From NCBI GenBank assembly GCA_019635875.1, contig JAHBYP010000006.1:186001-250000 (forward strand): a stretch of DNA of 64,000 bases, in the 5' to 3' direction. The stretch comes from Alphaproteobacteria bacterium. GTDB lineage: Bacteria; Pseudomonadota; Alphaproteobacteria; Reyranellales; Reyranellaceae. The notes under the pieces are model-generated. The model searched no databases. It saw only the letters and a list, made by a program, of their open reading frames with translations, and was not told the DNA's origin. Below are positions 1-64,000 of the stretch, piece after piece. The translations under genes and the position numbers were made by a program. Position 1 is the first letter of the stretch. Each line of letters begins with the position of its first letter.

Positions 1-1
1 C

Positions 2-106
2 ATGGAGCCGGCGAGCGGCACCATGGACGTCGCGATGCTGCCGGCGCTGAATCGCACTTTCCAGCACTTTACCCTCGATAGCGCGCCCAGGCTGCGCGCG
101 GCATAG
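2..106 (+). CDS. C-terminal fragment of an upstream protein (5' end outside window)
   Basis: An open frame enters from the left edge and stops at TAG 104-106, ten bases before the next start codon. The visible tail is about 34 residues and ends in SAPRLRAA. The spacing to the solute-binding-protein gene suggests the same transcription unit. The fragment is too short to assign a family and no function is proposed. Confidence 0.5.
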   Translation: MEPASGTMDVAMLPALNRTFQHFTLDSAPRLRAA

Positions 107-116
107 GAGAGCGACG

Positions 117-1652
117 ATGAGAACCATTCTCGCGGCCGCGCTTGCGCTGTCGTTCGCCGGCGTCACCGCTGAGGCGCAGACCCTGCGCGTGCGGCTGAAC
201 TCCGATATCCGCTCGACCGATCCCGGCAGCAATCTTCGCGACGAGAATACCGACACGGTCGTGCAGCATATGGTCGAGGGGCTGGTGGCGTTTCGCGAGA
301 ACGCCGCGGTCGGCATGCTGCTGGCCGAGAAGGTCGACGTCTCGCAGGACGGCAAGACCTACACCTTCACCCTGCGTCAGGGCGTGCGCTTCCACAACGG
401 TGCGACGCTCACCAGCGAGGATGTGGTCTGGTCGTGGAAGCGCTATCTCGGCGCGGATAGCAGGTGGCGTTGCAAGCCGGAGCTGTCCGGGGGAGTCGCC
501 AAGATCGAGGACATCTCCGCCAAGGATCCGCGGACGGTCGTCTTCACCATCGACCGCCCTTCGGCGTTGTTCCTGGTGACCATGGCCCGTCCGGACTGCG
601 GCGGCTCGGCGATCCTGCACAAGGACTCGCTCGACGCCGACGGCAAGTGGAAGGCGCCGGTCGGCACCGGCCCGTTCCGTTTCGGCGAGTGGAAGCGCGA
701 CCAGTACATCGAGCTGGTGCGCTTCGACGGCTACAGCAGGCGCGAGGGGCCACGCGACGGCTTCACCGGCGGCAAGGTGGCGATGGTCGAGCGCGTGCGC
801 TTCAACATCATCCCCGACGCCTCGGCCGGGCGCGCCGCCCTGATCTCCGGCTCGATCGACTTCACCGGCTTCTCGACCAGCGAGTACGACGACATCAAGA
901 TCCGCAAGGAGGTCAAGGTCAGCGTCGGCCCGAGCATGGCCTTCGCCGCGATTCTCTTCCAGGTGAAGGATCCCGTGCTCAAGGATGCGCGCGTGCGCCG
1001 CGCGATCGCGCTCTCCATCGACACGGCGGAGATCGCCAACGCCGTGACCTTCGGGCTGGCCAAGCCCAACAACTCGCCGGTCGCGCCGAGCAGCCCGTGG
1101 TACAGCAAGACGCTCGCCACCAGCTTCAAGCGCGACGTGGCGCAGGCCAGGAAGCTGCTCGCCGAGGCGGGCTACAAGGGCGAGACCATCAAGCTGATCG
1201 CCAACAAGCGCTACGCCTACATGTTCGACGCGGCTGTTCTGGTGCAGGCGATGGCGGCCGAGGCCGGCATCAAGATCGACGTCGAAGTGCAGGACTGGGC
1301 CAGCCAGCTCGACCGCTACACCAAGGGCGACTACCAGGCGATGTCGTTCGGCTACTCCGCGCGCCTCGATCCGGCGTTGAGCTACGAGGTGTTCAGCGGC
1401 CCCAAGGCGACCCAGCCGCGCAAGGTATGGGACGATCCCAGGGTCGAGGAACTCGTGCGCGAGTCGATGCGCACCGGCGACGCCGCGCGGCGGCAGGCGA
1501 TCTTCGACGAGCTGCACAAGAAGCTTCTCGAGGACGTGCCGTTGATCGCGCTGTTCAACCCGGTCGAGACCGGCGCCGTACGCGCCAATGTCGAGGGATA
1601 CGCAGGCTGGCCGGCGGGCTTCGCGCGCTTCTGGGGCGTGACGCTGAAATAG
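117..1652 (+). CDS. ABC transporter substrate-binding protein, family 5 (DppA/OppA-like)
   Basis: This is a 511-residue periplasmic solute-binding protein. Residues 1 to about 21 form a Sec signal peptide (MRTILAAALALSF, then cleavage after AEAQ). The mature part has the family-5 signature of peptide, nickel and opine binding proteins, including the DGKTYTFTLRQGVRFHNG region. It starts an importer operon: two permeases and a fused ATPase follow in the same direction. It is paralogous to the binding protein encoded at 9181-10722, sharing ADIRS-type N-termini, the FGYSARLDP segment and the same length. The ligand cannot be read from sequence; the amidase and esterase-like neighbours suggest an amide- or ester-containing compound. 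Confidence 0.93.
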   Translation: MRTILAAALALSFAGVTAEAQTLRVRLNSDIRSTDPGSNLRDENTDTVVQHMVEGLVAFRENAAVGMLLAEKVDVSQDGKTYTFTLRQGVRFHNGATLTSEDVVWSWKRYLGADSRWRCKPELSGGVAKIEDISAKDPRTVVFTIDRPSALFLVTMARPDCGGSAILHKDSLDADGKWKAPVGTGPFRFGEWKRDQYIELVRFDGYSRREGPRDGFTGGKVAMVERVRFNIIPDASAGRAALISGSIDFTGFSTSEYDDIKIRKEVKVSVGPSMAFAAILFQVKDPVLKDARVRRAIALSIDTAEIANAVTFGLAKPNNSPVAPSSPWYSKTLATSFKRDVAQARKLLAEAGYKGETIKLIANKRYAYMFDAAVLVQAMAAEAGIKIDVEVQDWASQLDRYTKGDYQAMSFGYSARLDPALSYEVFSGPKATQPRKVWDDPRVEELVRESMRTGDAARRQAIFDELHKKLLEDVPLIALFNPVETGAVRANVEGYAGWPAGFARFWGVTLK

Positions 1653-1675
1653 GCTGAAGGCGACGGGCAACGATC

Positions 1676-2620
1676 ATGCTGGGCTATCTCGTCCGTCGCC
1701 TCGCGATGACGATCCCGACCCTGCTGCTGGTGTCGGCGGCGGTCTTCGCCCTGGTGCGGCTGATCCCGGGCGATCCGGTGCAGCTCATGCTGGGCGATGC
1801 GGCCGACCAGGCGCAGGTCACCGAGATGCGCAGCGAGCTGGGGCTCGAGGAGCCGTTGCCGGTGCAGTTCGTGCTGTGGCTCGGCAAGGTGCTGACCGGC
1901 GATCTCGGCAAGTCGATCAGCAACGGGCTCTCGGTGCTGCCGCTGATGCTCGAGCGCTTCCAGGTCAGCGCCACCATCGTCGTGGTCGCGGTGCTGCTGG
2001 CGGTGCTGGTCGCGGTGCCCGCCGGGCTGATAGCGGCGTGGCGGCAGAACAAGCCGCTCGATCTGGCCATCGTCGCCGGCGCCACCATGCTGCTGTCGAT
2101 CCCCAGCTTCTGGCTCGGCCTGCTGCTGCTGCTGCTGTTCGGCCTGAAGCTCGGCTGGCTGCCGGTGGTCGGCTACGTGCCGTTCCGCGAGGATTTCGGC
2201 AAGGCGCTGCTCTACATCGTGCTGCCGATCGCCACGCTGACGATGATCGAGATCGGCGTGCTGATCCGCATGGCCCGCGCGAGCGCCATCGAGGTGCTGC
2301 GGCTGGAATACGTCACGCATGCGCGCGCCAAGGGCCTGGGCGAAAGCCGCGTGCTGGCGCGTCACGTGCTGCCCAACGCCTTCGCGCCGACCTGGACCTT
2401 GATCGGCCTGATCATGGGCAATCTGCTGGGCGGCATCGCGGTGCTGGAGACGGTGTTCACTCTGCCGGGCCTGGGCCGCCTGCTGGTCGATTCCATCTTC
2501 GCGCGCGACTACCCGGTGGTGCAGGGCTGCCTTCTGTTTACCGCCCTGATCTACGTCCTGGTCAATCTCGTGGTCGATCTCTGCTATCCGCTGTTCGATC
2601 CGCGCGTATCGGCGGAGTGA
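1676..2620 (+). CDS. ABC transporter permease, DppB/OppB type
   Basis: This 314-residue inner-membrane permease begins with the MLGYLVRRL start usual for DppB-like proteins. It has about six transmembrane segments and the cytoplasmic EAA loop (ARAKGLGESRVLARHVLPNA) that docks on the ATPase. The first periplasmic loop contains the RLIPGDPVQLMLG region typical of this subfamily. It lies 23 bases after the binding-protein gene and five bases before the second permease start, so co-transcription is very likely. Confidence 0.94.
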   Translation: MLGYLVRRLAMTIPTLLLVSAAVFALVRLIPGDPVQLMLGDAADQAQVTEMRSELGLEEPLPVQFVLWLGKVLTGDLGKSISNGLSVLPLMLERFQVSATIVVVAVLLAVLVAVPAGLIAAWRQNKPLDLAIVAGATMLLSIPSFWLGLLLLLLFGLKLGWLPVVGYVPFREDFGKALLYIVLPIATLTMIEIGVLIRMARASAIEVLRLEYVTHARAKGLGESRVLARHVLPNAFAPTWTLIGLIMGNLLGGIAVLETVFTLPGLGRLLVDSIFARDYPVVQGCLLFTALIYVLVNLVVDLCYPLFDPRVSAE

Positions 2621-2625
2621 GTCCC

Positions 2626-3438
2626 GTGCGCGTCAGACTCAACGCCCTGATCGGCGGCGTGATCATCGGCACGGTGGTGATTACCGCCGTGCTCTCGCAG
2701 TTCTGGACCCCGTTCAACCCGCTGGGCGTCAATCTGCGCCAGCGCCTGCGACCGCCCTCCGAGCTCTACTGGCTGGGCACCGACGAGTTCGGGCGCGACG
2801 TCGTGAGCCGCCTGATGGCCGGCGCCGGCGCCAGCGTGATCATATCGCTGGTCACCGTGCTGTTCGCAGTATCACTGGGCGCGATTCTGGGCGTCGTCGC
2901 AGGTTATACGCGAGGCTGGACCGACCGCCTGCTGATGGCGGTCAACGACGCGCTGCTGGCCTTTCCCGGCATCCTGCTGGCGCTGGGCATCATGGTCGTG
3001 GTCGGCGCCAACAAATGGGGCATCGTGCTGGCGCTGGGCCTTGCCTACGCGCCTTCCGTCGTGCGCGTGGTGCGCGGAACGGTGCTGTCGATCCGCGAGC
3101 GAGAGTACGTCGAGGCCTCGCGCATGATCGGCAATGCCGAGATTGTCTCGATGTTCCGGCACGTGCTGCCCAATTGCGTGGCGCCAGTCGCGGTGCTGGC
3201 GACCAGCATGTTCGGCTGGGTGCTGCTGTCGGAAAGCGCGTTGTCGTTCCTGGGCCTGGGCGTGCCGCCGCCGGCGCCGACCTGGGGCAACATGCTGGCG
3301 GCCAGCCGGCCCTACATGGAGACCGCGACCTGGCTGGGCATCGCGCCCGGCCTGTGCATCGCCGCCACCTTGCTGGGCATCAACCTGCTGGGCGACAGCC
3401 TGCGCGACCGCCTCGATCCCCGGATGGCGCAAGCATGA
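2626..3438 (+). CDS. ABC transporter permease, DppC/OppC type
   Basis: This 270-residue second permease has the DppC hallmarks: WLGTDEFGRDVVSRL near the N-terminus and an EAA loop (ASRMIGNAEIVSMFRHVLPN). The chosen start is GTG at 2626, just after the stop of the first permease. The open frame extends further upstream but lies within that gene. The stop TGA overlaps the ATG of the ATPase gene (ATGA), indicating translational coupling. It should pair with the upstream permease as a heterodimer. Confidence 0.92.
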   Translation: MRVRLNALIGGVIIGTVVITAVLSQFWTPFNPLGVNLRQRLRPPSELYWLGTDEFGRDVVSRLMAGAGASVIISLVTVLFAVSLGAILGVVAGYTRGWTDRLLMAVNDALLAFPGILLALGIMVVVGANKWGIVLALGLAYAPSVVRVVRGTVLSIREREYVEASRMIGNAEIVSMFRHVLPNCVAPVAVLATSMFGWVLLSESALSFLGLGVPPPAPTWGNMLAASRPYMETATWLGIAPGLCIAATLLGINLLGDSLRDRLDPRMAQA

Positions 3439-5039
3439 ACCGGCTGCTGTCCATCGAGAACCTGAGGCTGCGGGCGCCGAGCACCGGCGCCGTGGTGGTC
3501 GATGACGTGTCCTTCGCCATTGATCGCGGCGAATTCCTGGCGGTGGTCGGCGAATCGGGCAGCGGCAAGACCATGGCGGCGCGCGCGGTGATGGACCTGC
3601 TGCCGATGGGCATCGAACGCGTCGGCGGCCGCATCGTGCTGGAGGGCGAGGAGCTGACGTCGGCGCCGCCGGCGCGCCTGCGCGCGTTGCGCGGCCCGGC
3701 CATGGGCATGGTTTTCCAGGAACCCATGGTGTCGCTCAATCCGGCAATCAGCATCGGCACGCAGATGGCCGAGGGGTTGAGGCTCCATCGCAGGCTCTCG
3801 CCGGCGGAGATCCGCCGTCTGTCGATCGCCATGCTCGAGCGCGTGCAGATCCGCGATCCCGAGCACTGCCTTGCGGCCTATCCGCACGAATTCTCCGGCG
3901 GCATGCGCCAGCGCATCATGCTGGCTTCGGTCATGCTGCTGAAGCCGAGGCTGCTGATCGCCGACGAGCCGACCACCGCGCTCGACACGTTGGTGCAGCG
4001 CGAGGTGCTCGACATCATGGTCGGCCTGGCGCGCGACGAAGGCACCGCCGTGATGCTGATCACCCACAACCTCGGCCTTGTGGCGCGCTACGCGCAGCGC
4101 GCCGTGGTGATGCAGCGCGGCAAGCTGGTCGAGGAGGGCAGCTCGACGCAGATCCTCTCCGCGCCGCGCCATCCCTACACGCGCCAGCTCGTCGAGGCGC
4201 TGCCGCGGCGCGGCGTGGCCGGCGATGTCGCGGCGGCCGGCGCACCGGTGATCGAGACGCGCCGGCTGGAGGTGACGTTTCCCGGCCGTCGGCGACTGTT
4301 CAAGCGCCAGCCGGCGGTGCATGCCGTGGCCGGCGTCGACCTGTCGATCCGTGCTGGCGAGACCGTGGCCGTGGTCGGCGGCAGCGGCTCGGGCAAGACC
4401 ACGCTGGGGCGCGCAATTCTGCGCCTGTTGCCGGCCAGCGGCGGCAGCATCCTCTATCGCGGCGAGGACGTGCGAGCCGTGCGTGGCGCGGGGTTGCGTA
4501 GCTTCCGCATGGGCTGCCAGCTGGTGTTCCAGGATCCGTACTCCTCGCTCGATCCGCGCATGCGCGTGGGCGAGATCGTCGACGAGCCGCTGAAGCTGCT
4601 GCCCGACATGAGCCGTGCCGAGCGCTTGCGGCGCGTCGAGGAGACCCTGGCCGAGGTCGGGCTCGCGGGCTTCGCGCGCCGCCTGCCGCATGAGCTCTCC
4701 GGCGGCCAGCGCCAGCGCGTCGCCATCGCGCGCGCCATCGTGCGGCGGCCGGATTTCGTCGTCGCCGACGAGCCGGTCTCGGCGCTTGACATGACGATCC
4801 AGAAGCAGGTGCTGGCGCTGTTCCGTGCGCTGCAGCGCGACCGCGGCTTCGCCTGCCTGTTCATCAGCCACGACCTGTCGGCGGTCGAGGAGATCGCCGA
4901 TCGCGTCGTCGTCATGCAGGGCGGCAAGATCGTCGAGCAGGGACTGCGTGACGACATCTTCGACCGGCCGCAGCATCCGTATACAAAGGCATTGCTCGAG
5001 GCCTCGCCGGCGCTCGACGTGCCGCCGCTGGAGGCCTGA
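3435..5039 (+). CDS. Fused double ATPase of the oligopeptide-type ABC importer (DppD-DppF fusion)
   Basis: This 534-residue protein contains two complete nucleotide-binding domains. Domain 1 has Walker A GESGSGKT (residues 39-46), signature FSGGMRQR and Walker B LLIADEP. Domain 2 has Walker A GGSGSGKTT (around 313-321), signature LSGGQRQR and Walker B FVVADEP. Each domain ends with the HPYT element followed by the oligopeptide-transporter C-terminal extension. Separate genes usually encode DppD and DppF; here they form one chain, a known arrangement in alphaproteobacteria. The start ATG at 3435 overlaps the preceding stop by four bases. Confidence 0.94.
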   Translation: MNRLLSIENLRLRAPSTGAVVVDDVSFAIDRGEFLAVVGESGSGKTMAARAVMDLLPMGIERVGGRIVLEGEELTSAPPARLRALRGPAMGMVFQEPMVSLNPAISIGTQMAEGLRLHRRLSPAEIRRLSIAMLERVQIRDPEHCLAAYPHEFSGGMRQRIMLASVMLLKPRLLIADEPTTALDTLVQREVLDIMVGLARDEGTAVMLITHNLGLVARYAQRAVVMQRGKLVEEGSSTQILSAPRHPYTRQLVEALPRRGVAGDVAAAGAPVIETRRLEVTFPGRRRLFKRQPAVHAVAGVDLSIRAGETVAVVGGSGSGKTTLGRAILRLLPASGGSILYRGEDVRAVRGAGLRSFRMGCQLVFQDPYSSLDPRMRVGEIVDEPLKLLPDMSRAERLRRVEETLAEVGLAGFARRLPHELSGGQRQRVAIARAIVRRPDFVVADEPVSALDMTIQKQVLALFRALQRDRGFACLFISHDLSAVEEIADRVVVMQGGKIVEQGLRDDIFDRPQHPYTKALLEASPALDVPPLEA

Positions 5040-5042
5040 GTC

Positions 5043-5867
5043 ATGAAGCTGGGATTCTACGATGTCGGCAAGACGCCGTTCTTCGCCTCGCAGACCGACC
5101 AGCGCGTCAGCTATTGCCTCTACGTGCCCGAATCGCTGGAGGAGGATCAGGACCGTTCCGATGTCCGGCTGATCGTCGCCATGCACGGCACCGGCCGCAC
5201 CGCGACCGCCTATCGCGACGGCTTCGCGCCGCTCGCCGAGCGCACGCGCTCGATCGTGCTGGCGCCGCTGTTCCCCGTCGGCCTGATCGAGCCGGGCGAG
5301 CTGTCGAACTTCAAGCGCCTGAAGTTCCACGACATGCGCTTCGACCTGCTGCTGCTGTCGATGGTCGACGAGGTGCGGAAGAAGTACGGCATCGATACCA
5401 GCCGCTTCCTGCTGTTCGGCTTCTCCGGCGGCGGCCAGTTCGTGCAGCGCTTCCATCTGCTCTACCCCGACCGCCTGGCGGCGGTGACCATCGGCGCACC
5501 GGGCAACGTCACCCTGATCGACGACAAGCGCGACTGGTGGGTCGGCACGCGCACGCTCAAGCAGGAATTCGGCGTCGAGCTCGACCTGCCGGCGATGCGC
5601 AAGGTGCCGGTGCAGATGATCGTCGGCTCGGAGGACACCGAGACCTGGGAGATCACGGTTCAACCCGGCAGCCCGGCGTGGATGGAGGGCATCAACGATT
5701 CCGGCGTCACGCGCATCGACCGGCTGGCGACCTTGAAGGCGAACTACGAGAAGCACGGCATTGCCGTGCGCCAAGACATCGTCCAGGGCATCGGCCACGA
5801 AGGCTGGAAGGCGATGACGCCGGTGATCGATTTTTTCGAGGGCGTGCTGAAGGGCGAGCGGGAGTAG
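5043..5867 (+). CDS. Alpha/beta hydrolase, esterase-like (paralogue of 8348-9184)
   Basis: This 274-residue hydrolase has an HGTGR oxyanion-type segment near residue 48, nucleophile elbow GFSGGG with Ser128, an acidic SEDTETWE segment, and a late GIGHEG supplying the likely catalytic His. No signal peptide is visible, so it is probably cytoplasmic. It resembles esterases of the PHB-depolymerase/feruloyl-esterase kind in outline, but the substrate is unknown. It starts three bases after the ATPase stop, behind GGAGG, and four bases before the amidase, so it belongs to the importer operon and may act on the imported compound. Confidence 0.82.
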   Translation: MKLGFYDVGKTPFFASQTDQRVSYCLYVPESLEEDQDRSDVRLIVAMHGTGRTATAYRDGFAPLAERTRSIVLAPLFPVGLIEPGELSNFKRLKFHDMRFDLLLLSMVDEVRKKYGIDTSRFLLFGFSGGGQFVQRFHLLYPDRLAAVTIGAPGNVTLIDDKRDWWVGTRTLKQEFGVELDLPAMRKVPVQMIVGSEDTETWEITVQPGSPAWMEGINDSGVTRIDRLATLKANYEKHGIAVRQDIVQGIGHEGWKAMTPVIDFFEGVLKGERE

Positions 5868-5871
5868 GCGC

Positions 5872-7284
5872 ATGACCGATCTGTGGAAGCTCGACGCCGT
5901 TGAGACCGCGGGACTGATCCGCGCGAAGAAGGTCTCGGCGCGGGAGGTGGTCGCCGACACGCTCAAGCGGCTGGACGCCGTCAATCCGACGATCAATGCC
6001 GTCACCCTGGCCCTGCACGAGGAGGCGCTGGCTGCCGCGGACGAGGCCGACAAGGCGATGGCGCGTGGCGATTCGGTAGGGCCGCTGCACGGCGTGCCGG
6101 CGACGACCAAGGTCAATCTCGACCAGAAGGGCTGTCCGACCGATGGCGGCGTGGTCGAGTACAAGAACCTGATGGCGAGCCGCGACAACCCGGTGATCGC
6201 CAACATGCGCGCCGCGGGCATGATCATCGTCGGCCGCACCAATGCGCCCGCCTTCTCGATGCGCTGGTCGACCGACAACGAGCTGCACGGGCTGACACTC
6301 AACCCGTGGAACAAGGATCGCTTCTGCGGCGGTTCCAGCGGCGGTGCCGCCTCGGCGACGGCGGCCGGCATCGGCGCGATCGGCCACGGCAACGACATCG
6401 CCGGCTCGGTGCGCTTCCCCGCCTTTTGCTGCGGCCTGGTGGGGCTGCGGCCGACCTATGGACGCATTCCGAGCTTCAACTTCACCTCGACCACGCGCCG
6501 GCAGGTCTCGGCGGCGCTCATGGCCGTCCAGGGGCCGCTGACGCGCACGGTGCGCGATGCGCGGGCGGCGTTCAAGGCCATGGCCGTCGCCAGCCCCTAC
6601 GACAATCGCTGCGTCGACGTGCCGTTCGAGGGCCCGCCGGCGAAGAAGCCGATGCGCGTGGCGATGGTGATCGATCCGGCCGACCGCGGCGGCGTCGCGC
6701 CCGAGATCGCTGCCGCGATCCGGCAGGCCGCGTCGTGGCTGAGCGACGCCGGCTACGTCGTCGAGGAAGTGTCGCCGCCGGAATTCGGCACGGTGATCGA
6801 CCTGTGGGCCCGCATCGCCATGGACGACATCAACACCGGTCTGGTGCCAACGGTCGAAAAGTACGGCGACCACGGCATCCGCACCTCGCTGGATCTGTGG
6901 TGCAAGGCCCTGCCGGCCTTCGGGCCGAGGGACGTCATCGAGGCGCTGATGGAGCGCGACCGCCTGCTGCGGCTGTGGCAGCTCTTCCTCGAGGAACGGC
7001 CGCTGGTCCTGACGCACAGCTGCGCCGAGTTGCCGTTCAAGGTCGGCCTCGACCTGATCGACGTGCCGACCACGCAGCACATGATGCGCGCGCAATCGAC
7101 CCAGCTCGCGGTGCCGGTGCTGGGCCTGCCGTCGATCGCCGTGCCCACCGGCGTGGCCAGCGGCCTTCCGGTGGGCGTGCAGCTGATCGCCGGCCGTTAC
7201 CGCGAGGATCTCTGCCTGGAGGCCGCCGAGGCGATCGAGGCGCGCGCCGGCCTGCGCACGCCGATCGATCCGTTCTTCTCCTGA
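5872..7284 (+). CDS. Amidase signature family protein
   Basis: This 470-residue enzyme has the complete amidase-signature triad: Lys80 (in PATTKVN), the Ser155/Ser156 pair in GGSSGG with Ser156 the likely cis-Ser, and Ser179 in GNDIAGSV as nucleophile. It would hydrolyse a carboxamide to acid plus ammonia or amine. It directly follows the esterase-like gene. Its last 88 bases overlap the 3' end of the convergent regulator gene. The motif GNDIAGS differs slightly from the common GTDIGGS. The substrate is not known; glutamyl-tRNA amidotransferase function is unlikely because no gatB or gatC lies nearby. Confidence 0.9.
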   Translation: MTDLWKLDAVETAGLIRAKKVSAREVVADTLKRLDAVNPTINAVTLALHEEALAAADEADKAMARGDSVGPLHGVPATTKVNLDQKGCPTDGGVVEYKNLMASRDNPVIANMRAAGMIIVGRTNAPAFSMRWSTDNELHGLTLNPWNKDRFCGGSSGGAASATAAGIGAIGHGNDIAGSVRFPAFCCGLVGLRPTYGRIPSFNFTSTTRRQVSAALMAVQGPLTRTVRDARAAFKAMAVASPYDNRCVDVPFEGPPAKKPMRVAMVIDPADRGGVAPEIAAAIRQAASWLSDAGYVVEEVSPPEFGTVIDLWARIAMDDINTGLVPTVEKYGDHGIRTSLDLWCKALPAFGPRDVIEALMERDRLLRLWQLFLEERPLVLTHSCAELPFKVGLDLIDVPTTQHMMRAQSTQLAVPVLGLPSIAVPTGVASGLPVGVQLIAGRYREDLCLEAAEAIEARAGLRTPIDPFFS

Positions 7285-8210
7285 TCGACCTCGCGGGTCG
7301 GCGCGCCGCCGGCCCCGCCATAGACCCGCGCAGTGAGATCGAGATGGCGATGCAGCAGGGTCGCGGCCCATTCGCGGTCGCCGGCCTCGATCGCATCGAG
7401 GATCGCCAGGTGCTCACGCGAGGATTGCGCGACGCGCTCGGGCGCAAGGCGCGGGAAGGTGCTGACCTCGCCGAAGCGGCGCAGCGCGTTCTGCCGGCGC
7501 ACCGCCTCGAGCAGGTAGCGGTTGCCCGACCATTGCGCCAGCGTTTCGTGGAAGGCGCGATTGGTCTCGATCCATATCCGCACGTCGATCGTCCTGCCGC
7601 CGGGCAGCAGCACCTGGTGCGCCTCGCGCAGGCGGCGCAGCTCGTCGAGGTTCGCCGCGAAGGTCGGCTCGCGCAGCCCGGCGCATTCGACGATCAGGCG
7701 GAAGCGGTAGCTTTCGCCCACCGCCTCGCGCGAATCCAGCGCCTCGGCGAAGCGCCAGCCATGGCCGCGCTGGCGCCGCACCAGCCCGTCATCGGCCAGC
7801 TTCATCAGCACCCGCCGCAGCGCGCCGCGCGACACGCCGTAGCGCGGCATCAGCTCGGTCTCCGACACCTCCGGCGGAATGCGCCCGCGCGCGCGATCGG
7901 TGAGCAGGGCGGCGCCGAGATCGTCGAACGGCGAGCGCGGCAGACGGGCCGAGGCGGGCTTCGAGCCGTTGAGCCTGCGCGTCAGCACGAAGCCGCGGCC
8001 CGGGCTCAGCCGGACGTAGCCGAGGCCCTCGAGCACGCCCAGCGCCGCACGCACCGGCGTGCGCGAGACGCCGAAGGCGCGCGCCAGCACCAGCTCGCGC
8101 ACCGGCGCCCCCGGCGGCAGCGATTCCTTCTCGATATGGGCGAGAATCTGCCGCGCCAGCTCGTTCTGCAGCGGCGTCGCGCCGACGGTCTTGCCCGGGG
8201 CCTTTGCCAA
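7197..8210 (-). CDS. GntR/FCD-type transcriptional regulator with two winged-helix regions
   Basis: The first DNA-binding region contains AFGVSRTPVRAAL and a wing ending in GFVLTRR. A second comparable region follows (MPYR-like segment RYGVSRGALRRVL, then GHGWRF), and after it an FCD-like helical ligand domain (RFHET-type region: NRAFHETLAQWSGN). The chosen start is TTG at 8210, because GGAGG lies 8 bases upstream and the reading begins AKAPGKTVGATPLQNELARQ. An upstream ATG at 8285 is in frame, but the added 25 residues look non-conserved. It is convergent with the amidase and divergent from the hydrolase at 8348, so it probably controls this importer locus in response to a ligand. Confidence 0.85.
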   Translation of the reverse strand: MAKAPGKTVGATPLQNELARQILAHIEKESLPPGAPVRELVLARAFGVSRTPVRAALGVLEGLGYVRLSPGRGFVLTRRLNGSKPASARLPRSPFDDLGAALLTDRARGRIPPEVSETELMPRYGVSRGALRRVLMKLADDGLVRRQRGHGWRFAEALDSREAVGESYRFRLIVECAGLREPTFAANLDELRRLREAHQVLLPGGRTIDVRIWIETNRAFHETLAQWSGNRYLLEAVRRQNALRRFGEVSTFPRLAPERVAQSSREHLAILDAIEAGDREWAATLLHRHLDLTARVYGGAGGAPTREVDQEKNGSIGVRRPARASIASAASRQRSSR

Positions 8211-8347
8211 TGCCAGCTCCTCCGTGACCGGCCCGAGTATCGCATATCGGCGCGGGCAAGGCGAAACAGTGCTTTTCATCGCCACAAAAATATGCGTGAG
8301 TCCATGGGTCGGCGGGACGGGCGCCGGCCGGCTGGGGTGTGACTGCT

Positions 8348-9184
8348 ATGGCGCATGGCGGCGGCGCGACGCTGGGCTACTACGACCGCGGACGCACGAC
8401 GGTCTGGGCGAGCCGGATGGATCCGCGCTTCTCCTGGTGCGCCTATGTCCCCAGGGCGTTCGAGCTGGCGGACGCGCGGCACTACCGTCTCCTCGTGGCG
8501 GTGCACGGGACGGCCCGGGGGATGACCGTCTACCGCGACGCCTTCGCTGACTTCGCTGACAGCAACCGCTTCATCGTGCTCGCCCCGCTCTTTCCCGGCG
8601 GCATCACCTCGGCCGACGACCTGTCGAGCTACAAGCTGCTGCGCGCCGGTGGCCTGCGCTACGACGCCATCCTGCTGTCGATGGTCGAGGAGATCGCCGG
8701 CAAGTACGGCATCGATACAGGCCGCTTCGCCCTGTTCGGCTTCTCCGGCGGCGGGCATTTCACGCATCGCTTCCTCTATCTGCATCCCGAGCGGCTCTCG
8801 GCGGCATCGATCGGCGCGCCCGGCGTCGTCACCTTGCTCGACCGCGAGCGCGATTTCTGGGTGGGCGTGCGCAATTTCGAGGCGGTGTTCGGCAAGCGGC
8901 TCGACATCGAGGCGATCCGCCGCGTGCCGGTGCACATGATCGTCGGCGGCGACGATACCGAGACCTGGGAGATCACCATCCGGCCGGGCGGTTCGTGGTG
9001 GATGGACGGTGCCGAGATCGCCGGCGGCGACCGTCAGAACCGTATGCGGCTGCTGAAGGCCAGCTTCGAGGCCGCCGGCGTCATGGTGCGCCACGACGTG
9101 GTGCCCGGCGTCGCGCATCGCATCGAGCCCTTGATCCCCGCCGTCACCGACTTCCTCTCCAGCGCCTTGGGAGCCAAGCCATGA
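8348..9184 (+). CDS. Alpha/beta hydrolase, esterase-like (paralogue of 5043-5867)
   Basis: This 278-residue protein parallels the earlier hydrolase throughout: GYYDRGRTTVWAS start, VHGTARGMTVYRDAF, LFGFSGGGHF with the nucleophile Ser, GGDDTETWEIT and a late GVAHR His. A GTG at 8339 is in frame; ATG 8348 is preferred for its GGGGTG spacing. The stop overlaps the ATG of the second solute-binding protein by four bases. The pair hydrolase plus binding protein thus occurs twice around the same importer. It is divergent from the GntR regulator across about 137 bases. Confidence 0.83.
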   Translation: MAHGGGATLGYYDRGRTTVWASRMDPRFSWCAYVPRAFELADARHYRLLVAVHGTARGMTVYRDAFADFADSNRFIVLAPLFPGGITSADDLSSYKLLRAGGLRYDAILLSMVEEIAGKYGIDTGRFALFGFSGGGHFTHRFLYLHPERLSAASIGAPGVVTLLDRERDFWVGVRNFEAVFGKRLDIEAIRRVPVHMIVGGDDTETWEITIRPGGSWWMDGAEIAGGDRQNRMRLLKASFEAAGVMVRHDVVPGVAHRIEPLIPAVTDFLSSALGAKP

Positions 9185-10722
9185 AGAGACTGATCCTCAC
9201 CGTCGCCGCGGCCGCGGCGCTCGCCACGCCCGCCGTGGCGCAGAAGAGCGGCGGCACGCTGACCATCGCGCTGAACGCCGACATCCGCAGCGTCGAGCCC
9301 GGCATCAACCGCGACGCCAACACCGACACGTTGATCCACATCCTGTTCGAGGGCCTGGTGGCGCACCGCACCGATCTCAGCGTCGGGCCGGCTCTGGCGC
9401 AGTCCTGGAGCGTCTCCGAGGACGGCAAGACCTACACCTTCAAGCTGCGCGAGGGCGCGCGCTTCCACAACGACGCGCCGGTGACCTCCGCCGAGGTCAA
9501 GTGGACCTGGGACCGGCTGATGGCGCAGGCCGGCTGGAACTGCCGGCGGGCTTTCGACGGCACCAGCGGATTGAAGGTGCTGGCCGTTGAGGCGCCCGAT
9601 CCCGCGACCGTGGTCTACAGGCTCCAGGCGCCGCAGGCGATCTTCCTCAAGCAGCTCGCCAACGTGCAGTGCCACGTGCTGGTGGCGCATCCCGCCAGCG
9701 CCGGCGCCGACGGCAAGTGGACGACGCCGATCGGCTCGGGGGTCTACAAGCTCAAGGAATGGAAGCGCGGTGACGCCGTCACGCTCGAGCGCCACGCCGG
9801 CTACAAGGCCTCGGCGGAGAAGCAGGACGGCTACTCGGGGGCGCGCGTCGCCTACGCCGACACCGTCGTCTATCGCGTGATCCCCGACGCCAATGCCGCC
9901 GAGGCGGCGCTGCTGACCGGTGCGGTCGATATCCTGCCGGGCGTCGACACCACGCGCATCGACGACCTCAAGAAGCGCGGCGTGAGCATCCAGACCGCGC
10001 CCGGCCTGAGCTGGGGCCCGCTGCTGCTGCAGTCCAACGACGCGCTGATGTCCAACGTCAAGATCCGCCGCGCCATGGCGCACGCCATCGACCTCGACCA
10101 GATCGCCGAGGCGCGCACCAACGGGCTGGTGAAGGGCAATCCGTCCGTCGTCAGCGAATCCAGCGTCTACTTCGACAAGCGCTTCCTGGAGTGGCCCAAG
10201 TTCGATTCGGCGCGCGCCCAGGCGCTGCTGAAGGAGGCCGGCTACAAGGGCGAGGTGATCAAGATCCAGACCAACAAGCGCTACACCGGCATGTACGAGC
10301 GGTCGGTGATCATCCAGGCGATGCTGAGCGCGGCCGGCTTCAAGGTCGAGCTCGAGACGCTCGACTGGGCGACGCAGCTCGACAACTACCTCAAGGGCAA
10401 TTTCCAGGTGCAGTCCTTCGGCTACTCCGCGCGCCTCGATCCCGGCCTGATGTATGCCGCGCTGATCGCCGACAAGTCGAAATCGAAATGGGCGCAGTGG
10501 GACGATCCCAAGGCGATCGAGCTGCTTGCCGAGAGCCTGCGCACCGGCGACGAGGCCCGGCGCAAGGAGATCTTCCTGCAGCTGCACAAGATGATGGTCG
10601 AGCAGGTGCCGATCATCGGCTTCTACTACGACCCCAACGTCGACGCGACGCGCGCCAATGTGCGCGGCTACAAGACCTGGGCCGCCGACCGGCCGATCCC
10701 GTGGGGCGTGTGGAAGGAGTGA
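9181..10722 (+). CDS. ABC transporter substrate-binding protein, family 5 (second copy)
   Basis: This 513-residue periplasmic binding protein has signal peptide MKRLILTVAAAAALATPAVAQ. It aligns by eye with the protein at 117-1652 over the whole length (LNADIRS, DTLIHILFEGLVA, DGKTYTFKLREGARFHN, FGYSARLDPGL, RANVRGYKTW). It has no permease or ATPase of its own nearby, so it probably feeds the importer encoded upstream and may widen ligand range. It is translationally coupled to the preceding hydrolase through ATGA. Confidence 0.93.
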   Translation: MKRLILTVAAAAALATPAVAQKSGGTLTIALNADIRSVEPGINRDANTDTLIHILFEGLVAHRTDLSVGPALAQSWSVSEDGKTYTFKLREGARFHNDAPVTSAEVKWTWDRLMAQAGWNCRRAFDGTSGLKVLAVEAPDPATVVYRLQAPQAIFLKQLANVQCHVLVAHPASAGADGKWTTPIGSGVYKLKEWKRGDAVTLERHAGYKASAEKQDGYSGARVAYADTVVYRVIPDANAAEAALLTGAVDILPGVDTTRIDDLKKRGVSIQTAPGLSWGPLLLQSNDALMSNVKIRRAMAHAIDLDQIAEARTNGLVKGNPSVVSESSVYFDKRFLEWPKFDSARAQALLKEAGYKGEVIKIQTNKRYTGMYERSVIIQAMLSAAGFKVELETLDWATQLDNYLKGNFQVQSFGYSARLDPGLMYAALIADKSKSKWAQWDDPKAIELLAESLRTGDEARRKEIFLQLHKMMVEQVPIIGFYYDPNVDATRANVRGYKTWAADRPIPWGVWKE

Positions 10723-10728
10723 CGCCTC

Positions 10729-12366
10729 TCAGTCCTTCAGGATTGTCGCCTCGAGCGGCTGGCGGCCGCGGATCATGTCCGCGGCCTTCTCGGCGATCAT
10801 CAGCACCGAGGCGTTGAGGTTGGCCGAGGGCATGGTCGGCATGATCGAGGCGTCGACCACGCGCAGCCCCTCGATGCCGCGAACCTTGAGCTGATCGTCG
10901 ACCACCGCGCTGGGGTCGCTCTGCGGCCCCATGCGGCAGGTGCCCATCAGATGGAAGGTGGTGGTGCCGCGCTGCTTGGCGGCCTCCATCAGCTCGTCGT
11001 CGGACTGCACCCGGGCGCCCGGGAAGACCTCGTGGTCATAGTAGGGCGCCAGCGCCTTCGACGCCAGCAGGCGGCGTGCCAGCTTCATGCCCGCCAGCAG
11101 TACGTGACGGTCGCTCTCGGCGGCGAGGTAGTTGGGCTGGATGATCGGCGCGTCGAACGGGTCGCTCGTGCGCGAGCGGATGTAGCCGACGCTGTCGGGC
11201 CGCTGCTGCCAGGAGGCAATGGTCATCCCGGGCTGGTCGTCGAGCTTGGACTGCACGCCCTCCTTGTAGCTCGCCGGCGTGAAGGTCAGCTGCAGGTCGT
11301 GGTTGTCGAGACGTTCATCCGACTTCCAGAAGACATAGACCAGCGTCGGGTTGAGCGAGAGGATACCCTTGCGGGTGAAGACATACTTCATCACCTCGCT
11401 CACCAGGCTCAGCCCATGCGAGCGCTCGTTGATGGTGCGCGCGTTCTTCACGCGGGCGACGAAGCGCGGCGCGTAGTGGTCGCGCAGGTTCTCGCCGACG
11501 CCCGGCAGGTCGTGCTTCACCGCGATGCCGAGCGATTGCAGCAGCGCCGAGGGGCCGACGCCCGAGACCTGCAGCAGTTGCGGCGAGTTCACCGTGCCGC
11601 CACACAGGATCACCTCCTTGCGCGCGCGCACTTCCACCGGAGCGCCGCCGCGGCCGCCCTTGCTGTAGCGCACGCCGACGGCGCGCTTGCCCTCGAAGAG
11701 GATCTCGGTGGCGTGCGCGTGCGTGCGCACCGTCAGGTTGGGCCGCTTCATCGCCGGATGCAGGAAGGCGCGCGCCGAGCTGAAGCGCCGGCCCTTGCGC
11801 ACCAGGCGCTGGACGTAGCTGACGCCGGCCTGGGTGGTACCGTTGTAGTCGGGGTTGCGCGGGATGCCCATCTGCACCGCGCCTTCGATGAAGGCCTCGC
11901 AGAGCGGGTCGCGCCAGTCGAGATCGATGATGTCCAGGGCGCCGTCGCGGCCGCGGAACGTCTCGTCACACTCGCCGATGCGCTTCTCGGTGCGCCGGAA
12001 GTAGGGCAGCACGTCGGCGTAGCCCCAGCCGCGATTACCGCGCTGCGCCCAGCCGTCGAAGTCCATGCGCTGGCCGCGATTGTAGATGTGGCCGTTGATC
12101 GAGCCCGAGCCGCCGATGGTCTTGCCGCGCGGCGCGGCGATGCGGCGCCCGCCGGTCCATTCGCTGGGCTCCGACGTGTAGAGCCAGTTCACCCGGGGAT
12201 TGACCAGCGTGTACATGAAGCCGGCCGGGATATGGATCATCGGATGCCAGTCGCTCGGCCCGGCCTCGAGCACGCAGACCGTGACCTTCTCGTCCTCGCT
12301 CAGCCGGCTGGCCAGCACGCTGCCCGCCGAGCCGGCGCCGACGACGACGTAATCGAAGCTGTCCAT
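10729..12366 (-). CDS. GMC family FAD-dependent oxidoreductase (choline/alcohol dehydrogenase-like)
   Basis: This 545-residue flavoenzyme has an N-terminal dinucleotide-binding motif GAGSAG (residues 10-15), the GMC signature segment GGSGSINGHIYNRG, and the C-terminal GMC_oxred_C region with FHLMGTCRMG followed by VDASIMPTMPSANLNA. The family oxidises primary or secondary alcohols such as choline, glucose or polyethylene glycol. A His-rich aspect typical of the catalytic site (TTFHLMGT) is present. GGGAGG precedes the ATG. It is convergent with the binding protein, with only 6 bases between stops. Substrate is not assignable from sequence. Confidence 0.92.
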   Translation of the reverse strand: MDSFDYVVVGAGSAGSVLASRLSEDEKVTVCVLEAGPSDWHPMIHIPAGFMYTLVNPRVNWLYTSEPSEWTGGRRIAAPRGKTIGGSGSINGHIYNRGQRMDFDGWAQRGNRGWGYADVLPYFRRTEKRIGECDETFRGRDGALDIIDLDWRDPLCEAFIEGAVQMGIPRNPDYNGTTQAGVSYVQRLVRKGRRFSSARAFLHPAMKRPNLTVRTHAHATEILFEGKRAVGVRYSKGGRGGAPVEVRARKEVILCGGTVNSPQLLQVSGVGPSALLQSLGIAVKHDLPGVGENLRDHYAPRFVARVKNARTINERSHGLSLVSEVMKYVFTRKGILSLNPTLVYVFWKSDERLDNHDLQLTFTPASYKEGVQSKLDDQPGMTIASWQQRPDSVGYIRSRTSDPFDAPIIQPNYLAAESDRHVLLAGMKLARRLLASKALAPYYDHEVFPGARVQSDDELMEAAKQRGTTTFHLMGTCRMGPQSDPSAVVDDQLKVRGIEGLRVVDASIMPTMPSANLNASVLMIAEKAADMIRGRQPLEATILKD

Positions 12367-12425
12367 GTGCGCGGCTTCCTCCCGATGACCACGCTTAGCG
12401 CTCCGTCGGGCCGTCGTCCATCGCC

Positions 12426-13919
12426 TCAGGTGCCGCAGAAGGTGCGCAGCACGCGCTCGTCCTCAAGCGGCGGCTCGGCATAGGCGGCAAACTCGCGACG
12501 CTCCTCGAACGGCCGCGACAGCACGACCAGCAGCTCCTCGAAAGGCCCGAGATTGCCGTTTGTGGCTGCCGACAGCGCCGCCTCGACCCGATGGTTGCGC
12601 GGGATATAGGCCGGGTTGACCGATTGCATCGCCGCACGCCGTGCCGCCGGATCGCCGCCCAGCCGCTGCCGCCAGCGCACCGCCCAGGCATCGTAGGCAG
12701 AAGGATCGAGGAATTGGTCGCGTACCGCGCGATCGGCCCCGGGATCGGCCGCCGCGTCGCACAACCTGCGGAATGTCAGGGTGAAGTCGGCGCTGTTGGC
12801 GGCCATGGCGTTGAGCAGGTCCTGCGCCAGTTTCTCGTCCTCGGGCTGGGCGTCGGTCAGGCCCAGCTTGCGGCGCAGGCCGGCGAACCAGGCGGCGGCG
12901 AACAGGCCCGAGAATTTTTGCAGCGATTCGTTGGCCTGGGCCAATGCCTGATCGTCGTCGTCTGAGAACAGCGGCAGCAAGGTCTCGGCGAAGCGCGCTA
13001 GGTTCCACACGGCGATGCGACCCTGGTTGGCGTAGGCGTAGCGGCCCCCCTGGTCGATCGAGCTGAACACCGTGTTGGGGTGATAGGCGTCCATGAAGGC
13101 GCAGGGACCGTAGTCGATGGTCTCGCCCGATATCGACGTGTTGTCGGTGTTCATCACGCCGTGGATGAAGCCGACATGCATCCAGCGCGCGACCAGGGAC
13201 GCCTGGCGCGCCAGCACGGCCTCGAACAATGCGCGGTAGTCGCCCGCCGGGACCTCGGGGTAGTGACGCGCGATGACGTGGTCGGCCAGCAGGCGCAGCG
13301 CCTCGATGTCCTGGCGCGCGGCGAAGTACTGGAAGGTGCCGACGCGGATGTGGCTCGAGGCGACACGGGTCAGCACGGCGCCAGGCAGCGCGGTCTCGCG
13401 CAGCACCTCCTCGCCGGTCAGCACGGCGGCCAGCGAGCGCGTTGTGGGAATGCCCATCGCGTGCATCGCCTCGCTGACGATGTACTCGCGCAGCACCGGC
13501 CCGAGCGCGGCGCGGCCATCGCCGCGGCGCGAGAAGGGCGTGGGGCCGGAGCCTTTGAGCTGGATGTCGCGGCGCGCGCCCTTGGTGTCGGCGATCTCCC
13601 CCAGCAGGATGGCGCGGCCATCGCCCAGCTGCGGCACGAAACTGCCGAACTGGTGGCCGGCATAGGCCATCGCGATCGGCTCGGAGCCCTCGGCGATGCG
13701 GTTGCCGGCCAGCATCTCGACGGTGTCCTGGCCGACGAGATGCCGCGGCTCGAGGCCCAGCTCGCGCGCCAGGGCCTCGTTGAGCTTGATCAGACGCGGC
13801 CGGCCGACCGGGGTCGGCGGCAGGCGCGCGTAGAAGCGCTCCGGCAACCGCGCATAGCTGTTGTCGAAGGGCCAGCGCATCGTGTCCAAAACGGGGAGGC
13901 CGGTGTCGTTCGCCATCAT
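12426..13919 (-). CDS. selO: SelO family protein adenylyltransferase (YdiU/UPF0061)
   Basis: This 497-residue SelO pseudokinase is expected to transfer AMP to Ser, Thr or Tyr residues of target proteins and is linked to redox stress. It shows the family landmarks: [15 protein letters not shown] start, GYAGHQFG region (here [20 protein letters not shown]), [18 protein letters not shown], the metal-binding MNTDN, and DYGPCAFMD. The C-terminus ends TFCGT: the position that is selenocysteine in some homologues is an ordinary TGC cysteine. It is divergent from an acyl-CoA dehydrogenase gene, with a 97-base gap. Confidence 0.95.
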
Positions 13920-14016
13920 TCCGCCTGTCGGGCCAAGCCTTGCGTTCCCAACCTATCACCAATGATTCCCCGCCGGCAGCGGTTCCCACTACAGTGCGGC
14001 CCGGGAGGATCAGGCC

Positions 14017-15144
14017 ATGCGCTTCAGTTTCACCAGCGAGCAGGAGGAATTCCGCTCGATCCTGCGCCGGTTCCTGGAGGGCAGATCGCCCACCAAGGAA
14101 GTGCGTCGCCTGATGGAAACCGGGACAGGCTGGGAACGCGACGCCTGGAAGAAGATCAACCAGGAACTGGGTCTGACGGCCGTTGCCATCCCCGAGGCCT
14201 ATGGCGGCCAGGGCTTCGGCTGCACCGAATTGTGCATCGTGCTGGAGGAAGCCGGCCGCACCGTGCTCTGCGCGCCGCTCTTTGCCTCCACCATGGCCGC
14301 CTACGCCATCCTCGATGCCGGCGAGGAGGCGCAGCGCAAGGCGCTGCTGCCGGGCATCGCCTCGGGCGACACCGTGGCGACGGTGGCCTTCAGCGAAGAA
14401 CACGGCAACTGGGACGCCGCGGGCGTGCGCATGACGGCGACGCCGGCGGGTGGCGGCTACAGGCTCGACGGGACCAAGAGCTTCGTGATCGATGGCCACA
14501 CGGCCGACCTCATCGTCGTGCTGGCGCGCACGCCGGGGACCGCGGGCGAGCAGGGCCTGTCGCTGTTCACCGTGCGCGGCGACGCGCCGGGCCTGCAGAG
14601 GCGCGCGCTCAAGACCATGGATGCGACGCGCAAGCTGGCGCGGCTGACTTTCAAGTCGGTCGAGGCCGCGCCGCTGGGTGCGATCGGTGCCGCGGCGGCG
14701 CCGTTCACCAGGACCCTGACCCGCGCTGCGGTGTGCCTGGCCAACGAGATGGTGGGCGTGGCCGAGAAGCTGCGCGAGAGCGCGCTCGACTACTCGAAGA
14801 TGCGCATGCAGTTCGGCCGGCCGATCGCCTCCTTCCAGTCGATGAAGCACAAGCAGGCCGACATGCTCGTCGACGTCGAGTTGGCGAAGGCGGCAGCCTA
14901 CTACGCCGCCGCCGCCGTCGACGAGAACGACAACGATCTGCCGGCGCTTGCCTCGCTGGCCAAGGCCGGAGCGTCGGAGGCGGCGCTGCAGACGGCGATC
15001 CACACCATCCAGATCCATGGTGGCATCGGCTTCACCTGGGACAACGATTCGCACCTCTGGTTCAAGCGGGCCAAGAGCTCCGAGGTGATGCTGGGCGATG
15101 CCCACTATCACCGCGAGCTGATGATGCAGCGCTGGGCGGCGTAG
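14017..15144 (+). CDS. Acyl-CoA dehydrogenase (first of a pair)
   Basis: This 375-residue acyl-CoA dehydrogenase fold protein uses FAD to introduce a 2,3-double bond into an acyl-CoA. Visible parts are the N-terminal helical domain, the middle domain with VAFSEEHGNWD, and the C-terminal domain with RMQFGRPIASFQSMKHKQADM and IQIHGGIGFTWDND. GGGAGG precedes the ATG. A second, different acyl-CoA dehydrogenase starts 14 bases downstream. Such tandem unequal pairs often form heteromeric enzymes for bulky substrates (known for mycobacterial FadE pairs); that is an inference here. Confidence 0.93.
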   Translation: MRFSFTSEQEEFRSILRRFLEGRSPTKEVRRLMETGTGWERDAWKKINQELGLTAVAIPEAYGGQGFGCTELCIVLEEAGRTVLCAPLFASTMAAYAILDAGEEAQRKALLPGIASGDTVATVAFSEEHGNWDAAGVRMTATPAGGGYRLDGTKSFVIDGHTADLIVVLARTPGTAGEQGLSLFTVRGDAPGLQRRALKTMDATRKLARLTFKSVEAAPLGAIGAAAAPFTRTLTRAAVCLANEMVGVAEKLRESALDYSKMRMQFGRPIASFQSMKHKQADMLVDVELAKAAAYYAAAAVDENDNDLPALASLAKAGASEAALQTAIHTIQIHGGIGFTWDNDSHLWFKRAKSSEVMLGDAHYHRELMMQRWAA

Positions 15145-15158
15145 GGGAGGACGGCAGC

Positions 15159-16424
15159 ATGAGCGAGATCAACGAAGCCGCCGTCCGCGCCGAGGTACGT
15201 GCCTGGCTGGAGAAGAACTGGGATCCCAACCTGGGCCTTGTCGAATGGCGCACCAAGCTGGTCGATTCCGGCTGGGGCGCGCCGCACTGGCCGAAGGAGT
15301 GGTACGGCCGCGACCTGCCGGTCGGCCTGGTGCCCGTGGTCGACGAGGAGTTCGCGCGCATCGGCGCCGTGGGCGTCGCCAAGGCGGGCATCAGGACGCT
15401 GGCGGCCGCGACCATCCTCGCGCACGGCAGCAAGCTGCATAAGGAGAAGTTCCTGCGCCGCATCCTCACCGGCGAGGACACCTGGTGCCAGCTGTTCAGC
15501 GAGCCGGGCAGCGGCTCGGACCTCGCCGGCGCGGTGACCCGCGCCGACCTGAAGGGCAACAAATGGGTGATCAACGGCCAAAAGGTCTGGAACACCAGCG
15601 CGCACAAGGCGCACTGGGGCCTGCTGCTGGCGCGCTCCGACTGGGATGCGCGCAAGCACAAGGGCCTGACCTACTTCATCATCGACATGAAGCAGCCGGG
15701 TGTGCAGGTCTATCCGCTGAAGCAGATGAACGGCCACGCCTCGTTCAACCAGGTGTTCTTCAATGATGCCATCATCGAGCCGGAGTACATGCTGGAAAAC
15801 ACCGGCGATGGCTGGACGGTGGCGACCACGACCCTGATGCACGAGCGTCGCGGCGCCGACGGCATGCGCGGGCTCGCGTCGGGCGGCAACCGCCAGGGCC
15901 GCATCTACGACGAGGAGCGGGCCGAGGTCGCCACGACGATGGAACCCTACAAGTGGTATCCGCAGCGTGCCGGCCGCGTCGACCTGGTGATTCCGCGCGC
16001 CAGGGAGACTGGAACGATCAACGATCCCGTGGTGCGCCAGGAGATCGCCAGGCTGCTGATCCTGTCGAAATCGGCTGAGTGGCTGGCGCGTCGCGCGCGC
16101 ACCGCGCAGGAGCAGGGTCGGCCGCAGGGGCCCGAGGGCTCGCTGGGCAAGCTGATCTCCAGCCACGTCGCACGCGCGGCGGCGCGCGTGCACACCCTGA
16201 TGAGCGGCGCCAATGCGCTGTTGAGCGGCGAGGACGGCGAGCTGAACGGCACGATCGCCGAGATCCTGGTCTCGGTACCGGCCTGCTCGATCGCCGGCGG
16301 CACCGACGAGATCCAGCGCAACATCATCTCGGAGCGCGTGCTGAAGATGCCGAAGGAGCCCAGCGTCGACGCCGAGAAGCCGTTCCGCGAGGTGCCGCGC
16401 AACATCACCTCGGCGGCTTCTTGA
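15159..16424 (+). CDS. Acyl-CoA dehydrogenase (second of a pair)
   Basis: This 421-residue acyl-CoA dehydrogenase has the LFSEPGSGSDLAG motif of the middle domain, GQKVWNTSAH (flavin and substrate region) and a C-terminal IAGGTDEIQRNII typical of the family. The start ATG at 15159 follows GGGGAGG by 8 bases. The open frame runs far upstream, but that is an overlap with the preceding genes. It probably acts with the 14017-15144 product. A family A inverted repeat lies just after its stop, between this gene and the convergent SDR gene. Confidence 0.94.
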   Translation: MSEINEAAVRAEVRAWLEKNWDPNLGLVEWRTKLVDSGWGAPHWPKEWYGRDLPVGLVPVVDEEFARIGAVGVAKAGIRTLAAATILAHGSKLHKEKFLRRILTGEDTWCQLFSEPGSGSDLAGAVTRADLKGNKWVINGQKVWNTSAHKAHWGLLLARSDWDARKHKGLTYFIIDMKQPGVQVYPLKQMNGHASFNQVFFNDAIIEPEYMLENTGDGWTVATTTLMHERRGADGMRGLASGGNRQGRIYDEERAEVATTMEPYKWYPQRAGRVDLVIPRARETGTINDPVVRQEIARLLILSKSAEWLARRARTAQEQGRPQGPEGSLGKLISSHVARAAARVHTLMSGANALLSGEDGELNGTIAEILVSVPACSIAGGTDEIQRNIISERVLKMPKEPSVDAEKPFREVPRNITSAAS

Positions 16425-16428
16425 CCTC

Positions 16429-16482
16429 TGTCATTCCGAGCGTAGCGAGGAATCTAGATCCTTCGCTCCGCTCAGGATGACA
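16429..16482. repeat. Family A palindromic repeat (copy 1)
   Basis: This is an inverted repeat beginning tgtcattccgagcg and ending cgctcaggatgaca. It sits between two convergent stop codons, where it could form a hairpin on either transcript. Close copies recur through the window. Confidence 0.85.
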
Positions 16483-16491
16483 GCGATGCTG

Positions 16492-17187
16492 TCAGAACGT
16501 CTCGACCCAGGGGCGCAGCTCGATCTCCCAGGTCCAGGCGCTGCGCGGCTGCCGCAGCACGTGCAGATAGCTGGCGGCGATGGCGTCGGGATCGAGCAGC
16601 GAATCGGGATTGTTCGCCGGGTCGGTGCGTGCGGCCGAGCGGATGCCGCCGTCGATCACGAAGTGCGCGACATGGACGCCCTTGGGCGCCAGCTCGCGCG
16701 CCATGCTCTGCGCCAGGCCACGCAGCGCGAACTTGCCCATCGCGAAGGGCGCCGACAGGGCGTAGCCCTTGACGCTGGCCGAGGCCCCGGTGAGCAGGAT
16801 CGCGCCGTGTTGCTTGGGCAACATGCGCCTGGCCGCTTCCTGCGCGACGAGGAAGCCGCCGAAGGCGCTGATCTGGATGGCGCGCTGTACGTCGGCCGGC
16901 GCCAGCTCGGCCACCGGTCCTCGGGCGCGCGCGGAGGCGTTGTAGACCACGACATCGGGCGCACCCTGCGTGCGTTCGATATCCTGGAAGAGCCTGCTGA
17001 CCTGCGCCGCATCGGTGGCGTCGCAGGCAAAGGCCTGGGCATTGGTCTCGGCGGTCAGTCCCGCGAGCTTGTCGATATTGCGCGCGGCCAGCGCCACGCG
17101 CATGCCCTCCCGCGCAAAGAGGCGGGCCAGCGAGGCGCTCAGCCCCGGGCCGCTGCCGACGATCAGCGCTGACTGATAGCCCGCCAT
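16492..17187 (-). CDS. Short-chain dehydrogenase/reductase family protein lacking the usual Tyr
   Basis: This 231-residue Rossmann-fold protein has an N-terminal ALIVGSGPGLSASLARLF in the cofactor-binding position and a VYNASARARG segment. At the expected YxxxK site the sequence is FAMGK, so Phe replaces the catalytic Tyr; the following KFALRGLAQSMAREL is typical. As far as I recall, related SDRs of this subfamily also carry Phe here, so it need not be degenerate. Start ATG 17187 overlaps the stop of the upstream small gene (ATGA). The open frame extends to 17445, but the extra N-terminus is out of character. Confidence 0.88.
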   Translation of the reverse strand: MAGYQSALIVGSGPGLSASLARLFAREGMRVALAARNIDKLAGLTAETNAQAFACDATDAAQVSRLFQDIERTQGAPDVVVYNASARARGPVAELAPADVQRAIQISAFGGFLVAQEAARRMLPKQHGAILLTGASASVKGYALSAPFAMGKFALRGLAQSMARELAPKGVHVAHFVIDGGIRSAARTDPANNPDSLLDPDAIAASYLHVLRQPRSAWTWEIELRPWVETF

Positions 17188-17411
17188 CAGGGCCACGTGC
17201 CCTCGATGATCCGGATCGACTTGGCGCGGATGTAGGTCTCGGCCTCGTTCTGCGAGATCTCGAAGGGATCGTCGAAAAGGCAGGTCAGGCGGTAGGTGCC
17301 CGACGGCGTGCGCCGCATGGTCCAGTCGCCCTCGTTCACCGGGAACCGCACGCCATCGACACGCCGGCTCACAATGCCTGAGATGGTGACTTTCCAGACC
17401 GTGTCCGCCAC
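17187..17411 (-). CDS. Small conserved-looking hypothetical protein coupled to the SDR gene
   Basis: This frame encodes about 74 residues from GTG at 17411, preceded by GGGAG at 8 bases. A TTG at 17447 is an alternative start. The peptide is rich in beta-forming residues (WKVTISGIVSRRVDG, TYRLTCLFDDPFEIS) and has no signal peptide or membrane segment. Its stop overlaps the SDR start by four bases, which argues that it is translated. The family is not recognised. Confidence 0.6.
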   Translation of the reverse strand: MADTVWKVTISGIVSRRVDGVRFPVNEGDWTMRRTPSGTYRLTCLFDDPFEISQNEAETYIRAKSIRIIEGTWP

Positions 17412-17542
17412 GTCGGCGATCTCCCGTTTCCGCTGATGATTGCACAAGCGATGCGCTTCTCGCGCCTCGCCTGAGCCATTCCCGCTACGCCCCCGTTTGT
17501 TGCCCGCACCCTACGGCGCCTGATGCGGCGACGCAATCGGCG

Positions 17543-18058
17543 TCAGTCGTCGTAGGTGAGCAAGGCCTCGACCGGAACGTCGAGCCGGCCGCGCCCCTTG
17601 AGGAACGTCAGCTCGATGACGCAGGCTGCCGCCGGCACCACGGCGCCGACGCCACGCAGCAGGCGGATCGCGGCGTCCATCGTGCCGCCGGTGGCCAGCA
17701 GATCGTCGATCAGCACCACGCGCTGTCCTTGCCGCACGGCGTCGTCGTGCATCTCGATGGTATCGTTGCCATACTCCAGGTCGTAGGTATGGCTGGCCTT
17801 CGACCCCGGCAGCTTGCCCTTCTTGCGCAGGATCAGGAAGCCCAGGCCCAGCGCGTAGGCGACCGGGGCGCCGAAGATGAAGCCGCGCGATTCGATGCCG
17901 GCCAGAAGGTCGGGTTGGTACTTCTTCACCGCCTCGGCCAGCAGGTCGACGGTCTCGCGCCACGCCTCGGCATGCAGCAGCAGGGTCGTGATGTCGTAGA
18001 ACTGGATGCCCGGCTTGGGAAAGTCGGGGACGGTGCGGATATGGTTCTTCAGATCCAT
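17543..18058 (-). CDS. apt: Adenine phosphoribosyltransferase
   Basis: This 171-residue purine salvage enzyme converts adenine and PRPP to AMP. The PRPP-binding motif VVLIDDLLATGGTM is intact, and the N-terminal IRTVPDFPKPGIQFYDIT and ESRGFIFGAPVA segments are those of Apt. Length matches the family. It is a monocistronic-looking cytoplasmic enzyme. The next gene upstream on this strand (signal-peptidase-like) ends 53 bases before its start. Confidence 0.97.
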   Translation of the reverse strand: MDLKNHIRTVPDFPKPGIQFYDITTLLLHAEAWRETVDLLAEAVKKYQPDLLAGIESRGFIFGAPVAYALGLGFLILRKKGKLPGSKASHTYDLEYGNDTIEMHDDAVRQGQRVVLIDDLLATGGTMDAAIRLLRGVGAVVPAAACVIELTFLKGRGRLDVPVEALLTYDD

Positions 18059-18111
18059 GGCGCGCGAAACCTAACGGGCGGGCCGCCCCGCCGCAACGGG
18101 GGTGTGTCCGA

Positions 18112-19218
18112 TCACAAGCGCCGCGATGGCCGCGCCGAGGCGTAGACGTAGATGGCGATGCCGGTGATCGCCGCGCGCGGCACCAGGCCGGGCGATGGGA
18201 AGCGGCTGTCGACCGAGCGATCGCGCGCGTCGCCGGCGACGAAGTAGTGCCCAAGCGGCACAGTGACCTCGGCGCGCTGGCATAGCGGATCGCGGAAGTC
18301 GTCGAAGGTGATCTGATAGCTCTTGCCGCCCAGGGTCTCGGGCGCCACCCATGTCGGCGTGCGGATGCCGGGATGCTCGCTGCGCACGCGCTCGCCAGTG
18401 CTGGCAGGACGATCATTGACGATCGCACCGCACTCGGCGAAGGCGATCCGTTCGCCCGGTCCGGCGATGACGCGGTGGATGCGCGACTCGATGGTGGCGC
18501 TGCGCCGGCGACGGTGATCGTAGACGACGATGTCGCCGGGTTTCGGCTCGCGCAGCGTCAGCACCACGCTGCTGGCCAGGATGCGGTCGCCCCGATCGAA
18601 ACCCGGCCGCATGCTGCCGCCATGGATGTCGTAGAAGCGTGACACGAGGCGCCGCTTGCTCTCCATGATTGCGACAGCGGCAGCGAAGGCCAGTGCGACC
18701 GCGACGATGGCCGGAAACGTCCGCTGTCCGGCGATCTCGCGCAGTCCAGCGCCGAGCCAGATGAGGACCGCCAGAGCGACGGCGCTGAAGAGCAGCGCCG
18801 CCGGCGCCTCGATCGCCGCGGAGCCGAAGAGCAGCGAGCGGATGCCGAGAATCGCCAGCAGAACAGGCGGCATCACCGTGCCGACGTGGCCCATCACGTA
18901 CGCCCATAGCCGCGCAATGACGATTGGTCGGGTCGGCGCGCCCAGCAGCGCCATCACCAGCGCGATGACGACGACGCTCGCCAGCCAGATCACGACCTGC
19001 GGCGCCAGGATGTTCCACGGCAGGTACGGCGTGATCGCATCGTCGAACAGCGGCGCGCCGCCGAACAGCCACAGGTCGAGCGCGCCCAGCATGATCACGC
19101 CGACGCCGAGAACCGCCCACGGCGAGGACAGCCCCCGATCCTCGCCGATCGCAGCGCGGTAGACGCGGTCGCGATCGCCGTAGATCGCGCGATGCGTGCG
19201 CAGGAACCGGCCGATCAT
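18112..19218 (-). CDS. Signal-peptidase-I-like membrane protein with Ser/His in place of Ser/Lys
   Basis: From ATG 19218 the protein has 368 residues. About five hydrophobic segments (roughly 33-53, 73-93, 103-127, 140-157, 168-185) precede an S26 peptidase domain. Catalytic Ser202 is in GGSMRPGFDRGD. The region that carries the general-base Lys in E. coli LepB (YIKRAVGLPGD) reads RIHRVIAGPGE here, giving His248. The conserved GDxRDxSxDSR box is present at 329-339 as GDARDRSVDSR. The long polytopic N-terminus is unusual; LepB normally has one or two segments. The start is uncertain, as GGGAG lies too close to the ATG. Confidence 0.82.
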   Translation of the reverse strand: MIGRFLRTHRAIYGDRDRVYRAAIGEDRGLSSPWAVLGVGVIMLGALDLWLFGGAPLFDDAITPYLPWNILAPQVVIWLASVVVIALVMALLGAPTRPIVIARLWAYVMGHVGTVMPPVLLAILGIRSLLFGSAAIEAPAALLFSAVALAVLIWLGAGLREIAGQRTFPAIVAVALAFAAAVAIMESKRRLVSRFYDIHGGSMRPGFDRGDRILASSVVLTLREPKPGDIVVYDHRRRRSATIESRIHRVIAGPGERIAFAECGAIVNDRPASTGERVRSEHPGIRTPTWVAPETLGGKSYQITFDDFRDPLCQRAEVTVPLGHYFVAGDARDRSVDSRFPSPGLVPRAAITGIAIYVYASARPSRRL

Positions 19219-19501
19219 CTCCCGCGACGCCTTCCAGCCGCTCGAGCGGAATTGAGCAGCGTAGCGTCTGCCCGGGCAAGGTGGAGGACAGGGCGATCGC
19301 CTATGGCGCGCGCGCTGGGTTGGGGCTGCGTCGCTCCAGCGGGGCTCATGATGAGTCGCTGCGGCGCGGCCCGAACGGCGCCGAGGGTCGCAGCCCATCC
19401 GGGGTGAACAGCGGTCGGATGGGACGTGTCACCCAAGTGGCGCGCCCCCAGCAACGCGATGGTCATGCGCGATCGCCCTGCCTCAGGAGGGAAGGTACTG
19501 T
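19219..19501. other. Gene-free interval with imperfect inverted-repeat ends
   Basis: No coding frame is convincing here. Two 19-base arms, 19287-19305 (gacagggcgatcgcctatg) and 19464-19482 (catgcgcgatcgccctgcc), are near-perfect inverted repeats flanking about 158 bases. The same gcgatcgcctatgg core recurs at 30546-30569. The interior could be structured RNA or a decayed repeat; I cannot assign it. Confidence 0.4.
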
Positions 19502-19930
19502 TCAACCAGCCAAGGTCGAGTACGTCGCGCGGCCGACGGCGACCAGGGACTTGCGGTCGTCGTAAACGTCGACATCGACCACGCCGACGCTCTTGCCGGC
19601 GCGGCGCACACGCGCGACGGTTGTCAGCGACGTCTTGATCGCAGGCCGCAGATAATCGACGCGGAAATTGATCGTCGGCAGGCCGCGGCGCAGGGCCATC
19701 ACCAGGGCGTAGTCGCCCACCGTGTCGATGATTGCCGCGATCGGCCCGCCATGCCACTGGCCGGTGCCGGCGCCGCGCTCGAACTCCGGTCGCATCGGGC
19801 AGGTCATGGTCACCTGCTCGCGCGCCGCGTCGGCTTCGGTCACCTGCAGGCCCATGAAGGAGATGAACGGCGACTTGTCGAGCATCGCCTGGATCTCACC
19901 GCCGCTGAGCGGCGCCTGTGCCTCGCTCAT
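19502..19930 (-). CDS. PaaI-family hotdog thioesterase
   Basis: This 142-residue hotdog-fold protein contains the family core GQWHGGPIAAIIDTVGDYALVMA and the strand INFRVDYLRPA. Members hydrolyse acyl-CoA thioesters. Start ATG 19930 overlaps the stop of the MDR gene upstream by four bases. It is the last gene of a four-gene operon whose members all touch acyl-CoA metabolism. Confidence 0.9.
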   Translation of the reverse strand: MSEAQAPLSGGEIQAMLDKSPFISFMGLQVTEADAAREQVTMTCPMRPEFERGAGTGQWHGGPIAAIIDTVGDYALVMALRRGLPTINFRVDYLRPAIKTSLTTVARVRRAGKSVGVVDVDVYDDRKSLVAVGRATYSTLAG

Positions 19931-20940
19931 GGTGCCACCACGATCTTGCCGAAGACTTCGCGGTCCTCGATGACGCGCAGCGCCTCGCGCGCCTGATCGA
20001 GCGGGTAGACCTTGTCGATCAGCACCTTCAGCTCGCCCTTCTGCACCATGTCGAGCAGCGTGATGATGTCCTGGCGCATCCAGCCATTGGAGCCCAGGAT
20101 CTTGAGCTCGAAAGTCCAGATGAAGCGGATGTCCTCTTGGGGCGAGAAGCCCGCCGTCGCGCCGCATGTCAGCAGCCGGCCGCCGACCTTCAGCACTTTC
20201 AGCGACTTCACCCAGGTGTCGCCGCCGGTATAGTTGACGACGACGTCGATGCCCTGCGTGGCACCGGCGCCGCGCCGCGTCGGCTTGCCGTAGTGCCTGT
20301 AGACCTCCTGCTGGAAGTCGTGGGTGACGTAGTTGATGGTGCGGTCGGCGCCCAGGTCGGCCAGCCGCTGCGCCTTGGCGTCGGTGCCGGCGCAGGCGAT
20401 CACCTCGGCGCCGACGCTCTTGGCGAGCTGCAGGCAGCACACGCCGACACCGCCCGATGCGCCGAGGATCAGCACCTTCTCGCCCGAGGCGACGTGACCG
20501 TTGGTGCGCATCATGCGCAAAGCCGTGCCGTAGGCCACCGGCAGCGCGGCGGCGTCGGCGAAGCTCACGCCATCGGGGATGCGCACCAGCTGGTGCGCGC
20601 GCGTGCAGCACAGCTCGGCCAGCCCGCCATGCACGGTTTCGCCCATCAGCCCGCCCTCGACACGGTTGATGGGGTCGACCAGCACGCGATCGCCCTTCTT
20701 CCAGCCCTCGACTCCGGGGCCGATCTCGGCGATCTCGCCGGCGACGTCGAGACCCATGATCGCCGGCATCGGCACCTTGATCCCGGGCATGCCGCGACGG
20801 GTGAAGACGTCGTGGTAGTTCAGCGACGAGGCCTTCACCGCCACGATCACGTCGCCCTCGCCGGGCCTGGGATCGGGGAAATCCTTTTCGAAGGCCAGGC
20901 GCTCGGGCCCGCCATGCTCGCGGACGACGGCTGCTTTCAT
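19927..20940 (-). CDS. Zinc-binding-type alcohol dehydrogenase/quinone oxidoreductase (MDR family)
   Basis: This 337-residue medium-chain reductase starts MKAAVVREHGGPE. It has the catalytic-domain GLDVAGEIAEIGPGVEGWKKGDRV segment and a NADPH-binding LILGASGGVGVCCLQLAK. A Cys pair in the loop LAELCCTRAHQ is not a clear structural zinc site. Members reduce enoyl-CoA, quinone or aldehyde substrates. The gene overlaps both neighbours by four bases, so translation of the whole operon is coupled. Confidence 0.92.
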   Translation of the reverse strand: MKAAVVREHGGPERLAFEKDFPDPRPGEGDVIVAVKASSLNYHDVFTRRGMPGIKVPMPAIMGLDVAGEIAEIGPGVEGWKKGDRVLVDPINRVEGGLMGETVHGGLAELCCTRAHQLVRIPDGVSFADAAALPVAYGTALRMMRTNGHVASGEKVLILGASGGVGVCCLQLAKSVGAEVIACAGTDAKAQRLADLGADRTINYVTHDFQQEVYRHYGKPTRRGAGATQGIDVVVNYTGGDTWVKSLKVLKVGGRLLTCGATAGFSPQEDIRFIWTFELKILGSNGWMRQDIITLLDMVQKGELKVLIDKVYPLDQAREALRVIEDREVFGKIVVAP

Positions 20941-22451
20941 GGAATGGCCTCCTGCTCGGGAATGCGGTGCGCCAGCGCGCGCTTGTCGATCTTGTTGGTG
21001 CCGGCCAGCGGCAGCTCGTCGAGGAAGAACACCCGGCGCGGATGCTGGTAGGCCGGCGCGTTGGCCAGCGCGAACTGCTTGACCGCCTGCTCGTCGAGCT
21101 CGGCCCCGGCCGTGCGCACCACGAAGGCCACCGGCTTGTGGCCCTTCAGCTCGTCGGGCACCGGCAGCACGGCCGCCTGGTGGATGGCGGGGTGGCGCTC
21201 GAGCATCTTCTCGACCTCGCCGGGATAGATGTTCTCGCCGCCGCAGACGAACATGTCGTCGGCGCGGCCCACGAAGAAGAAGAAGCCGTTCTCGTCGCGG
21301 CGGAAGACGTCGCCGGTGCGGTAGTAGCCGTCGGGCGTCATTGCCTTGGCAGTGGCTTCGGGCAGGTTGTGGTAGCGGCTCATCAGCGCGCCGCAGGCCA
21401 TCTCCAGCACGCCCTCGTCGTCGACGACCCGGCCGTCGCGCACCAGCCGCAGCTTCACGTCGGGATGCGGATAGCCGGTCGACAGGTCGGGTTGCGGCAG
21501 GCCGTCGGGATGCGGGCCGAAGACCACGGGCCCGGCCTCGGTGGTGCCGTAGCCGTTGCTGATCTGCGCCTTGGGGAAGAGAGCGCGCACCTGGTCGACC
21601 AGACCCTGGGTGATCGGCGCCGAGCCCATGCGCACGGCTTCCACCGCCGAGAGGTCTGCACGGGCCAACAGATCCTTCTCGCGCAGCATCATGGCGATCA
21701 TGGTCGGCACGGAGGTGAGAAAGGCTACGCGGTGCCTGGTGGCCGCCTCGATGTAGCCCTTGGTCGTGAACTGCGGCAGCAGCACAATGGTGTCGCCGTG
21801 GCTCAGGGTTGTCTGGCACATCGCCAGCCCGTTCATGTGATAGAGCGGCGCGGCGATGAGCGCGCGCGTGCCCGGCGGGCCGGGGCGGCGCACGCGACAG
21901 CCGATCGCCCACAGGTGCGAATAGTGCGAGAGCACCACGCCCTTTGGCCTGCCGGTCGAGCCCGAGGTGTAGAGGAACAGCGCCGGCTCATCCGGCTGCA
22001 TCGACAGCGGCTTCATCGGCGCGTGCGCCGTCAGCGCGGCGAAATCCGAGCCGTCGAAATCGATCTGGGGCATCGAGTCCGGCGCCAGCTTAAGGCGCGT
22101 CGCGTCGCCGATCGCCAGGCGGGCGTCGCAGTCGCCGACAATGTAGGCGACGGTCTCGGCCGGCAGCTTCCAGTTCACCGGCACCGAGACGAGGCCGGCC
22201 TGCATGGTGCCGAGGAAAGTGATGAGGTACTCGGCGCGGTTGGCCGAGAGGATCGCCACGCGATCGCCGCGCTTCAACCCGCGCGCCAGCAGCCCGGCCG
22301 CCAGCGCGCCGCTCTGGCGGATGATGTCGGCGTAGCTGTAGCGCCGCTCGCTGCCGTCGCCGCCGGCATCGATCAGCGCCAGGCTGTCGGGCGGCACGTC
22401 GCGCGCGATCGCGTCGCCCTGGTTGTCCCACTTGATGGCGGGAGCGCCCAT
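20937..22451 (-). CDS. AMP-dependent acyl-CoA synthetase/ligase (ANL family)
   Basis: This 504-residue adenylating enzyme activates a carboxylic acid to acyl-CoA. Motifs: P-loop-like LYTSGSTGRPKGVVLSH, YGTTEAGPV, YRTGDVFRRDENGFFFFVGR and FVCGGENIYPGEVEKML, with the late catalytic Lys in GTNKIDKRAL. Start ATG 22451 overlaps the stop of the VOC gene. It probably feeds the MDR reductase and thioesterase downstream. The acid substrate is unknown. Confidence 0.93.
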   Translation of the reverse strand: MGAPAIKWDNQGDAIARDVPPDSLALIDAGGDGSERRYSYADIIRQSGALAAGLLARGLKRGDRVAILSANRAEYLITFLGTMQAGLVSVPVNWKLPAETVAYIVGDCDARLAIGDATRLKLAPDSMPQIDFDGSDFAALTAHAPMKPLSMQPDEPALFLYTSGSTGRPKGVVLSHYSHLWAIGCRVRRPGPPGTRALIAAPLYHMNGLAMCQTTLSHGDTIVLLPQFTTKGYIEAATRHRVAFLTSVPTMIAMMLREKDLLARADLSAVEAVRMGSAPITQGLVDQVRALFPKAQISNGYGTTEAGPVVFGPHPDGLPQPDLSTGYPHPDVKLRLVRDGRVVDDEGVLEMACGALMSRYHNLPEATAKAMTPDGYYRTGDVFRRDENGFFFFVGRADDMFVCGGENIYPGEVEKMLERHPAIHQAAVLPVPDELKGHKPVAFVVRTAGAELDEQAVKQFALANAPAYQHPRRVFFLDELPLAGTNKIDKRALAHRIPEQEAIP

Positions 22452-23290
22452 CACTCGACGAACTCCAGCACCGCGTTCAGCGCCGCGCGTGCCGGCACGA
22501 CGATTCGACCGTCCTGCGTGACGGACTCGATGCCGCCGGCCTTCAGCGCGCCCGCGGCCTTGCCGAGCGAGAGCGTGCGGAAACTGAGGCCCGCCATGTA
22601 GGCCGGCCGACCCTCGGCGGCGGGTGCTGCGTCGCCGAACTGCCCGCGCAGCGCCGCCTCGGTGACGATGTCGAAGCGCGAATTGCCGATTACCACGCTC
22701 TTGCCGCCGGTGATGTCTCGGATGTTGTCGGGGCCGAACATGTCGGCGTAGAGCTTCGTGCCTTTTGCCGGATCGGGCTCGACGATCAGCGCGCGCGCCA
22801 CCGCCACCGTGCCGTTGGCGTGATGGCGCCACTCGTCGCGCCACACCAGATCGCGCGTGAAGTGATGGCAGTAGTAGACGCGGCCATAGGGCACGACGCC
22901 CGGCTTCATGCGGATGGTGCGAAAGCGCGCGTCGCCCTGGCCGCCGGCGTGCTTCACCGGCCGCGTGAACTCGTTGGGCGGATCGACCGGCACGCCGGCC
23001 GCGCTCAGCGCCGCGTGGGTCACCGCCGAATCCTCCGAGCCGAAGACCAGCCCGTTGAGCCCGTACGGATAGTCGAGCAGGTCCATCCGTCCGGTGCTCG
23101 CGCCCTTCGGAATCGCGATCAGCTCGAGATAGTCGGTGCCGAACATTGCCAGGTGGTTCATCGAGCCCAGCGAATGGTAGCCGCGCTCGGTCAGCGTGAA
23201 GCCGATCCGGCGATAGATGTCGGCGGCGCGGTCCATGTCGTCGCGCGCGTTGATGACCACGTGATCCAGCGTCGCCACGGGCAATGTCAT
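22451..23290 (-). CDS. VOC (glyoxalase-like) domain protein
   Basis: This 279-residue protein begins MTLPVATLDHVVINARD and looks like two beta-alpha-beta-beta-beta modules, with DHVVI and later GRVYYCHHFTRDLVW as likely metal-site strands. It matches the glyoxalase-like domain proteins of about 280 residues. ATG 23290 is preferred over 23320 because GAAGGA lies nine bases upstream. It is the first gene of the overlapping four-gene operon and is divergent from the amidohydrolase at 23386. Function is not known. Confidence 0.86.
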   Translation of the reverse strand: MTLPVATLDHVVINARDDMDRAADIYRRIGFTLTERGYHSLGSMNHLAMFGTDYLELIAIPKGASTGRMDLLDYPYGLNGLVFGSEDSAVTHAALSAAGVPVDPPNEFTRPVKHAGGQGDARFRTIRMKPGVVPYGRVYYCHHFTRDLVWRDEWRHHANGTVAVARALIVEPDPAKGTKLYADMFGPDNIRDITGGKSVVIGNSRFDIVTEAALRGQFGDAAPAAEGRPAYMAGLSFRTLSLGKAAGALKAGGIESVTQDGRIVVPARAALNAVLEFVE

Positions 23291-23385
23291 GCGATGCGTC
23301 CTTCCCTTCGAGCCGGCCAAACGATAGCAGCTACGACGTTGTGCGCCAGCCCGCCGTCGGTCAGGCTCGGCGCGGGGAGAGCGCC

Positions 23386-24480
23386 ATGATCGTCGATTGC
23401 CATGCCCATATCTTCACGCACTGGATCGGCGCCTGCGGTCACGAATCGCGCGAGGTGCACAGGCGCTACCTGCAGCGCGTGGTGACGCGCACGGTGGCGC
23501 CGACCTTCCGGCTGAGCGACGGCGCGCGGGCGGATACGAAGGCGCTCTTCAGGGCCGGCGACGAAAGCTGGAACGGGCTGGCCGATGTCGATTTCCGCGT
23601 CGGCCGCTTCGGCCAGCTCGAGTTCACGCACGCGGGCGAGGACTATGCCGTGCAGTACATGCCGGCGGGCATGCAGGAGCTGACGGCACCGCCCGAGCTG
23701 ATGCTGGCGCAGATGATGAACGCCGGCGTCGATCACTGCCTGCTGCAGGCCGGCGGCGGCTACGGCGCGATGAGCGCGATGAACGCCTTCGCCGAGCGGC
23801 AGTATCCCGAACGCATGACCGGTCTGATGCATGTCGACGACGCGATGGCCGGCAAGCCGGCCCAGCTCGCCGAGATCGACCATGCCTTCGACGTGCTGAA
23901 GCTGCGCGGCCTGTACTTCAACGTCGATTCGATGAGCCGTCACGGCTTCCCCTGGCCGCTCGACGCGCCCGACATGGAGCCGCTCTGGGACAAGCTGGCA
24001 CGCCGCGGCATCGTGCTCTGCCTCGAGCTCAGCTCGGGGCCGGGTTACGACATGGCCGGCTACATGGCGCATGTCGCGGCGTTCAACCGCGTGCTGGCGC
24101 GGCATCCCGGCCTGCGCGTGCATCTGGCGATGAGCCCGCCGGTCGCGTATTTCGCCAGGAACGGTCGCTACGCGTTTCCCGAGGAGCTGCTGCATCTCTA
24201 CCGGCACGAGGCGCTGGTGCTGGAGATGGTGTTTCCCATCACCTATGGCGGCGTCTGGGACTATCCCTATCCCGAGGCGCAGGTGCTGATCGAGTGCCTG
24301 CGCGACCAGCTCGGCGCCGACCGGCTTGTCTGGGGCTCCGACATGCCCAATGTCGAACGCTTCTGCACCTACCGGCAGTCGCTCGACTACATCAGGCGCT
24401 ATTGTCCGTTCCTGACCGCGCGGGAGAAGGACCTGATCCTGGGCGAGAATTGCGCGGCGTTCTACGGAATCGGACAGTGA
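23386..24480 (+). CDS. Amidohydrolase family protein (Amidohydrolase_2 type)
   Basis: This 364-residue TIM-barrel metal-dependent hydrolase has the N-terminal metal motif DCHAHIF (residues 4-10), the strand-4 type LRGLYFNVD segment, and the late WGSDMPNVERFCTY carrying the conserved Asp. The family includes decarboxylases (ACMSD-like) and hydrolases of lactones or amides. GGGGAGA precedes ATG 23386. It is divergent from the acyl-CoA operon, with 95 bases between. A second amidohydrolase follows after a family A repeat, so the two may work in one pathway. Confidence 0.9.
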   Translation: MIVDCHAHIFTHWIGACGHESREVHRRYLQRVVTRTVAPTFRLSDGARADTKALFRAGDESWNGLADVDFRVGRFGQLEFTHAGEDYAVQYMPAGMQELTAPPELMLAQMMNAGVDHCLLQAGGGYGAMSAMNAFAERQYPERMTGLMHVDDAMAGKPAQLAEIDHAFDVLKLRGLYFNVDSMSRHGFPWPLDAPDMEPLWDKLARRGIVLCLELSSGPGYDMAGYMAHVAAFNRVLARHPGLRVHLAMSPPVAYFARNGRYAFPEELLHLYRHEALVLEMVFPITYGGVWDYPYPEAQVLIECLRDQLGADRLVWGSDMPNVERFCTYRQSLDYIRRYCPFLTAREKDLILGENCAAFYGIGQ

Positions 24481-24496
24481 CTCATCGAGCACCCCC

Positions 24497-24564
24497 TGTC
24501 ATTCCGGGCGCAGCGAGGAATCCAGGAAAGTCGCCTGGATTCCTCGCTGCGCTCGGAATGACAG
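24497..24564. repeat. Family A palindromic repeat (copy 2)
   Basis: The inverted repeat begins tgtcattccgggcgcagcg and ends cgctgcgctcggaatgacag. The arms cover almost the whole element with a short loop, so RNA from either strand would fold into one long hairpin. It lies between two co-directional amidohydrolase genes. Confidence 0.88.
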
Positions 24565-24604
24565 GATGGTTTCATTGACGGAATGGAGTGAGGGAGGGAA
24601 CGCG

Positions 24605-25651
24605 ATGTCCACCACATCGTCGAGCGCGATCAGTGCGCATCTGGCTGTGCGGCCGGACTGGCTCGCCCGGCGCCGCGAGCCGGCGCTCGAGCCTGATCTG
24701 CCGATCGTCGATCCGCATCATCACCTGATCGACCGGCCGCAGAGCGGCACCTACCTGCTGAAGGACATCCTGCGCGACATCGACAGCGGCCACAACGTCG
24801 TTGCCACCGTTTACCTCGAATGGCTCTCGATGTACCGCGCCCACGGCCCGGTCGAGCTGCGCCCGGTGGGCGAGATCGAGTTCGCCAACGGAATCGCCGC
24901 GATGTGCGCCAGCGGCGGCTACGGCGTGCCGCGCGTCTGCGCCGGCATCGTCGGCCATGGCGAGCTGACCCTGGGCGCGCGCGTCAGGCCGGTGCTCGAG
25001 GCGATGATCGCGGCGGGCAATGGCCGCTTCCGCGGCATCCGCTTCATCACCGCCAGCGATGCGGACCAGCGCGGCTGGGGCGCCATCGCCACGCGCCCGC
25101 AGGGCTGGCTGCTCGACAGGACGGTGCGCGAGGGCTTCGCGCAGCTGGCGCCGTTGGGCCTGAGCTTCGACGCCTTCATGTATCACCCGCAGCTCGGCGA
25201 CCTTCTCGACCTGGCGCGCGCCTTTCCCGATACGCCGATCTGCCTCAACCATGTCGGCGGCGCGATCGGGCTGGGCCGCTTCCAGGGAAAGCGCGAGGAG
25301 GTCTTCGCCGACTGGCGCGCGAGGATCCGCGACCTGGCGTCATGCGCCAACGTGCACGTCAAGCTGGGCGGCATGGGCATGCAGGTGTTCGGCTTCGACT
25401 TCCACGAGGGCGAGCTGCCGCCGGACTCCGAGCGGCTGGCGGCGGCGTGGCGGCCCTATGTCGAGACCTGCATCGAGGCCTTCGGCGCGAAGCGCGCGAT
25501 GTTCGAGAGCAACTTCCCGGTCGACAAGGGATCGTACGGCTACGGCGTGTTCTGGAACGCCTGCAAGCGCCTGGCCGCGGGCGCCAGCGCGGACGAGAAG
25601 GCCGACCTGTTCCACGGCACCGCCTCGCGCTTCTACCGGCTCGGTCTTTGA
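24605..25651 (+). CDS. Amidohydrolase family protein (second)
   Basis: This 348-residue Amidohydrolase_2 protein has the metal motif DPHHHLID near residue 37 and the FESNFPVDKGSYGY region, in which the conserved late Asp precedes KGS. Start ATG 24605 follows GAGGGAGGG at about seven bases. It differs from the preceding amidohydrolase, and resembles enzymes annotated as putative lactonases or hydrolases of the 2-pyrone type, but substrate is not deducible. A family B repeat begins within ten bases after its stop. Confidence 0.9.
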   Translation: MSTTSSSAISAHLAVRPDWLARRREPALEPDLPIVDPHHHLIDRPQSGTYLLKDILRDIDSGHNVVATVYLEWLSMYRAHGPVELRPVGEIEFANGIAAMCASGGYGVPRVCAGIVGHGELTLGARVRPVLEAMIAAGNGRFRGIRFITASDADQRGWGAIATRPQGWLLDRTVREGFAQLAPLGLSFDAFMYHPQLGDLLDLARAFPDTPICLNHVGGAIGLGRFQGKREEVFADWRARIRDLASCANVHVKLGGMGMQVFGFDFHEGELPPDSERLAAAWRPYVETCIEAFGAKRAMFESNFPVDKGSYGYGVFWNACKRLAAGASADEKADLFHGTASRFYRLGL

Positions 25652-25657
25652 GCATGT

Positions 25658-25779
25658 TCCCTCTCCCCGCTTGCGGGGAGAGGGTCAGGGTGAGGGGTTG
25701 CGGCAAGTGGCGCACTATGGCCGTGCGCAACCTGAATCAGCCTCTCACCCCAACCCTCTCCCCGCATGCGGGGAGAGGG
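25658..25779. repeat. Family B double-hairpin repeat (copy 1)
   Basis: Two short hairpins, each of the form ccctctccccgc-N-gcggggagaggg, flank a linker that carries ttgcg...cctgaatcagcc. The element is about 122 bases long and the outer arms are themselves inverted relative to each other. It lies between the convergent amidohydrolase and MDR genes. Confidence 0.88.
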
Positions 25780-25785
25780 GGAGAC

Positions 25786-26709
25786 TCAGCGCACTTTCAG
25801 CACCAGCTTGCCCTTGAGGTGGCGCGCGGCGCTGACCGTCAGGGCTGCCGAGGCCTGCGCCAGATCGTACAGCGTCACCTCGGGCGCGCGGATGGCGCCG
25901 GCCTGGCGCAGCGCGACGATGCGCTCCAGGTGCGGCCGGTCGCGGCCGACCGCCGGGCGCAGCGACGTGACGTCGGTGCGCTCGGATGTCGGCGCCTTGG
26001 CGCCCGAGGCGATGAAGGCGGCGCGGCCGCCGGGCCTGAGCACGGCGAAAGAGCGGGTGGCGACGTCGCCGCCGACGGTGTCGAACACCGCGTCGCAATC
26101 CTTCACCACCTGGGTGAAGTCCGCGGCGTTGTAGTCGATGACCTCGTCGGCGCCAAGTTCGCGCAGGTAGTCGCGGTTCTTCGCGCTCGCCGTGGTGATG
26201 ACGCGCGCGCCGATATGCTTGGCGAGCTGGATGGCGAAGCCCGCCACGCCGCCGGCGCCGCCCTGGATCAGGATGGTCTCGCCGGCCTTCAGCTTCAGCG
26301 TGTCCTCGACCGTGCACAGCGCGGTCAGCCCGGTGAGCGCCAGCGCCGCGGCCTCGACATGGCTCATGCCCGCCGGCTTCTTCGCCACGATGGCGCCGCC
26401 GATGGCGATCTTCTCGGCGTAGGTGCCGTCGCGGCCGGCCTCCAGCACGCCGAATACCTCGTCGCCGACCTTCAGGTCGCGCACGCCCTCGCCAAGCGCG
26501 GCGACGACGCCGGAGAAGTCGCGACCCAGCACCAGCGGGAATATCGGACTGCCGGGATACTCGCCGGCGCAGACCTTCCAGTCGGCGGCGTTGATGCTGG
26601 TGGCGTGCGCATCGACGACGATCTGGCCCGGTCCGGCGGCCGGATCGGGCAGGTCGCCGTAGGTGAGCACCTCCGGCCCGCCGAACTTCTCGATGAAAGC
26701 GGCCTTCAT
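25786..26709 (-). CDS. NADP-dependent MDR oxidoreductase (quinone oxidoreductase-like)
   Basis: This 307-residue MDR protein starts MKAAFIEKFGGPEV. It has GRDFSGVVAALGEGV in the catalytic domain and a nucleotide-binding LIQGGAGGVAGFAIQLAK. No zinc-ligating Cys cluster is visible, so it is probably of the zinc-free quinone-reductase type. ATG 26709 is preferred over the frame opening at 26853, which lies in a repeat. Its 3' end touches family B copy 1, and a family C element lies upstream. Confidence 0.92.
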   Translation of the reverse strand: MKAAFIEKFGGPEVLTYGDLPDPAAGPGQIVVDAHATSINAADWKVCAGEYPGSPIFPLVLGRDFSGVVAALGEGVRDLKVGDEVFGVLEAGRDGTYAEKIAIGGAIVAKKPAGMSHVEAAALALTGLTALCTVEDTLKLKAGETILIQGGAGGVAGFAIQLAKHIGARVITTASAKNRDYLRELGADEVIDYNAADFTQVVKDCDAVFDTVGGDVATRSFAVLRPGGRAAFIASGAKAPTSERTDVTSLRPAVGRDRPHLERIVALRQAGAIRAPEVTLYDLAQASAALTVSAARHLKGKLVLKVR

Positions 26710-26794
26710 GATGGATGGGTCCTTGCGATGGATGACGGCGCGGCGCGGATGATAGCCGCCGAGGCGGAGCGACGACAGATGCGTCGTCTGGGCT

Positions 26795-26916
26795 TCCCTT
26801 CCCCCGGAAGGGGGAAGGTGGCGCGCAGCGCCGGATGGGGGATGCCTCAACACACGCGGTGTCCGTCTTCGACATCCCCCTTCCGCCGTTCGGGCACCTT
26901 CCCCCTCCGGGGGATG
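26795..26916. repeat. Family C palindromic repeat (copy 1)
   Basis: Outer arms cttcccccgg-aagggggaaggt and ccttccccctccgggggat are inverted repeats; an inner pair gggggatg and catcccccttcc flanks a variable centre with gtgtccgtcttcgacat. The element is about 122 bases. It lies between the MDR gene and the TPR gene on the minus strand. Confidence 0.87.
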
Positions 26917-26931
26917 GCAATCGCAGTGTCG

Positions 26932-27690
26932 CTACAATCCGTACGGCGCGAGCAGCTTGTCGACGTCGACGCGGATGCGCATGGCGGCGCCGATGTCAGC
27001 GGCGGCGGCCTCGGCGTGGCCCTTGGCCTTGCGCGCCAGGCCGCGGCCGTAGAGCGAGAACGGGCGATTGGCATCGATGCGCAGCGCGGCGCTGTAGTCG
27101 GCGATGGCGGCGTCGTAGCGGCCGGCCATGTGATGTGCCAGGCCGCGATTCTCGAAACCGAACACGTTCTTCGGCCGCAGCCGCAGCGCCCGGTCGAGAT
27201 CGGGCATGGCGCGATCGACATCCTTCTTCTTCAGGTGGGCGATGGCACGGGAGATCCGGAAGTCTGCGCTGCCGGGTCGCAGGCGGATCGCCTCGCTGTA
27301 ATCCTCGATCGCGCGGTCCTCCTTGCCCTGGTCGCTGTAGGCGTGCCCGCGGTTGATCAGGACGTCCGCCTGGCGCGGTTTCAGCCGCAGCGACTCGTCG
27401 TAGTCGCGCATCGCGCCGGCGTGGTCGCCCTTGCGGCCATGGGCGCTGCCCCTGATGTAGTGGGCCTTGGCCCTGTTGTCCGCGCTCTCGCGCTTCGATC
27501 CGATCACCGCGGTGCAGCCGGCAATGGCGATGTCGGGATTGCGATCGGCGCAACGCTTCCAGCTGTCGGGCTGCGCGGGCCGGGCCGGCCTGGCGGCCTT
27601 GGTCGGCGTCGTCTGCGCCGGCGCGTCGACCGCGCCCAGCGCCACGACGAGCGCCAGCGCCCACGCGGCGCCTGCTCTCCGCTGCTGCAT
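26932..27690 (-). CDS. Secreted tetratricopeptide-repeat protein
   Basis: This 252-residue protein has a signal peptide (MQQRRAGAAWALALVVALGA) and then CADRNPDIAIAGCTAVIGS followed by about five TPR units with DRAIEDYSEAIRLRP-like helices. The C-terminal LYGRGLARKAKG segment recurs in the larger TPR protein at 46736-47770. Both belong to a family of periplasmic TPR proteins common in alphaproteobacteria; the partner is unknown. The start at 27690 has GGGGAGCAGGA upstream. An upstream in-frame ATG at 27774 lies in a family A repeat and is rejected. Confidence 0.88.
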   Translation of the reverse strand: MQQRRAGAAWALALVVALGAVDAPAQTTPTKAARPARPAQPDSWKRCADRNPDIAIAGCTAVIGSKRESADNRAKAHYIRGSAHGRKGDHAGAMRDYDESLRLKPRQADVLINRGHAYSDQGKEDRAIEDYSEAIRLRPGSADFRISRAIAHLKKKDVDRAMPDLDRALRLRPKNVFGFENRGLAHHMAGRYDAAIADYSAALRIDANRPFSLYGRGLARKAKGHAEAAAADIGAAMRIRVDVDKLLAPYGL

Positions 27691-27773
27691 TCCTGCTCCC
27701 CCTGGAGGCCCGTTGTCGCGGACCCGGGCGGCAGCGTAGCGCGAGGGCGCTGTGGGCAACCAGTCGTGAGTCA

Positions 27774-27842
27774 TGTCATCCCGAGCGCAGCGAGGGATCC
27801 AGGAAGGTTGACTGGATCCCTCGCTGTCGCTCGGGACGACAG
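27774..27842. repeat. Family A palindromic repeat (copy 3)
   Basis: The inverted repeat begins tgtcatcccgagcgcagcg and ends cgctcgggacgacag, with a loop near gaaggttgac. It lies between the tctC stop (27851) and the TPR gene start, where it could terminate or stabilise RNA. Confidence 0.87.
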
Positions 27843-27850
27843 CGAGGACG

Positions 27851-28822
27851 CTACCGCATCTTCAGCGCCCATTCCGTGTACTTGGTCGCCTGCTTGTGCA
27901 GGTCGGCGTAGTACTTGGCGTATTCGGCGCCGACCATCGGCCGCAGCGCCAGGCCGGCGGCATCCATCTTGGTCTTCATGTCGGCGCTGTTGATCGCCTT
28001 GAGGAAGGCGGCCTCGAGCACCTTGATCGCGGCGGCCGGCGTGCCCTTGGGCGCCGCCACGCCGCGCGTCGAGCTGGAGATGATGGTCGGGTAGCCAAGC
28101 TCCTTGGTGGTCGGAACGTCGGGCAGGAAGGGCGAGCGCACGTGGTCGGTCACCGCCAGGCCGCGCACCTCGCCCGACAGCACGCGCTTGACCACGCTGC
28201 CGACGTTGTCGAAGGCCACGTCGACATGGCCGCCGATGACGCCGGCGAGCTGCTGCACGCCGCTGTCAAAATGCACGATGCGGAACTCCACGCCGGCCGC
28301 CTCGTGGGTCATCAGGATGGCGAGGTGGTCGTCGCTCAGGATGCCGGTGGTGCAGGCACGCACCGTGTTGGGCGCCTTCTTCGCCGCGTCGACCAGGTCC
28401 TTCATGTTCTTGAACGGGCTGTCGCCCTTGACCCAGATCAGGCCGGGGTCGAGCACCTGGTTGGCGACCGGGATGAAGCTCTCCATGTTGAAGACGGCCT
28501 TGCGCTCGGGATCGAGCACGATGGTGTTGACCGCCGGCAGGTTGATGAAGCCCAGCGTGTAGCCGTCGGGCCGCGCGCGGGCGATCTCGGTGAAGCCGAG
28601 CTGGCCGCCGGCGCCCGCCTTGTTGACCACGGTGACGGTCTGGCCGAGCTCCTTCTCGGCCGCGGCGGCGAGGATGCGCGCGCCCACGTCGGTGCTGCCG
28701 CCGGCGGCGAAGGCGACGATGAGCTGCAGCCCGCGGCGCGGGAAGGCGGCCTGGGCGATCGTCGGGCTGGCGAGCGCGCTGGCCGCCGTGGCGGCGAGCA
28801 ATGTGCGACGACGGATGATCAT
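27851..28822 (-). CDS. tctC: Tripartite tricarboxylate transporter substrate-binding protein (TctC/Bug family)
   Basis: This 323-residue periplasmic binding protein has an N-terminal RRRTLLAATAASALA export signal, which may be Tat-dependent, and the family motif FAAGGSTDVGAR near residue 45. The body shows KAGAGGQLG, DGYTLGFI and the late LGYPTIISSSTRG. Start 28822 has a strong AGGAGG. TctC delivers a carboxylate to TctA/TctB. The other two subunits are encoded upstream on the same strand, with repeats between. The ligand is not known. Confidence 0.93.
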   Translation of the reverse strand: MIIRRRTLLAATAASALASPTIAQAAFPRRGLQLIVAFAAGGSTDVGARILAAAAEKELGQTVTVVNKAGAGGQLGFTEIARARPDGYTLGFINLPAVNTIVLDPERKAVFNMESFIPVANQVLDPGLIWVKGDSPFKNMKDLVDAAKKAPNTVRACTTGILSDDHLAILMTHEAAGVEFRIVHFDSGVQQLAGVIGGHVDVAFDNVGSVVKRVLSGEVRGLAVTDHVRSPFLPDVPTTKELGYPTIISSSTRGVAAPKGTPAAAIKVLEAAFLKAINSADMKTKMDAAGLALRPMVGAEYAKYYADLHKQATKYTEWALKMR

Positions 28823-28844
28823 CTGGTGTTTCCTCCTTTGGTGT

Positions 28845-28967
28845 TCCCTCTCCCCGCGAGCGGGGAGAGGGTTAGGGTGAGGGGTAGCGGCTGGTTGCGC
28901 ACGACGGTGGTGCGTCACCTGATTCAGCCCCTCACCCCGACCCTCTCCCCGCGAGCGGGGAGAGGGA
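28845..28967. repeat. Family B double-hairpin repeat (copy 2)
   Basis: It has the same organisation as the copy at 25658: two ccctctccccgcgagcgggg-type hairpins around a linker with gatggtgcg-like and cctgattcagcc sequence. It occupies the space between tctA and tctC, so transcription through it would place a structured RNA between two transporter genes. Confidence 0.87.
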
Positions 28968-28975
28968 GATTGACC

Positions 28976-30475
28976 TCACTCGGCATCGCTTTCCCTCAGC
29001 TTGGAGAAGGTGCGGGGGCGCAGCAACATCGCGGCCAGCACGATCAGCGGGATCGCCAGCAGCGCCAGCGCCACCGGGCGGTCGAGAAAGATGGCGAAGC
29101 TGCCACCGGAGATCTCCAGCGTGGTGCGCAGCGACTTCTCCATCATCGGTCCCAGGATCAGCGCCAGGATCGCCGGCGCCAGCGGGAAGTCGAGCTTGCG
29201 CAGCAGGTAGCCGATGATTCCGAAGCCCAGCATGACCCAGACGTCGAACATGCTCTGCTTCAGGCTGTAGGAGCCGATGATGCAGAAGATCAGCACGCCG
29301 ACGCAGAGATAGCCGAACGGGATCCTCAGCAGCCTGGCCCACATCCCGACCAGCGGCAGGTTGAGGATCAGCAGGATCAGGTTGCCGACGAAGAAGCTGG
29401 CGATCACCGTCCACACCAGGTCGGGCCGCTCCTGGAACAGGAAGGGCCCGGGCTGCAGGCCGTGAATGATGAAGGCGCCCATCAGCACGGCGATGGTCGG
29501 CGAGCTCGGGATGCCGAGCGACAGCAGCGGCACCATGGCGCCGTTGGCGTAGGAGTTGTTCGCCGTCTCGGCCGCCGCCACGCCCTCGACGGCGCCCTTG
29601 CCGAAGCGCTTCGGCGTCTTCGACACGCGCTTCTCCAGCACATAGGCTATGAAGGTCGGCACGATGGCGCCGACGCCGGGAATCAGGCCGAGCACGAAGC
29701 CCACGCCGGTTCCGCGGGCGATCGCGCCGCGCGAGAGCCGCCACTCCTCCTTGCTGAGGTTCCAGTTCTTCAGGTCGGCCTGGATCAGGCGCGCCTGGCG
29801 CCTCTCGGCGGCGATCAAGAGCTCGCCGATGCCGAACAGGCCCATCACCACGGGCACGAAGCCGACACCGTCGATCAGCTCGTTGACGCCATAGGTGAAG
29901 CGCGGCGCGCCGCGCACCGGATCGAGCCCGACCATGGCGAGCAGCAGCCCGACGATGGTCATCAGCAGCGCCGCCCACATGTTGTTGCCGGCCAGCCCGA
30001 CCACCAGGCACAGACCGGCCACCATCAGGGCGAAGAACTCGGCCGGCCCGAACTTCAGCGCCAGCGACGCCAGCGGCGCGGCGACCAGCACAAGTGCCAC
30101 GGTCGCGAAGATGCCGCCGACGAAGGAGCCGATGGCGGCGATCGCCAGTGCCGAGCCGGCGCGGCCCTGGCGTGCCATCTGGTGGCCGTCGATGCAGGTG
30201 ATCACCGAGGCCGCCTCGCCCGGCACGTTGATCAGCACCGAGGTCACGGTGCCGCCATACATCGCGCCGTAGTAGATCGCCGCCAGCATGATGATGGCGC
30301 CGGTCGGATCGAGGTTGAAGGTGATCGGGATCAGGATCGCCGTGCCGGCCGCCGGCCCCAGCCCCGGCAGCACGCCGATCAGCGTGCCCAGCGTGCAGCC
30401 GGCGAAGGCGTAGAGCAGGTAGTTCCAGCTGAGTGCCGCGGCGAAGCCGGACATCAGATGACCAAGCGCTTCCAT
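28976..30475 (-). CDS. tctA: Tripartite tricarboxylate transporter large membrane subunit TctA
   Basis: This 499-residue TctA has about eleven to twelve transmembrane segments. It shows the conserved GVLPGLGPAAGTAIL region near residue 38, AIYYGAMYGGT, and ANNSYANGAMVPLLSLGIPSSPTIAVLMGA (recognisable in parts). It is a cation-coupled carboxylate permease. The next gene on the minus strand is tctB, separated by a 302-base stretch of repeats. Confidence 0.95.
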   Translation of the reverse strand: MEALGHLMSGFAAALSWNYLLYAFAGCTLGTLIGVLPGLGPAAGTAILIPITFNLDPTGAIIMLAAIYYGAMYGGTVTSVLINVPGEAASVITCIDGHQMARQGRAGSALAIAAIGSFVGGIFATVALVLVAAPLASLALKFGPAEFFALMVAGLCLVVGLAGNNMWAALLMTIVGLLLAMVGLDPVRGAPRFTYGVNELIDGVGFVPVVMGLFGIGELLIAAERRQARLIQADLKNWNLSKEEWRLSRGAIARGTGVGFVLGLIPGVGAIVPTFIAYVLEKRVSKTPKRFGKGAVEGVAAAETANNSYANGAMVPLLSLGIPSSPTIAVLMGAFIIHGLQPGPFLFQERPDLVWTVIASFFVGNLILLILNLPLVGMWARLLRIPFGYLCVGVLIFCIIGSYSLKQSMFDVWVMLGFGIIGYLLRKLDFPLAPAILALILGPMMEKSLRTTLEISGGSFAIFLDRPVALALLAIPLIVLAAMLLRPRTFSKLRESDAE

Positions 30476-30528
30476 CGGCTAACTCATGTTTCCTTTGCCC
30501 GCCGGTGCGGGAAGGCAGGAGTGGCGCC

Positions 30529-30751
30529 GTCATTCCGGGCGCAGCGAGGGATAGGGCGATCGCCTATGGATTTCTGACTTCCCTTCCCCCGGAGGGGGAA
30601 GGTGGCGCGCGCAGCGCGACGGAAGGGGGATGCCGCAACGAAATCGGTGTCCGTCTTCGACATCCCCCTTCCGCCCTTCGGGCACCTTCCCCCTCCGGGG
30701 GAAGGTAAGACCCGGGCAAATCGGCCATAGGCGATAGCCCCGGCGTGACAG
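30529..30751. repeat. Composite repeat: family C element nested inside a family A-like element
   Basis: The outer arms are gtcattccgggcgcagcgagg at 30529 and gcgtgacagg near 30751, with matching atcgcctatgg and ccataggcgat at 30558-30569 and 30725-30735. Between them, from about 30581 to 30706, lies a whole family C element (copy 2) with arms cttcccccggagggggaagg and ccttccccctccgggggaagg. The remainder of the 302-base tctB-tctA gap holds nothing recognisable. Confidence 0.72.
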
Positions 30752-30777
30752 GGGAGGTCGCTCGACGGACTCATGCC

Positions 30778-31248
30778 CTAGATCCCGAACCGGCCGACGG
30801 GCAGCAGCACGTCGAGCCAGGTGGTGAACACGTAGAACACCCCGACGCTGCCCAGCACGGCGAAGAGCGCGATCACCCACCAGCGGCGCTCGCCGAGCGC
30901 GACGGCGAGCGCGGCGTTGAACGCCAGCATGGTGATGCGGAAGCCCAGCACCTCCATGGCGGCGGCGGCGGCGGCGAGCATCAGCACGATGGCGAACCAG
31001 CGGCCGGCCCCCGGGCCGCTGGGCAGGATGCGCTCGGCCTCGCCGTCTACCGGCGCGGCGGCCGGCTCGCCGACGGTGGCGACCAGCAGACCGATCGCCA
31101 GCACCACGCCGATCAGCGCCATCCAGAAGGGAAAGAAGCCCGGCCCCGGCCCGAGCCGGTCGGTGAGCGGCAGCAGCCAGGACTGCCAGGCGGCGAACAG
31201 GCAGAACGCCAGCATCACGCCCGTCGCGACAAGCCTGCCCTGGCGCAT
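30778..31248 (-). CDS. tctB: Tripartite tricarboxylate transporter small membrane subunit TctB
   Basis: This 156-residue protein has about four transmembrane segments and the TctB-type start MRQGRLVATGVMLAFCLFAAW followed by GPGPGFFPFWMALIG. It contains the characteristic C-terminal WLDVLLPVG. ATG 31248 has GGAGGGC upstream; a longer frame to 31317 is less likely. It forms the membrane complex with TctA. Confidence 0.9.
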   Translation of the reverse strand: MRQGRLVATGVMLAFCLFAAWQSWLLPLTDRLGPGPGFFPFWMALIGVVLAIGLLVATVGEPAAAPVDGEAERILPSGPGAGRWFAIVLMLAAAAAAMEVLGFRITMLAFNAALAVALGERRWWVIALFAVLGSVGVFYVFTTWLDVLLPVGRFGI

Positions 31249-31360
31249 CCTGCGCGCCCTCCCGCTGTTCTTTCGTTGTTCGCGCCGGCAGCATAGCGGC
31301 AAAAGGGACGGGCGCAACGCGGCGCCGGCGGAAGAAGTGAAGCGACGCGACGGCCGCTAT

Positions 31361-32044
31361 TCAGCCTCCCGCGTCGCCCAGCATGCGGTCCGCCAGGCTG
31401 TAGCAGTGGCTCGCCTGGTAGGCGTTGCGGCCCCGGTTCATGTGCGTGAGGTTGAACGCCCGGATCGCCCGCAACGTCCGGCGACCGGCGAGGAACTTGC
31501 CGATCGAGGCGGCGCCGCGGACCCTGATGCCGAAGATGTCCCGGCCACGCGGGAAGAACCAGCTGACGTCTTGCGGCTCCCTGACGCTGCGCTCGAGCAA
31601 GGCCTCGTCCACCCGGTCCTGATCGATTGAACGGTCTGACGTGAAATCGGACAGATGCACCACGAACAGCGCGCGGATGCCCGCGCCGTCGGCGTAGAGC
31701 GAGAACAGCTCCATCCAGCTCGCATTGACGCGAACCAGCGCCTTGCCCGGCGTCGACGGCAGGCAGGACACCGACCAGTAATCCCGCTCGGTCCGGCGCG
31801 GGATGGGGATGCAGTCGCGGCCGTAGCGCCGGAGCATCGCCAGCACCTCCGGCGCCTGCGGCCGGCGCAGCAGCTTCTCGAACCGTGTGACGTATCTGAG
31901 ACGCAGCTCCAGCGACTCCGAGCGCTCCTCGGCGTCGCGCGGGACCGTCTTGCCCTGCATCCAGTCGCGCTGCTGCTGGAGATCCAGGAAGCGGCGCAGG
32001 CCGGTGGTGCTGGGTGGGCGAGTCGCGCTCTCGTCGGGTATCAT
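31361..32044 (-). CDS. Hypothetical protein, 227 residues, soluble
   Basis: No family is recognised. The protein is rich in Arg and Leu, with a segment YWSVSCLPSTPGKALVRVNASWMELF and a later FNLTHMNRGRN. There is no signal peptide or membrane helix. Codon use is as GC-rich as the housekeeping neighbours, unlike the three genes that follow. The start ATG 32044 is preceded by GGGATT. It faces away from the HEPN-like gene. Confidence 0.55.
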   Translation of the reverse strand: MIPDESATRPPSTTGLRRFLDLQQQRDWMQGKTVPRDAEERSESLELRLRYVTRFEKLLRRPQAPEVLAMLRRYGRDCIPIPRRTERDYWSVSCLPSTPGKALVRVNASWMELFSLYADGAGIRALFVVHLSDFTSDRSIDQDRVDEALLERSVREPQDVSWFFPRGRDIFGIRVRGAASIGKFLAGRRTLRAIRAFNLTHMNRGRNAYQASHCYSLADRMLGDAGG

Positions 32045-32127
32045 GGAAGCAATCCCGTGCTCTTCCTCAGGCTGTAGACTGATGGTATCGGGCTTGCGTT
32101 GTTGTCTGGAGAGGTACGATCACTCCT

Positions 32128-32922
32128 ATGAGGCCAACATACTCGACCGAAGCGATCAAACAGCTTCATGAGGGCCTAGAGTCCGTCCATCCGAAATATA
32201 CCAAGCTCCTGATGGCCTATCATGCCTGGGCATACGGTAATCCTTTGGCCGAAGTCATGGCGCGGCAAGGTTACTGTCGCCGGCTCCGCATCCTCGTCCA
32301 CTGCGTCCAGACGGCATTCGCTACTATTCCACCTGCGTCCAATGTGATCCCGTCCGACGAACCCCGGAGTGTGTGCACAATCTGCCTTCAGGCGTTCGTT
32401 TTGAATGTCTTTGGCTGCATGGACAATCTCGCCCAGATTTGGGTCAAAGAGCGTGGCATCAAGAGGTCTAATGGCAAGGAAATACCCCCACTCCTTATGG
32501 GCTTAGGAGCGAAGTGTGAGGACGTTCGAGAGTCGCTTTCTAGAGACTTCCAAGACTATCTCGATTCCAGCCTCATGAAGGGATGGTTCGCTTATCTGGA
32601 AGACTACCGGCATGCGCTCGCACACCGCATACCGCTGTACATCCCACCACATGCGGTAGGGCAATCTAACGCCGCTGCGTACAACGAGCTGGAGAATAGG
32701 ATGCGCGAGGCGCGACATCGCCTCGATATGGACGAGCACGATCGCCTTGAAGCAGAACAGTTGCAGCTGTGCAGCTTTCTCCCGGTGGCGACACATGCTT
32801 GGGACGAGACGACGCGTCCGATCCTCTTCCATAGCCAGATGCTTGCCGACTACGAAACTGTCGTTGACCTTGGTTGGCGTATGCTCAGAGAACTCGATCC
32901 AAGCACAAGCGCTGCGCGGTAA
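32128..32922 (+). CDS. HEPN-like protein of unknown function (accessory stretch)
   Basis: This 264-residue soluble protein contains the segment DYRHALAHRIPLY at about residues 168-180. An Arg followed after four residues by His (R-x4-H) fits the catalytic motif of HEPN ribonucleases. A long alpha-helical N-terminus surrounds ILVHCVQTAFA and LQAFVLNVFGCMDNLAQ. The base composition is clearly lower in GC than its surroundings, and codon use is less biased, a sign of recent acquisition. Its 3' end converges on the GIY-YIG gene. The HEPN call is by motif only and is tentative; nothing shows whether it is toxic or defensive. Confidence 0.55.
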   Translation: MRPTYSTEAIKQLHEGLESVHPKYTKLLMAYHAWAYGNPLAEVMARQGYCRRLRILVHCVQTAFATIPPASNVIPSDEPRSVCTICLQAFVLNVFGCMDNLAQIWVKERGIKRSNGKEIPPLLMGLGAKCEDVRESLSRDFQDYLDSSLMKGWFAYLEDYRHALAHRIPLYIPPHAVGQSNAAAYNELENRMREARHRLDMDEHDRLEAEQLQLCSFLPVATHAWDETTRPILFHSQMLADYETVVDLGWRMLRELDPSTSAAR

Positions 32923-32969
32923 CGAAGGGGGAGCTGTCCAACGCCAGCGAGAGGAAAGGCGCTTGTGTT

Positions 32970-33743
32970 TCAGCCAGTCTCTTGAACGAACTTCACGATG
33001 CTTTCGACCTCATCAAGCGTGGTATCAAACCACTCCGTGCCAGGGGCATCGCGCTTGCGCCCGCGTGCACGCAAAATTGAGTGGATCGCTTGCTCAACGG
33101 CAGCCACCTGCTGAACCTTCCATGTGCGCAGGACTGTGGGATTCTCGAAGCAGCACGTCTGCCTGCATTGCTGCTGAACTCGTGCATCCGCGTCATCTGC
33201 TCGAGTCAAGCCGATCTTGATTGGGAATCTCACTCCTTCCCGAACAATCGTCGGAAATGAATACATGTAAATGAAGCCCGCGGTGTCCACAAAACCGACA
33301 GGTCCAGCCTCCTCATCAGCGATTGCATCGGGATCGGCATCCGCCTCGGCTATCTCTTCATCCTCTTCTAAGTTGGAGACATTCCTGAACATGCCGTCTC
33401 CGACTCGCTCAAAAATACGAAGATTCTTCGCAAGGAACGGTATGTAGAAACCAAAGATTCTACTCATCCTCTGGAGCACATCGGACTGCGCTTTGCGAAT
33501 CTGAATATCGAGCTGTTCCCTCGTGTAGGTGTCGTTCAGCACCTTCTTGGATAGGTCCCGCAACAGAAAGGGGACGTCGCCGTACGGACGCGCAAGTTCG
33601 ACGATGCGTGGGAGTATCTCATACCGGGTTGCCTTGTAGACGTAGGAGCGTGTCGGTTCGAACGGAATGGCCATCGTGATCACCCCCAGTACGGGCGCAG
33701 GCGCGCCTTCAATCATTAGATCGACGCGCGGAAAGTATGGCAA
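32970..33743 (-). CDS. T5orf172/GIY-YIG-superfamily domain protein
   Basis: This 257-residue protein is split by an acidic linker (NLEEDEEIAEADADPDAIAD). The C-terminal part has FIYMYSFP, then PIKIGLTR with Arg spaced after the Lys, and a later EQAIHSILRARGRKR...EWF. That resembles the T5orf172/MUG113 branch of the GIY-YIG nuclease fold (YxY, KIGxT, Arg, His, Glu, WF). The N-terminal half (PRVDLMIEGAP to about residue 120) is helical and unassigned. The start ATG 33743 has AAGGTGA upstream; ATG 33674 is an alternative. It reads toward the HEPN-like gene. Confidence 0.65.
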   Translation of the reverse strand: MPYFPRVDLMIEGAPAPVLGVITMAIPFEPTRSYVYKATRYEILPRIVELARPYGDVPFLLRDLSKKVLNDTYTREQLDIQIRKAQSDVLQRMSRIFGFYIPFLAKNLRIFERVGDGMFRNVSNLEEDEEIAEADADPDAIADEEAGPVGFVDTAGFIYMYSFPTIVREGVRFPIKIGLTRADDADARVQQQCRQTCCFENPTVLRTWKVQQVAAVEQAIHSILRARGRKRDAPGTEWFDTTLDEVESIVKFVQETG

Positions 33744-33790
33744 TCACCTTACGTGCGCGCGCTTTTGTACTCGGAAGCGCGATGTGGGCG

Positions 33791-34663
33791 TTAGTCGTTG
33801 AGCAGCCGGGGATTGTCCTGCACTTGCAGTCCGTTGCGCCAAAGCGGCTCGAGAAGACTAAGCTCGATGCGGCCGTAGACTCGCTCGCGAGCTCGGTGGA
33901 TGAGGGATGCGTTGACCTTGGCTGCGAGGTCAGAGTGATCTGCCCGCGCGATGTTCTCAGCGAAAGCCTCCGTATGGGCAGCGACGAACATGCTCCGGGG
34001 CGATAGCGGCATCACGATCGAGAACTGAGGGTGGCTCGGGTTCTGCCAGAACCAGAGCGGTCGGTCAGTAGTGATGAGGGGCGCATTGGAATCGGGGATA
34101 GTGTGGGCGGACCACTTGAGGTCTACATACTCCCGGATACGGTCCGAATTTGTGATGTGGCGGGCCATCGTATCGAGGCCGAAGTTGTCGATCAGGCCAG
34201 GGTAGTGCTTGTCGATCCACTCGACGAATGTCGCTTCCGACGCGCTGCCCTTGGCGCGCTCGTACTCATCGGGGTTCTTGAGAAATGCTTCGCGGGCGCT
34301 AGCTGCATACTTGGCCCGCGCCTCGTTGACGATGCCGGGTACGCGGGCGTTGGCGGCGATCAGGAAAACCGCCCAAGCAGCACGCTCGTCCGGGGTCAGA
34401 TCACAGTCCTCGAGCTGTAGCATCTTGCGGTGGATCGGCGCGGCCGCGTTGTCGATCGGACTAAACAGGCTCTCTTCGATGATGTGACGCTCTGTATCGG
34501 GGACCTTGTCCTTGGCGTAGAGGTCATCCTCGTAGCCCGTGTTCTCCGGCGTCCGCCGGCCGGGCACGATGCGGTCGTTGATCCACTGATAAAAGGGGAC
34601 TTTGCCGTCTGGCTGCTCGGCCCACTGCTTGAGATAGAAGACGGGCACGTAGTGATGCCGCAC
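33791..34663 (-). CDS. DUF4238 family protein
   Basis: The frame encodes 290 residues from GTG 34663, preceded by CGGAG at six bases; a TTG at 34693 is the alternative. The N-terminal RHHYVPVFYLKQWA is the DUF4238 hallmark, and LITTDRPLWFWQNP and FVAAHTE are further conserved segments. The biochemical function of DUF4238 is unknown. It is co-directional with the GIY-YIG gene (47-base gap) and probably co-transcribed. GC content and codon use are lower than those of the polyprenyl synthetase next to it. Confidence 0.8.
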   Translation of the reverse strand: MRHHYVPVFYLKQWAEQPDGKVPFYQWINDRIVPGRRTPENTGYEDDLYAKDKVPDTERHIIEESLFSPIDNAAAPIHRKMLQLEDCDLTPDERAAWAVFLIAANARVPGIVNEARAKYAASAREAFLKNPDEYERAKGSASEATFVEWIDKHYPGLIDNFGLDTMARHITNSDRIREYVDLKWSAHTIPDSNAPLITTDRPLWFWQNPSHPQFSIVMPLSPRSMFVAAHTEAFAENIARADHSDLAAKVNASLIHRARERVYGRIELSLLEPLWRNGLQVQDNPRLLND

Positions 34664-34702
34664 GTTCGGCTCCGCTCCTTTGCGGCTTCCCAAACTGTGG
34701 CC

Positions 34703-35719
34703 TCAATGCGCCCGCTCGATCGCGAAATCGACCGCCTCGACCATCGCCCGCTTCACCGCGCTGTCCCCAAACAACCCCAGCGCATCGCGCGCCATCGCAC
34801 CGTAATGCCGTGCGCGATCCAGCGTATCGGCCAGCGCCCCATGCTTCTGCATCAGCTCCAGCGCGCGCTGCAGGTCCGCGTCGTTCTGCTCGAGCTTCTC
34901 CATCACCCGCTTCCAGAACGCCCGCTCCTCGGCGTCGCCGCGCAGGAAGGCGAGGATCACCGGCAGGGTGACCTTGCCCTCGCGGAAATCGTCGCCCACC
35001 GCCTTGCCGAGCTTGGCGGCGCTGCCGCCGTAGTCGAGCGCGTCGTCGACCAGCTGGAAGGCGATGCCGAGGTTCAGGCCGTAGGCGGCCAGCGCGTCGC
35101 GCTCGGCGCGCGGGCGGCCGGCGATCACCGGCGAGACCTCGGCGGCGGCGGCGAACAGCTTGGCAGTCTTGGCCTTGATGACGTCCATGTAGACGCCTTC
35201 GCCGATCGAGATGTTGTTGGCGACGGTGAGCTGCAGCACCTCGCCCTCGGCGATCACGCTCGAGGCGTTGCTGAGGATGCCCAGCACCTCGATCGAGCCG
35301 ACCTCGACCATCAGCTCGAAGGCGCGGGTGAAGAGGAAGTCGCCGACCAGGACGGAGGCCTTGTTGCCCCACACCGCGTTGGCCGCCGGCTTGCCGCGGC
35401 GCAGGTCCGAGCCGTCGACCACGTCGTCGTGCAGCAGGGTGGCGGAGTGGATGAACTCGACGCAGGCGGCGAGCTGCACGTGGTGCTCGCCGTTGTAGCC
35501 GCAGAGCTTGGCGGCGGCGATGGTCAGCAGCGGTCGCATGCGCTTGCCGCCGGCGCCCACCAGGTAGTCGGCGAGCTTGGGGATCAGCTGCACCGAGGAC
35601 TGCATGCCCGAGGCGATCACGCGGTTGACGCGCTCGAGATCCTGGGCGCACAGCGCCAGCAGCGGCTCCAGACTCGGGCCCCTGCGGCGCTTGTCGTCCA
35701 GCGTTACCACCACGGCCAT
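34703..35719 (-). CDS. Polyprenyl (octaprenyl-like) diphosphate synthase
   Basis: This 338-residue trans-prenyltransferase makes the quinone side-chain precursor. The first Asp-rich motif is in LLHDDVVDGSDLRRGKP and the second in FQLVDDALDYGG; the GGKRMRP motif is also present. ATG 35719 is chosen because MAVVVTLDDKRRRGPSLEPL is a plausible start, with GGGGAT upstream. The product length (C40, C45 or C50) cannot be read here. It is divergent from the methyltransferase gene, separated by family B and C repeats. Confidence 0.95.
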   Translation of the reverse strand: MAVVVTLDDKRRRGPSLEPLLALCAQDLERVNRVIASGMQSSVQLIPKLADYLVGAGGKRMRPLLTIAAAKLCGYNGEHHVQLAACVEFIHSATLLHDDVVDGSDLRRGKPAANAVWGNKASVLVGDFLFTRAFELMVEVGSIEVLGILSNASSVIAEGEVLQLTVANNISIGEGVYMDVIKAKTAKLFAAAAEVSPVIAGRPRAERDALAAYGLNLGIAFQLVDDALDYGGSAAKLGKAVGDDFREGKVTLPVILAFLRGDAEERAFWKRVMEKLEQNDADLQRALELMQKHGALADTLDRARHYGAMARDALGLFGDSAVKRAMVEAVDFAIERAH

Positions 35720-35825
35720 GTCGCATCCCCATTTCCCTGGGCGACGTGTCGCACGCTCAAGATGTTGGCGCAATGCGAACCGGCGACAAGCCGCACCGTT
35801 GTCGCGGATGGCGATTTACCTTTTT

Positions 35826-35948
35826 CTCCCTCTCCCCGCTCGCGGGGAGAGGGTCGGGGTGGGGTCGTAGCAGATTGGGCACGACGGCGGTGCGCCACCT
35901 GAATCAGCCCCTCACCCCAACCCTCTCCCCGCAGGCGGGGAGAGGGAG
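35826..35948. repeat. Family B double-hairpin repeat (copy 3)
   Basis: Hairpins ccctctccccgctcgcggggag and ccctctccccgcaggcgggg flank a linker with gtgcgccacctgaatcagcc. The element lies in the divergent space between the polyprenyl synthase and the methyltransferase. Confidence 0.87.
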
Positions 35949-35969
35949 TTATTGGCGACGCTTCCTCTA

Positions 35970-36130
35970 CCTTCCCCCGGAGGGGGAAGGTGGCGCGCAG
36001 CGCCGGATGGGGGATGCCTCAACAAAACCGGTGTCCGCCTTCGACATCCCCCTTCCGCCCTCCCGCCTTCGCGAAGCCCGCTTCGGCGGGCGAAGCAAGG
36101 TCGGGCACCTTCCCCCTCCGGGGGAAGGTA
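35970..36130. repeat. Family C palindromic repeat (copy 3), with an insert
   Basis: The arms are accttcccccggaggggg and the matching cttccccctccgggggaagg next to the methyltransferase gene. Unlike the other copies it carries about 35 extra bases near 36060-36100 (tcgcgaagcccgcttcggcgggcgaagc), itself a small hairpin. The right end is 10 bases from the ATG. Confidence 0.85.
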
Positions 36131-36140
36131 AGATGGGGCG

Positions 36141-36884
36141 ATGACCGATCGAACCGACGACTCCCTCCTGGGCGGCCGGGTGGCGCTGTGGCAGCGGCGC
36201 GCCGGCTATCGCGTGTCGATCGACGCGGTGTTGCTGGCGGCGGCGGTGAGCCCCCGGGCCGGCGAGCGCATCCTCGATGCCGGCTGCGGCACGGGCGCCG
36301 TCGGGCTCTGCCTGCTGGCGCGCGAAGGCGCGACGGCCTTCGACATCGTCGGCCTCGAGGCGCAGCCCGACATCGCTCTGATGGCGCGCGAGAATGCGCA
36401 GCGCAATGGGCAGGGCGAGCGCTACGCCATCGTCGAGGGCGACCTCGCGCATCCGCCGGCGGCGCTGCTGGAGCGCGCCTTCGACCAGGTCGTCAGCAAT
36501 CCGCCTTTTCTCGACGCGAGCGCGGGCACGCCCTCGCCGGACGCGTCGGCCGACAGGGCCAACCGCGAATCGGCCCTCGACCTCGCGGGCTGGATCGCGC
36601 GCTGCCTGGCGCGGCTGCGCTCGCGCGGCACGCTCAGCCTGATCCAGCGCGCCGACCGTCTGCCGGCGATCCTCGCGGCGCTCGACGGCAAGGCGGGCGA
36701 GATCACCGTGCTGCCGCTGTGGCCCGCCGCCGGCGAGCCGGCACGGCGCGTGATCGTGCGGGCGCGCAAGGGCGTCGGCGGCCCGGCGGTGCTGCTGCCC
36801 GGGCTGACGCTGCACGGCGGGCAGGGCAAGTACACCGCCGAGGCCGAAGCCATCCTGCGCGATGCAGCGCCACTGGTCCTGTAG
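36141..36884 (+). CDS. SAM-dependent N6-adenine methyltransferase (TrmN6/YfiC-like)
   Basis: This 247-residue class I methyltransferase has motif I ILDAGCGTGAVGL (about residues 44-56), a VGLEAQP acidic strand, and the catalytic NPPF at about residue 117-120 (VVSNPPFLD). NPPY/F is the signature of amino-methylating enzymes; the closest well-known relative is the tRNA(Val) A37 N6-methyltransferase. Between its start and the polyprenyl synthase lies a family C element whose end supplies GGGGGAAGG. Confidence 0.88.
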   Translation: MTDRTDDSLLGGRVALWQRRAGYRVSIDAVLLAAAVSPRAGERILDAGCGTGAVGLCLLAREGATAFDIVGLEAQPDIALMARENAQRNGQGERYAIVEGDLAHPPAALLERAFDQVVSNPPFLDASAGTPSPDASADRANRESALDLAGWIARCLARLRSRGTLSLIQRADRLPAILAALDGKAGEITVLPLWPAAGEPARRVIVRARKGVGGPAVLLPGLTLHGGQGKYTAEAEAILRDAAPLVL

Positions 36885-36888
36885 CTCT

Positions 36889-37013
36889 CTCCCTCTCCCC
36901 GCGTGCGGGGAGAGGGTCGGGGTGAGGGGGCGATTGAGGTTGCGCACGATGGTGGTGCGCCACTCGATGCAGCCCCTCACCCCAACCCTCTCCCCGCAGG
37001 CGGGGAGAGGGAG
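36889..37013. repeat. Family B double-hairpin repeat (copy 4)
   Basis: The left hairpin ccctctccccgcgtgcgggg and right hairpin ccctctccccgcaggcgggg flank a linker with gtggtgcgccactcgatgcagcc. It lies between the methyltransferase and S49 peptidase genes. Confidence 0.87.
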
Positions 37014-37094
37014 TGATGAGCGCCGCTGGAGCGGCGCGGCCCCAACGGCCAAGGCCCTTGCACTCGCGCCGCCGCACCCGACATATGACGGCGC

Positions 37095-37970
37095 ATGTTC
37101 GAGAGATTGCGCGCGGCGTTGGCCCGCATTCCGTTGCTGGGCGTCCGCGCGCCGGTTGTCGTGCCCGTGGTGCGCCTGTCGGGCGTGATCGCCGCGCGCG
37201 GCGGCTTCGGGCCGGTGCTGTCGCTGGCTTCCGTCGCGCCGCGCCTGCAGCGGGCGTTCGCGCTGCGCGGCGCCAAGGCGGTGGCGCTGATCATCAACTC
37301 GCCCGGCGGCTCGCCGGTGCAGTCGGCGCTGATCGCAAAACGCATTCGTTCGCTGGCTGAGGAGAAGAAGCTGCCGGTGCACATCTTCGTCGAGGATGTC
37401 GCGGCTTCGGGCGGCTATTGGCTGGCCTGCGCCGGTGACGACATCTTCGCCGATCCCTCGTCGATCGTGGGGTCGATCGGTGTGATCTCCGCCGGCTTCG
37501 GCTTCCAGAAGGCGCTGGAGCGGCTGGGCATCGAGCGGCGCGTGCATACCGCCGGCGAGAGCAAGGCCATGCTCGATCCCTTCCAGCCGGAGGATCCTGA
37601 GGACGTCGCGAAATTGCGCCGGCTGCAGGACGAGATGCACGCCACCTTCAAGCGCTGGGTACGCGAGCGCCGCGGCGAGCGGCTGACGGCCGACGACAAG
37701 ACCCTGTTCGAGGGCGAGTTCTGGACCGGCCAGCGCGGGCTGGAACTCGGGCTGGTCGACGGGCTGGGCCATCTGCGCGAGGTGCTGCAGGAGCGCTACG
37801 GCCGGAAGGTGCGCCTGCCGCTGGTCGGCGAGCGCCAGCCCGGCTTCCTGCGCCGCATGCTGGGGCTGACCGCGGTGTCGGTGACCGGCCGGGAGTTGGG
37901 CCGCGACTGGGCGGAGGGGGCGCTGGAGGCCGCCGAGCAGCGCGCGCTGTGGTCGCGCTATGGGCTGTAG
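37095..37970 (+). CDS. S49 family peptidase (SppA/SohB-like)
   Basis: This 291-residue signal-peptide-peptidase-like protein has the oxyanion-region INSPGGS (residues 68-73), Ser105 in AASGGYW as nucleophile, and Lys157 (GESKAML) as the likely base. A hydrophobic N-terminal stretch (PVVVPVVRLSG) could be a weak signal anchor. SppA-family proteins cut remnant signal peptides in the membrane. It is in a block of co-directional genes with methyltransferase upstream and the 162-residue protein downstream. Confidence 0.9.
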   Translation: MFERLRAALARIPLLGVRAPVVVPVVRLSGVIAARGGFGPVLSLASVAPRLQRAFALRGAKAVALIINSPGGSPVQSALIAKRIRSLAEEKKLPVHIFVEDVAASGGYWLACAGDDIFADPSSIVGSIGVISAGFGFQKALERLGIERRVHTAGESKAMLDPFQPEDPEDVAKLRRLQDEMHATFKRWVRERRGERLTADDKTLFEGEFWTGQRGLELGLVDGLGHLREVLQERYGRKVRLPLVGERQPGFLRRMLGLTAVSVTGRELGRDWAEGALEAAEQRALWSRYGL

Positions 37971-38051
37971 ATCGCACTTGCGGTGTGAGCAATCACTCAT
38001 TAGACTGGCCCGCGACCCATAGAAATCCATAGAACGCGCGGGAAAAGTCCA

Positions 38052-38540
38052 ATGGCCGCAACAGTTTACGGCTTCCCCACCGGACCCCGGGGATACGACA
38101 TCGTCGACAGCATGATCATGCCCTACTGGAAGCCGGCGCTGCGCGACCTCGGCAAGCGGGTCGAGCATCCCTGGCAAGCGGGCTACAAGCTGCACGTCAG
38201 CGCCCAGCCGCGCGACGCCGAGAAGGTCGCCAGGGCGGTGCTGCCGGTGCTGCAACGGGCCAATCTCGACCACAAGGTGGTCTCGCCGCGGACAGCCTAC
38301 GAGGAGATGTGCCAGGGCGTGCAGGCCGGCAAGTTCATCACCATCTATCCGGGCCCGCTGATTAACAACTATATACGGCTGGTCGGCGAGCTCGAGCCGG
38401 TGCTGAACGGGCTCAGGACCGGCGGCGTCTCGCCGGGCCCGACGCCCCGGGACCGCCAGCAGGGCCACTCCATCGCCGAGAACAAGGCCGGCACCAGCGG
38501 CTTCCTCTGGTACATCACCACCAACAGCTACTTCAAATAA
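38052..38540 (+). CDS. Small protein resembling the N-terminal (lyase-like) domain of class III/IV lanthipeptide synthetases
   Basis: This 162-residue soluble protein contains three segments that match, by eye, the N-terminal RamC/LanKC domain: YKLHVSAQPRDAEKVA (Lys46 and His48 as a KxH pair), DHKVV (Lys75) and GKFITIYPGP (Lys94). In LanL enzymes and in the SpvC/OspF phosphothreonine lyases, a KxH pair and a later Lys are catalytic or phosphate-binding. Here the domain stands alone: there is no kinase or cyclase domain and no lanthipeptide precursor nearby. The start ATG 38052 gives MAATVYGFPTGPRGYD. Function is unknown; lyase activity is only a suggestion. Confidence 0.78.
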   Translation: MAATVYGFPTGPRGYDIVDSMIMPYWKPALRDLGKRVEHPWQAGYKLHVSAQPRDAEKVARAVLPVLQRANLDHKVVSPRTAYEEMCQGVQAGKFITIYPGPLINNYIRLVGELEPVLNGLRTGGVSPGPTPRDRQQGHSIAENKAGTSGFLWYITTNSYFK

Positions 38541-38566
38541 CGGCGGCAGCGGCTTACAAGGACCGC

Positions 38567-38818
38567 ATGAGCGGGTTCCTCGGCAAGCTGCTGACGATCG
38601 CGGCGGTGATCGTCATCGCCTGGTTCGGCTGGCGCTGGTGGCAGCGGCAGATCGAGAAGGTGACCGCCCGGCCGCGCCCGCCGCAGCCGGCGCCGCCGCC
38701 GCCCGCCGCCGAGCCGGCGCCGCGAGCCGGCAAGCCGGCGGTCGACCTCGTCGCCTGCCGCGTCTGCGGCGCCTGGGTGCCGGCCGGAACGGTCCACTGC
38801 GACAGGCGGGCGGCGTAG
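38567..38818 (+). CDS. Membrane-anchored small Cys protein (PP0621-like)
   Basis: This 83-residue protein has a single N-terminal hydrophobic segment (LLTIAAVIVIAWFGWRWW), a Pro-rich linker of alternating P and A, and a C-terminal CRVCGAWVPAGTVHCDR with three Cys and one His that could hold a metal. The pattern matches PP0621-type short conserved proteins of proteobacteria. No function is known to me. It starts 26 bases after the preceding stop. Confidence 0.72.
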   Translation: MSGFLGKLLTIAAVIVIAWFGWRWWQRQIEKVTARPRPPQPAPPPPAAEPAPRAGKPAVDLVACRVCGAWVPAGTVHCDRRAA

Positions 38819-38912
38819 GGCGCTGGCTTGACCGCCCGGGGAAGCGGCACCTATATGGTGCACCGCCGAAATCCCGCCTAACCGGGCGGAAATCCATCGG
38901 GAATTCAAGATC

Positions 38913-39806
38913 GTGGCCCTCGCCGCCGAGGCTGGAAAGCCGACCTGTTTCCAGGAGCTGATCCTGACCCTGCAGCGCTATTGGGCGCGGCAGGGCTGCG
39001 CCATCCTGCAGCCTTACGACATGGAGATGGGCGCCGGCACCTTCCACACCGCCACCACGCTGCGCGCGCTCGGCTCCGAGCCGTGGTACGCCGCCTATGT
39101 GCAGCCCTCGCGCCGGCCCAAGGACGGCCGCTACGGCGAGAACCCCAACCGGCTGCAGCACTACTACCAGTTCCAGGTGATCCTGAAGCCGTCGCCCAAC
39201 GACATCCTCGACCGCTATTTCGGCTCGCTGCGCGCCATCGGCATCGACCCCGACCTGCACGATCTGCGCCTGGTCGAGGACGACTGGGAGAGCCCGACCT
39301 TGGGCGCCTGGGGCCTGGGCTGGGAGGTCTGGTGCGACGGCATGGAGGTGACGCAGTTCACCTACTTCCAGCAGGTCGGCGGCATCGAATGCGAGGTGAC
39401 CTCGGGCGAGATCACCTACGGGCTCGAGCGGCTGGCGATGTACCTGTTCGACAAGAAGAGCGTCTACGAGCTGCCCTATAACCAGCCGGGCTCCGAGGTG
39501 CCGCTGACCTACGGCGAGGTCTTCCTGCGCAACGAGCGCGAGCAGTCGGCCTACAATTTCGAGCGCGCCGACACCGCGATGCTGTTCCGCCACTTCGCCG
39601 ACGCCGAGAAGGAATGCGGCGCCCTGCTGAACCATAGCAATGCAAAGCTGGCGCTGCCGGCCTACGAGCAATGCATCAAGGCGAGCCACGCCTTCAACCT
39701 GCTCGACGCGCGCGGCGTGATCAGCGTCACCGAGCGGCAGGCCTATATCGGCCGCGTGCGCGCGCTGGCCAAGGCGTGCTGCGAAGCCTGGCTGACCAAG
39801 GCCTGA
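38913..39806 (+). CDS. glyQ: Glycyl-tRNA synthetase alpha subunit
   Basis: This 297-residue catalytic alpha subunit of the bacterial tetrameric GlyRS starts at GTG 38913 and continues [13 protein letters not shown]. Conserved class II segments are [12 protein letters not shown] (motif 2 region), [29 protein letters not shown] and [18 protein letters not shown]. glyS follows after a family C repeat. A small hairpin-forming tract (ccgcctaaccgggcgg) lies in its leader. Confidence 0.97.
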
Positions 39807-39840
39807 ACCCATGCGCAGACGGACTCGCTTGCCCAGCTAT

Positions 39841-39962
39841 TACCTTCCCCCGGAGGGGGAAGATGGCGCGAAGCGACGGATGGGGGATGTCTCAACGCGC
39901 GCGGTGTTCGTCTTCGACATCCCCCTTCCGCCCTGCGGCCACCTTCCCCCTCCGGGGGAAGG
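39841..39962. repeat. Family C palindromic repeat (copy 4), abutting glyS
   Basis: Arms taccttcccccggaggggga and ccccctccgggggaagg surround the gatgtctcaac...ttcgacatccccc core. The right arm ends 10 bases from the glyS ATG, so its purine tract forms the apparent ribosome-binding site. Confidence 0.87.
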
Positions 39963-39972
39963 CAGGTAGACC

Positions 39973-42150
39973 ATGGCCAAGCTAGTCCTCGAACTGCTGT
40001 CCGAGGAGATCCCCGCGCGCATGCAGGCGCGCGCGGCCGAGGATCTCAAGCGGCTGTTCGGCGAGGGGCTGACGCAGGCCGGGCTCGACTTCGCCTTCGC
40101 CGCCGCCTTCGCCACGCCGCGCCGGCTGGTGCTGGCGATGGACGGCATCCCGCTGCGCTCCGCCGACGTGCGCGAGGAGAAGCGCGGCCCGCGCACCGAC
40201 GCGCCGGCGCGCGCCATCGAGGGCTTCCTCAGGGGCGCCGGGCTGACCTCGCTGGACCAATGTGAAAAGAGAGACACCGGCAAGGGCGAGTTCTACTTCG
40301 CGGTGAGCGAGAAGAAGGGCCGCAACGCCACCGAGGTGCTGCGCGAGGTCGTCGGCCGGGTGCTGAGCGGCTTCCCGTGGCCCAAATCGATGCGCTGGGG
40401 CGCGCGGCCGCTCAGCTGGGTGCGCCCGCTGCAGCAGATCCTCTGCGTCTTCAACGGCGTGCCGCTGAAGGGCGGCATCGTCGAGAACCGCGCCGATTCG
40501 CCGGATTTCTACTTCGACGCCGCGGCCCAGGGCGGCACCGGCTCACGCTTCGTATTCGTGGAAAGCCCCCGTGAAAGCGACATCATCGTGCCGGCGCGCG
40601 AGACCACGCGCGGCCATCGCTTCATGGCGCCCGGCGAGATCCGCGTCGAGGGCTATACCGACTATGTGCGCAAGCTGAAGCAGGCCTACGTCATGGTCGA
40701 TGCCGAGGAACGCAAGGCGGTGATCCGCACCAAGGCCGAGACCGCCTGCCGCGAGGCCGGCGTCACCCTGGTGAAGGACGACGGCCTGCTCGCCGAGGTC
40801 GCCGGCCTGGTCGAATGGCCGGTGCCGATGATGGGCACCATCGACCGCGAATTCATGGACGTGCCGGCCGAGGTGCTGATCACCTCGATGAAGACGCACC
40901 AGCGCTACTTCGCCTGCCATACCCGCGGCGGCGAGCTGGCCAACCGCTTCGTCGTCGTCGCCAACACCGTGGCGCCCGATGGCGGCCGGGAGATCGTCGC
41001 CGGCAACGAGCGCGTCCTGCGCGCGCGGCTTTCCGATGCGCGCTTCTTCTGGGACCAGGACCGCAAGGCCAGGCTCGCCGACCGGCTGCCGGCGCTGAAG
41101 GATATCGTCTTTCATGCCAAGCTCGGCACCCAGGCCGAGCGCGTCGAGCGCATCGTCAAGCTGGCGCAGGCGATCGTGCAGGCCGAGACCTGCGGCTTCT
41201 TCCACATGACCGATCCGGCGCATGTCGAGACCGCAGCGCGGCTCGCCAAGGCCGATCTCACGTCGGGCATGGTGGGCGAGTTCCCCGAACTGCAGGGCGT
41301 GATGGGCGGCTACTACGCGCAGATCGAGGGCCTGCCGCTCGAGGTCTCGATCGCGATCGCCGATCACTACGGACCGACGGGCCCCGACTCGCGCTGCCCC
41401 AAATCGCCGGTATCGGTGGCGGTGGCGCTGGCCGACAAGCTCGACACGCTGGTCGGCTTCTGGGCGATCGACGAGAAGCCGACGGGCTCGAAGGATCCCT
41501 ACGCGCTGCGCCGCGCGGCGCTGGGCTCGATCCGCCTGATCACCGAGAACGGCCTGCGCCTGAAGCTGACCGAATTGTTCAAGGCCGCGGCCGCGGGCCG
41601 TGCGATCAACAGCGCCGAGCTGCTGGACTTCTTCGCCGATCGCCTGAAGGTGCAGGTGCGCGAGCAGGGCGTGCGCCACGATCTGGTCAACGCCGTCTTC
41701 GCGCTGGGCAACGAGGACGATCTCGTGCGCCTGCTGGCGCGCGTGAAGGCGCTGCAGGATTTCGTAGGCTCCGACGACGGCAGGAATCTGCTGGTCGCCT
41801 ACAACCGCGCCGCCAACATCGTGAAGGCCGAGGAGCGCAAGGACAAGGCGCTGGCGGCCCAGGTCAGGAACCCGCCCGATGCCGCGCTGTTCGAGCAGGA
41901 CGAGGAGAAGGCGGTCGCCGCCGCGCTGCGCAGCGCCGATGCGACGGCGGGGCCGGCCTTGTTGCGCGAGGATTACACCGCGGCGATGTCGGCGCTGGCG
42001 GCGCTTCGTGCGCCACTCGATTCTTTCTTCGAAAAGGTCACAGTCAATGTCGCCGACCGTCCCGATTTGCGCCTGAATCGCCTCCGATTGCTGCGGCAGA
42101 TCAGTGGGACCATCGACCATGTCGCAGACTTCTCTGAAATTGAGGGCTAG
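39973..42150 (+). CDS. glyS: Glycyl-tRNA synthetase beta subunit
   Basis: This 725-residue beta subunit begins [18 protein letters not shown], as in family members, and includes the HD-like core and the C-terminal anticodon-binding part ([12 protein letters not shown]). Length is normal (about 690-730). It works with GlyQ. Its purine-rich ribosome-binding region is contributed by the preceding family C element. The next gene (ppdK) begins 10 bases after its stop if the ATG 42161 start is used. Confidence 0.97.
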
Positions 42151-42160
42151 TGAGCTCGCG

Positions 42161-44836
<2,676 letters not shown>

Positions 44837-44870
44837 CTCTCATCGCCGCGCCACCGCCGCCCACTACCCT

Positions 44871-45001
44871 TACCTTCCCCCGGAGGGGGAAGGTGGCAGC
44901 GCGAAGCGCTGACGGATGGGGGATGTCGAAGACGGACTCCGATATTCGTCTTCGATATCCCCCTTCCGCCCTTCGGGCACCTTCCCCCTCCGGGGGAAGG
45001 T
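44871..45001. repeat. Family C palindromic repeat (copy 5), abutting meaB
   Basis: Outer arms accttcccccggagggggaa and the mirror ccttccccctccgggggaagg enclose gggggatgtcgaag...cttcgatatccccc. The right end is 10 bases from the meaB ATG. It separates ppdK from meaB. Confidence 0.87.
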
Positions 45002-45011
45002 CGTGGTGAGA

Positions 45012-45899
45012 ATGGACAAGCCCGCGCTCGCGGCGGCGTTGGCGCGGCTGGAACGCCAGCCGGACGCCGACGACGTGCGTGCGCTGCTCGACGAGTCCCA
45101 TCGCGCGCCACGCGCGCATGTCGTGGGCGTCACCGGTCCGCCGGGAGTCGGCAAGTCGACGCTGCTGTCGGCGTTGATCGCCGCATGGCGCGCCGAGGGC
45201 AGGACGGTCGGCGTGATCGCGGTCGACCCCTCGTCGCGGCGCACCGGCGGCGCGTTGCTCGGCGATCGCGCACGGCTGGCGACCGATCCGTCGGACGACG
45301 GCGTCTTCGTCCGCTCGATGGCTGCGCGTGATCGGCTCGGCGGGCTTGCCGAGCTGACATTGGGCGCCATGGTGATCATGCGGGCGATCTTCGACATCGT
45401 GCTGATCGAGACCGTGGGCGTCGGCCAGTCGGAAACCGACGTCGCGGGCGTCGCCGACACCGTCGTGTTCTGCGTGCAGCCCGGCTCCGGCGACTCGCTG
45501 CAGTTCATGAAGGCGGGCATCGTCGAGATCCCGCATCTCGTGGCGGTGACCAAGGCCGATCTCGGCGTCCTGGCCGAGCGGGCGGCGAGCGACGTCGCCG
45601 GCGCGCTGAGCCTCGCGGAGCCCGACACCTCGTCGTGGCAAGCGCGCACCCTGCTGGTATCGTCGCGCGAGCGCACCGGCGTGGCCGAGCTGCTTGCGGC
45701 GATCGACGCGCATCGCGCGCATCTCGCCGAAGGCGGTCGTCTCGCGCTGGCGCGCCATGCGCAGGCCGAGCTATGGCTGGTCGAGGCGATCCGCGAGCGC
45801 TTCGGCCGCCATGGCCTGGCGCGCGCCGGCGATCTGTCGTTGCGGCCCGGCGTGTCGCCCTTCGCGCGCATCGCCGAGCTGTCGCGCCGCCTGGGTTAG
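45012..45899 (+). CDS. meaB: MeaB/ArgK-type GTPase chaperone for a B12-dependent acyl-CoA mutase
   Basis: This 295-residue P-loop GTPase has Walker A GPPGVGKST (about residues 42-50), a switch region VIAVDPSSRRTGGALLGDR, IETVGVGQSE and the base-specificity TKAD. It protects and reloads cobalamin mutases. The ethylmalonyl-CoA mutase gene lies about 9 kb downstream, a likely client. It is a little shorter than typical MeaB (about 310-330) at the C-terminus. The start ATG 45012 is close to a family C repeat end. Confidence 0.92.
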   Translation: MDKPALAAALARLERQPDADDVRALLDESHRAPRAHVVGVTGPPGVGKSTLLSALIAAWRAEGRTVGVIAVDPSSRRTGGALLGDRARLATDPSDDGVFVRSMAARDRLGGLAELTLGAMVIMRAIFDIVLIETVGVGQSETDVAGVADTVVFCVQPGSGDSLQFMKAGIVEIPHLVAVTKADLGVLAERAASDVAGALSLAEPDTSSWQARTLLVSSRERTGVAELLAAIDAHRAHLAEGGRLALARHAQAELWLVEAIRERFGRHGLARAGDLSLRPGVSPFARIAELSRRLG

Positions 45900-45910
45900 G
45901 GGAGAGGATC

Positions 45911-46675
45911 ATGGATTTTCCGACCAATGGCTGCGCCCTGGTGGCCGGCGGCAGCGGCGGCATCGGCCGCGCCGTCATCCGGCGCCTGGCCGAGTCGGGC
46001 TGCGACGTCGCCTTCACCTATCGCGGCAACAAGGATTCGGCCGACGAGGCGCTGCGCGAGGTCTCGGCGCGCGGCCAGGCGGGCTATGCCGTCCAGGCGA
46101 CGCTGGAGGACGACAAGGCGGTGGCCGAGGCGATCGGCCATGCGGTGGGCGCGCTCGGCCCGCTGCACACGCTGGTCTATGCCGCCGGCCCCTATATCGA
46201 CATGCGCTACATCAGCCAGGTGACGCCCGAGAAGTTCCGCGCCGTGATGAACCAGGACGCGGTCGGCTGCTACGGCCTGGTCCACGCCGCCTTGCCCAGG
46301 CTGCGCGAGACCAGGGGCGCGATCGTCGTCGTCGGCACGCCGGCGATCCGCCGCTACGCCGCGCGCGACATCCTCTCGGTGGCGCCCAAGGCCGCCGTCG
46401 AGGGCGTGATCAGGGGCGTCGCGGCGGAGGAGGGACGCTTCGGCATCCGCGCCAACATGGTGGGCGTCGGCCTGCTGACCGACGGCATGTTCCATCGGCT
46501 GATGGAGAGCGGCGACTTCGACGAGAAATACCTCGAGGCGGCGCGACGCAACCTCGCGCTCAGGCGACTGGGCACGGCCGAGGATATCGCCGAGGCGGTG
46601 CTGTTCCTCGCCTCGTCGCGCGCCAGGTGGATCACCGGCCAGACGCTGATGGTCGACGGCGGCTACGCCCTGTAG
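45911..46675 (+). CDS. SDR family protein with Ser in place of the catalytic Tyr
   Basis: This 254-residue Rossmann protein has the normal cofactor site VAGGSGGIGRAVIRR, a weaker YAAGP (in place of NAG) and C-terminal TGQTLMVDGGYAL. The active site is unusual: where YxxxK is expected it reads SVAPK, so the Tyr is Ser and only the Lys remains, and the preceding Ser region is GTPAIRR. The protein may bind NAD(P)H without normal reductase activity. It is 11 bases after meaB behind GGAGAGG and is probably co-transcribed with it. Confidence 0.87.
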   Translation: MDFPTNGCALVAGGSGGIGRAVIRRLAESGCDVAFTYRGNKDSADEALREVSARGQAGYAVQATLEDDKAVAEAIGHAVGALGPLHTLVYAAGPYIDMRYISQVTPEKFRAVMNQDAVGCYGLVHAALPRLRETRGAIVVVGTPAIRRYAARDILSVAPKAAVEGVIRGVAAEEGRFGIRANMVGVGLLTDGMFHRLMESGDFDEKYLEAARRNLALRRLGTAEDIAEAVLFLASSRARWITGQTLMVDGGYAL

Positions 46676-46735
46676 GGTGCCTCCCGTTGGCTGGCGCCGG
46701 ACAGGTGCTGGCCGGCTCGAGTCCCGGGGGCGGCC

Positions 46736-47770
46736 ATGAGAACGATCACGACGGGCGTCACGATGTTGCTGGCGCTCGCGCTCGCCGTGGCGCCGGCGCT
46801 GGCGCAGGACATCGATCAGCAGGTGAAGGCCTGCAGGGGCGGCGGTGGTGTCGCCCCGGACGTGAAGATCAGCAGCTGCACGGCGATCATTCAGTCCGGT
46901 CGCGCGACCGGGCAGGAGCTCGCGCGGGCATATTTCTGGCGCGGCTCCGCGCAGCACGACAACCGGCAATACGACCAGGCGATCCAGGACTACGACCAGG
47001 CGATCCGCCTCGACCCGTCGAACGCTGTCGCCCTGATCTACCGCGGCAACTCCTACCGCAGCAAAGGCCAGCACGACCGGGCGATCCAGGACTACGATCA
47101 GGCCATCCGCCTGAAGCCGGACGATGCCTACGCCTTCACGTCCCGCGGCAGCGCCTACGAGCGCAAGGGCCAGCTCGATCGGGCAATCGAGGACTACGAT
47201 CAGGCGCTGCGCCTCGAGCCGGCGAACGCCTTCGCCTTCAGCTATCGCGGCGACGTCCACATGAAGAAGGGGCAGTACGACCGGGCGATCCGGGACTACG
47301 ACGAGGTGATCCGCCTGAAGCCGGACACGGCGTTCGCCTTCCGCGACCGCGCGGCCGCCCGCGAGCGGACGGCTCAGTACGAACGGGCGATGGAGGACTA
47401 TGACCAGGCAATCCGGCTGGAGCCGTCGCACGCGGCGACGTGGCACGGCCGTTGCTGGGTCGGCGCCATTCTCGGCCGATTGGACCAAGCGCTGAAGGAT
47501 TGCGAGGAGTCGCTGCGCCTGCGGCCAGGCGCGGCGATCGCCCTCGACAGGCGCGGCTTCGTGCATCTGAAGGCCGGCCGGCTCGACCCGGCGATCGCCG
47601 ACTACGACGCCGCGCTGCGCCTCAGCCCGAGGAGCGCCTACGCACTCTACGGCCGCGGCGTCGCGCGCCGGCTGAAGGGCGACGCGGCCGGCGCGGCGCC
47701 CGACATCGCCGCGGCGGTCGCGATCAGGGCCGACATCGCCGAGGCGATGGCGAAGCTGGGCGTGCGCTGA
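46736..47770 (+). CDS. Secreted tetratricopeptide-repeat protein (larger paralogue)
   Basis: This 344-residue protein has a signal peptide (MRTITTGVTMLLALALAVAPALAQ) and then about seven to eight TPR units with the DRAIQDYDQAIRLKP consensus. The C-terminal YALYGRGVARRLKGD segment and the N-terminal Cys-Cys spacing parallel the TPR protein at 26932-27690. TPR arrays bind partner proteins; the role here is not known. It is the last gene before a family A repeat. Confidence 0.88.
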   Translation: MRTITTGVTMLLALALAVAPALAQDIDQQVKACRGGGGVAPDVKISSCTAIIQSGRATGQELARAYFWRGSAQHDNRQYDQAIQDYDQAIRLDPSNAVALIYRGNSYRSKGQHDRAIQDYDQAIRLKPDDAYAFTSRGSAYERKGQLDRAIEDYDQALRLEPANAFAFSYRGDVHMKKGQYDRAIRDYDEVIRLKPDTAFAFRDRAAARERTAQYERAMEDYDQAIRLEPSHAATWHGRCWVGAILGRLDQALKDCEESLRLRPGAAIALDRRGFVHLKAGRLDPAIADYDAALRLSPRSAYALYGRGVARRLKGDAAGAAPDIAAAVAIRADIAEAMAKLGVR

Positions 47771-47792
47771 CGAGGGAACGGCGGAAACACCC

Positions 47793-47859
47793 TGTCATCC
47801 CGAGCGCAGCGAGGGATCCAGGTACCTCACTGGATTCCTCGCTTCGCTCGGAATGACAG
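47793..47859. repeat. Family A palindromic repeat (copy 4)
   Basis: It begins tgtcatcccgagcgcagcg and ends cgcttcgctcggaatgaca, with a short loop at gtacctcac. It lies between two convergent stops (47770 and 47867). Confidence 0.87.
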
Positions 47860-47866
47860 ACATTTT

Positions 47867-48277
47867 CTAACGCCACGCCCTGACGACGCAGGTCGCGGTG
47901 GCGTGCAGGATCGGGTCGATCGGTACGTGGCTGAACAGCCAGGCCTCGGCGTTGAGCAGCCGCCTGCCGCGGCGGATGACGCGCGAGATGCTCACCACGT
48001 CGGCTGCCTGCGCCGGGCGCACGAAGGTCGTGCTCATGGTCGAAACCAGCGGCACCGAGTGGGCGCCCAGCGCGGCCTGGCCGGCGGCATAGATCGCGGT
48101 GTCGGCGAAGCCCAGCAGGCTCGGGCCCGAGAAGATGTCGTTGGGCCCCAGCAGCGCGTCGCGGAAGGGAAAGCGCAGGCGGATGTCCTGGTCCTCGGCC
48201 TCCTCGACGATCACGCCGTGAAGGTCGAGCGCGGGCAGGCGGTCGGCGAGCAGGCGGGCGAGTTCGGCGGTGGTCAA
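47867..48277 (-). CDS. PaaI-family hotdog thioesterase (second)
   Basis: This 136-residue hotdog protein has core FSGPSLLGFADTAIYAAGQAALG and strand TMSTTFVRPAQAADVVSISRV. The family hydrolyses acyl-CoA thioesters. It begins at TTG 48277 with GGAG nine bases upstream; no better ATG exists nearby. It is divergent from the Nudix gene at 48333. Confidence 0.78.
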   Translation of the reverse strand: MTTAELARLLADRLPALDLHGVIVEEAEDQDIRLRFPFRDALLGPNDIFSGPSLLGFADTAIYAAGQAALGAHSVPLVSTMSTTFVRPAQAADVVSISRVIRRGRRLLNAEAWLFSHVPIDPILHATATCVVRAWR

Positions 48278-48332
48278 GACTGGCGGGCTCCGGCCGGCGC
48301 GGCTATCAACCGCTTAGCATCTCATGGGTCCC

Positions 48333-49190
48333 ATGTCCTTCCTCGATCACATCCGCGCCTGCAACGCCCACGATCTCTCGCAGTTCGAGCCCTGGAACAT
48401 CGGTCCGCAGCGCGTCGGCTGGATCCACCACGACTTCGCGCCGCGCCTGGCCGCGCGGCCTGACCTGTTCGCGCGCATCGCCGGCGGCTGGCGACTGACG
48501 GATCGGCTGGGCGACGCGGCGGAGCGCACGATCGCCGTCGAAGCCTGGCTGCGCGAGCTGCGCGCCGAGGGCCTGTTCGGCGACTGGCGCGACGAGCGCT
48601 ATCCGGTGACGCTCGACCTCAAGCGGCCGCCGCTGATGGACATGGAGCGCGCTGCGGTGGCCAACTTCGGCGTGCGCGCCTACGGCGTGCACCTGACCGG
48701 CTATGTGCGCCGCGCCGACGGGCTGCACATCTGGGTGCCGCGCCGCGCCTACGACAAGCCGACCTATCCCGGCATGCTCGACAACACCGTCGCCGGCGGT
48801 CAGCCCACCGGGCTCGGGCTGATGGAGAACGTGATCAAGGAATGCGCCGAGGAGGCCGGCATCCCCGAAGCGATCGCGCGTCATGCCCGGAGCGTCGGCT
48901 GCATCACCTACTGCTATCAGTCAGGCGTGCAGCTGGAGCCCGACGTGCAGTACGTCTTCGATCTCGAGCTGCCCGACGACTTCACGCCGGCGCTGGTGGA
49001 CGGCGAGGTCGACTCGTTCGAGCTGTGGCCGGTGTCGCGCGTGATGGAGCGCGTGCGCGACACCTTCGACTTCAAGTACGATTGCAACCTCGTGCTGATC
49101 GACTTCTTCGTGCGCCACGGGCTGATCGAGCCCGACGATCCGGACTATCTCGCGATCGTCACTGGCCTGCGTGCGACGCTCGCCCAGTAG
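48333..49190 (+). CDS. DUF4743-containing Nudix hydrolase (thiamine-pyrophosphokinase-like type)
   Basis: This 285-residue protein starts at ATG 48333 (an in-frame ATG 48324 lies just upstream). The N-terminal half is the DUF4743 region (GWIHHDFAPRLA). The C-terminal half has the Nudix-like box KECAEEAGIP with the preceding AGGQPTGLGLMEN, and AYGVHLTGYVRR. The Glu that usually lies eight residues before the REU position is not obvious, so the metal site may be modified. Yeast relatives act on thiamine-type diphosphates; this is inferred, not shown. Confidence 0.85.
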   Translation: MSFLDHIRACNAHDLSQFEPWNIGPQRVGWIHHDFAPRLAARPDLFARIAGGWRLTDRLGDAAERTIAVEAWLRELRAEGLFGDWRDERYPVTLDLKRPPLMDMERAAVANFGVRAYGVHLTGYVRRADGLHIWVPRRAYDKPTYPGMLDNTVAGGQPTGLGLMENVIKECAEEAGIPEAIARHARSVGCITYCYQSGVQLEPDVQYVFDLELPDDFTPALVDGEVDSFELWPVSRVMERVRDTFDFKYDCNLVLIDFFVRHGLIEPDDPDYLAIVTGLRATLAQ

Positions 49191-49226
49191 CTGCGTTAGC
49201 GCGACGAGCGATAAGTCAAACGCACC

Positions 49227-49292
49227 TGTCATCCCGAGCGCAGCGAGGGATCTAGGGTTGAGCCTGGATCCCTCGCTGCGCTCGGGACGACA
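49227..49292. repeat. Family A palindromic repeat (copy 5)
   Basis: It begins tgtcatcccgagcgcagcg and ends cgctcgggacgacag. It lies between the Nudix stop and the cupin stop, which are convergent. Confidence 0.87.
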
Positions 49293-49319
49293 GGTGACTT
49301 CAAGATTGCGCTCGCTGCG

Positions 49320-49715
49320 TTAGCGCGGGCGGTGCTCGGTGCCTGCACCCGCGGTGATGAACAGCGCCTTGGCGTGGCGGGCAACATCCGCCGTGTGCCA
49401 GACGCCTCGTGGATTGACCGCGTAGTCGCCGGCTCGCAAGGCGACGGTGCGCGGTCCGTCGGGCAGCTCCTGGATCAGCGTGATCTCGCCCTCGAGGCAG
49501 ATCACCGCCTCGTCGCCCGCGGGATGTCGCTCCCAGCTCGTCCAGCTTTCGCTGAAGCTGTACTGCGAAACCAGCCGGCCTTCGCTGCCGTCGGCGGCGT
49601 TGCGTTCGCCGTAAGCGGTATACCATTCCATGCCGGTGAACTCGGGCTGCGGCACCGCCTTGGCGCCAAGCCCGAGATGGAGCGGAAACCGCTCCAGCGA
49701 CCGCTGCATTGTCAT
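49320..49715 (-). CDS. Cupin domain protein
   Basis: This 131-residue small beta-barrel protein has a cupin motif 1-like region (FSESWTSWERHPAGDEAVICLEGE, read in parts) and motif 2-like PRGVWHTA. Two His and a Glu could bind a metal. GGAGGAG lies five bases before ATG 49715. It is 11 bases after the VOC gene and probably co-transcribed with it under the divergent TetR regulator. Confidence 0.86.
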   Translation of the reverse strand: MTMQRSLERFPLHLGLGAKAVPQPEFTGMEWYTAYGERNAADGSEGRLVSQYSFSESWTSWERHPAGDEAVICLEGEITLIQELPDGPRTVALRAGDYAVNPRGVWHTADVARHAKALFITAGAGTEHRPR

Positions 49716-49726
49716 GTCATCTCCTC

Positions 49727-50191
49727 CTAGCCACCCATCGCCTTGGTGTAGCGCTTCTGCATCTCCTGCGGCGAGACTTCCTCGATGCGGGTCTGCAGGT
49801 ACCAGCTGTGGCCGAACGGGTCCGACACCATCGCCGTGCGATCACCGTAGAACTGGTCGGCCGGCTGGCGCAGCACCGTGGCGCCGGCATCGACCGCGCG
49901 CTTCACCGCGGCGTCGCAGTCGGGCACGTAAAGCATCATCTTGATCGGCGAGCCGCCCAGCGACGCCGGGCTGAGCGCGCCGAAATCGGGATACTCGTCG
50001 GAGATCATGATCGGCGAATCGCCGATCCTGAACTCGGCGTGGCCGATGCGGCCGCCCGGCTCGGTGAGGCGGAACTGCTCCTCGGCGCCGAACGCCTTCT
50101 TGTAGAAGGCGAGCGCGGCGGCGGCGTCGCGCACGGTCATGTACGGCGTGGCGCTGTGATAGCCCTCGGGCACGGACTTGACGGCGGCCAT
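49727..50191 (-). CDS. VOC family protein (PhnB-like)
   Basis: This 154-residue protein has the VOC fold pattern YMTVRDAAAALAFYKKAFG, then RIGHAEFRIGDSPIMISDEYP, and DPFGHSWYLQTRIEEVSPQEM at the C-terminus. It resembles PhnB-like glyoxalase-superfamily proteins. Possible roles are detoxification or binding of a small aromatic or antibiotic. The start 50191 has AGGAGACC upstream. It is divergent from a TetR repressor, with an operator-like palindrome between. Confidence 0.88.
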   Translation of the reverse strand: MAAVKSVPEGYHSATPYMTVRDAAAALAFYKKAFGAEEQFRLTEPGGRIGHAEFRIGDSPIMISDEYPDFGALSPASLGGSPIKMMLYVPDCDAAVKRAVDAGATVLRQPADQFYGDRTAMVSDPFGHSWYLQTRIEEVSPQEMQKRYTKAMGG

Positions 50192-50223
50192 GGCGTGGTC
50201 TCCTATGCTGGTTGATTAATTAC

Positions 50224-50238
50224 GTTACGTTGCGTAAC
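50224..50238. promoter_or_regulatory. Operator-like perfect palindrome between the VOC/cupin genes and the TetR gene
   Basis: GTTACG-TTG-CGTAAC is a perfect 6-base inverted repeat with a 3-base centre, lying in the only space (54 bases) between divergent starts at 50191 and 50246. It ends seven bases before the TetR ATG. Such a position fits a repressor site controlling both directions. Binding is inferred. Confidence 0.6.
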
Positions 50239-50245
50239 ATATATC

Positions 50246-50884
50246 ATGCCTCGCACCCCTCCTGTCAAGCCGGCTCCCGCTGGAAAACCACGCCCGCGCG
50301 GCCGGCCGCGCGACGAAGGCGCGCGCCTGGCCATCCTGCGCGCGGCGCGCGAGATGCTGGAGGGCGGCGGCGTCGCGGCGGTGACCATGGAGGGCGTCGC
50401 CCAGCGCGCCGGCGTCGGCAAGCCCACGGTCTATCGCCACTGGCCCAATGCGCAGGCCGTCGCCATGGCCGCGCTACTCGAGGATGCGCCGGCGGAAGCC
50501 GGGACGCGGCCCTCGCGCGGTGCGCTGCCGGCCCTGCGTCGCCAGCTCCGGCAGATCGCCACGATGTTCGCCACGCCGATGGGCCGCAGCGTCACCATGA
50601 TGCTCGCGGCCGCCGACCAGGACACCGAGCTCAGCAAGGCCTTCCGCAACCACTTCATCCTGGCGCGGCGCACCGACGGCAAGGCGCTGCTGGCGGCGGC
50701 GATCGCCGATGGAACGCTGCGGACCGATTTCGACATCGAAGTCGCGCTCGACATGATCTATGGCCCGCTGTTCTACCGGCTGCTCGCCGGCCACGCCCGG
50801 CTCGATGCGGCCTTCACGGAAGCGCTGCTCGATCACGTGCTGGCCGGGCTGGCGGTGCGGCGTCCCAGAGTCACGAAACCGTAA
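50246..50884 (+). CDS. TetR family transcriptional regulator
   Basis: This 212-residue TetR protein has an N-terminal helix-turn-helix with ARLAILRAAREMLEGGG, VTMEGVAQRAGVGKPTVYRHW, and a C-terminal ligand domain ending VRRPRVTKP. It probably autoregulates and represses the divergent VOC/cupin genes. The effector is unknown. The very short leader, with the palindrome directly upstream of the ATG, suggests that binding blocks its own promoter. Confidence 0.92.
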   Translation: MPRTPPVKPAPAGKPRPRGRPRDEGARLAILRAAREMLEGGGVAAVTMEGVAQRAGVGKPTVYRHWPNAQAVAMAALLEDAPAEAGTRPSRGALPALRRQLRQIATMFATPMGRSVTMMLAAADQDTELSKAFRNHFILARRTDGKALLAAAIADGTLRTDFDIEVALDMIYGPLFYRLLAGHARLDAAFTEALLDHVLAGLAVRRPRVTKP

Positions 50885-50980
50885 CAGAACCGTGGCCGGC
50901 GCTTGGCTCGACTTCGACCGGTCCGCGTGACAAGGTCGCGGTGTCAACCACCTCGACGGGTTCGCTCGAACATCGCGCCC

Positions 50981-52363
50981 ATGCTCAAGGACGCCCAGGG
51001 ACTCGACATCGCCAACGCCGACGATGCCGCGATCCGCGCGATCGATCACGCGCTGGAGCAATGGCTTGGCTACGGCGATGAGCTCGACCGCTACGTCGCC
51101 TTCGCGCGGCAGGCGCGCGACGTGCCGCTGGTGCAGTTGCAGACCGCCGTTCTGAACCTGTCGCTGGAGTCGCCGGAGGGCTTCGCCGGCGCGCGCGCCT
51201 TCATCGACGCGGCACGGCTGCGCGAACGCGACATGAGCGAGCGCGAGACGCTCTGGCTGCAGGCGGTCCGTACCTGGGCCGACGGCGCGCAGGACCAGGC
51301 GAGCGACATCTTCGCGAGCATCGTCCGACGCTGGCCGCGCGACCTCTTCGCCGGCAAGACGGCGCAGCTGCTGTGCCTCGCGCGCGGCGACTTCGAAGGC
51401 ATGCTGCGGATCGCCGAGGACTTCGTGCCGGCCAACGCGGAGATCGGCTACGTCTACGGCATGCGCGCCTTCGCGCTGGAGCAGCTCAACCGGCTGGACG
51501 AGGCCGAGGCCGACGCGCGCCGCGCCGTCGAGATGCGGCGCAACGATCCCTGGGCGCATCACGCCGTCGCCCACGTCATGGAGACGCGCGGCCGGCTGGA
51601 GGAGGGCATCGCCTGGATGGAGGGCCTCGCCGACACCTGGGAGAGCTGCAACGCCTTCATCTACGGCCACAACTGGTGGCACACGGCCTTGTTCTACATC
51701 GACAGCGAACGGCCGGGCCACGCGCTGAAGCTCTACGACACCCGCATCTGGGATCGTTGGAAGGAGTTCGGCCACGATCAGGCCAACGCGATCTCGCTGC
51801 TGGCGCGGCTGGAGCTGCGCTGGCTCGATGTCGGCGATCGCTGGAAGGACATCGCGCCGTACCTGGTGCCGCGCATCCACGAGCATTGCGCGCCGTTCCT
51901 CGACCTGCACTACGTCCACGGCCTGGCGCGCGCCGGCGAACGCGAGGCGGTCACCGAGATGCTGGCGAGCCTGGAGGAACGCGCCGAGCGCGCGCGAGCC
52001 TTCGAGCGCAAGGCCTGGCGCGACGCGGCGGTGCCGGCGGCACACGGCCTGGTGGCCTACGCCGAGGGCCACCACGCCGAGGCGGCGCGCCGGCTGGGCG
52101 AGGCGCTGCCGCACCTGCAATCGGTCGGCGGCAGCCACGCGCAGCGCGCGCTGTTCGAGGCGATCCATGTCGACGCGCTGATCCGCGCCGGCTGGAACGA
52201 CCGCGCGCTCTCGCACCTGCAGGCGGCCGACCGCGCGCGCGGCGGCATCGCCCATCTCAAGCGCGATCTGGCGGCGATCTACGGACGCCTGGGCCGGGCC
52301 GAAGACGCCGAGGGCGCGCGGCTGCAGGCCGAACGCCTGGCGCGGCGATACCAGACGCACTGA
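50981..52363 (+). CDS. TTC38-like tetratricopeptide protein
   Basis: This 460-residue soluble TPR protein carries the TTC38-type central motif DPWAHHAVAHVMETRGRLEEGI followed by CNAFIYGHNWWHTALFYI. The His-rich WW pattern is conserved in this family, whose function is not known. ATG 50981 was chosen; the frame opens at 50903. The 97 bases between this gene and tetR hold no obvious promoter I can name. An amidase follows 32 bases after its stop, and the two may be co-transcribed. Confidence 0.87.
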   Translation: MLKDAQGLDIANADDAAIRAIDHALEQWLGYGDELDRYVAFARQARDVPLVQLQTAVLNLSLESPEGFAGARAFIDAARLRERDMSERETLWLQAVRTWADGAQDQASDIFASIVRRWPRDLFAGKTAQLLCLARGDFEGMLRIAEDFVPANAEIGYVYGMRAFALEQLNRLDEAEADARRAVEMRRNDPWAHHAVAHVMETRGRLEEGIAWMEGLADTWESCNAFIYGHNWWHTALFYIDSERPGHALKLYDTRIWDRWKEFGHDQANAISLLARLELRWLDVGDRWKDIAPYLVPRIHEHCAPFLDLHYVHGLARAGEREAVTEMLASLEERAERARAFERKAWRDAAVPAAHGLVAYAEGHHAEAARRLGEALPHLQSVGGSHAQRALFEAIHVDALIRAGWNDRALSHLQAADRARGGIAHLKRDLAAIYGRLGRAEDAEGARLQAERLARRYQTH

Positions 52364-52395
52364 CCGGCCGACGGCCGCGACCGGGGGGACAGGCA

Positions 52396-53805
52396 ATGAA
52401 GAGCGATCTCACGCAGGCCACGGCGAGCGAGCTGCTGGCGCTCTATCGCAAGGACAAGGCCTCGCCGGTCGACGTGGTGAAGGCGGTGCTGTCGCGCGCC
52501 CAGGACGTCAACCCGCGCATCAACGCGCTCTGCCTGGTCGACGCCGACAATGCGATAAAGCAGGCGCGCGCCTCGGAGAAGCGCTGGCGCAAGGACGAGC
52601 CGCTGGGCCCGCTCGACGGCGTGCCGGTCACGGTGAAGGAGCTGATCCGCGTCGCCGGCTGGCCCACCCTGATGGGCTCGAAGCTGGTCGATCCCGACCA
52701 GCGCTGGGACGAGGACGCGCCGGCAGTGGCGCGCCTGCGCGAGTGCGGCGCCATCCTGCTCGGCCAGACGACATCGTCGGAGTATGGCCACAAGGGTGTC
52801 ACCGACAGCCCGCTGCATGGCGTGACGCGCAATCCCTGGAACACGTCGATGACCCCGGGCGGCTCCTCGGGCGGCGCGGCGGCGGCGGTGGCGGCCGGTC
52901 TCGGGCCACTTGCGCTGGGCACCGATGGCGGCGGCTCGGTGCGCCTGCCGGCCTCGTTCTGCGGCATCTTCGGGCTGAAGGCGACCTACGGCCGCGTCGC
53001 CGCCTGGCCGCCCAGCCTCAACGGCGATCTCTCCAACACCGGGCCGATGGCGCGCACCGCCGAGGACGCGGCGCTGATGATGAACGTCATCGCGCGGCCC
53101 GATCGGCGCGATCCCTGGTCGCTGCCCGAGCACGACATCGATTACCCGAAGAAGCTGAAGAACCGGCTGCGCAAGCTGCGGGTCGGGCTGATGCTGAGGT
53201 TCGGCGATCATCCGCTGGACCCCGAGGTCGCCGACATCGTGCCGGCGGCGGCGCGGCATTTCGAGGAGCTGGGCTGCCACGTCGAGGAGGCGGCGCCCGA
53301 TCTCGGCGGCGTCGACGGCCGCCGGACCTTCGGCATCCACTGGCTGTGCTACGCGCAGCACCTCCTGAAGATGTATCCCGCCGACCGCCACAACGATTTC
53401 GATCCCAGCCTGCTGGTGATGGCGCGCGAGGGCCAGAAATACACCTCGGCCGATCTGGTGGCGGCGATGGCCGACCGCCGCGCGCTGTCGATCGGCTGGA
53501 CGCGGTTCTTCGACAGGTACGACCTGCTGCTTTGCCCGACCTTGGCCGTGCCGGCCTTCGAGACCGGCCGCGGCGCGCCGATGGACGGCGACGGCAAGCC
53601 CAACATGCAGTGGTCGCCCTATACGGCGCACTTCAACCTGTCACGCCATCCGGCGGCCTCGGTGCCCTGCGGCCTGACGCGCGCCGGCCTGCCGGTCGGG
53701 CTGATGATCGTGTCCGGCCACTACCGCGACGCGCTGGTGCTGCGCGCCGCGCACCACTTCCAGACGGCGTTCCCGCTGAAGCTGCCGGTGCTGCCGGCGC
53801 ATTGA
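52396..53805 (+). CDS. Amidase signature family protein (second)
   Basis: This 469-residue amidase has the full triad: Lys81 in VTVKEL, the Ser157/Ser158 pair in GGSSGG with Ser158 the likely cis-Ser, and Ser181 in GTDGGGSVRLPA. It starts at ATG 52396 (GGGGGGACAGG upstream). It is not closely similar to the amidase at 5872 beyond the core motifs. Substrate is unknown. The C-terminus is followed by a family A-like repeat before the meaA stop. Confidence 0.9.
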   Translation: MKSDLTQATASELLALYRKDKASPVDVVKAVLSRAQDVNPRINALCLVDADNAIKQARASEKRWRKDEPLGPLDGVPVTVKELIRVAGWPTLMGSKLVDPDQRWDEDAPAVARLRECGAILLGQTTSSEYGHKGVTDSPLHGVTRNPWNTSMTPGGSSGGAAAAVAAGLGPLALGTDGGGSVRLPASFCGIFGLKATYGRVAAWPPSLNGDLSNTGPMARTAEDAALMMNVIARPDRRDPWSLPEHDIDYPKKLKNRLRKLRVGLMLRFGDHPLDPEVADIVPAAARHFEELGCHVEEAAPDLGGVDGRRTFGIHWLCYAQHLLKMYPADRHNDFDPSLLVMAREGQKYTSADLVAAMADRRALSIGWTRFFDRYDLLLCPTLAVPAFETGRGAPMDGDGKPNMQWSPYTAHFNLSRHPAASVPCGLTRAGLPVGLMIVSGHYRDALVLRAAHHFQTAFPLKLPVLPAH

Positions 53806-53880
53806 TTTCTTTGGGAGCGCCGGCGACCCGCCGGCTCTTCTCATGATGTCGGCGAGACGCTGGCGATCCCGATCAGGCCC

Positions 53881-53982
53881 GCCATCCTGAGCGGAGCGAA
53901 GGATCCAGCGGTAGCGAGCGCAGACGCATTGCTGGCGTGTGGCCGCGATATCGCAAGGTCCTTCGCTGCGCTCAGGACGACG
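53881..53982. repeat. Family A variant palindromic repeat (copy 6)
   Basis: The variant arms gccatcctgagcggagcgaagg and ccttcgctgcgctcaggacgac are inverted, with a longer loop of about 60 bases that includes gatatcgcaagg. It lies two bases before the meaA stop codon on the opposite strand. Confidence 0.78.
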
Positions 53983-53983
53983 A

Positions 53984-55990
53984 TCAAGCCGCTTCCTTCC
54001 AGCTCGCGTCCACCACGGCGACGATGTCGCGCATGATGGCGGTGATGTCGAAGTCCTTGGGCGTGTAGACGCGCGCGACGCCGGCCCTGGTCAGCGCCTC
54101 GGCGTCCTCGGCCGGGATGATGCCGCCGACCACGACCGGCACGTCGGCGATGCCGGCGGCGCGCAGGCCGTCCATCACCTCGGCGACCAGGGTGACGTGG
54201 CTGCCGGAGAGGATCGACAGGCCGACGACGTGCACGCCTTCCTCGAGCGCGGCGTTGACGATCTGCGCCGGGGTCAGCCTTATGCCCTCGTAGACGACCT
54301 CCATGCCGCAATCGCGCGCGCGCACGGCGATCTGCTCGGCGCCGTTGCTGTGGCCGTCGAGGCCGGGCTTGCCGACGAGGATCTTCAGGCGGCGGCCGAG
54401 ACGACGCGACACCGCCTCGACCTCGCGGCGCACGCCGTCGAGGCGCTCGGCCGAGACGCCGGCGGCGCGCGCCACGCCGGTCGGCGCGCGGTACTCGCCG
54501 TAGATCTCGCGCAGCGCCTGGCCCCATTCGCCCGTCGTCACGCCGGCATGGGCGCAGGCGATCGACGGCTCCATGATATTGCGGCCTTCCTTTGCTGCGC
54601 TCTTCAGCGCGTCGAGCGCCGACGCGGCGGCGGCATTGTTGCGGCTGGCGCGCCAGGCCTGCAACGCCTCGATCTGCTCGCGCTCGACCGAGGCGTCGAC
54701 GGTGAGGATCGCGCCGGCGCCGGTCGAGAGCGGCGAGGGCTCGGCGTCGGTGAAGGCGTTGACGCCGACCACCATCTGCTCGCCGGCCTCGATGGCGGCG
54801 ATGCGGCGAAGGTTCGATTCGACCAGGCGCTGCTTCATGTAGCTGGCCTCGACGGCGGCGACGGCGCCGCCCATCGCCTCGATCCTCGCCAGCTCGGCGC
54901 GCGCTTCGTCCTTCAGCTCGGCGACCTTGCGGGCTACCTCGGTGCTGCCGTCGAACAGGTCGCCGAACTCCAGGAGATCGGTCTCGTGCGCCACGATCTG
55001 CTGCAGGCGCAGCGACCATTGCTGATCCCAGGGGCGCGGCAGGCCCAGCGCCTCATTCCACGCCGGCAGCTGGACGGAGCGCGCGCGGGCGTTCTTCGAC
55101 AGCACCACCGCCAGCATCTCCAGCAGGATGCGATAGACGTTGTTCTCGGGCTGCTGCTCGGTCAGGCCGAGCGAGTTGACCTGCACGCCGTAGCGGAACA
55201 GGCGCTGCTTGGGATCCGTCACGCCGTAGCGGTCGGCCAGCTCGTCCCACAGCTCGACGAAGGCGCGCATCTTGCACATCTCGGTGACGAAGCGGACGCC
55301 GGCGTTGACGAAGAAGCTGATGCGGCCGAAGACCTGCGGGAAATCCGCATCAGGCACCTGGCCCTGCGCCCTCACGGTGTCGAGCACCGCCACGGCGTTG
55401 GCAAGCGAGAAGGCGAGCTCCTGCACCGGCGTGGCACCGGCTTCCTGCAGGTGATAGCTGCAGACATTCATCGGGTTCCACTTCGGCACCTCGCGATAGG
55501 TGAAGGCGATGGTGTCGGCGGTGAGCTTCAGCGAGGGCTGCGGCGGGAAGATGTAGGTGCCGCGCGAGAGGTACTCCTTGACGATGTCGTTCTGCGTCGT
55601 GCCCTGCAATTGGCCGCGCGCCACGCCTTGCTTCTCGGCCGCCGCGATGTAGAGCGACAGCAGCCAGGCGGCCGGCGCGTTGATCGTCATCGAAGTGTTC
55701 ATGCGATCGAGCGGGATGCCGTCGAGCAGGGTCAGCATGTCGCCCAGATGCGACACCGGCACGCCGACCTTGCCGACCTCGCCCTTGGCCAGCACATGGT
55801 CGCTGTCGTAACCGGTCTGGGTCGGCAGATCGAAGGCGATGGAGAGCCCGGTCTGCCCGCGCGAGAGGTTCGTGCGATAGAGTTCGTTGGACTTCTTCGC
55901 CGTCGAATGGCCAGAGTAGGTGCGGATCAGCCAGGGCCGCTCCTTCGCAGGTGCGGCAGGGCGCGACGGTGTCGGGGTGGCAGTGCTCAT
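53984..55990 (-). CDS. meaA: Ethylmalonyl-CoA mutase (coenzyme-B12-dependent, MeaA)
   Basis: This 668-residue mutase of the ethylmalonyl-CoA pathway converts (2R)-ethylmalonyl-CoA to methylsuccinyl-CoA. The N-terminal substrate barrel has FDLPTQTGYDSDH and TMTINAPAAWLLSLY. The C-terminal B12 domain has the DGHSNG motif (GKPGLDGHSNGAEQIA), SILSGSH and VVVGGIIP. It resembles MeaA rather than methylmalonyl-CoA mutase in the ETDLLEFGDLFDGSTEV segment. The MeaB GTPase is 9 kb away and ccr/mcd follow 5 kb downstream on the other strand. Confidence 0.96.
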   Translation of the reverse strand: MSTATPTPSRPAAPAKERPWLIRTYSGHSTAKKSNELYRTNLSRGQTGLSIAFDLPTQTGYDSDHVLAKGEVGKVGVPVSHLGDMLTLLDGIPLDRMNTSMTINAPAAWLLSLYIAAAEKQGVARGQLQGTTQNDIVKEYLSRGTYIFPPQPSLKLTADTIAFTYREVPKWNPMNVCSYHLQEAGATPVQELAFSLANAVAVLDTVRAQGQVPDADFPQVFGRISFFVNAGVRFVTEMCKMRAFVELWDELADRYGVTDPKQRLFRYGVQVNSLGLTEQQPENNVYRILLEMLAVVLSKNARARSVQLPAWNEALGLPRPWDQQWSLRLQQIVAHETDLLEFGDLFDGSTEVARKVAELKDEARAELARIEAMGGAVAAVEASYMKQRLVESNLRRIAAIEAGEQMVVGVNAFTDAEPSPLSTGAGAILTVDASVEREQIEALQAWRASRNNAAAASALDALKSAAKEGRNIMEPSIACAHAGVTTGEWGQALREIYGEYRAPTGVARAAGVSAERLDGVRREVEAVSRRLGRRLKILVGKPGLDGHSNGAEQIAVRARDCGMEVVYEGIRLTPAQIVNAALEEGVHVVGLSILSGSHVTLVAEVMDGLRAAGIADVPVVVGGIIPAEDAEALTRAGVARVYTPKDFDITAIMRDIVAVVDASWKEAA

Positions 55991-56011
55991 CCTGTCGATC
56001 TAGGGGATTTC

Positions 56012-56395
56012 ATGCTGCATCGCAACATGAATGTTCTTTTGTTATCCGTTGGCCTCGCTCTTTGCAACATAGCGACCGGCTGGGCGCAGGCTGATGCGCC
56101 GGCAGTGAAGCGCATGGACGGCATCTGGGGCCTGCCGCCGAATTGCGGCGGCTCGGCGCCGATCAACGTGCTGGGCGACAAGGTGCAGTTCCAGTGGCCG
56201 GGACGCGAGCGGGTGCTGGAGCAGGTGATCTCGGTCGCCGGCGATCGTGTCGCGACCGTCATCGTCGAACCGCCCCACCGCGTCGGCGAGCGCTACGAGT
56301 ACGAGGTCGAGGCCGAGCGCATGCTGATCCGGGTGATGAAGGACGGGCGCGAACAGGTCGTCGTGCGCTGCGGCGGTTCGTTCCCGACGAGCTGA
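56012..56395 (+). CDS. Small secreted hypothetical protein
   Basis: This 127-residue protein has a likely signal peptide (MNVLLLSVGLALCNIATGWAQ) after a short MLHR or direct start. The mature part, about 100 residues, has GIWGLPPNCGGSAP and a predicted beta-rich region (VQFQWPGRERVLEQVISVAGDR) with two Cys. The start at 56012 follows AGGGGAT; ATG 56027 is an alternative. It is divergent from meaA (21 bases) and 39 bases before the DUF898 gene. The family is not recognised. Confidence 0.7.
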   Translation: MLHRNMNVLLLSVGLALCNIATGWAQADAPAVKRMDGIWGLPPNCGGSAPINVLGDKVQFQWPGRERVLEQVISVAGDRVATVIVEPPHRVGERYEYEVEAERMLIRVMKDGREQVVVRCGGSFPTS

Positions 56396-56434
56396 TGGTC
56401 TTCGCGGCATGGTTCGGGCATCATTGCGCCGGCC

Positions 56435-57646
56435 ATGAGTGACGTGTCGACCGCATCCGCCGCCCTGCCGCCCGCCTGGTCGGCCACACCCGAACCGCCC
56501 GCCGCGCCGGCGCCGATGCCACCGCCCAAGCCGCCAGTGCAGCTGATCTATGACGGCAAGCTGGGCGAGCTCTACGTCATCTATCTGCGAGCGCTGCTGC
56601 TGACCCTGCTGACCCTGGGCTGGTACCGATTCTGGGGGCGCACCAGCGTTCGGCGCTATCTGTGGTCCCACTTCTCCGCCTTCGGCGACCGCTTCGAGTA
56701 TCGCGGCCTGGGTGTCGAGCTCTTCCTCGGCTTCCTGATCGCCATCGGCTCGCTCCTGGTGCTCGAGGGTGCGGTGCTCGGCCTGGTGTGGTGGGCCTGG
56801 GGCGACGAGCTGCCGGCCGAGATCGGCATGACCGACATCATGACCTGGACGCTGATCATCGTCGGCCTGCCACTCCTGCCGGTGGCGCAGTACGCCGGCT
56901 GGCGATATCGCTTCACCCGTAGCGCCTGGCGCGGCATCCGCGCCGGCCTGAAGGGCTCGTCGTGGACCTATGGCTTCATGGCGATCGGCTGGGGCCTGGT
57001 GAACGCGATGTGCATGCAGCTGGTCACGCCGGTGCGCGACGTGTCGCTCAACGGCTATCGCACGCGCCACATGACCTTCGGCAACCTCAACTTCGGCTTC
57101 GCCGGGCGAGCCGCCGACATCTATGGCCGGTTCATCGGCTTCTATTTCCTCAACATCGCCGCCTGGATCGTGCTGGCGATCGTCGTCTTCATGATCATCC
57201 GCGGCGTGTCGTCGAGCATCGGCTCGCTCTCGTTCGAGCAGATGATGGAGAAGCTGGCGCATCCCACGCCGATGGTGCTGCTCGTCCTCTTCCTCATCGT
57301 GCTCGGCTTCTACACCCTGGTCGGCCTGATGATCCTGCCGGTGCGCTGCTGGTGGATGGCCTACTCGGTCCGCTACATGGTTTCGCGCGCCTGGTTCGAC
57401 CGGCTGCAGTTCGTCACCGGCGTCACGACCCGGCAGATCTGGGGCTTCCTGGTGGTGAACTACATGATCCTGCTGTTCACGCTGGGGCTGGGCGGACCGT
57501 GGGTGATGCACCGCACGGCGCGGCTGATCTCGCGGCAGCTCTGGATCTATGGCGAGATCGATCCGGCCGCGGTGGCGCAGGCGCTGGGCGGCGACGCGGG
57601 AGTCGGCGAAGGGCTGCTCGACGTGTTCGACGTCGGCAGCGTGTGA
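56435..57646 (+). CDS. DUF898 (YjgN-type) polytopic membrane protein
   Basis: This 403-residue inner-membrane protein has a Pro-rich cytoplasmic N-terminus and about six to seven membrane helices (for example LRALLLTLLTLGWYRFWG, LFLGFLIAIGSLLVL, VVFMIIRG, LVLFLIVLGFYTLVGLMIL). The segment YRFWGRTSVRRYLW is characteristic of DUF898. Function is unknown. An M48 metalloprotease gene starts eight bases downstream, a pairing seen in other bacteria. Confidence 0.9.
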   Translation: MSDVSTASAALPPAWSATPEPPAAPAPMPPPKPPVQLIYDGKLGELYVIYLRALLLTLLTLGWYRFWGRTSVRRYLWSHFSAFGDRFEYRGLGVELFLGFLIAIGSLLVLEGAVLGLVWWAWGDELPAEIGMTDIMTWTLIIVGLPLLPVAQYAGWRYRFTRSAWRGIRAGLKGSSWTYGFMAIGWGLVNAMCMQLVTPVRDVSLNGYRTRHMTFGNLNFGFAGRAADIYGRFIGFYFLNIAAWIVLAIVVFMIIRGVSSSIGSLSFEQMMEKLAHPTPMVLLVLFLIVLGFYTLVGLMILPVRCWWMAYSVRYMVSRAWFDRLQFVTGVTTRQIWGFLVVNYMILLFTLGLGGPWVMHRTARLISRQLWIYGEIDPAAVAQALGGDAGVGEGLLDVFDVGSV

Positions 57647-57653
57647 GGCTGGC

Positions 57654-58760
57654 ATGGCAGGGGCACGCTTCTACGACGGTCTGCATCCCACCGCGCACGA
57701 GGTGGCGCTGCGGGCGTCGGCTTCGGAAGTGGTGGCGGTGCTGGCCGACGGCCGCATCGCGGCGCGCTGGCCGGTGCCGGAGATCGAGGTCGTGTCGGAT
57801 CCCTGGCACGAGCCGCATGCGCTGATGGTCTGCCCGCGCCAGCCCGGCGCGCGGCTGGCGGTCGAGGATCCCGGCTACCGCGAGGCGCTGGCCGCGCTGG
57901 GCGACAACATGCGCCGCGCCGCGCCGCGCCGCTCGCGCGTCACCCCGGTGCTCGGCGCGCTGGTGGCGGCGCTGGTCGTGACGATCGGCGTCATGGCTGT
58001 GCTGATCGAGAAGGCGCCGGACGTGGTGGCACCCTATGTGCCGCACGCCATGGAGAGGCGCATCGGCGCCGCCGTCGTCACCGCCATGCAGGGCGACTCG
58101 GAAACCTGCACGAAAGCCGACGGCGTCGCCGCGCTGCAGCGCCTGGTCGACCGCTTCCAGGTGGCGTCGGGTTACCAGCAGAAGGTCACCGTGCGCATCA
58201 TCGACATGTACGACACGACGCTGGTCGGCGGCCGCGAGCGCAAGCGGCGCGTGGTCAACGCCTTCGCGGCGCCGGGCGGGCACATGGTGGTGATGTCCGG
58301 CCTGATCGAGCGCGCCGACGGACCGGAGGAGCTCGCCGGCGTCATGGCGCACGAGATGGGCCACATTGTGCACCGCCACTCGGTCAAGGCGCTTTTGCGT
58401 GCCTATGGCTTCGGCCTGGTCACCAAGCTGGTGATCGGCGGCTTCTCGTCCGACGTCGGCACGGTCGCCGATGCCGGCGGCCTGCTGCTGGCGCTGCGCC
58501 ACAGCCGCGAGGCCGAGCGCGAGGCCGACCGCACGGCGCTGCAGCTGCTCGACGCCACCGGCATGCGCGCCGACGGACTGGCGCGCTTCTTCGGCAAGAT
58601 CCTCGACGAGCAGGGCGGCAAGGACGGCGCGCAGCAGATGGGCGTGTTCTCGACCCATCCGCCGACCAATGAGCGCATCGAGATGACGACGCGGCCGGCG
58701 ACCGGCGCGCCGGCGATGAGCGCGCGCGAGTGGCAGGCGCTGCGCGCGGTGTGCGACTGA
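57654..58760 (+). CDS. M48 family zinc metalloprotease with one membrane anchor
   Basis: This 368-residue protein has about 95 cytoplasmic residues, then one membrane span (VLGALVAALVVTIGVMAVLI), then the peptidase domain. The zinc motif HEMGH is in VMAHEMGHIVHRHS, the third ligand Glu in AEREADRTAL, and a late FSTHPPTNERI is typical of M48. It is probably a membrane protein quality-control enzyme working with the DUF898 partner, which it follows by eight bases. It is the last gene before an AT-rich gap. Confidence 0.93.
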   Translation: MAGARFYDGLHPTAHEVALRASASEVVAVLADGRIAARWPVPEIEVVSDPWHEPHALMVCPRQPGARLAVEDPGYREALAALGDNMRRAAPRRSRVTPVLGALVAALVVTIGVMAVLIEKAPDVVAPYVPHAMERRIGAAVVTAMQGDSETCTKADGVAALQRLVDRFQVASGYQQKVTVRIIDMYDTTLVGGRERKRRVVNAFAAPGGHMVVMSGLIERADGPEELAGVMAHEMGHIVHRHSVKALLRAYGFGLVTKLVIGGFSSDVGTVADAGGLLLALRHSREAEREADRTALQLLDATGMRADGLARFFGKILDEQGGKDGAQQMGVFSTHPPTNERIEMTTRPATGAPAMSAREWQALRAVCD

Positions 58761-59128
58761 AGCCGTCTCCTGCAGTCGTGCTGCCAGGCTATCGCCACGC
58801 AAGGCGTCGCCGGCGCCAGCGAATGGAGGATAGAATCTTTGATTTTTCAGTTCAGTATATCTGTATCTTGAATTAATCTCTTCATTTGTGTAGGATGTTG
58901 TGGCTGAGGGTTGTACGATCCCTGCCTAGTCGCGTTATATTTCTCGCTTAAGTCATTTATACAGAACACTATTTCCACAACGAGGATATCCCACGGGGCG
59001 GCCTGTCCGCCCATCCCCATCGACAGCGGATCGCCAAAGGTCGCCAGCAGTGCGTCACAGGCGAGTCACGAGCGATGGTCGATCTGGCCCGAAGGGCCGG
59101 CGTCAGGGACATGAATTTGGGGGCAAGC
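58761..59128. other. AT-rich gene-free interval upstream of the vWA/TadG-like gene
   Basis: Positions about 58830-58990 are strikingly AT-rich for this genome (for example gatttttcagttcag and tgaattaatctcttc). No gene is convincing. Several -35/-10-like pairs can be drawn, none better than the rest, so no promoter is claimed. The composition is consistent with a foreign insert or a region bound by a nucleoid protein. Confidence 0.55.
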
Positions 59129-60514
59129 ATGCTCATCCGCTCTGTCGGAGTGAAGAACCGCGTCCTGCGGGCAGCCGTCTTCTGGCGCACGCTGCTGCGC
59201 AACACGACGGCTGGCACGACGACCTTCGTGGCTTTCGCCGCGCCGGTATTCGTCGGCGCCCTTGGCGTCGGGGTCGACACCAGCGCCTGGTACATCGAGA
59301 AGCGCAGGATCCAGCAGCAGGCGGATGCGGCCGCGCTCGGCGGCGCGCGCGTCAAGGGCGCGGGCCAGAACAACACGACGGCCCTGGCCGTCGCCACGCG
59401 AGACGCCGGACGCAACGGCTTCGTCGCCAGCGGCACGTCGACCATGACGTTCAACTCGCCGCCGACCTCCGGCGGCTGGACCGACAAGGCGACGGCGGTC
59501 GAGGTGAGGATCACCAAGCAGCTGCCGTCGCTGTTCAGCTCGTTCCTCCTGGGTGCCTCGTCGCGCACGCTCTCGGCCCGTGCCGTCGGCTATACGCCCT
59601 ACGTGCAGACACGCAACCTCGAGGTCTCGCTGGTGCTCGACCTCTCCGGCTCGATGGCGGGCAACACCGAGGTCTGGGGCACGACCAAGATGAAGGCGCA
59701 GCAGAACGCCGCCAAGGCCCTGCTCGACATCATCATCCAGAGCAACCAGACGCCCTACAGCTCGCGCGTCGCCCTCGTGGGCTTCTCCGATTCGGTGAAC
59801 GTCGGCAGCGCCTACTTCACGGCGGCGACCAACAAGTCGCTGTCGGGGAGCTGGAGCGGCGTGGTCGAGCGCACCGGCAGCTACCGGTTCAAGGACGAGC
59901 GGCCGAGCTCGACCTATGGCTGGTTCGGCGAATTCAGGACGAAGAAGAACTCGTCGCCCTATGAGCCGTACCAGACCTACCTCAAGAACCTGTCGTCGCA
60001 GACGCCGAACGCGAACAACATCATCCGGCCCCTGTCGTCGGACAAATCGACGCTCCAGTCGCAGGTCGATGCGATGTCGCCCGTCGGCAGCACCGCCGGC
60101 CATCTCGGCATCGCCTGGGCCTGGTACATGCTGTCGCCGAAATGGAGCACGATCTTCACCGGCACCAATACGCCCAACGACTACGACTCGACCAAGACCT
60201 ACAAGGCGATCGTGTTCATGTCGGATTTCGACTTCAACTCGTACTACGAATCCGCCAACGGCACCTCGAACTACCAGTTCGAGCAGCTGTGCACGCAGAT
60301 CAAGAACTCGGGCGTGAAGGTCTATACCGTGGGCTACAACGTCGCGAGCTCGTCGGACAACACCAGGCGCATCAACTGCGCCAGCACCAGCGACTCGACG
60401 ACGACCTACACCTTCACGACGACGACGGTGGCCGGGATGCTGGAGGCGTTCGAGCAGATCGCCGCCTCGAGCGTGATCGGCTCGAGCGATCCCAAGTTGC
60501 GCATCGTCGAATAG
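59129..60514 (+). CDS. TadG-like von Willebrand factor A domain protein
   Basis: This 461-residue protein has an N-terminal Tad-type segment: a hydrophobic stretch TTFVAFAAPVFVGALGVGVD followed by YIEKRRIQQQADAAALGGA, as in TadG/TadE. The vWA domain has MIDAS DLSGSM (DxSxS) near residue 170 and SDFDFNSYYES later. It would be held in the membrane with the A domain outside. The start is uncertain: ATG 59129 (GGGGG upstream) is preferred over 59075 and 59111. No other tad/pilus gene is in the window. It has its own terminator, so it appears monocistronic. Confidence 0.85.
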   Translation: MLIRSVGVKNRVLRAAVFWRTLLRNTTAGTTTFVAFAAPVFVGALGVGVDTSAWYIEKRRIQQQADAAALGGARVKGAGQNNTTALAVATRDAGRNGFVASGTSTMTFNSPPTSGGWTDKATAVEVRITKQLPSLFSSFLLGASSRTLSARAVGYTPYVQTRNLEVSLVLDLSGSMAGNTEVWGTTKMKAQQNAAKALLDIIIQSNQTPYSSRVALVGFSDSVNVGSAYFTAATNKSLSGSWSGVVERTGSYRFKDERPSSTYGWFGEFRTKKNSSPYEPYQTYLKNLSSQTPNANNIIRPLSSDKSTLQSQVDAMSPVGSTAGHLGIAWAWYMLSPKWSTIFTGTNTPNDYDSTKTYKAIVFMSDFDFNSYYESANGTSNYQFEQLCTQIKNSGVKVYTVGYNVASSSDNTRRINCASTSDSTTTYTFTTTTVAGMLEAFEQIAASSVIGSSDPKLRIVE

Positions 60515-60536
60515 CCGGCCCTGATCCTTGCGACAG

Positions 60537-60566
60537 AAAGGGCGAGCCCTCGGGCCCGCCCTTTTT
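60537..60566 (+). terminator. Intrinsic terminator after the vWA gene
   Basis: GGGCGAGCC-CTCG-GGCCCGCCC followed by TTTTT forms a stable hairpin (one A-C mismatch in the stem) with a U-tract, 23 bases after the stop at 60514. This is the clearest Rho-independent terminator in the window. Confidence 0.85.
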
Positions 60567-60569
60567 GCT

Positions 60570-60586
60570 GCGCAATATTATTGCGC
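60570..60586. repeat. Short perfect palindrome GCGCAAT-ATT-ATTGCGC
   Basis: It has 7-base arms around a 3-base centre, immediately after the terminator and 25 bases before the ccr promoter. It may be a regulatory site for ccr, but the position upstream of -35 only suggests this. Confidence 0.5.
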
Positions 60587-60610
60587 GGCCGCGGCGCGGT
60601 TTTAGTCGAA

Positions 60611-60638
60611 TTGACATTGTGCGTCGCACCATTATGCT
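60611..60638 (+). promoter_or_regulatory. Sigma-70-like promoter of ccr with an internal palindrome
   Basis: TTGACA (60611-60616), a 16-base spacer and TATGCT (60633-60638) lie 58 bases before the ccr ATG. Between the two boxes is GTGCG-T-CGCAC (60619-60629), a perfect palindrome; a related ATGGTGCGGCGCAT is at 60665-60678. A repressor at the spacer would block RNA polymerase. The identity of that factor is unknown. Confidence 0.6.
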
Positions 60639-60695
60639 GCAACCGCTAATGTCGCCAAACCGTTATGGTGCGGCGCATCAAGAGGGAAGCAGAGA

Positions 60696-61988
60696 ATGAC
60701 CGCAGCACTGGCGATCGTCCCGCCGGCCCATCCCACCGCCTCGCAGCCGGTGAAGGATCTCTACGAGGTCGGCGAGATCCCGCCGCTGGGCCACGTGCCG
60801 TCAAAGATGTACGCCTGGGCGATCCGCCGCGAGCGCCACGGGCCACCCGAAGAGAGCATGCGGCTCGAGGTCGTCGAGACGCCCTCGATCGGCGAGGACG
60901 AGGTGCTGGTGCTCGTGATGGCCGCGGGCGTCAACTACAACGGCGTCTGGGCCGGGCTGGGCATCCCGATCTCGCCCTTCGACGTGCACAAGGCACCGTT
61001 CCACATTGCCGGCTCCGACGCCTCGGGCGTGGTCTGGGCGATCGGCGCCAAGGTCAAGCGCTGGAAGGTCGGCGACGAGGTCGTCGTCCACTGCAACCAG
61101 GACGACGGCGACGACGAGGAGTGCAACGGCGGCGACCCGATGTTCTCGCCCAGCCAGCGCATCTGGGGCTACGAGACGCCCGACGGCTCCTTCGCCCAGT
61201 TCTGCCGCGTGCAGGCGCGCCAGCTGATGAAGCGCCCGCAGCACCTGACCTGGGAGGAGAGCGCCTCCTACACGCTGACGCTCGCCACCGCCTACCGCAT
61301 GCTGTTCGGCCACCGCCCGCATATCCTGCGGCCCGGCCACAACGTGCTGGTCTGGGGCGCCGCCGGCGGCATCGGCTCGATGGCCGTGCAGCTGATCGCC
61401 GCCGCCGGCGCCAACGCCATCGGCGTGATCTCCGATGCCTCGAAGACCGACTTCGTGATGCAGCTCGGCGCCAAGGGCGTGATCAACCGCAACGATTTCG
61501 ATTGCTGGGGCCAGCTGCCCGACGTCGACGACCAGAAGGGCTACGCCGAGTATATGAAGAAGTGCCGCAAGTTCGGCGCGGCGATCTGGCAGCACACCGG
61601 CAAGGGCAACGACGTCGACTTCGTCTTCGAGCATCCCGGCGAGCAGACCTTCCCGGTGTCCTGCTTCGTCGTGAAGCGCGGCGGCATGGTGGTGTTCTGC
61701 GCCGGCACCACCGGCTACAACCTCACCATGGACGCGCGCTTCGTGTGGATGCGCCAGAAGCGCATCCAGGGCAGCCACTTCGCCAACCTGCTGCAGGCCA
61801 GCCAGGCCAACCAGCTGGTGATCGAGCGCCGCGTCGATCCGTGCATGAGCGAGGTCTTCGCCTGGGAGGACATCCCGCGCGCCCACACCAAGATGTGGAA
61901 GAACCAGCACAAGCCCGGCAACATGGCGGTGCTGGTCTCGGCCCGGCGCCCGGGCCTGCGCACGCTGGAAGACGCGTTGGAAGAATAG
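60696..61988 (+). CDS. ccrA: Crotonyl-CoA carboxylase/reductase
   Basis: This 430-residue MDR-fold enzyme reductively carboxylates crotonyl-CoA to (2S)-ethylmalonyl-CoA with NADPH and CO2, the key step of the ethylmalonyl-CoA pathway. Diagnostic parts are SKMYAWAIRRERHG near the N-terminus, AAGVNYNGVWAGLG, GSDASGVVWAIG, and NADPH-binding LVWGAAGGIGSMAVQLI. The acidic insert QDDGDDEECNGGD is also typical. The length is normal. mcd follows after a family A variant repeat, and meaA is 5 kb away, so the pathway is locally grouped. Confidence 0.97.
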   Translation: MTAALAIVPPAHPTASQPVKDLYEVGEIPPLGHVPSKMYAWAIRRERHGPPEESMRLEVVETPSIGEDEVLVLVMAAGVNYNGVWAGLGIPISPFDVHKAPFHIAGSDASGVVWAIGAKVKRWKVGDEVVVHCNQDDGDDEECNGGDPMFSPSQRIWGYETPDGSFAQFCRVQARQLMKRPQHLTWEESASYTLTLATAYRMLFGHRPHILRPGHNVLVWGAAGGIGSMAVQLIAAAGANAIGVISDASKTDFVMQLGAKGVINRNDFDCWGQLPDVDDQKGYAEYMKKCRKFGAAIWQHTGKGNDVDFVFEHPGEQTFPVSCFVVKRGGMVVFCAGTTGYNLTMDARFVWMRQKRIQGSHFANLLQASQANQLVIERRVDPCMSEVFAWEDIPRAHTKMWKNQHKPGNMAVLVSARRPGLRTLEDALEE

Positions 61989-61996
61989 CCGCGGCC

Positions 61997-62089
61997 GTCG
62001 TCCTGAGCGAAGCGAAGGACCCGGCGGTGTTGCCATCAGTTGCGTGTGATCGTCCGTTCGCGAGGTCCTTCGCTTCGCTCAGGACGACG
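61997..62089. repeat. Family A variant palindromic repeat (copy 7)
   Basis: Arms cgtcgtcctgagcgaagcgaagg and ccttcgcttcgctcaggacgacg face each other across about 50 bases containing gttgcgtgtgatcg. It lies in the 115-base gap between ccr and mcd. Confidence 0.83.
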
Positions 62090-62103
62090 GAGGGAATCGT
62101 TTG

Positions 62104-63795
62104 ATGTCTGTCGCGGAAGAACTTGCGACGCCGTCGCTGGTGCTCGACCGTTTGCTGCCGCTGTGCGCCGAGGCCGAAGCGATCGCCGAGTCCTTCGACA
62201 TCGCCGCCAAGAACGCGGTGCGCAAGCTGATCGCGCCGTCGGGCCGCGTCGACGCCAGGCTGTTGGAACGCGAGCAGTTCGCCGCGCACGGCTATGCCTG
62301 GATCGCCACCTACGTCGCCGGCCTGCGCCAGATGCGGCGCTGGGCCGAGGCGCTGAAGGCGCACGGCACGTTCGGCGAGCTCGAGCAATTGATCCTGCAG
62401 TCCGCGTTCGGCGAGTACCTCAACCAGCTCTCAGGCGGCATCGCCATCAGCCAGGTCGAGGTGGTGCGCCCCGGCGATCTCGGCATCGACGACGCGGCGC
62501 TCGGCGCGCTCGACTCCGGCGCCGCGCGCACCCTGCGCGCCGCGGGCAACACCGCTTCGGTGCGCGCGCGCATCGCCGAGTTGCTGGCCGATGCGCTCGA
62601 CACCGGCGATTTCGGCGCGCTGGGCCTCGACGACGAGGCGCTCACCATGGTGCGCGACCAGTTCCGCCGCTTCGTCAACGACGAGGTGCTGCCCTTCGCG
62701 CACGACTGGCACCTGAAGGACGAGCTGATCCCGCTGCCCGTGGTGCAGAAGATGGCCGAGCTCGGCGTCTTCGGCCTCACCATCCCGGAGGAGTGGGGCG
62801 GGCTGGGCATGGGCAAGCTGGCAATGTGCGTCGTCACCGAGGAGCTGTCGCGCGGCTACATCGGCGTCGGCTCGCTGGGCACGCGCTCGGAGATCGCCGG
62901 CGAGCTGATCCGCGCCGGCGGCACCGAGGCGCAGAAGCAGAAGTACCTGGCGGCGATCGCCACTGGGCAGATCCTGCCCACCGCCGTCTTCACCGAGCCC
63001 AACACCGGCTCCGACCTCGCGTCCTTGCGCACCCGCGCCGTGCGCGAAGGCGACACCTACAAGGTCTACGGCAACAAGACCTGGATCACGCATGCCGCGC
63101 GCGCCGACATCATGACCATGCTGGTGCGCACCAACCCCGACAAGCCAGGCTACCAGGGCCTGTCGATGCTGCTGGCCGAGAAGCCGCGCGGCAGCGAGAG
63201 CGATCCGTTCCCGGCCAGGGGCATGACCGGTGGCGAGATCAGGGTGCTGGGCTATCGCGGCATGAAGGAATACGAGCTGGGCTTCGACGGCTTCGAGGTG
63301 CCGGCGGCGAACCTGCTGGGCGAGGCCGAGGGCAACGGCTTCAAGCAGTTGATGGCGACCTTCGAGGGCGCGCGCATCCAGACCGCGGCGCGCGCCATCG
63401 GCGTGGCGCAATGCGCGATGGAGCTCGGACTGCGCTACGCCAGGGACCGCGTGCAGTTCGCCAAGCCGATCGTCAATTTCCCGCGCGTCGCCGGCAAGAT
63501 CGCCTGGATGGCGGTCGAGACCATGATCGCGCGCCAGCTCACCTACTTTGCGGCGCGCGAGAAGGACGGCGACCGACGCTGCGACATCGAGGCCGGCATG
63601 GCCAAGCTGCTGGCCGCGCGCGTTGCCTGGAGCAACGCCGACAACGCCCTGCAGATCCACGGCGGCAACGGCTACGCCATGGAGTACCCGATCAGCCGCG
63701 TGCTGTGCGACGCGCGCATCCTCAACATCTTCGAGGGCGCGGCGGAGATCCAGGCGCAGGTGGTGTGCCGCGGGCTGGTCGAGGGCCGCAACTAG
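62104..63795 (+). CDS. mcd: (2S)-Methylsuccinyl-CoA dehydrogenase
   Basis: This 563-residue flavoprotein has a roughly 180-residue N-terminal extension (AEAIAESFDIAAKNAVRKLIAP) typical of methylsuccinyl-CoA dehydrogenase, followed by the acyl-CoA dehydrogenase core: VFTEPNTGSDLASL, GNKTWITHAARAD, YARDRVQFAKPIVNF and IHGGNGYAMEYPISRV. It oxidises (2S)-methylsuccinyl-CoA to mesaconyl-(C1)-CoA. ATG 62104 is preferred to TTG 62101. Its location downstream of ccr supports the assignment. Confidence 0.95.
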   Translation: MSVAEELATPSLVLDRLLPLCAEAEAIAESFDIAAKNAVRKLIAPSGRVDARLLEREQFAAHGYAWIATYVAGLRQMRRWAEALKAHGTFGELEQLILQSAFGEYLNQLSGGIAISQVEVVRPGDLGIDDAALGALDSGAARTLRAAGNTASVRARIAELLADALDTGDFGALGLDDEALTMVRDQFRRFVNDEVLPFAHDWHLKDELIPLPVVQKMAELGVFGLTIPEEWGGLGMGKLAMCVVTEELSRGYIGVGSLGTRSEIAGELIRAGGTEAQKQKYLAAIATGQILPTAVFTEPNTGSDLASLRTRAVREGDTYKVYGNKTWITHAARADIMTMLVRTNPDKPGYQGLSMLLAEKPRGSESDPFPARGMTGGEIRVLGYRGMKEYELGFDGFEVPAANLLGEAEGNGFKQLMATFEGARIQTAARAIGVAQCAMELGLRYARDRVQFAKPIVNFPRVAGKIAWMAVETMIARQLTYFAAREKDGDRRCDIEAGMAKLLAARVAWSNADNALQIHGGNGYAMEYPISRVLCDARILNIFEGAAEIQAQVVCRGLVEGRN

Positions 63796-63824
63796 GCGGC
63801 CCCCCGGGGTCGATCAGACCCTTG

Positions 63825-63892
63825 TGTCATCCCGAGCGCAGCGAGGGATCCAGGCCGCTTCCCTGGATCCCTCGCTGCGCTCGGGATGACAG
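63825..63892. repeat. Family A palindromic repeat (copy 8)
   Basis: It begins tgtcatcccgagcgcagcg and ends cgctgcgctcgggatgacag. It lies between the mcd stop and the end of a minus-strand gene, again between convergent ends. Confidence 0.88.
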
Positions 63893-63897
63893 GGGCT

Positions 63898-64000
63898 TCA
63901 CGTCGGCAGATCGTACTTCTGCACGCCGCCGACCGGCGCGAGCTGAAAGCTGATCGTGATCTCGCCCGTCGCGGAATGGGCGACAATGCGGCCCGTGGTG
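63898..64000 (-). CDS. C-terminal fragment of a minus-strand protein (5' end outside window)
   Basis: A minus-strand frame runs from the right edge to a TGA at 63898-63900. The visible tail, about 33 residues, includes HSATGEITISFQL and ends YDLPT. This beta-rich fragment is too short for family assignment. It is convergent with mcd, with the family A repeat between. Confidence 0.5.
   Translation of the reverse strand, partial: TTGRIVAHSATGEITISFQLAPVGGVQKYDLPT

Follow-up and report, generated by a model that had tools for sequence, protein, structure and literature searches.

Several described systems resemble parts of the locus that we discuss here. Tha, as PMC11087260 reports, is a single-gene HEPN RNase defence carried by prophages, a protein of 301 aa with the motif R265-x4-H270. 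A member of the DUF4238 family gives strong T7 resistance as a single gene, according to PMC9122126, and T5orf172 domains are described in PMC8263062 as resembling putative homing endonuclease domains. Genes for an HEPN-like protein, a T5orf172/GIY-YIG protein and a DUF4238 protein sit side by side in the window that we analysed, a stretch of 64,000 nt from a Reyranellaceae bacterium (GCA_019635875.1, contig JAHBYP010000006.1, positions 186,001–250,000 of the forward strand; genes called by a simple ORF heuristic), and a literature search for Reyranella together with defense system gave nothing relevant among the matches listed. In our opinion these three low-GC genes are probably separately acquired, single-gene conflict cargo, of anti-phage or toxin type, at a recurrently rewritten place that abuts a polyprenyl synthase gene at its 3' end, a view that we hold with reasonable rather than high confidence. 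It draws on the foreign composition of the genes, their absence from two genomes of the same genus (G002 and G004), the independent distributions of the three families in the genomes searched and, across many hosts, a composition of the HEPN-like family that marks out the lone gene.

The segment beside the polyprenyl synthase gene

The three genes belong to a variable segment (31322..34702, found by blastn of the window against loci L045 and L046) that runs from the gene at 30778..31317 (- strand), which we take to be tctB, to the polyprenyl synthase gene (34703..35773, - strand), a conserved flank whose 3' end forms the fixed edge of the segment. In G002, where blastn shows the presumed tctB as the conserved left flank, homology to the window ends at 31321 and restarts at 34703. 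A sequence-only reading of this DNA had drawn the group as 32128–34663, which describes the three genes well but not the whole variable block, since this also holds a high-GC gene at 31361..32044 (- strand; GC 68.9%, GC3 91%) for a 227-aa protein of unknown family. That gene was found in 2 of 75 family genomes, and an 82% identical copy of its product is encoded in one genome of another genus (G072).

The segment is missing at the synthase 3' end in both comparable same-genus genomes, G002 and G004, and its genes were not found elsewhere in either; at both junctions the sequences agree through the synthase stop codon and then diverge. We call the place variable because other, differing DNA abuts the synthase 3' end in G002 and in G004, the two genomes that make up the same-genus comparison (G003 is 67% complete and has no synthase match). 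The synthase itself was matched in 73 of the 75 family genomes. Five genomes from two other genera (L047–L050 and L052) have, next after it, the homologue of the gene at 17543..18058 (- strand, by blastn), presumably apt; here that gene lies 16.6 kb from the synthase, which means that the interval has been expanded in the window's genome. In addition, 366 bp of the synthase 3' end are repeated directly in G004, alone of the three genomes compared. A classical integrative island was considered and rejected: as the sequence-only reading had reported, no tRNA gene was found in the 64-kb window and none of the four proteins encoded in the segment is an integrase. The one flanking exact repeat noted is a 16-nt pair at 31923 and 34923, with each copy inside a coding sequence, and the window has 15 other exact pairs of at least 16 nt at 2–5 kb spacing. 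Our best reading of the locus is of a recurrently rewritten place at the polyprenyl synthase 3' end, collecting single conflict genes.

The composition of the three genes is foreign to the host, as had been claimed for them as a group of adjacent genes, with GC of 54–61% against 67–75% in nine flanking genes. Individually, GC is 55.3% for the HEPN-like gene, 53.9% for the T5orf172 gene and 61.1% for the DUF4238 gene (taken with its TTG start), with z values of -7.9, -8.5 and -4.5 relative to the window's other ORF calls (38, some of them spurious). GC3, used here in place of a codon-adaptation index, tells the same story at 63%, 62% and 77% against 91–95% in those nine neighbours. The least AT-rich of the three, by a clear margin, is the DUF4238 gene, suggesting that it came in separately.

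Three proteins and what they may do

The HEPN-like gene (32128..32922, + strand) encodes 264 aa, and the R-x4-H motif attributed to it proved to be a family feature: R161 and H166 are invariant in 57 aligned relatives (H166 is part of the search pattern given below, R161 is not) and in 8 relatives found without the pattern, and all 71 copies that reach 230 aa carry the motif. The AlphaFold2 model is almost entirely helical, with a pLDDT of 95.8. Database searches return very little: Pfam at E <= 10, and PADLOC, NCBIfam and PHROGs at E <= 1, have nothing that matches the window protein, and 57 scanned members of the family find almost no match in these four collections either. Against HEPN family profiles, one of these members matches HEPN_Cthe2314 at 1.3e-5 and the window protein matches none; single weak matches to HEPN_Apea (0.058) and HEPN_Swt1 (0.089) stand amid other families at chance level. 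PF18730 gave 3 matches in 200 phylum genomes, none above the cut-off, and an abortive-infection protein annotated in the neighbourhood showed no similarity when profiles were compared. Foldseek returned nothing at E <= 0.001 for this model, also when it was run against viral models, and a PDB sequence search with the HEPN alignment gave no match. The protein may well have a HEPN fold and is probably an RNase-type effector; a phage-triggered RNase would be the likeliest effector of the locus. Such a protein would be switched on by an infection cue and act as an RNase through R-x4-H, and the infected cell would then stop growing, which is abortive infection.

The T5orf172 gene (32970..33674, - strand) encodes 234 aa from ATG 33674, a start preferred over TTG 33743 (257 aa) because the only close relative starts there. 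The C-terminal T5orf172/GIY-YIG domain that had been read from the letters is secure (PF10544, E=2e-14, 54.3 bits against a curated cut-off of 20) and follows an N-terminal region without a recognised family and an acidic linker. R165 and E194 (234-aa form) are kept in the sole close relative and, going by the family pattern described in PMC8263062, may be the catalytic residues. The protein matches the PADLOC phage-defence candidate PDC-S57 (E=3e-7, 28 bits) and an unnamed PHROG (E=1.7e-4); it has no match in plasmids or phages by tblastn, no relative in viral contigs and no match in a PDB sequence search. Its N-terminal part might bind DNA, which the GIY-YIG domain would cut.

The DUF4238 gene (33791..34663, - strand) was correctly named by the sequence-only reading, with PF14022 matched at E=1.2e-36 and 127 bits over profile positions 1–278 of 281, above the curated cut-off. 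We place its start at GTG 34663 (290 aa; 300 aa from TTG 34693), since relatives start directly before HHYVP. Residues invariant in 18 sequences include H13, H14, E73, R104, R117, D210 and N261. There is no PADLOC match at E <= 1, so the protein may be far from the experimentally tested member. Phages searched by tblastn gave no match, viral contigs no relative, and a PDB sequence search with the DUF4238 alignment no match; Foldseek and VIA-align of the model found no credible match (best Z 2.5), from which a new fold does not follow. By analogy with its family, the protein alone might block phage, at a step that we leave unspecified.

Spread and company of the three families

One scan, seeded by the pattern [LA]AHR[IM]P[LP]Y[IV], found 89 genome relatives of the HEPN-like protein, of which 80 were kept as loci (L072–L151; conservation of the pattern residues among these is circular, given the seeding). 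In the 60 or 61 loci long enough for GC statistics, the HEPN-like gene is the lowest in GC in 38 of 60 (6.5 expected) and the lowest in GC3 in 28 of 60 (6.8 expected). The GC dip, 9.2 points within the gene, shrinks to about 4 over the adjoining 400 bp and to some 2 at most farther out. It is thus limited to the gene itself, as if it were travelling alone. Amino-acid composition could account for part of the low GC, yet GC3 agrees. The company that the gene keeps is varied: among 130 of 152 nearest-neighbour proteins (the 22 omitted include the longest) no neighbour recurs, PADLOC families match one protein at most and Pfam families at most two. PADLOC families seen once each, within the best 25 of 103, are a type I methyltransferase, a CBASS-type cyclase, PD-T4-3, mad2 and AbiEi; with no control set, we draw no enrichment from these. 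Relatives also occur on 15 plasmid records, 12 of them typed conjugative (7 of the 15 are distant, at 25–27% identity), and, in the phage-gene contigs L090 and L170, between phage portal and protease genes. In phage sequence itself they are scarce, with four loci in viral contigs and, by tblastn of 50,697 phage records, one weak match (26.8%, E=1e-4). We would tentatively entertain the idea, which we think has perhaps one chance in three of being right, that this family is an uncatalogued class of self-sufficient, phage-triggered RNases, mobile as a lone AT-rich gene. Such a gene would insert singly next to unrelated genes, be carried on conjugative plasmids and settle in phage head-gene operons, whose expressed structural proteins could be both its driver and the trigger of the RNase. 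With almost no database matches and the marks of lone-gene transfer, the family could readily be put through a phage-defence screen of single genes.

The best-surviving alternative, unlikely in our estimation, is that nothing at the locus now serves defence: the GIY-YIG gene would encode a homing-type nuclease and its companions orphan toxins, all left behind as selfish or decaying remains in a rearranging region. The likeness of T5orf172 domains to putative homing endonucleases (PMC8263062) would suit it, as would the rearranged surroundings, with the copy in G004 and the displaced neighbour of the synthase, and the broken state of some HEPN-like homologues elsewhere. Nevertheless, the three frames here are open and family-typical with their conserved residues present, and low-GC HEPN-like genes persist across many phyla.

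Do the three families belong together? Among 75 family genomes (E <= 1e-3) the HEPN-like family occurs in 3, T5orf172 in 1 and DUF4238 in 8, and among 385 class genomes in 6 (E <= 1e-8), 2 (1e-10) and 11 (1e-5), respectively; all three are found in this genome (G000) and in no other of either set. Apart from it, only G217 of the class genomes has two, HEPN-like and DUF4238, about 506 kb apart. Far from being conserved in all relatives, the genes are patchy, with other DNA in their place in G002 and G004. On these two genome sets a conserved three-gene module is accordingly rejected, and the suggestion of a defence or toxin module survives in its parts, two nuclease-type proteins and a member of a T7-resistance family, but not as a joint module. 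The tempting three-gene defence module is hereby set apart from what the distribution favours, a landing site gathering single conflict genes.

The families are not wholly strangers. On the Sinorhizobium (S.) meliloti plasmid pRmeGR4a the DUF4238 and HEPN genes share a strand with just a small ORF, on that strand too, between them, a second S. meliloti plasmid has HEPN and DUF4238 at the same spacing, and the phage-gene contig L090 contains both. HEPN lies near DUF4238 in two further settings, then, so that to say the families never co-occur would be too strong, even though the trio does not recur. A two-gene HEPN–DUF4238 system into which the GIY-YIG gene was later inserted might be read from this, which we nonetheless think very unlikely. 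DUF4238 falls within the fetched flanks of 1 of 80 HEPN genome loci (by a profile built partly from sequences that it then recovered). Roughly 0.02 would be expected in the 0.88 Mb of HEPN loci (PF14022 in 12 of 181 genomes; an estimate from rounded genome sizes), and the one neighbour is thus a mild excess, which counts somewhat against our own reading of separate cargo. Against the pair stand the orientation, which is not shared between the three settings, and L170, a related contig from a sister prophage, which retains HEPN with a different gene at the place of DUF4238; moreover, the tested DUF4238 member acts alone against T7 (PMC9122126). An obligate pair is rejected on the 1 of 80 and on L170.

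Equally improbable is a HEPN/MNT-type pair in which the HEPN-like protein would be the toxin, its antitoxin lost or encoded elsewhere. Reyranella massiliensis does have a gene with a nucleotidyltransferase domain (PF01909, E=1.2e-7) that ends 46 bp upstream of its HEPN homologue and shares its strand, but no such gene adjoins the window copy, which is flanked by the T5orf172 gene and the gene of the 227-aa protein, and nucleotidyltransferase families are not among the best 25 of 142 Pfam families on the 130 neighbours (the R. massiliensis gene is outside these). We give the least credence of all to one rare defence module of two nucleases and an accessory protein, whose genes are adjacent, AT-rich and jointly absent from G002 and G004, given that each family mostly occurs without the other two, with a single occurrence of all three in the genomes searched, that the DUF4238 composition points to separate arrival, and that the HEPN-like gene (+ strand), as the sequence-only reading saw, converges on the other two (- strand), themselves co-oriented such that they could be co-transcribed.

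Comparison with known systems

Among known systems, the closest to the T5orf172 protein is Odn (Gp88 of phage ICP1; PMC8263062), which likewise has its T5orf172 domain at the C-terminus. The N-terminal parts differ, being RepA_N-like in Odn and without a recognised family in the window protein, and Odn is phage-borne whereas the gene here is chromosomal. HepT of MntA-HepT (PDB 6m6w, 7bxo and 6m6u) aligns to the HEPN-like model by VIA-align at Z 7.8 and rmsd 3.0–3.2 over 116–118 of 128–131 residues, about 90% of the HepT domain, a Z that does not rise above those listed for unrelated helical bundles, among them seven-helix membrane proteins at up to 9.1. The two proteins have in common the R-x4-6H motif; HepT belongs to a HEPN/MNT toxin-antitoxin pair (PMC7641770), whereas the window protein, twice as long, has no antitoxin gene beside it.

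Tha, a tail-activated HEPN anti-phage protein of S. aureus phages (PMC11087260), is likened here by size, motif and setting. Its trigger and RNase activity are demonstrated, the window protein being a predicted RNase, and, unlike the latter, it has a C-terminal HEPN domain and a phage-encoded inhibitor. Both are single proteins of similar size (301 and 264 aa) with R-x4-H, the window protein perhaps also with a HEPN fold, and just as Tha is phage-borne, some relatives of the window protein sit among phage genes. Finally, the single-gene DUF4238 defence from a hotspot of E. coli P2-like phages (PMC9122126) shares with the window gene its Pfam family, its single-gene form and its setting in a variable place.

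The low-GC segment and its flanks

The segment of interest, in a 6.2 Mb genome (window at G000:C6:186001-250000), has tctB (30778-31317) on its left and a polyprenyl synthase (34703-35773) on its right; these names, like tct and apt for other flanking genes, are those of the sequence-only reading and our own. Reading rightwards, ORF calling gives a 227-aa gene (31361-32044, minus strand), the HEPN-like gene (32128-32922, plus), a T5orf172 gene (32970-33674 or 33743, minus) and a DUF4238 gene (33791-34663 or 34693, minus). GC content falls here from 0.69-0.70 to 0.55-0.56 and climbs back at the synthase, and the claim, made from the sequence alone, that three genes deviate in composition is confirmed: GC/GC3 is 55.3/63% for the HEPN-like gene, 53.9/62% for T5orf172 and 61.1/77% for DUF4238, against 67-75/91-95% in nine neighbouring genes. 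The composition of the 227-aa gene (68.9/91%) is native. The low-GC block is framed by a direct pair of exact 16-nt matches, 31923-31938 and 34923-34938, with a spacing of 3000 bp; chance would give 0.06 matches to this pattern with one mismatch allowed, both members fall inside coding sequence, and the window holds 15 further exact pairs of at least 16 nt at 2-5 kb spacing.

What follows the synthase differs among relatives. In G002, a genome of the same genus, blastn homology ends at window 31321, just beyond tctB, and restarts at 34703, where the synthase ends in its stop codon; the 6.8 kb that separate these points in G002 hold other genes, most of them high in GC. In G004, also of this genus, about 5.5 kb of different low-GC DNA (0.53-0.61) comes after the synthase, and beyond it stands a second, direct copy of the synthase's last 366 bp (identity 98% across 256 bp and 93% across 110 bp); a remnant of tctB (73% across 176 bp, blastn) lies next to it. 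The two copies (L046:1579-1945 and 8076-8441) bracket a stretch of about 6 kb that is mostly low in GC, an arrangement that suggests recurrent rearrangement at the synthase 3' end; among the ORFs between them is one that we read as aminotransferase-like. All four junctions, one each in the source genome and G002 and two in G004, match up to the stop codon and then diverge, with a few extra bases past it common to the source genome and one G004 junction. Because coding constraint alone would likewise leave a sharp edge, more weight rests on the differing neighbours. Five genomes from two other genera carry the same gene 3' of the synthase (20-190 bp off in four, about 1 kb in the fifth), and its window counterpart (17543-18058) lies 16.6 kb from the synthase, so the interval at 18060-34700 has been expanded or filled here. 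Within the G002 stretch read, window segment 25.7-27.85 kb had no long blastn match. The synthase itself is matched in 73 of 75 family genomes, and no match was found in G003, the fourth genome of the genus, which is 67% complete. Inverted repeats of the CCCTCTCCCCGC... type, each about 110-140 bp long, are dispersed at 25658-25782, 28845-28968, 35819-35948 and 36889-37014; blastn matches them in G002 and G004 too, and they are a REP-like repeat family.

Three families, rarely together

A joint three-gene module, as the sequence-only reading suggested, finds no support in the survey of 75 family genomes (E <= 1e-3), where the three genes occur together in the source genome only. Separately, the HEPN-like gene is found in three (with 41-48% identity in the two genomes besides the source, one of which has it divided between two contigs), T5orf172 in one, DUF4238 in eight and the 227-aa gene in two, and none of the other family DUF4238 loci read (L002, L008-L014, L056-L062; some on short contigs) had the other two genes next to it. 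Across 385 genomes of the class, the counts are 6 for HEPN-like (E <= 1e-8), 2 for T5orf172 (E <= 1e-10) and 11 for DUF4238 (E <= 1e-5), and one genome, G217, has both HEPN and DUF4238, about 506 kb apart.

These two families do occasionally meet. In two phage contigs (L090:3304-8033 and L170:2584-7033) the HEPN-like gene sits between portal and S49 protease genes, called by Pfam in L090 and by likeness to L090 in L170; upstream of the portal these related contigs differ, with DUF4238 in L090 and another gene, of 142 aa, in L170, and this position is a site within a head-gene operon where single genes are swapped. Sinorhizobium meliloti plasmid pRmeGR4a has DUF4238, a short ORF and HEPN in a row, and on another plasmid of this species DUF4238 and HEPN stand equally far apart. 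PF14022, the DUF4238 family, is present in 12 of 181 class genomes, from which we estimate that the HEPN loci, 0.88 Mb in all, should contain about 0.02 DUF4238 neighbours by chance; one was found. HEPN and DUF4238 thus meet in mobile places without fixed pairing. DUF4238 genes are also GC-poorer than their flanks (up to 1.5 kb per side) in 16 of 18 loci.

The HEPN-like family

A genome-collection scan gave 89 relatives of the HEPN-like protein (80 kept), mostly, by record title, from alphaproteobacteria, with beta-, gamma- and deltaproteobacteria, Nitrospirota, Chlorobiaceae and others represented. R161 and H166 are without variation across 57 aligned sequences, H166 having belonged to the search pattern. 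The predicted structure (pLDDT 95.8) is nearly all helix and aligns with HepT toxins at Z 7.8 (116-118 of 128-131 residues, rmsd 3.0-3.2), which does not set HepT apart from unrelated seven-helix proteins, whose Z reaches up to 9.1 at larger rmsd. One of the 57 members matches HEPN_Cthe2314 (1.3e-5), one has a weak PADLOC match, two weakly match a single unnamed PHROG entry and none matches NCBIfam; on the motif and these weak links, we take the family as HEPN.

The most useful new item is how this gene travels, which seems to be alone. It has the lowest GC of its locus in 38 of 60 loci (6.5 expected) and the lowest GC3 in 28 of 60 (6.8 expected), and in these 60 loci it lies 9.2 points under the distant flanks, the next 400 bp being about 4 points under and farther bins about 2 or less; over 61 loci, its GC falls short of the flanks by more than 3 points in 48 and exceeds them in 5. 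When 130 of the 152 nearest neighbours across the family's loci were compared with PADLOC and Pfam, each PADLOC family appeared at most once and each Pfam family at most twice, metabolic families making up many of the 25 Pfam families listed. Plasmid records with a relative number 15, of which 12 are typed conjugative and 7 carry distant relatives; four loci lie on viral contigs, and 50,697 phage records gave one weak match. Homologues in L084, L114, L118 and L140 are broken into two frames, as possible pseudogenes or sequencing errors, and may reflect loss following arrival. In Reyranella massiliensis (L082), a nucleotidyltransferase-domain gene (5523-5915) ends 46 bp from a downstream, same-strand homologue (5962-6771), possibly a HEPN/MNT-like pair in this one host; genes that look prophage-derived to us lie nearby.

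Relation to known systems

The proposed defence flavour is supported by published work on one family: a DUF4238 protein encoded in a P2-phage hotspot by itself conferred strong resistance to T7 (PMC9122126), and later surveys list DUF4238 among defence systems (PMC10855318, PMC12629846, PMC11291487). The window copy has no match in PADLOC-DB 2.0.0, and its predicted structure (pLDDT 89) found no credible match among solved structures with two programs. T5orf172 is a GIY-YIG nuclease domain, and DNA is cut by a protein of phage ICP1 that contains this domain, Odn (PMC8263062); the window protein retains the predicted catalytic residues, Arg and Glu, and its domain matches the PADLOC defence candidate PDC-S57. 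We infer RNase, DNase and anti-phage activity for the three proteins. For HEPN, a superfamily survey describes several stand-alone families, such as Cthe_2314, without associated genes, as well as a mobile integron-cassette HEPN (PMC3710099). Our closest working model for the window HEPN-like protein is Tha, a prophage system of one 301-aa protein with the motif R265-x4-H270, which breaks down RNA once tail proteins appear (PMC11087260).
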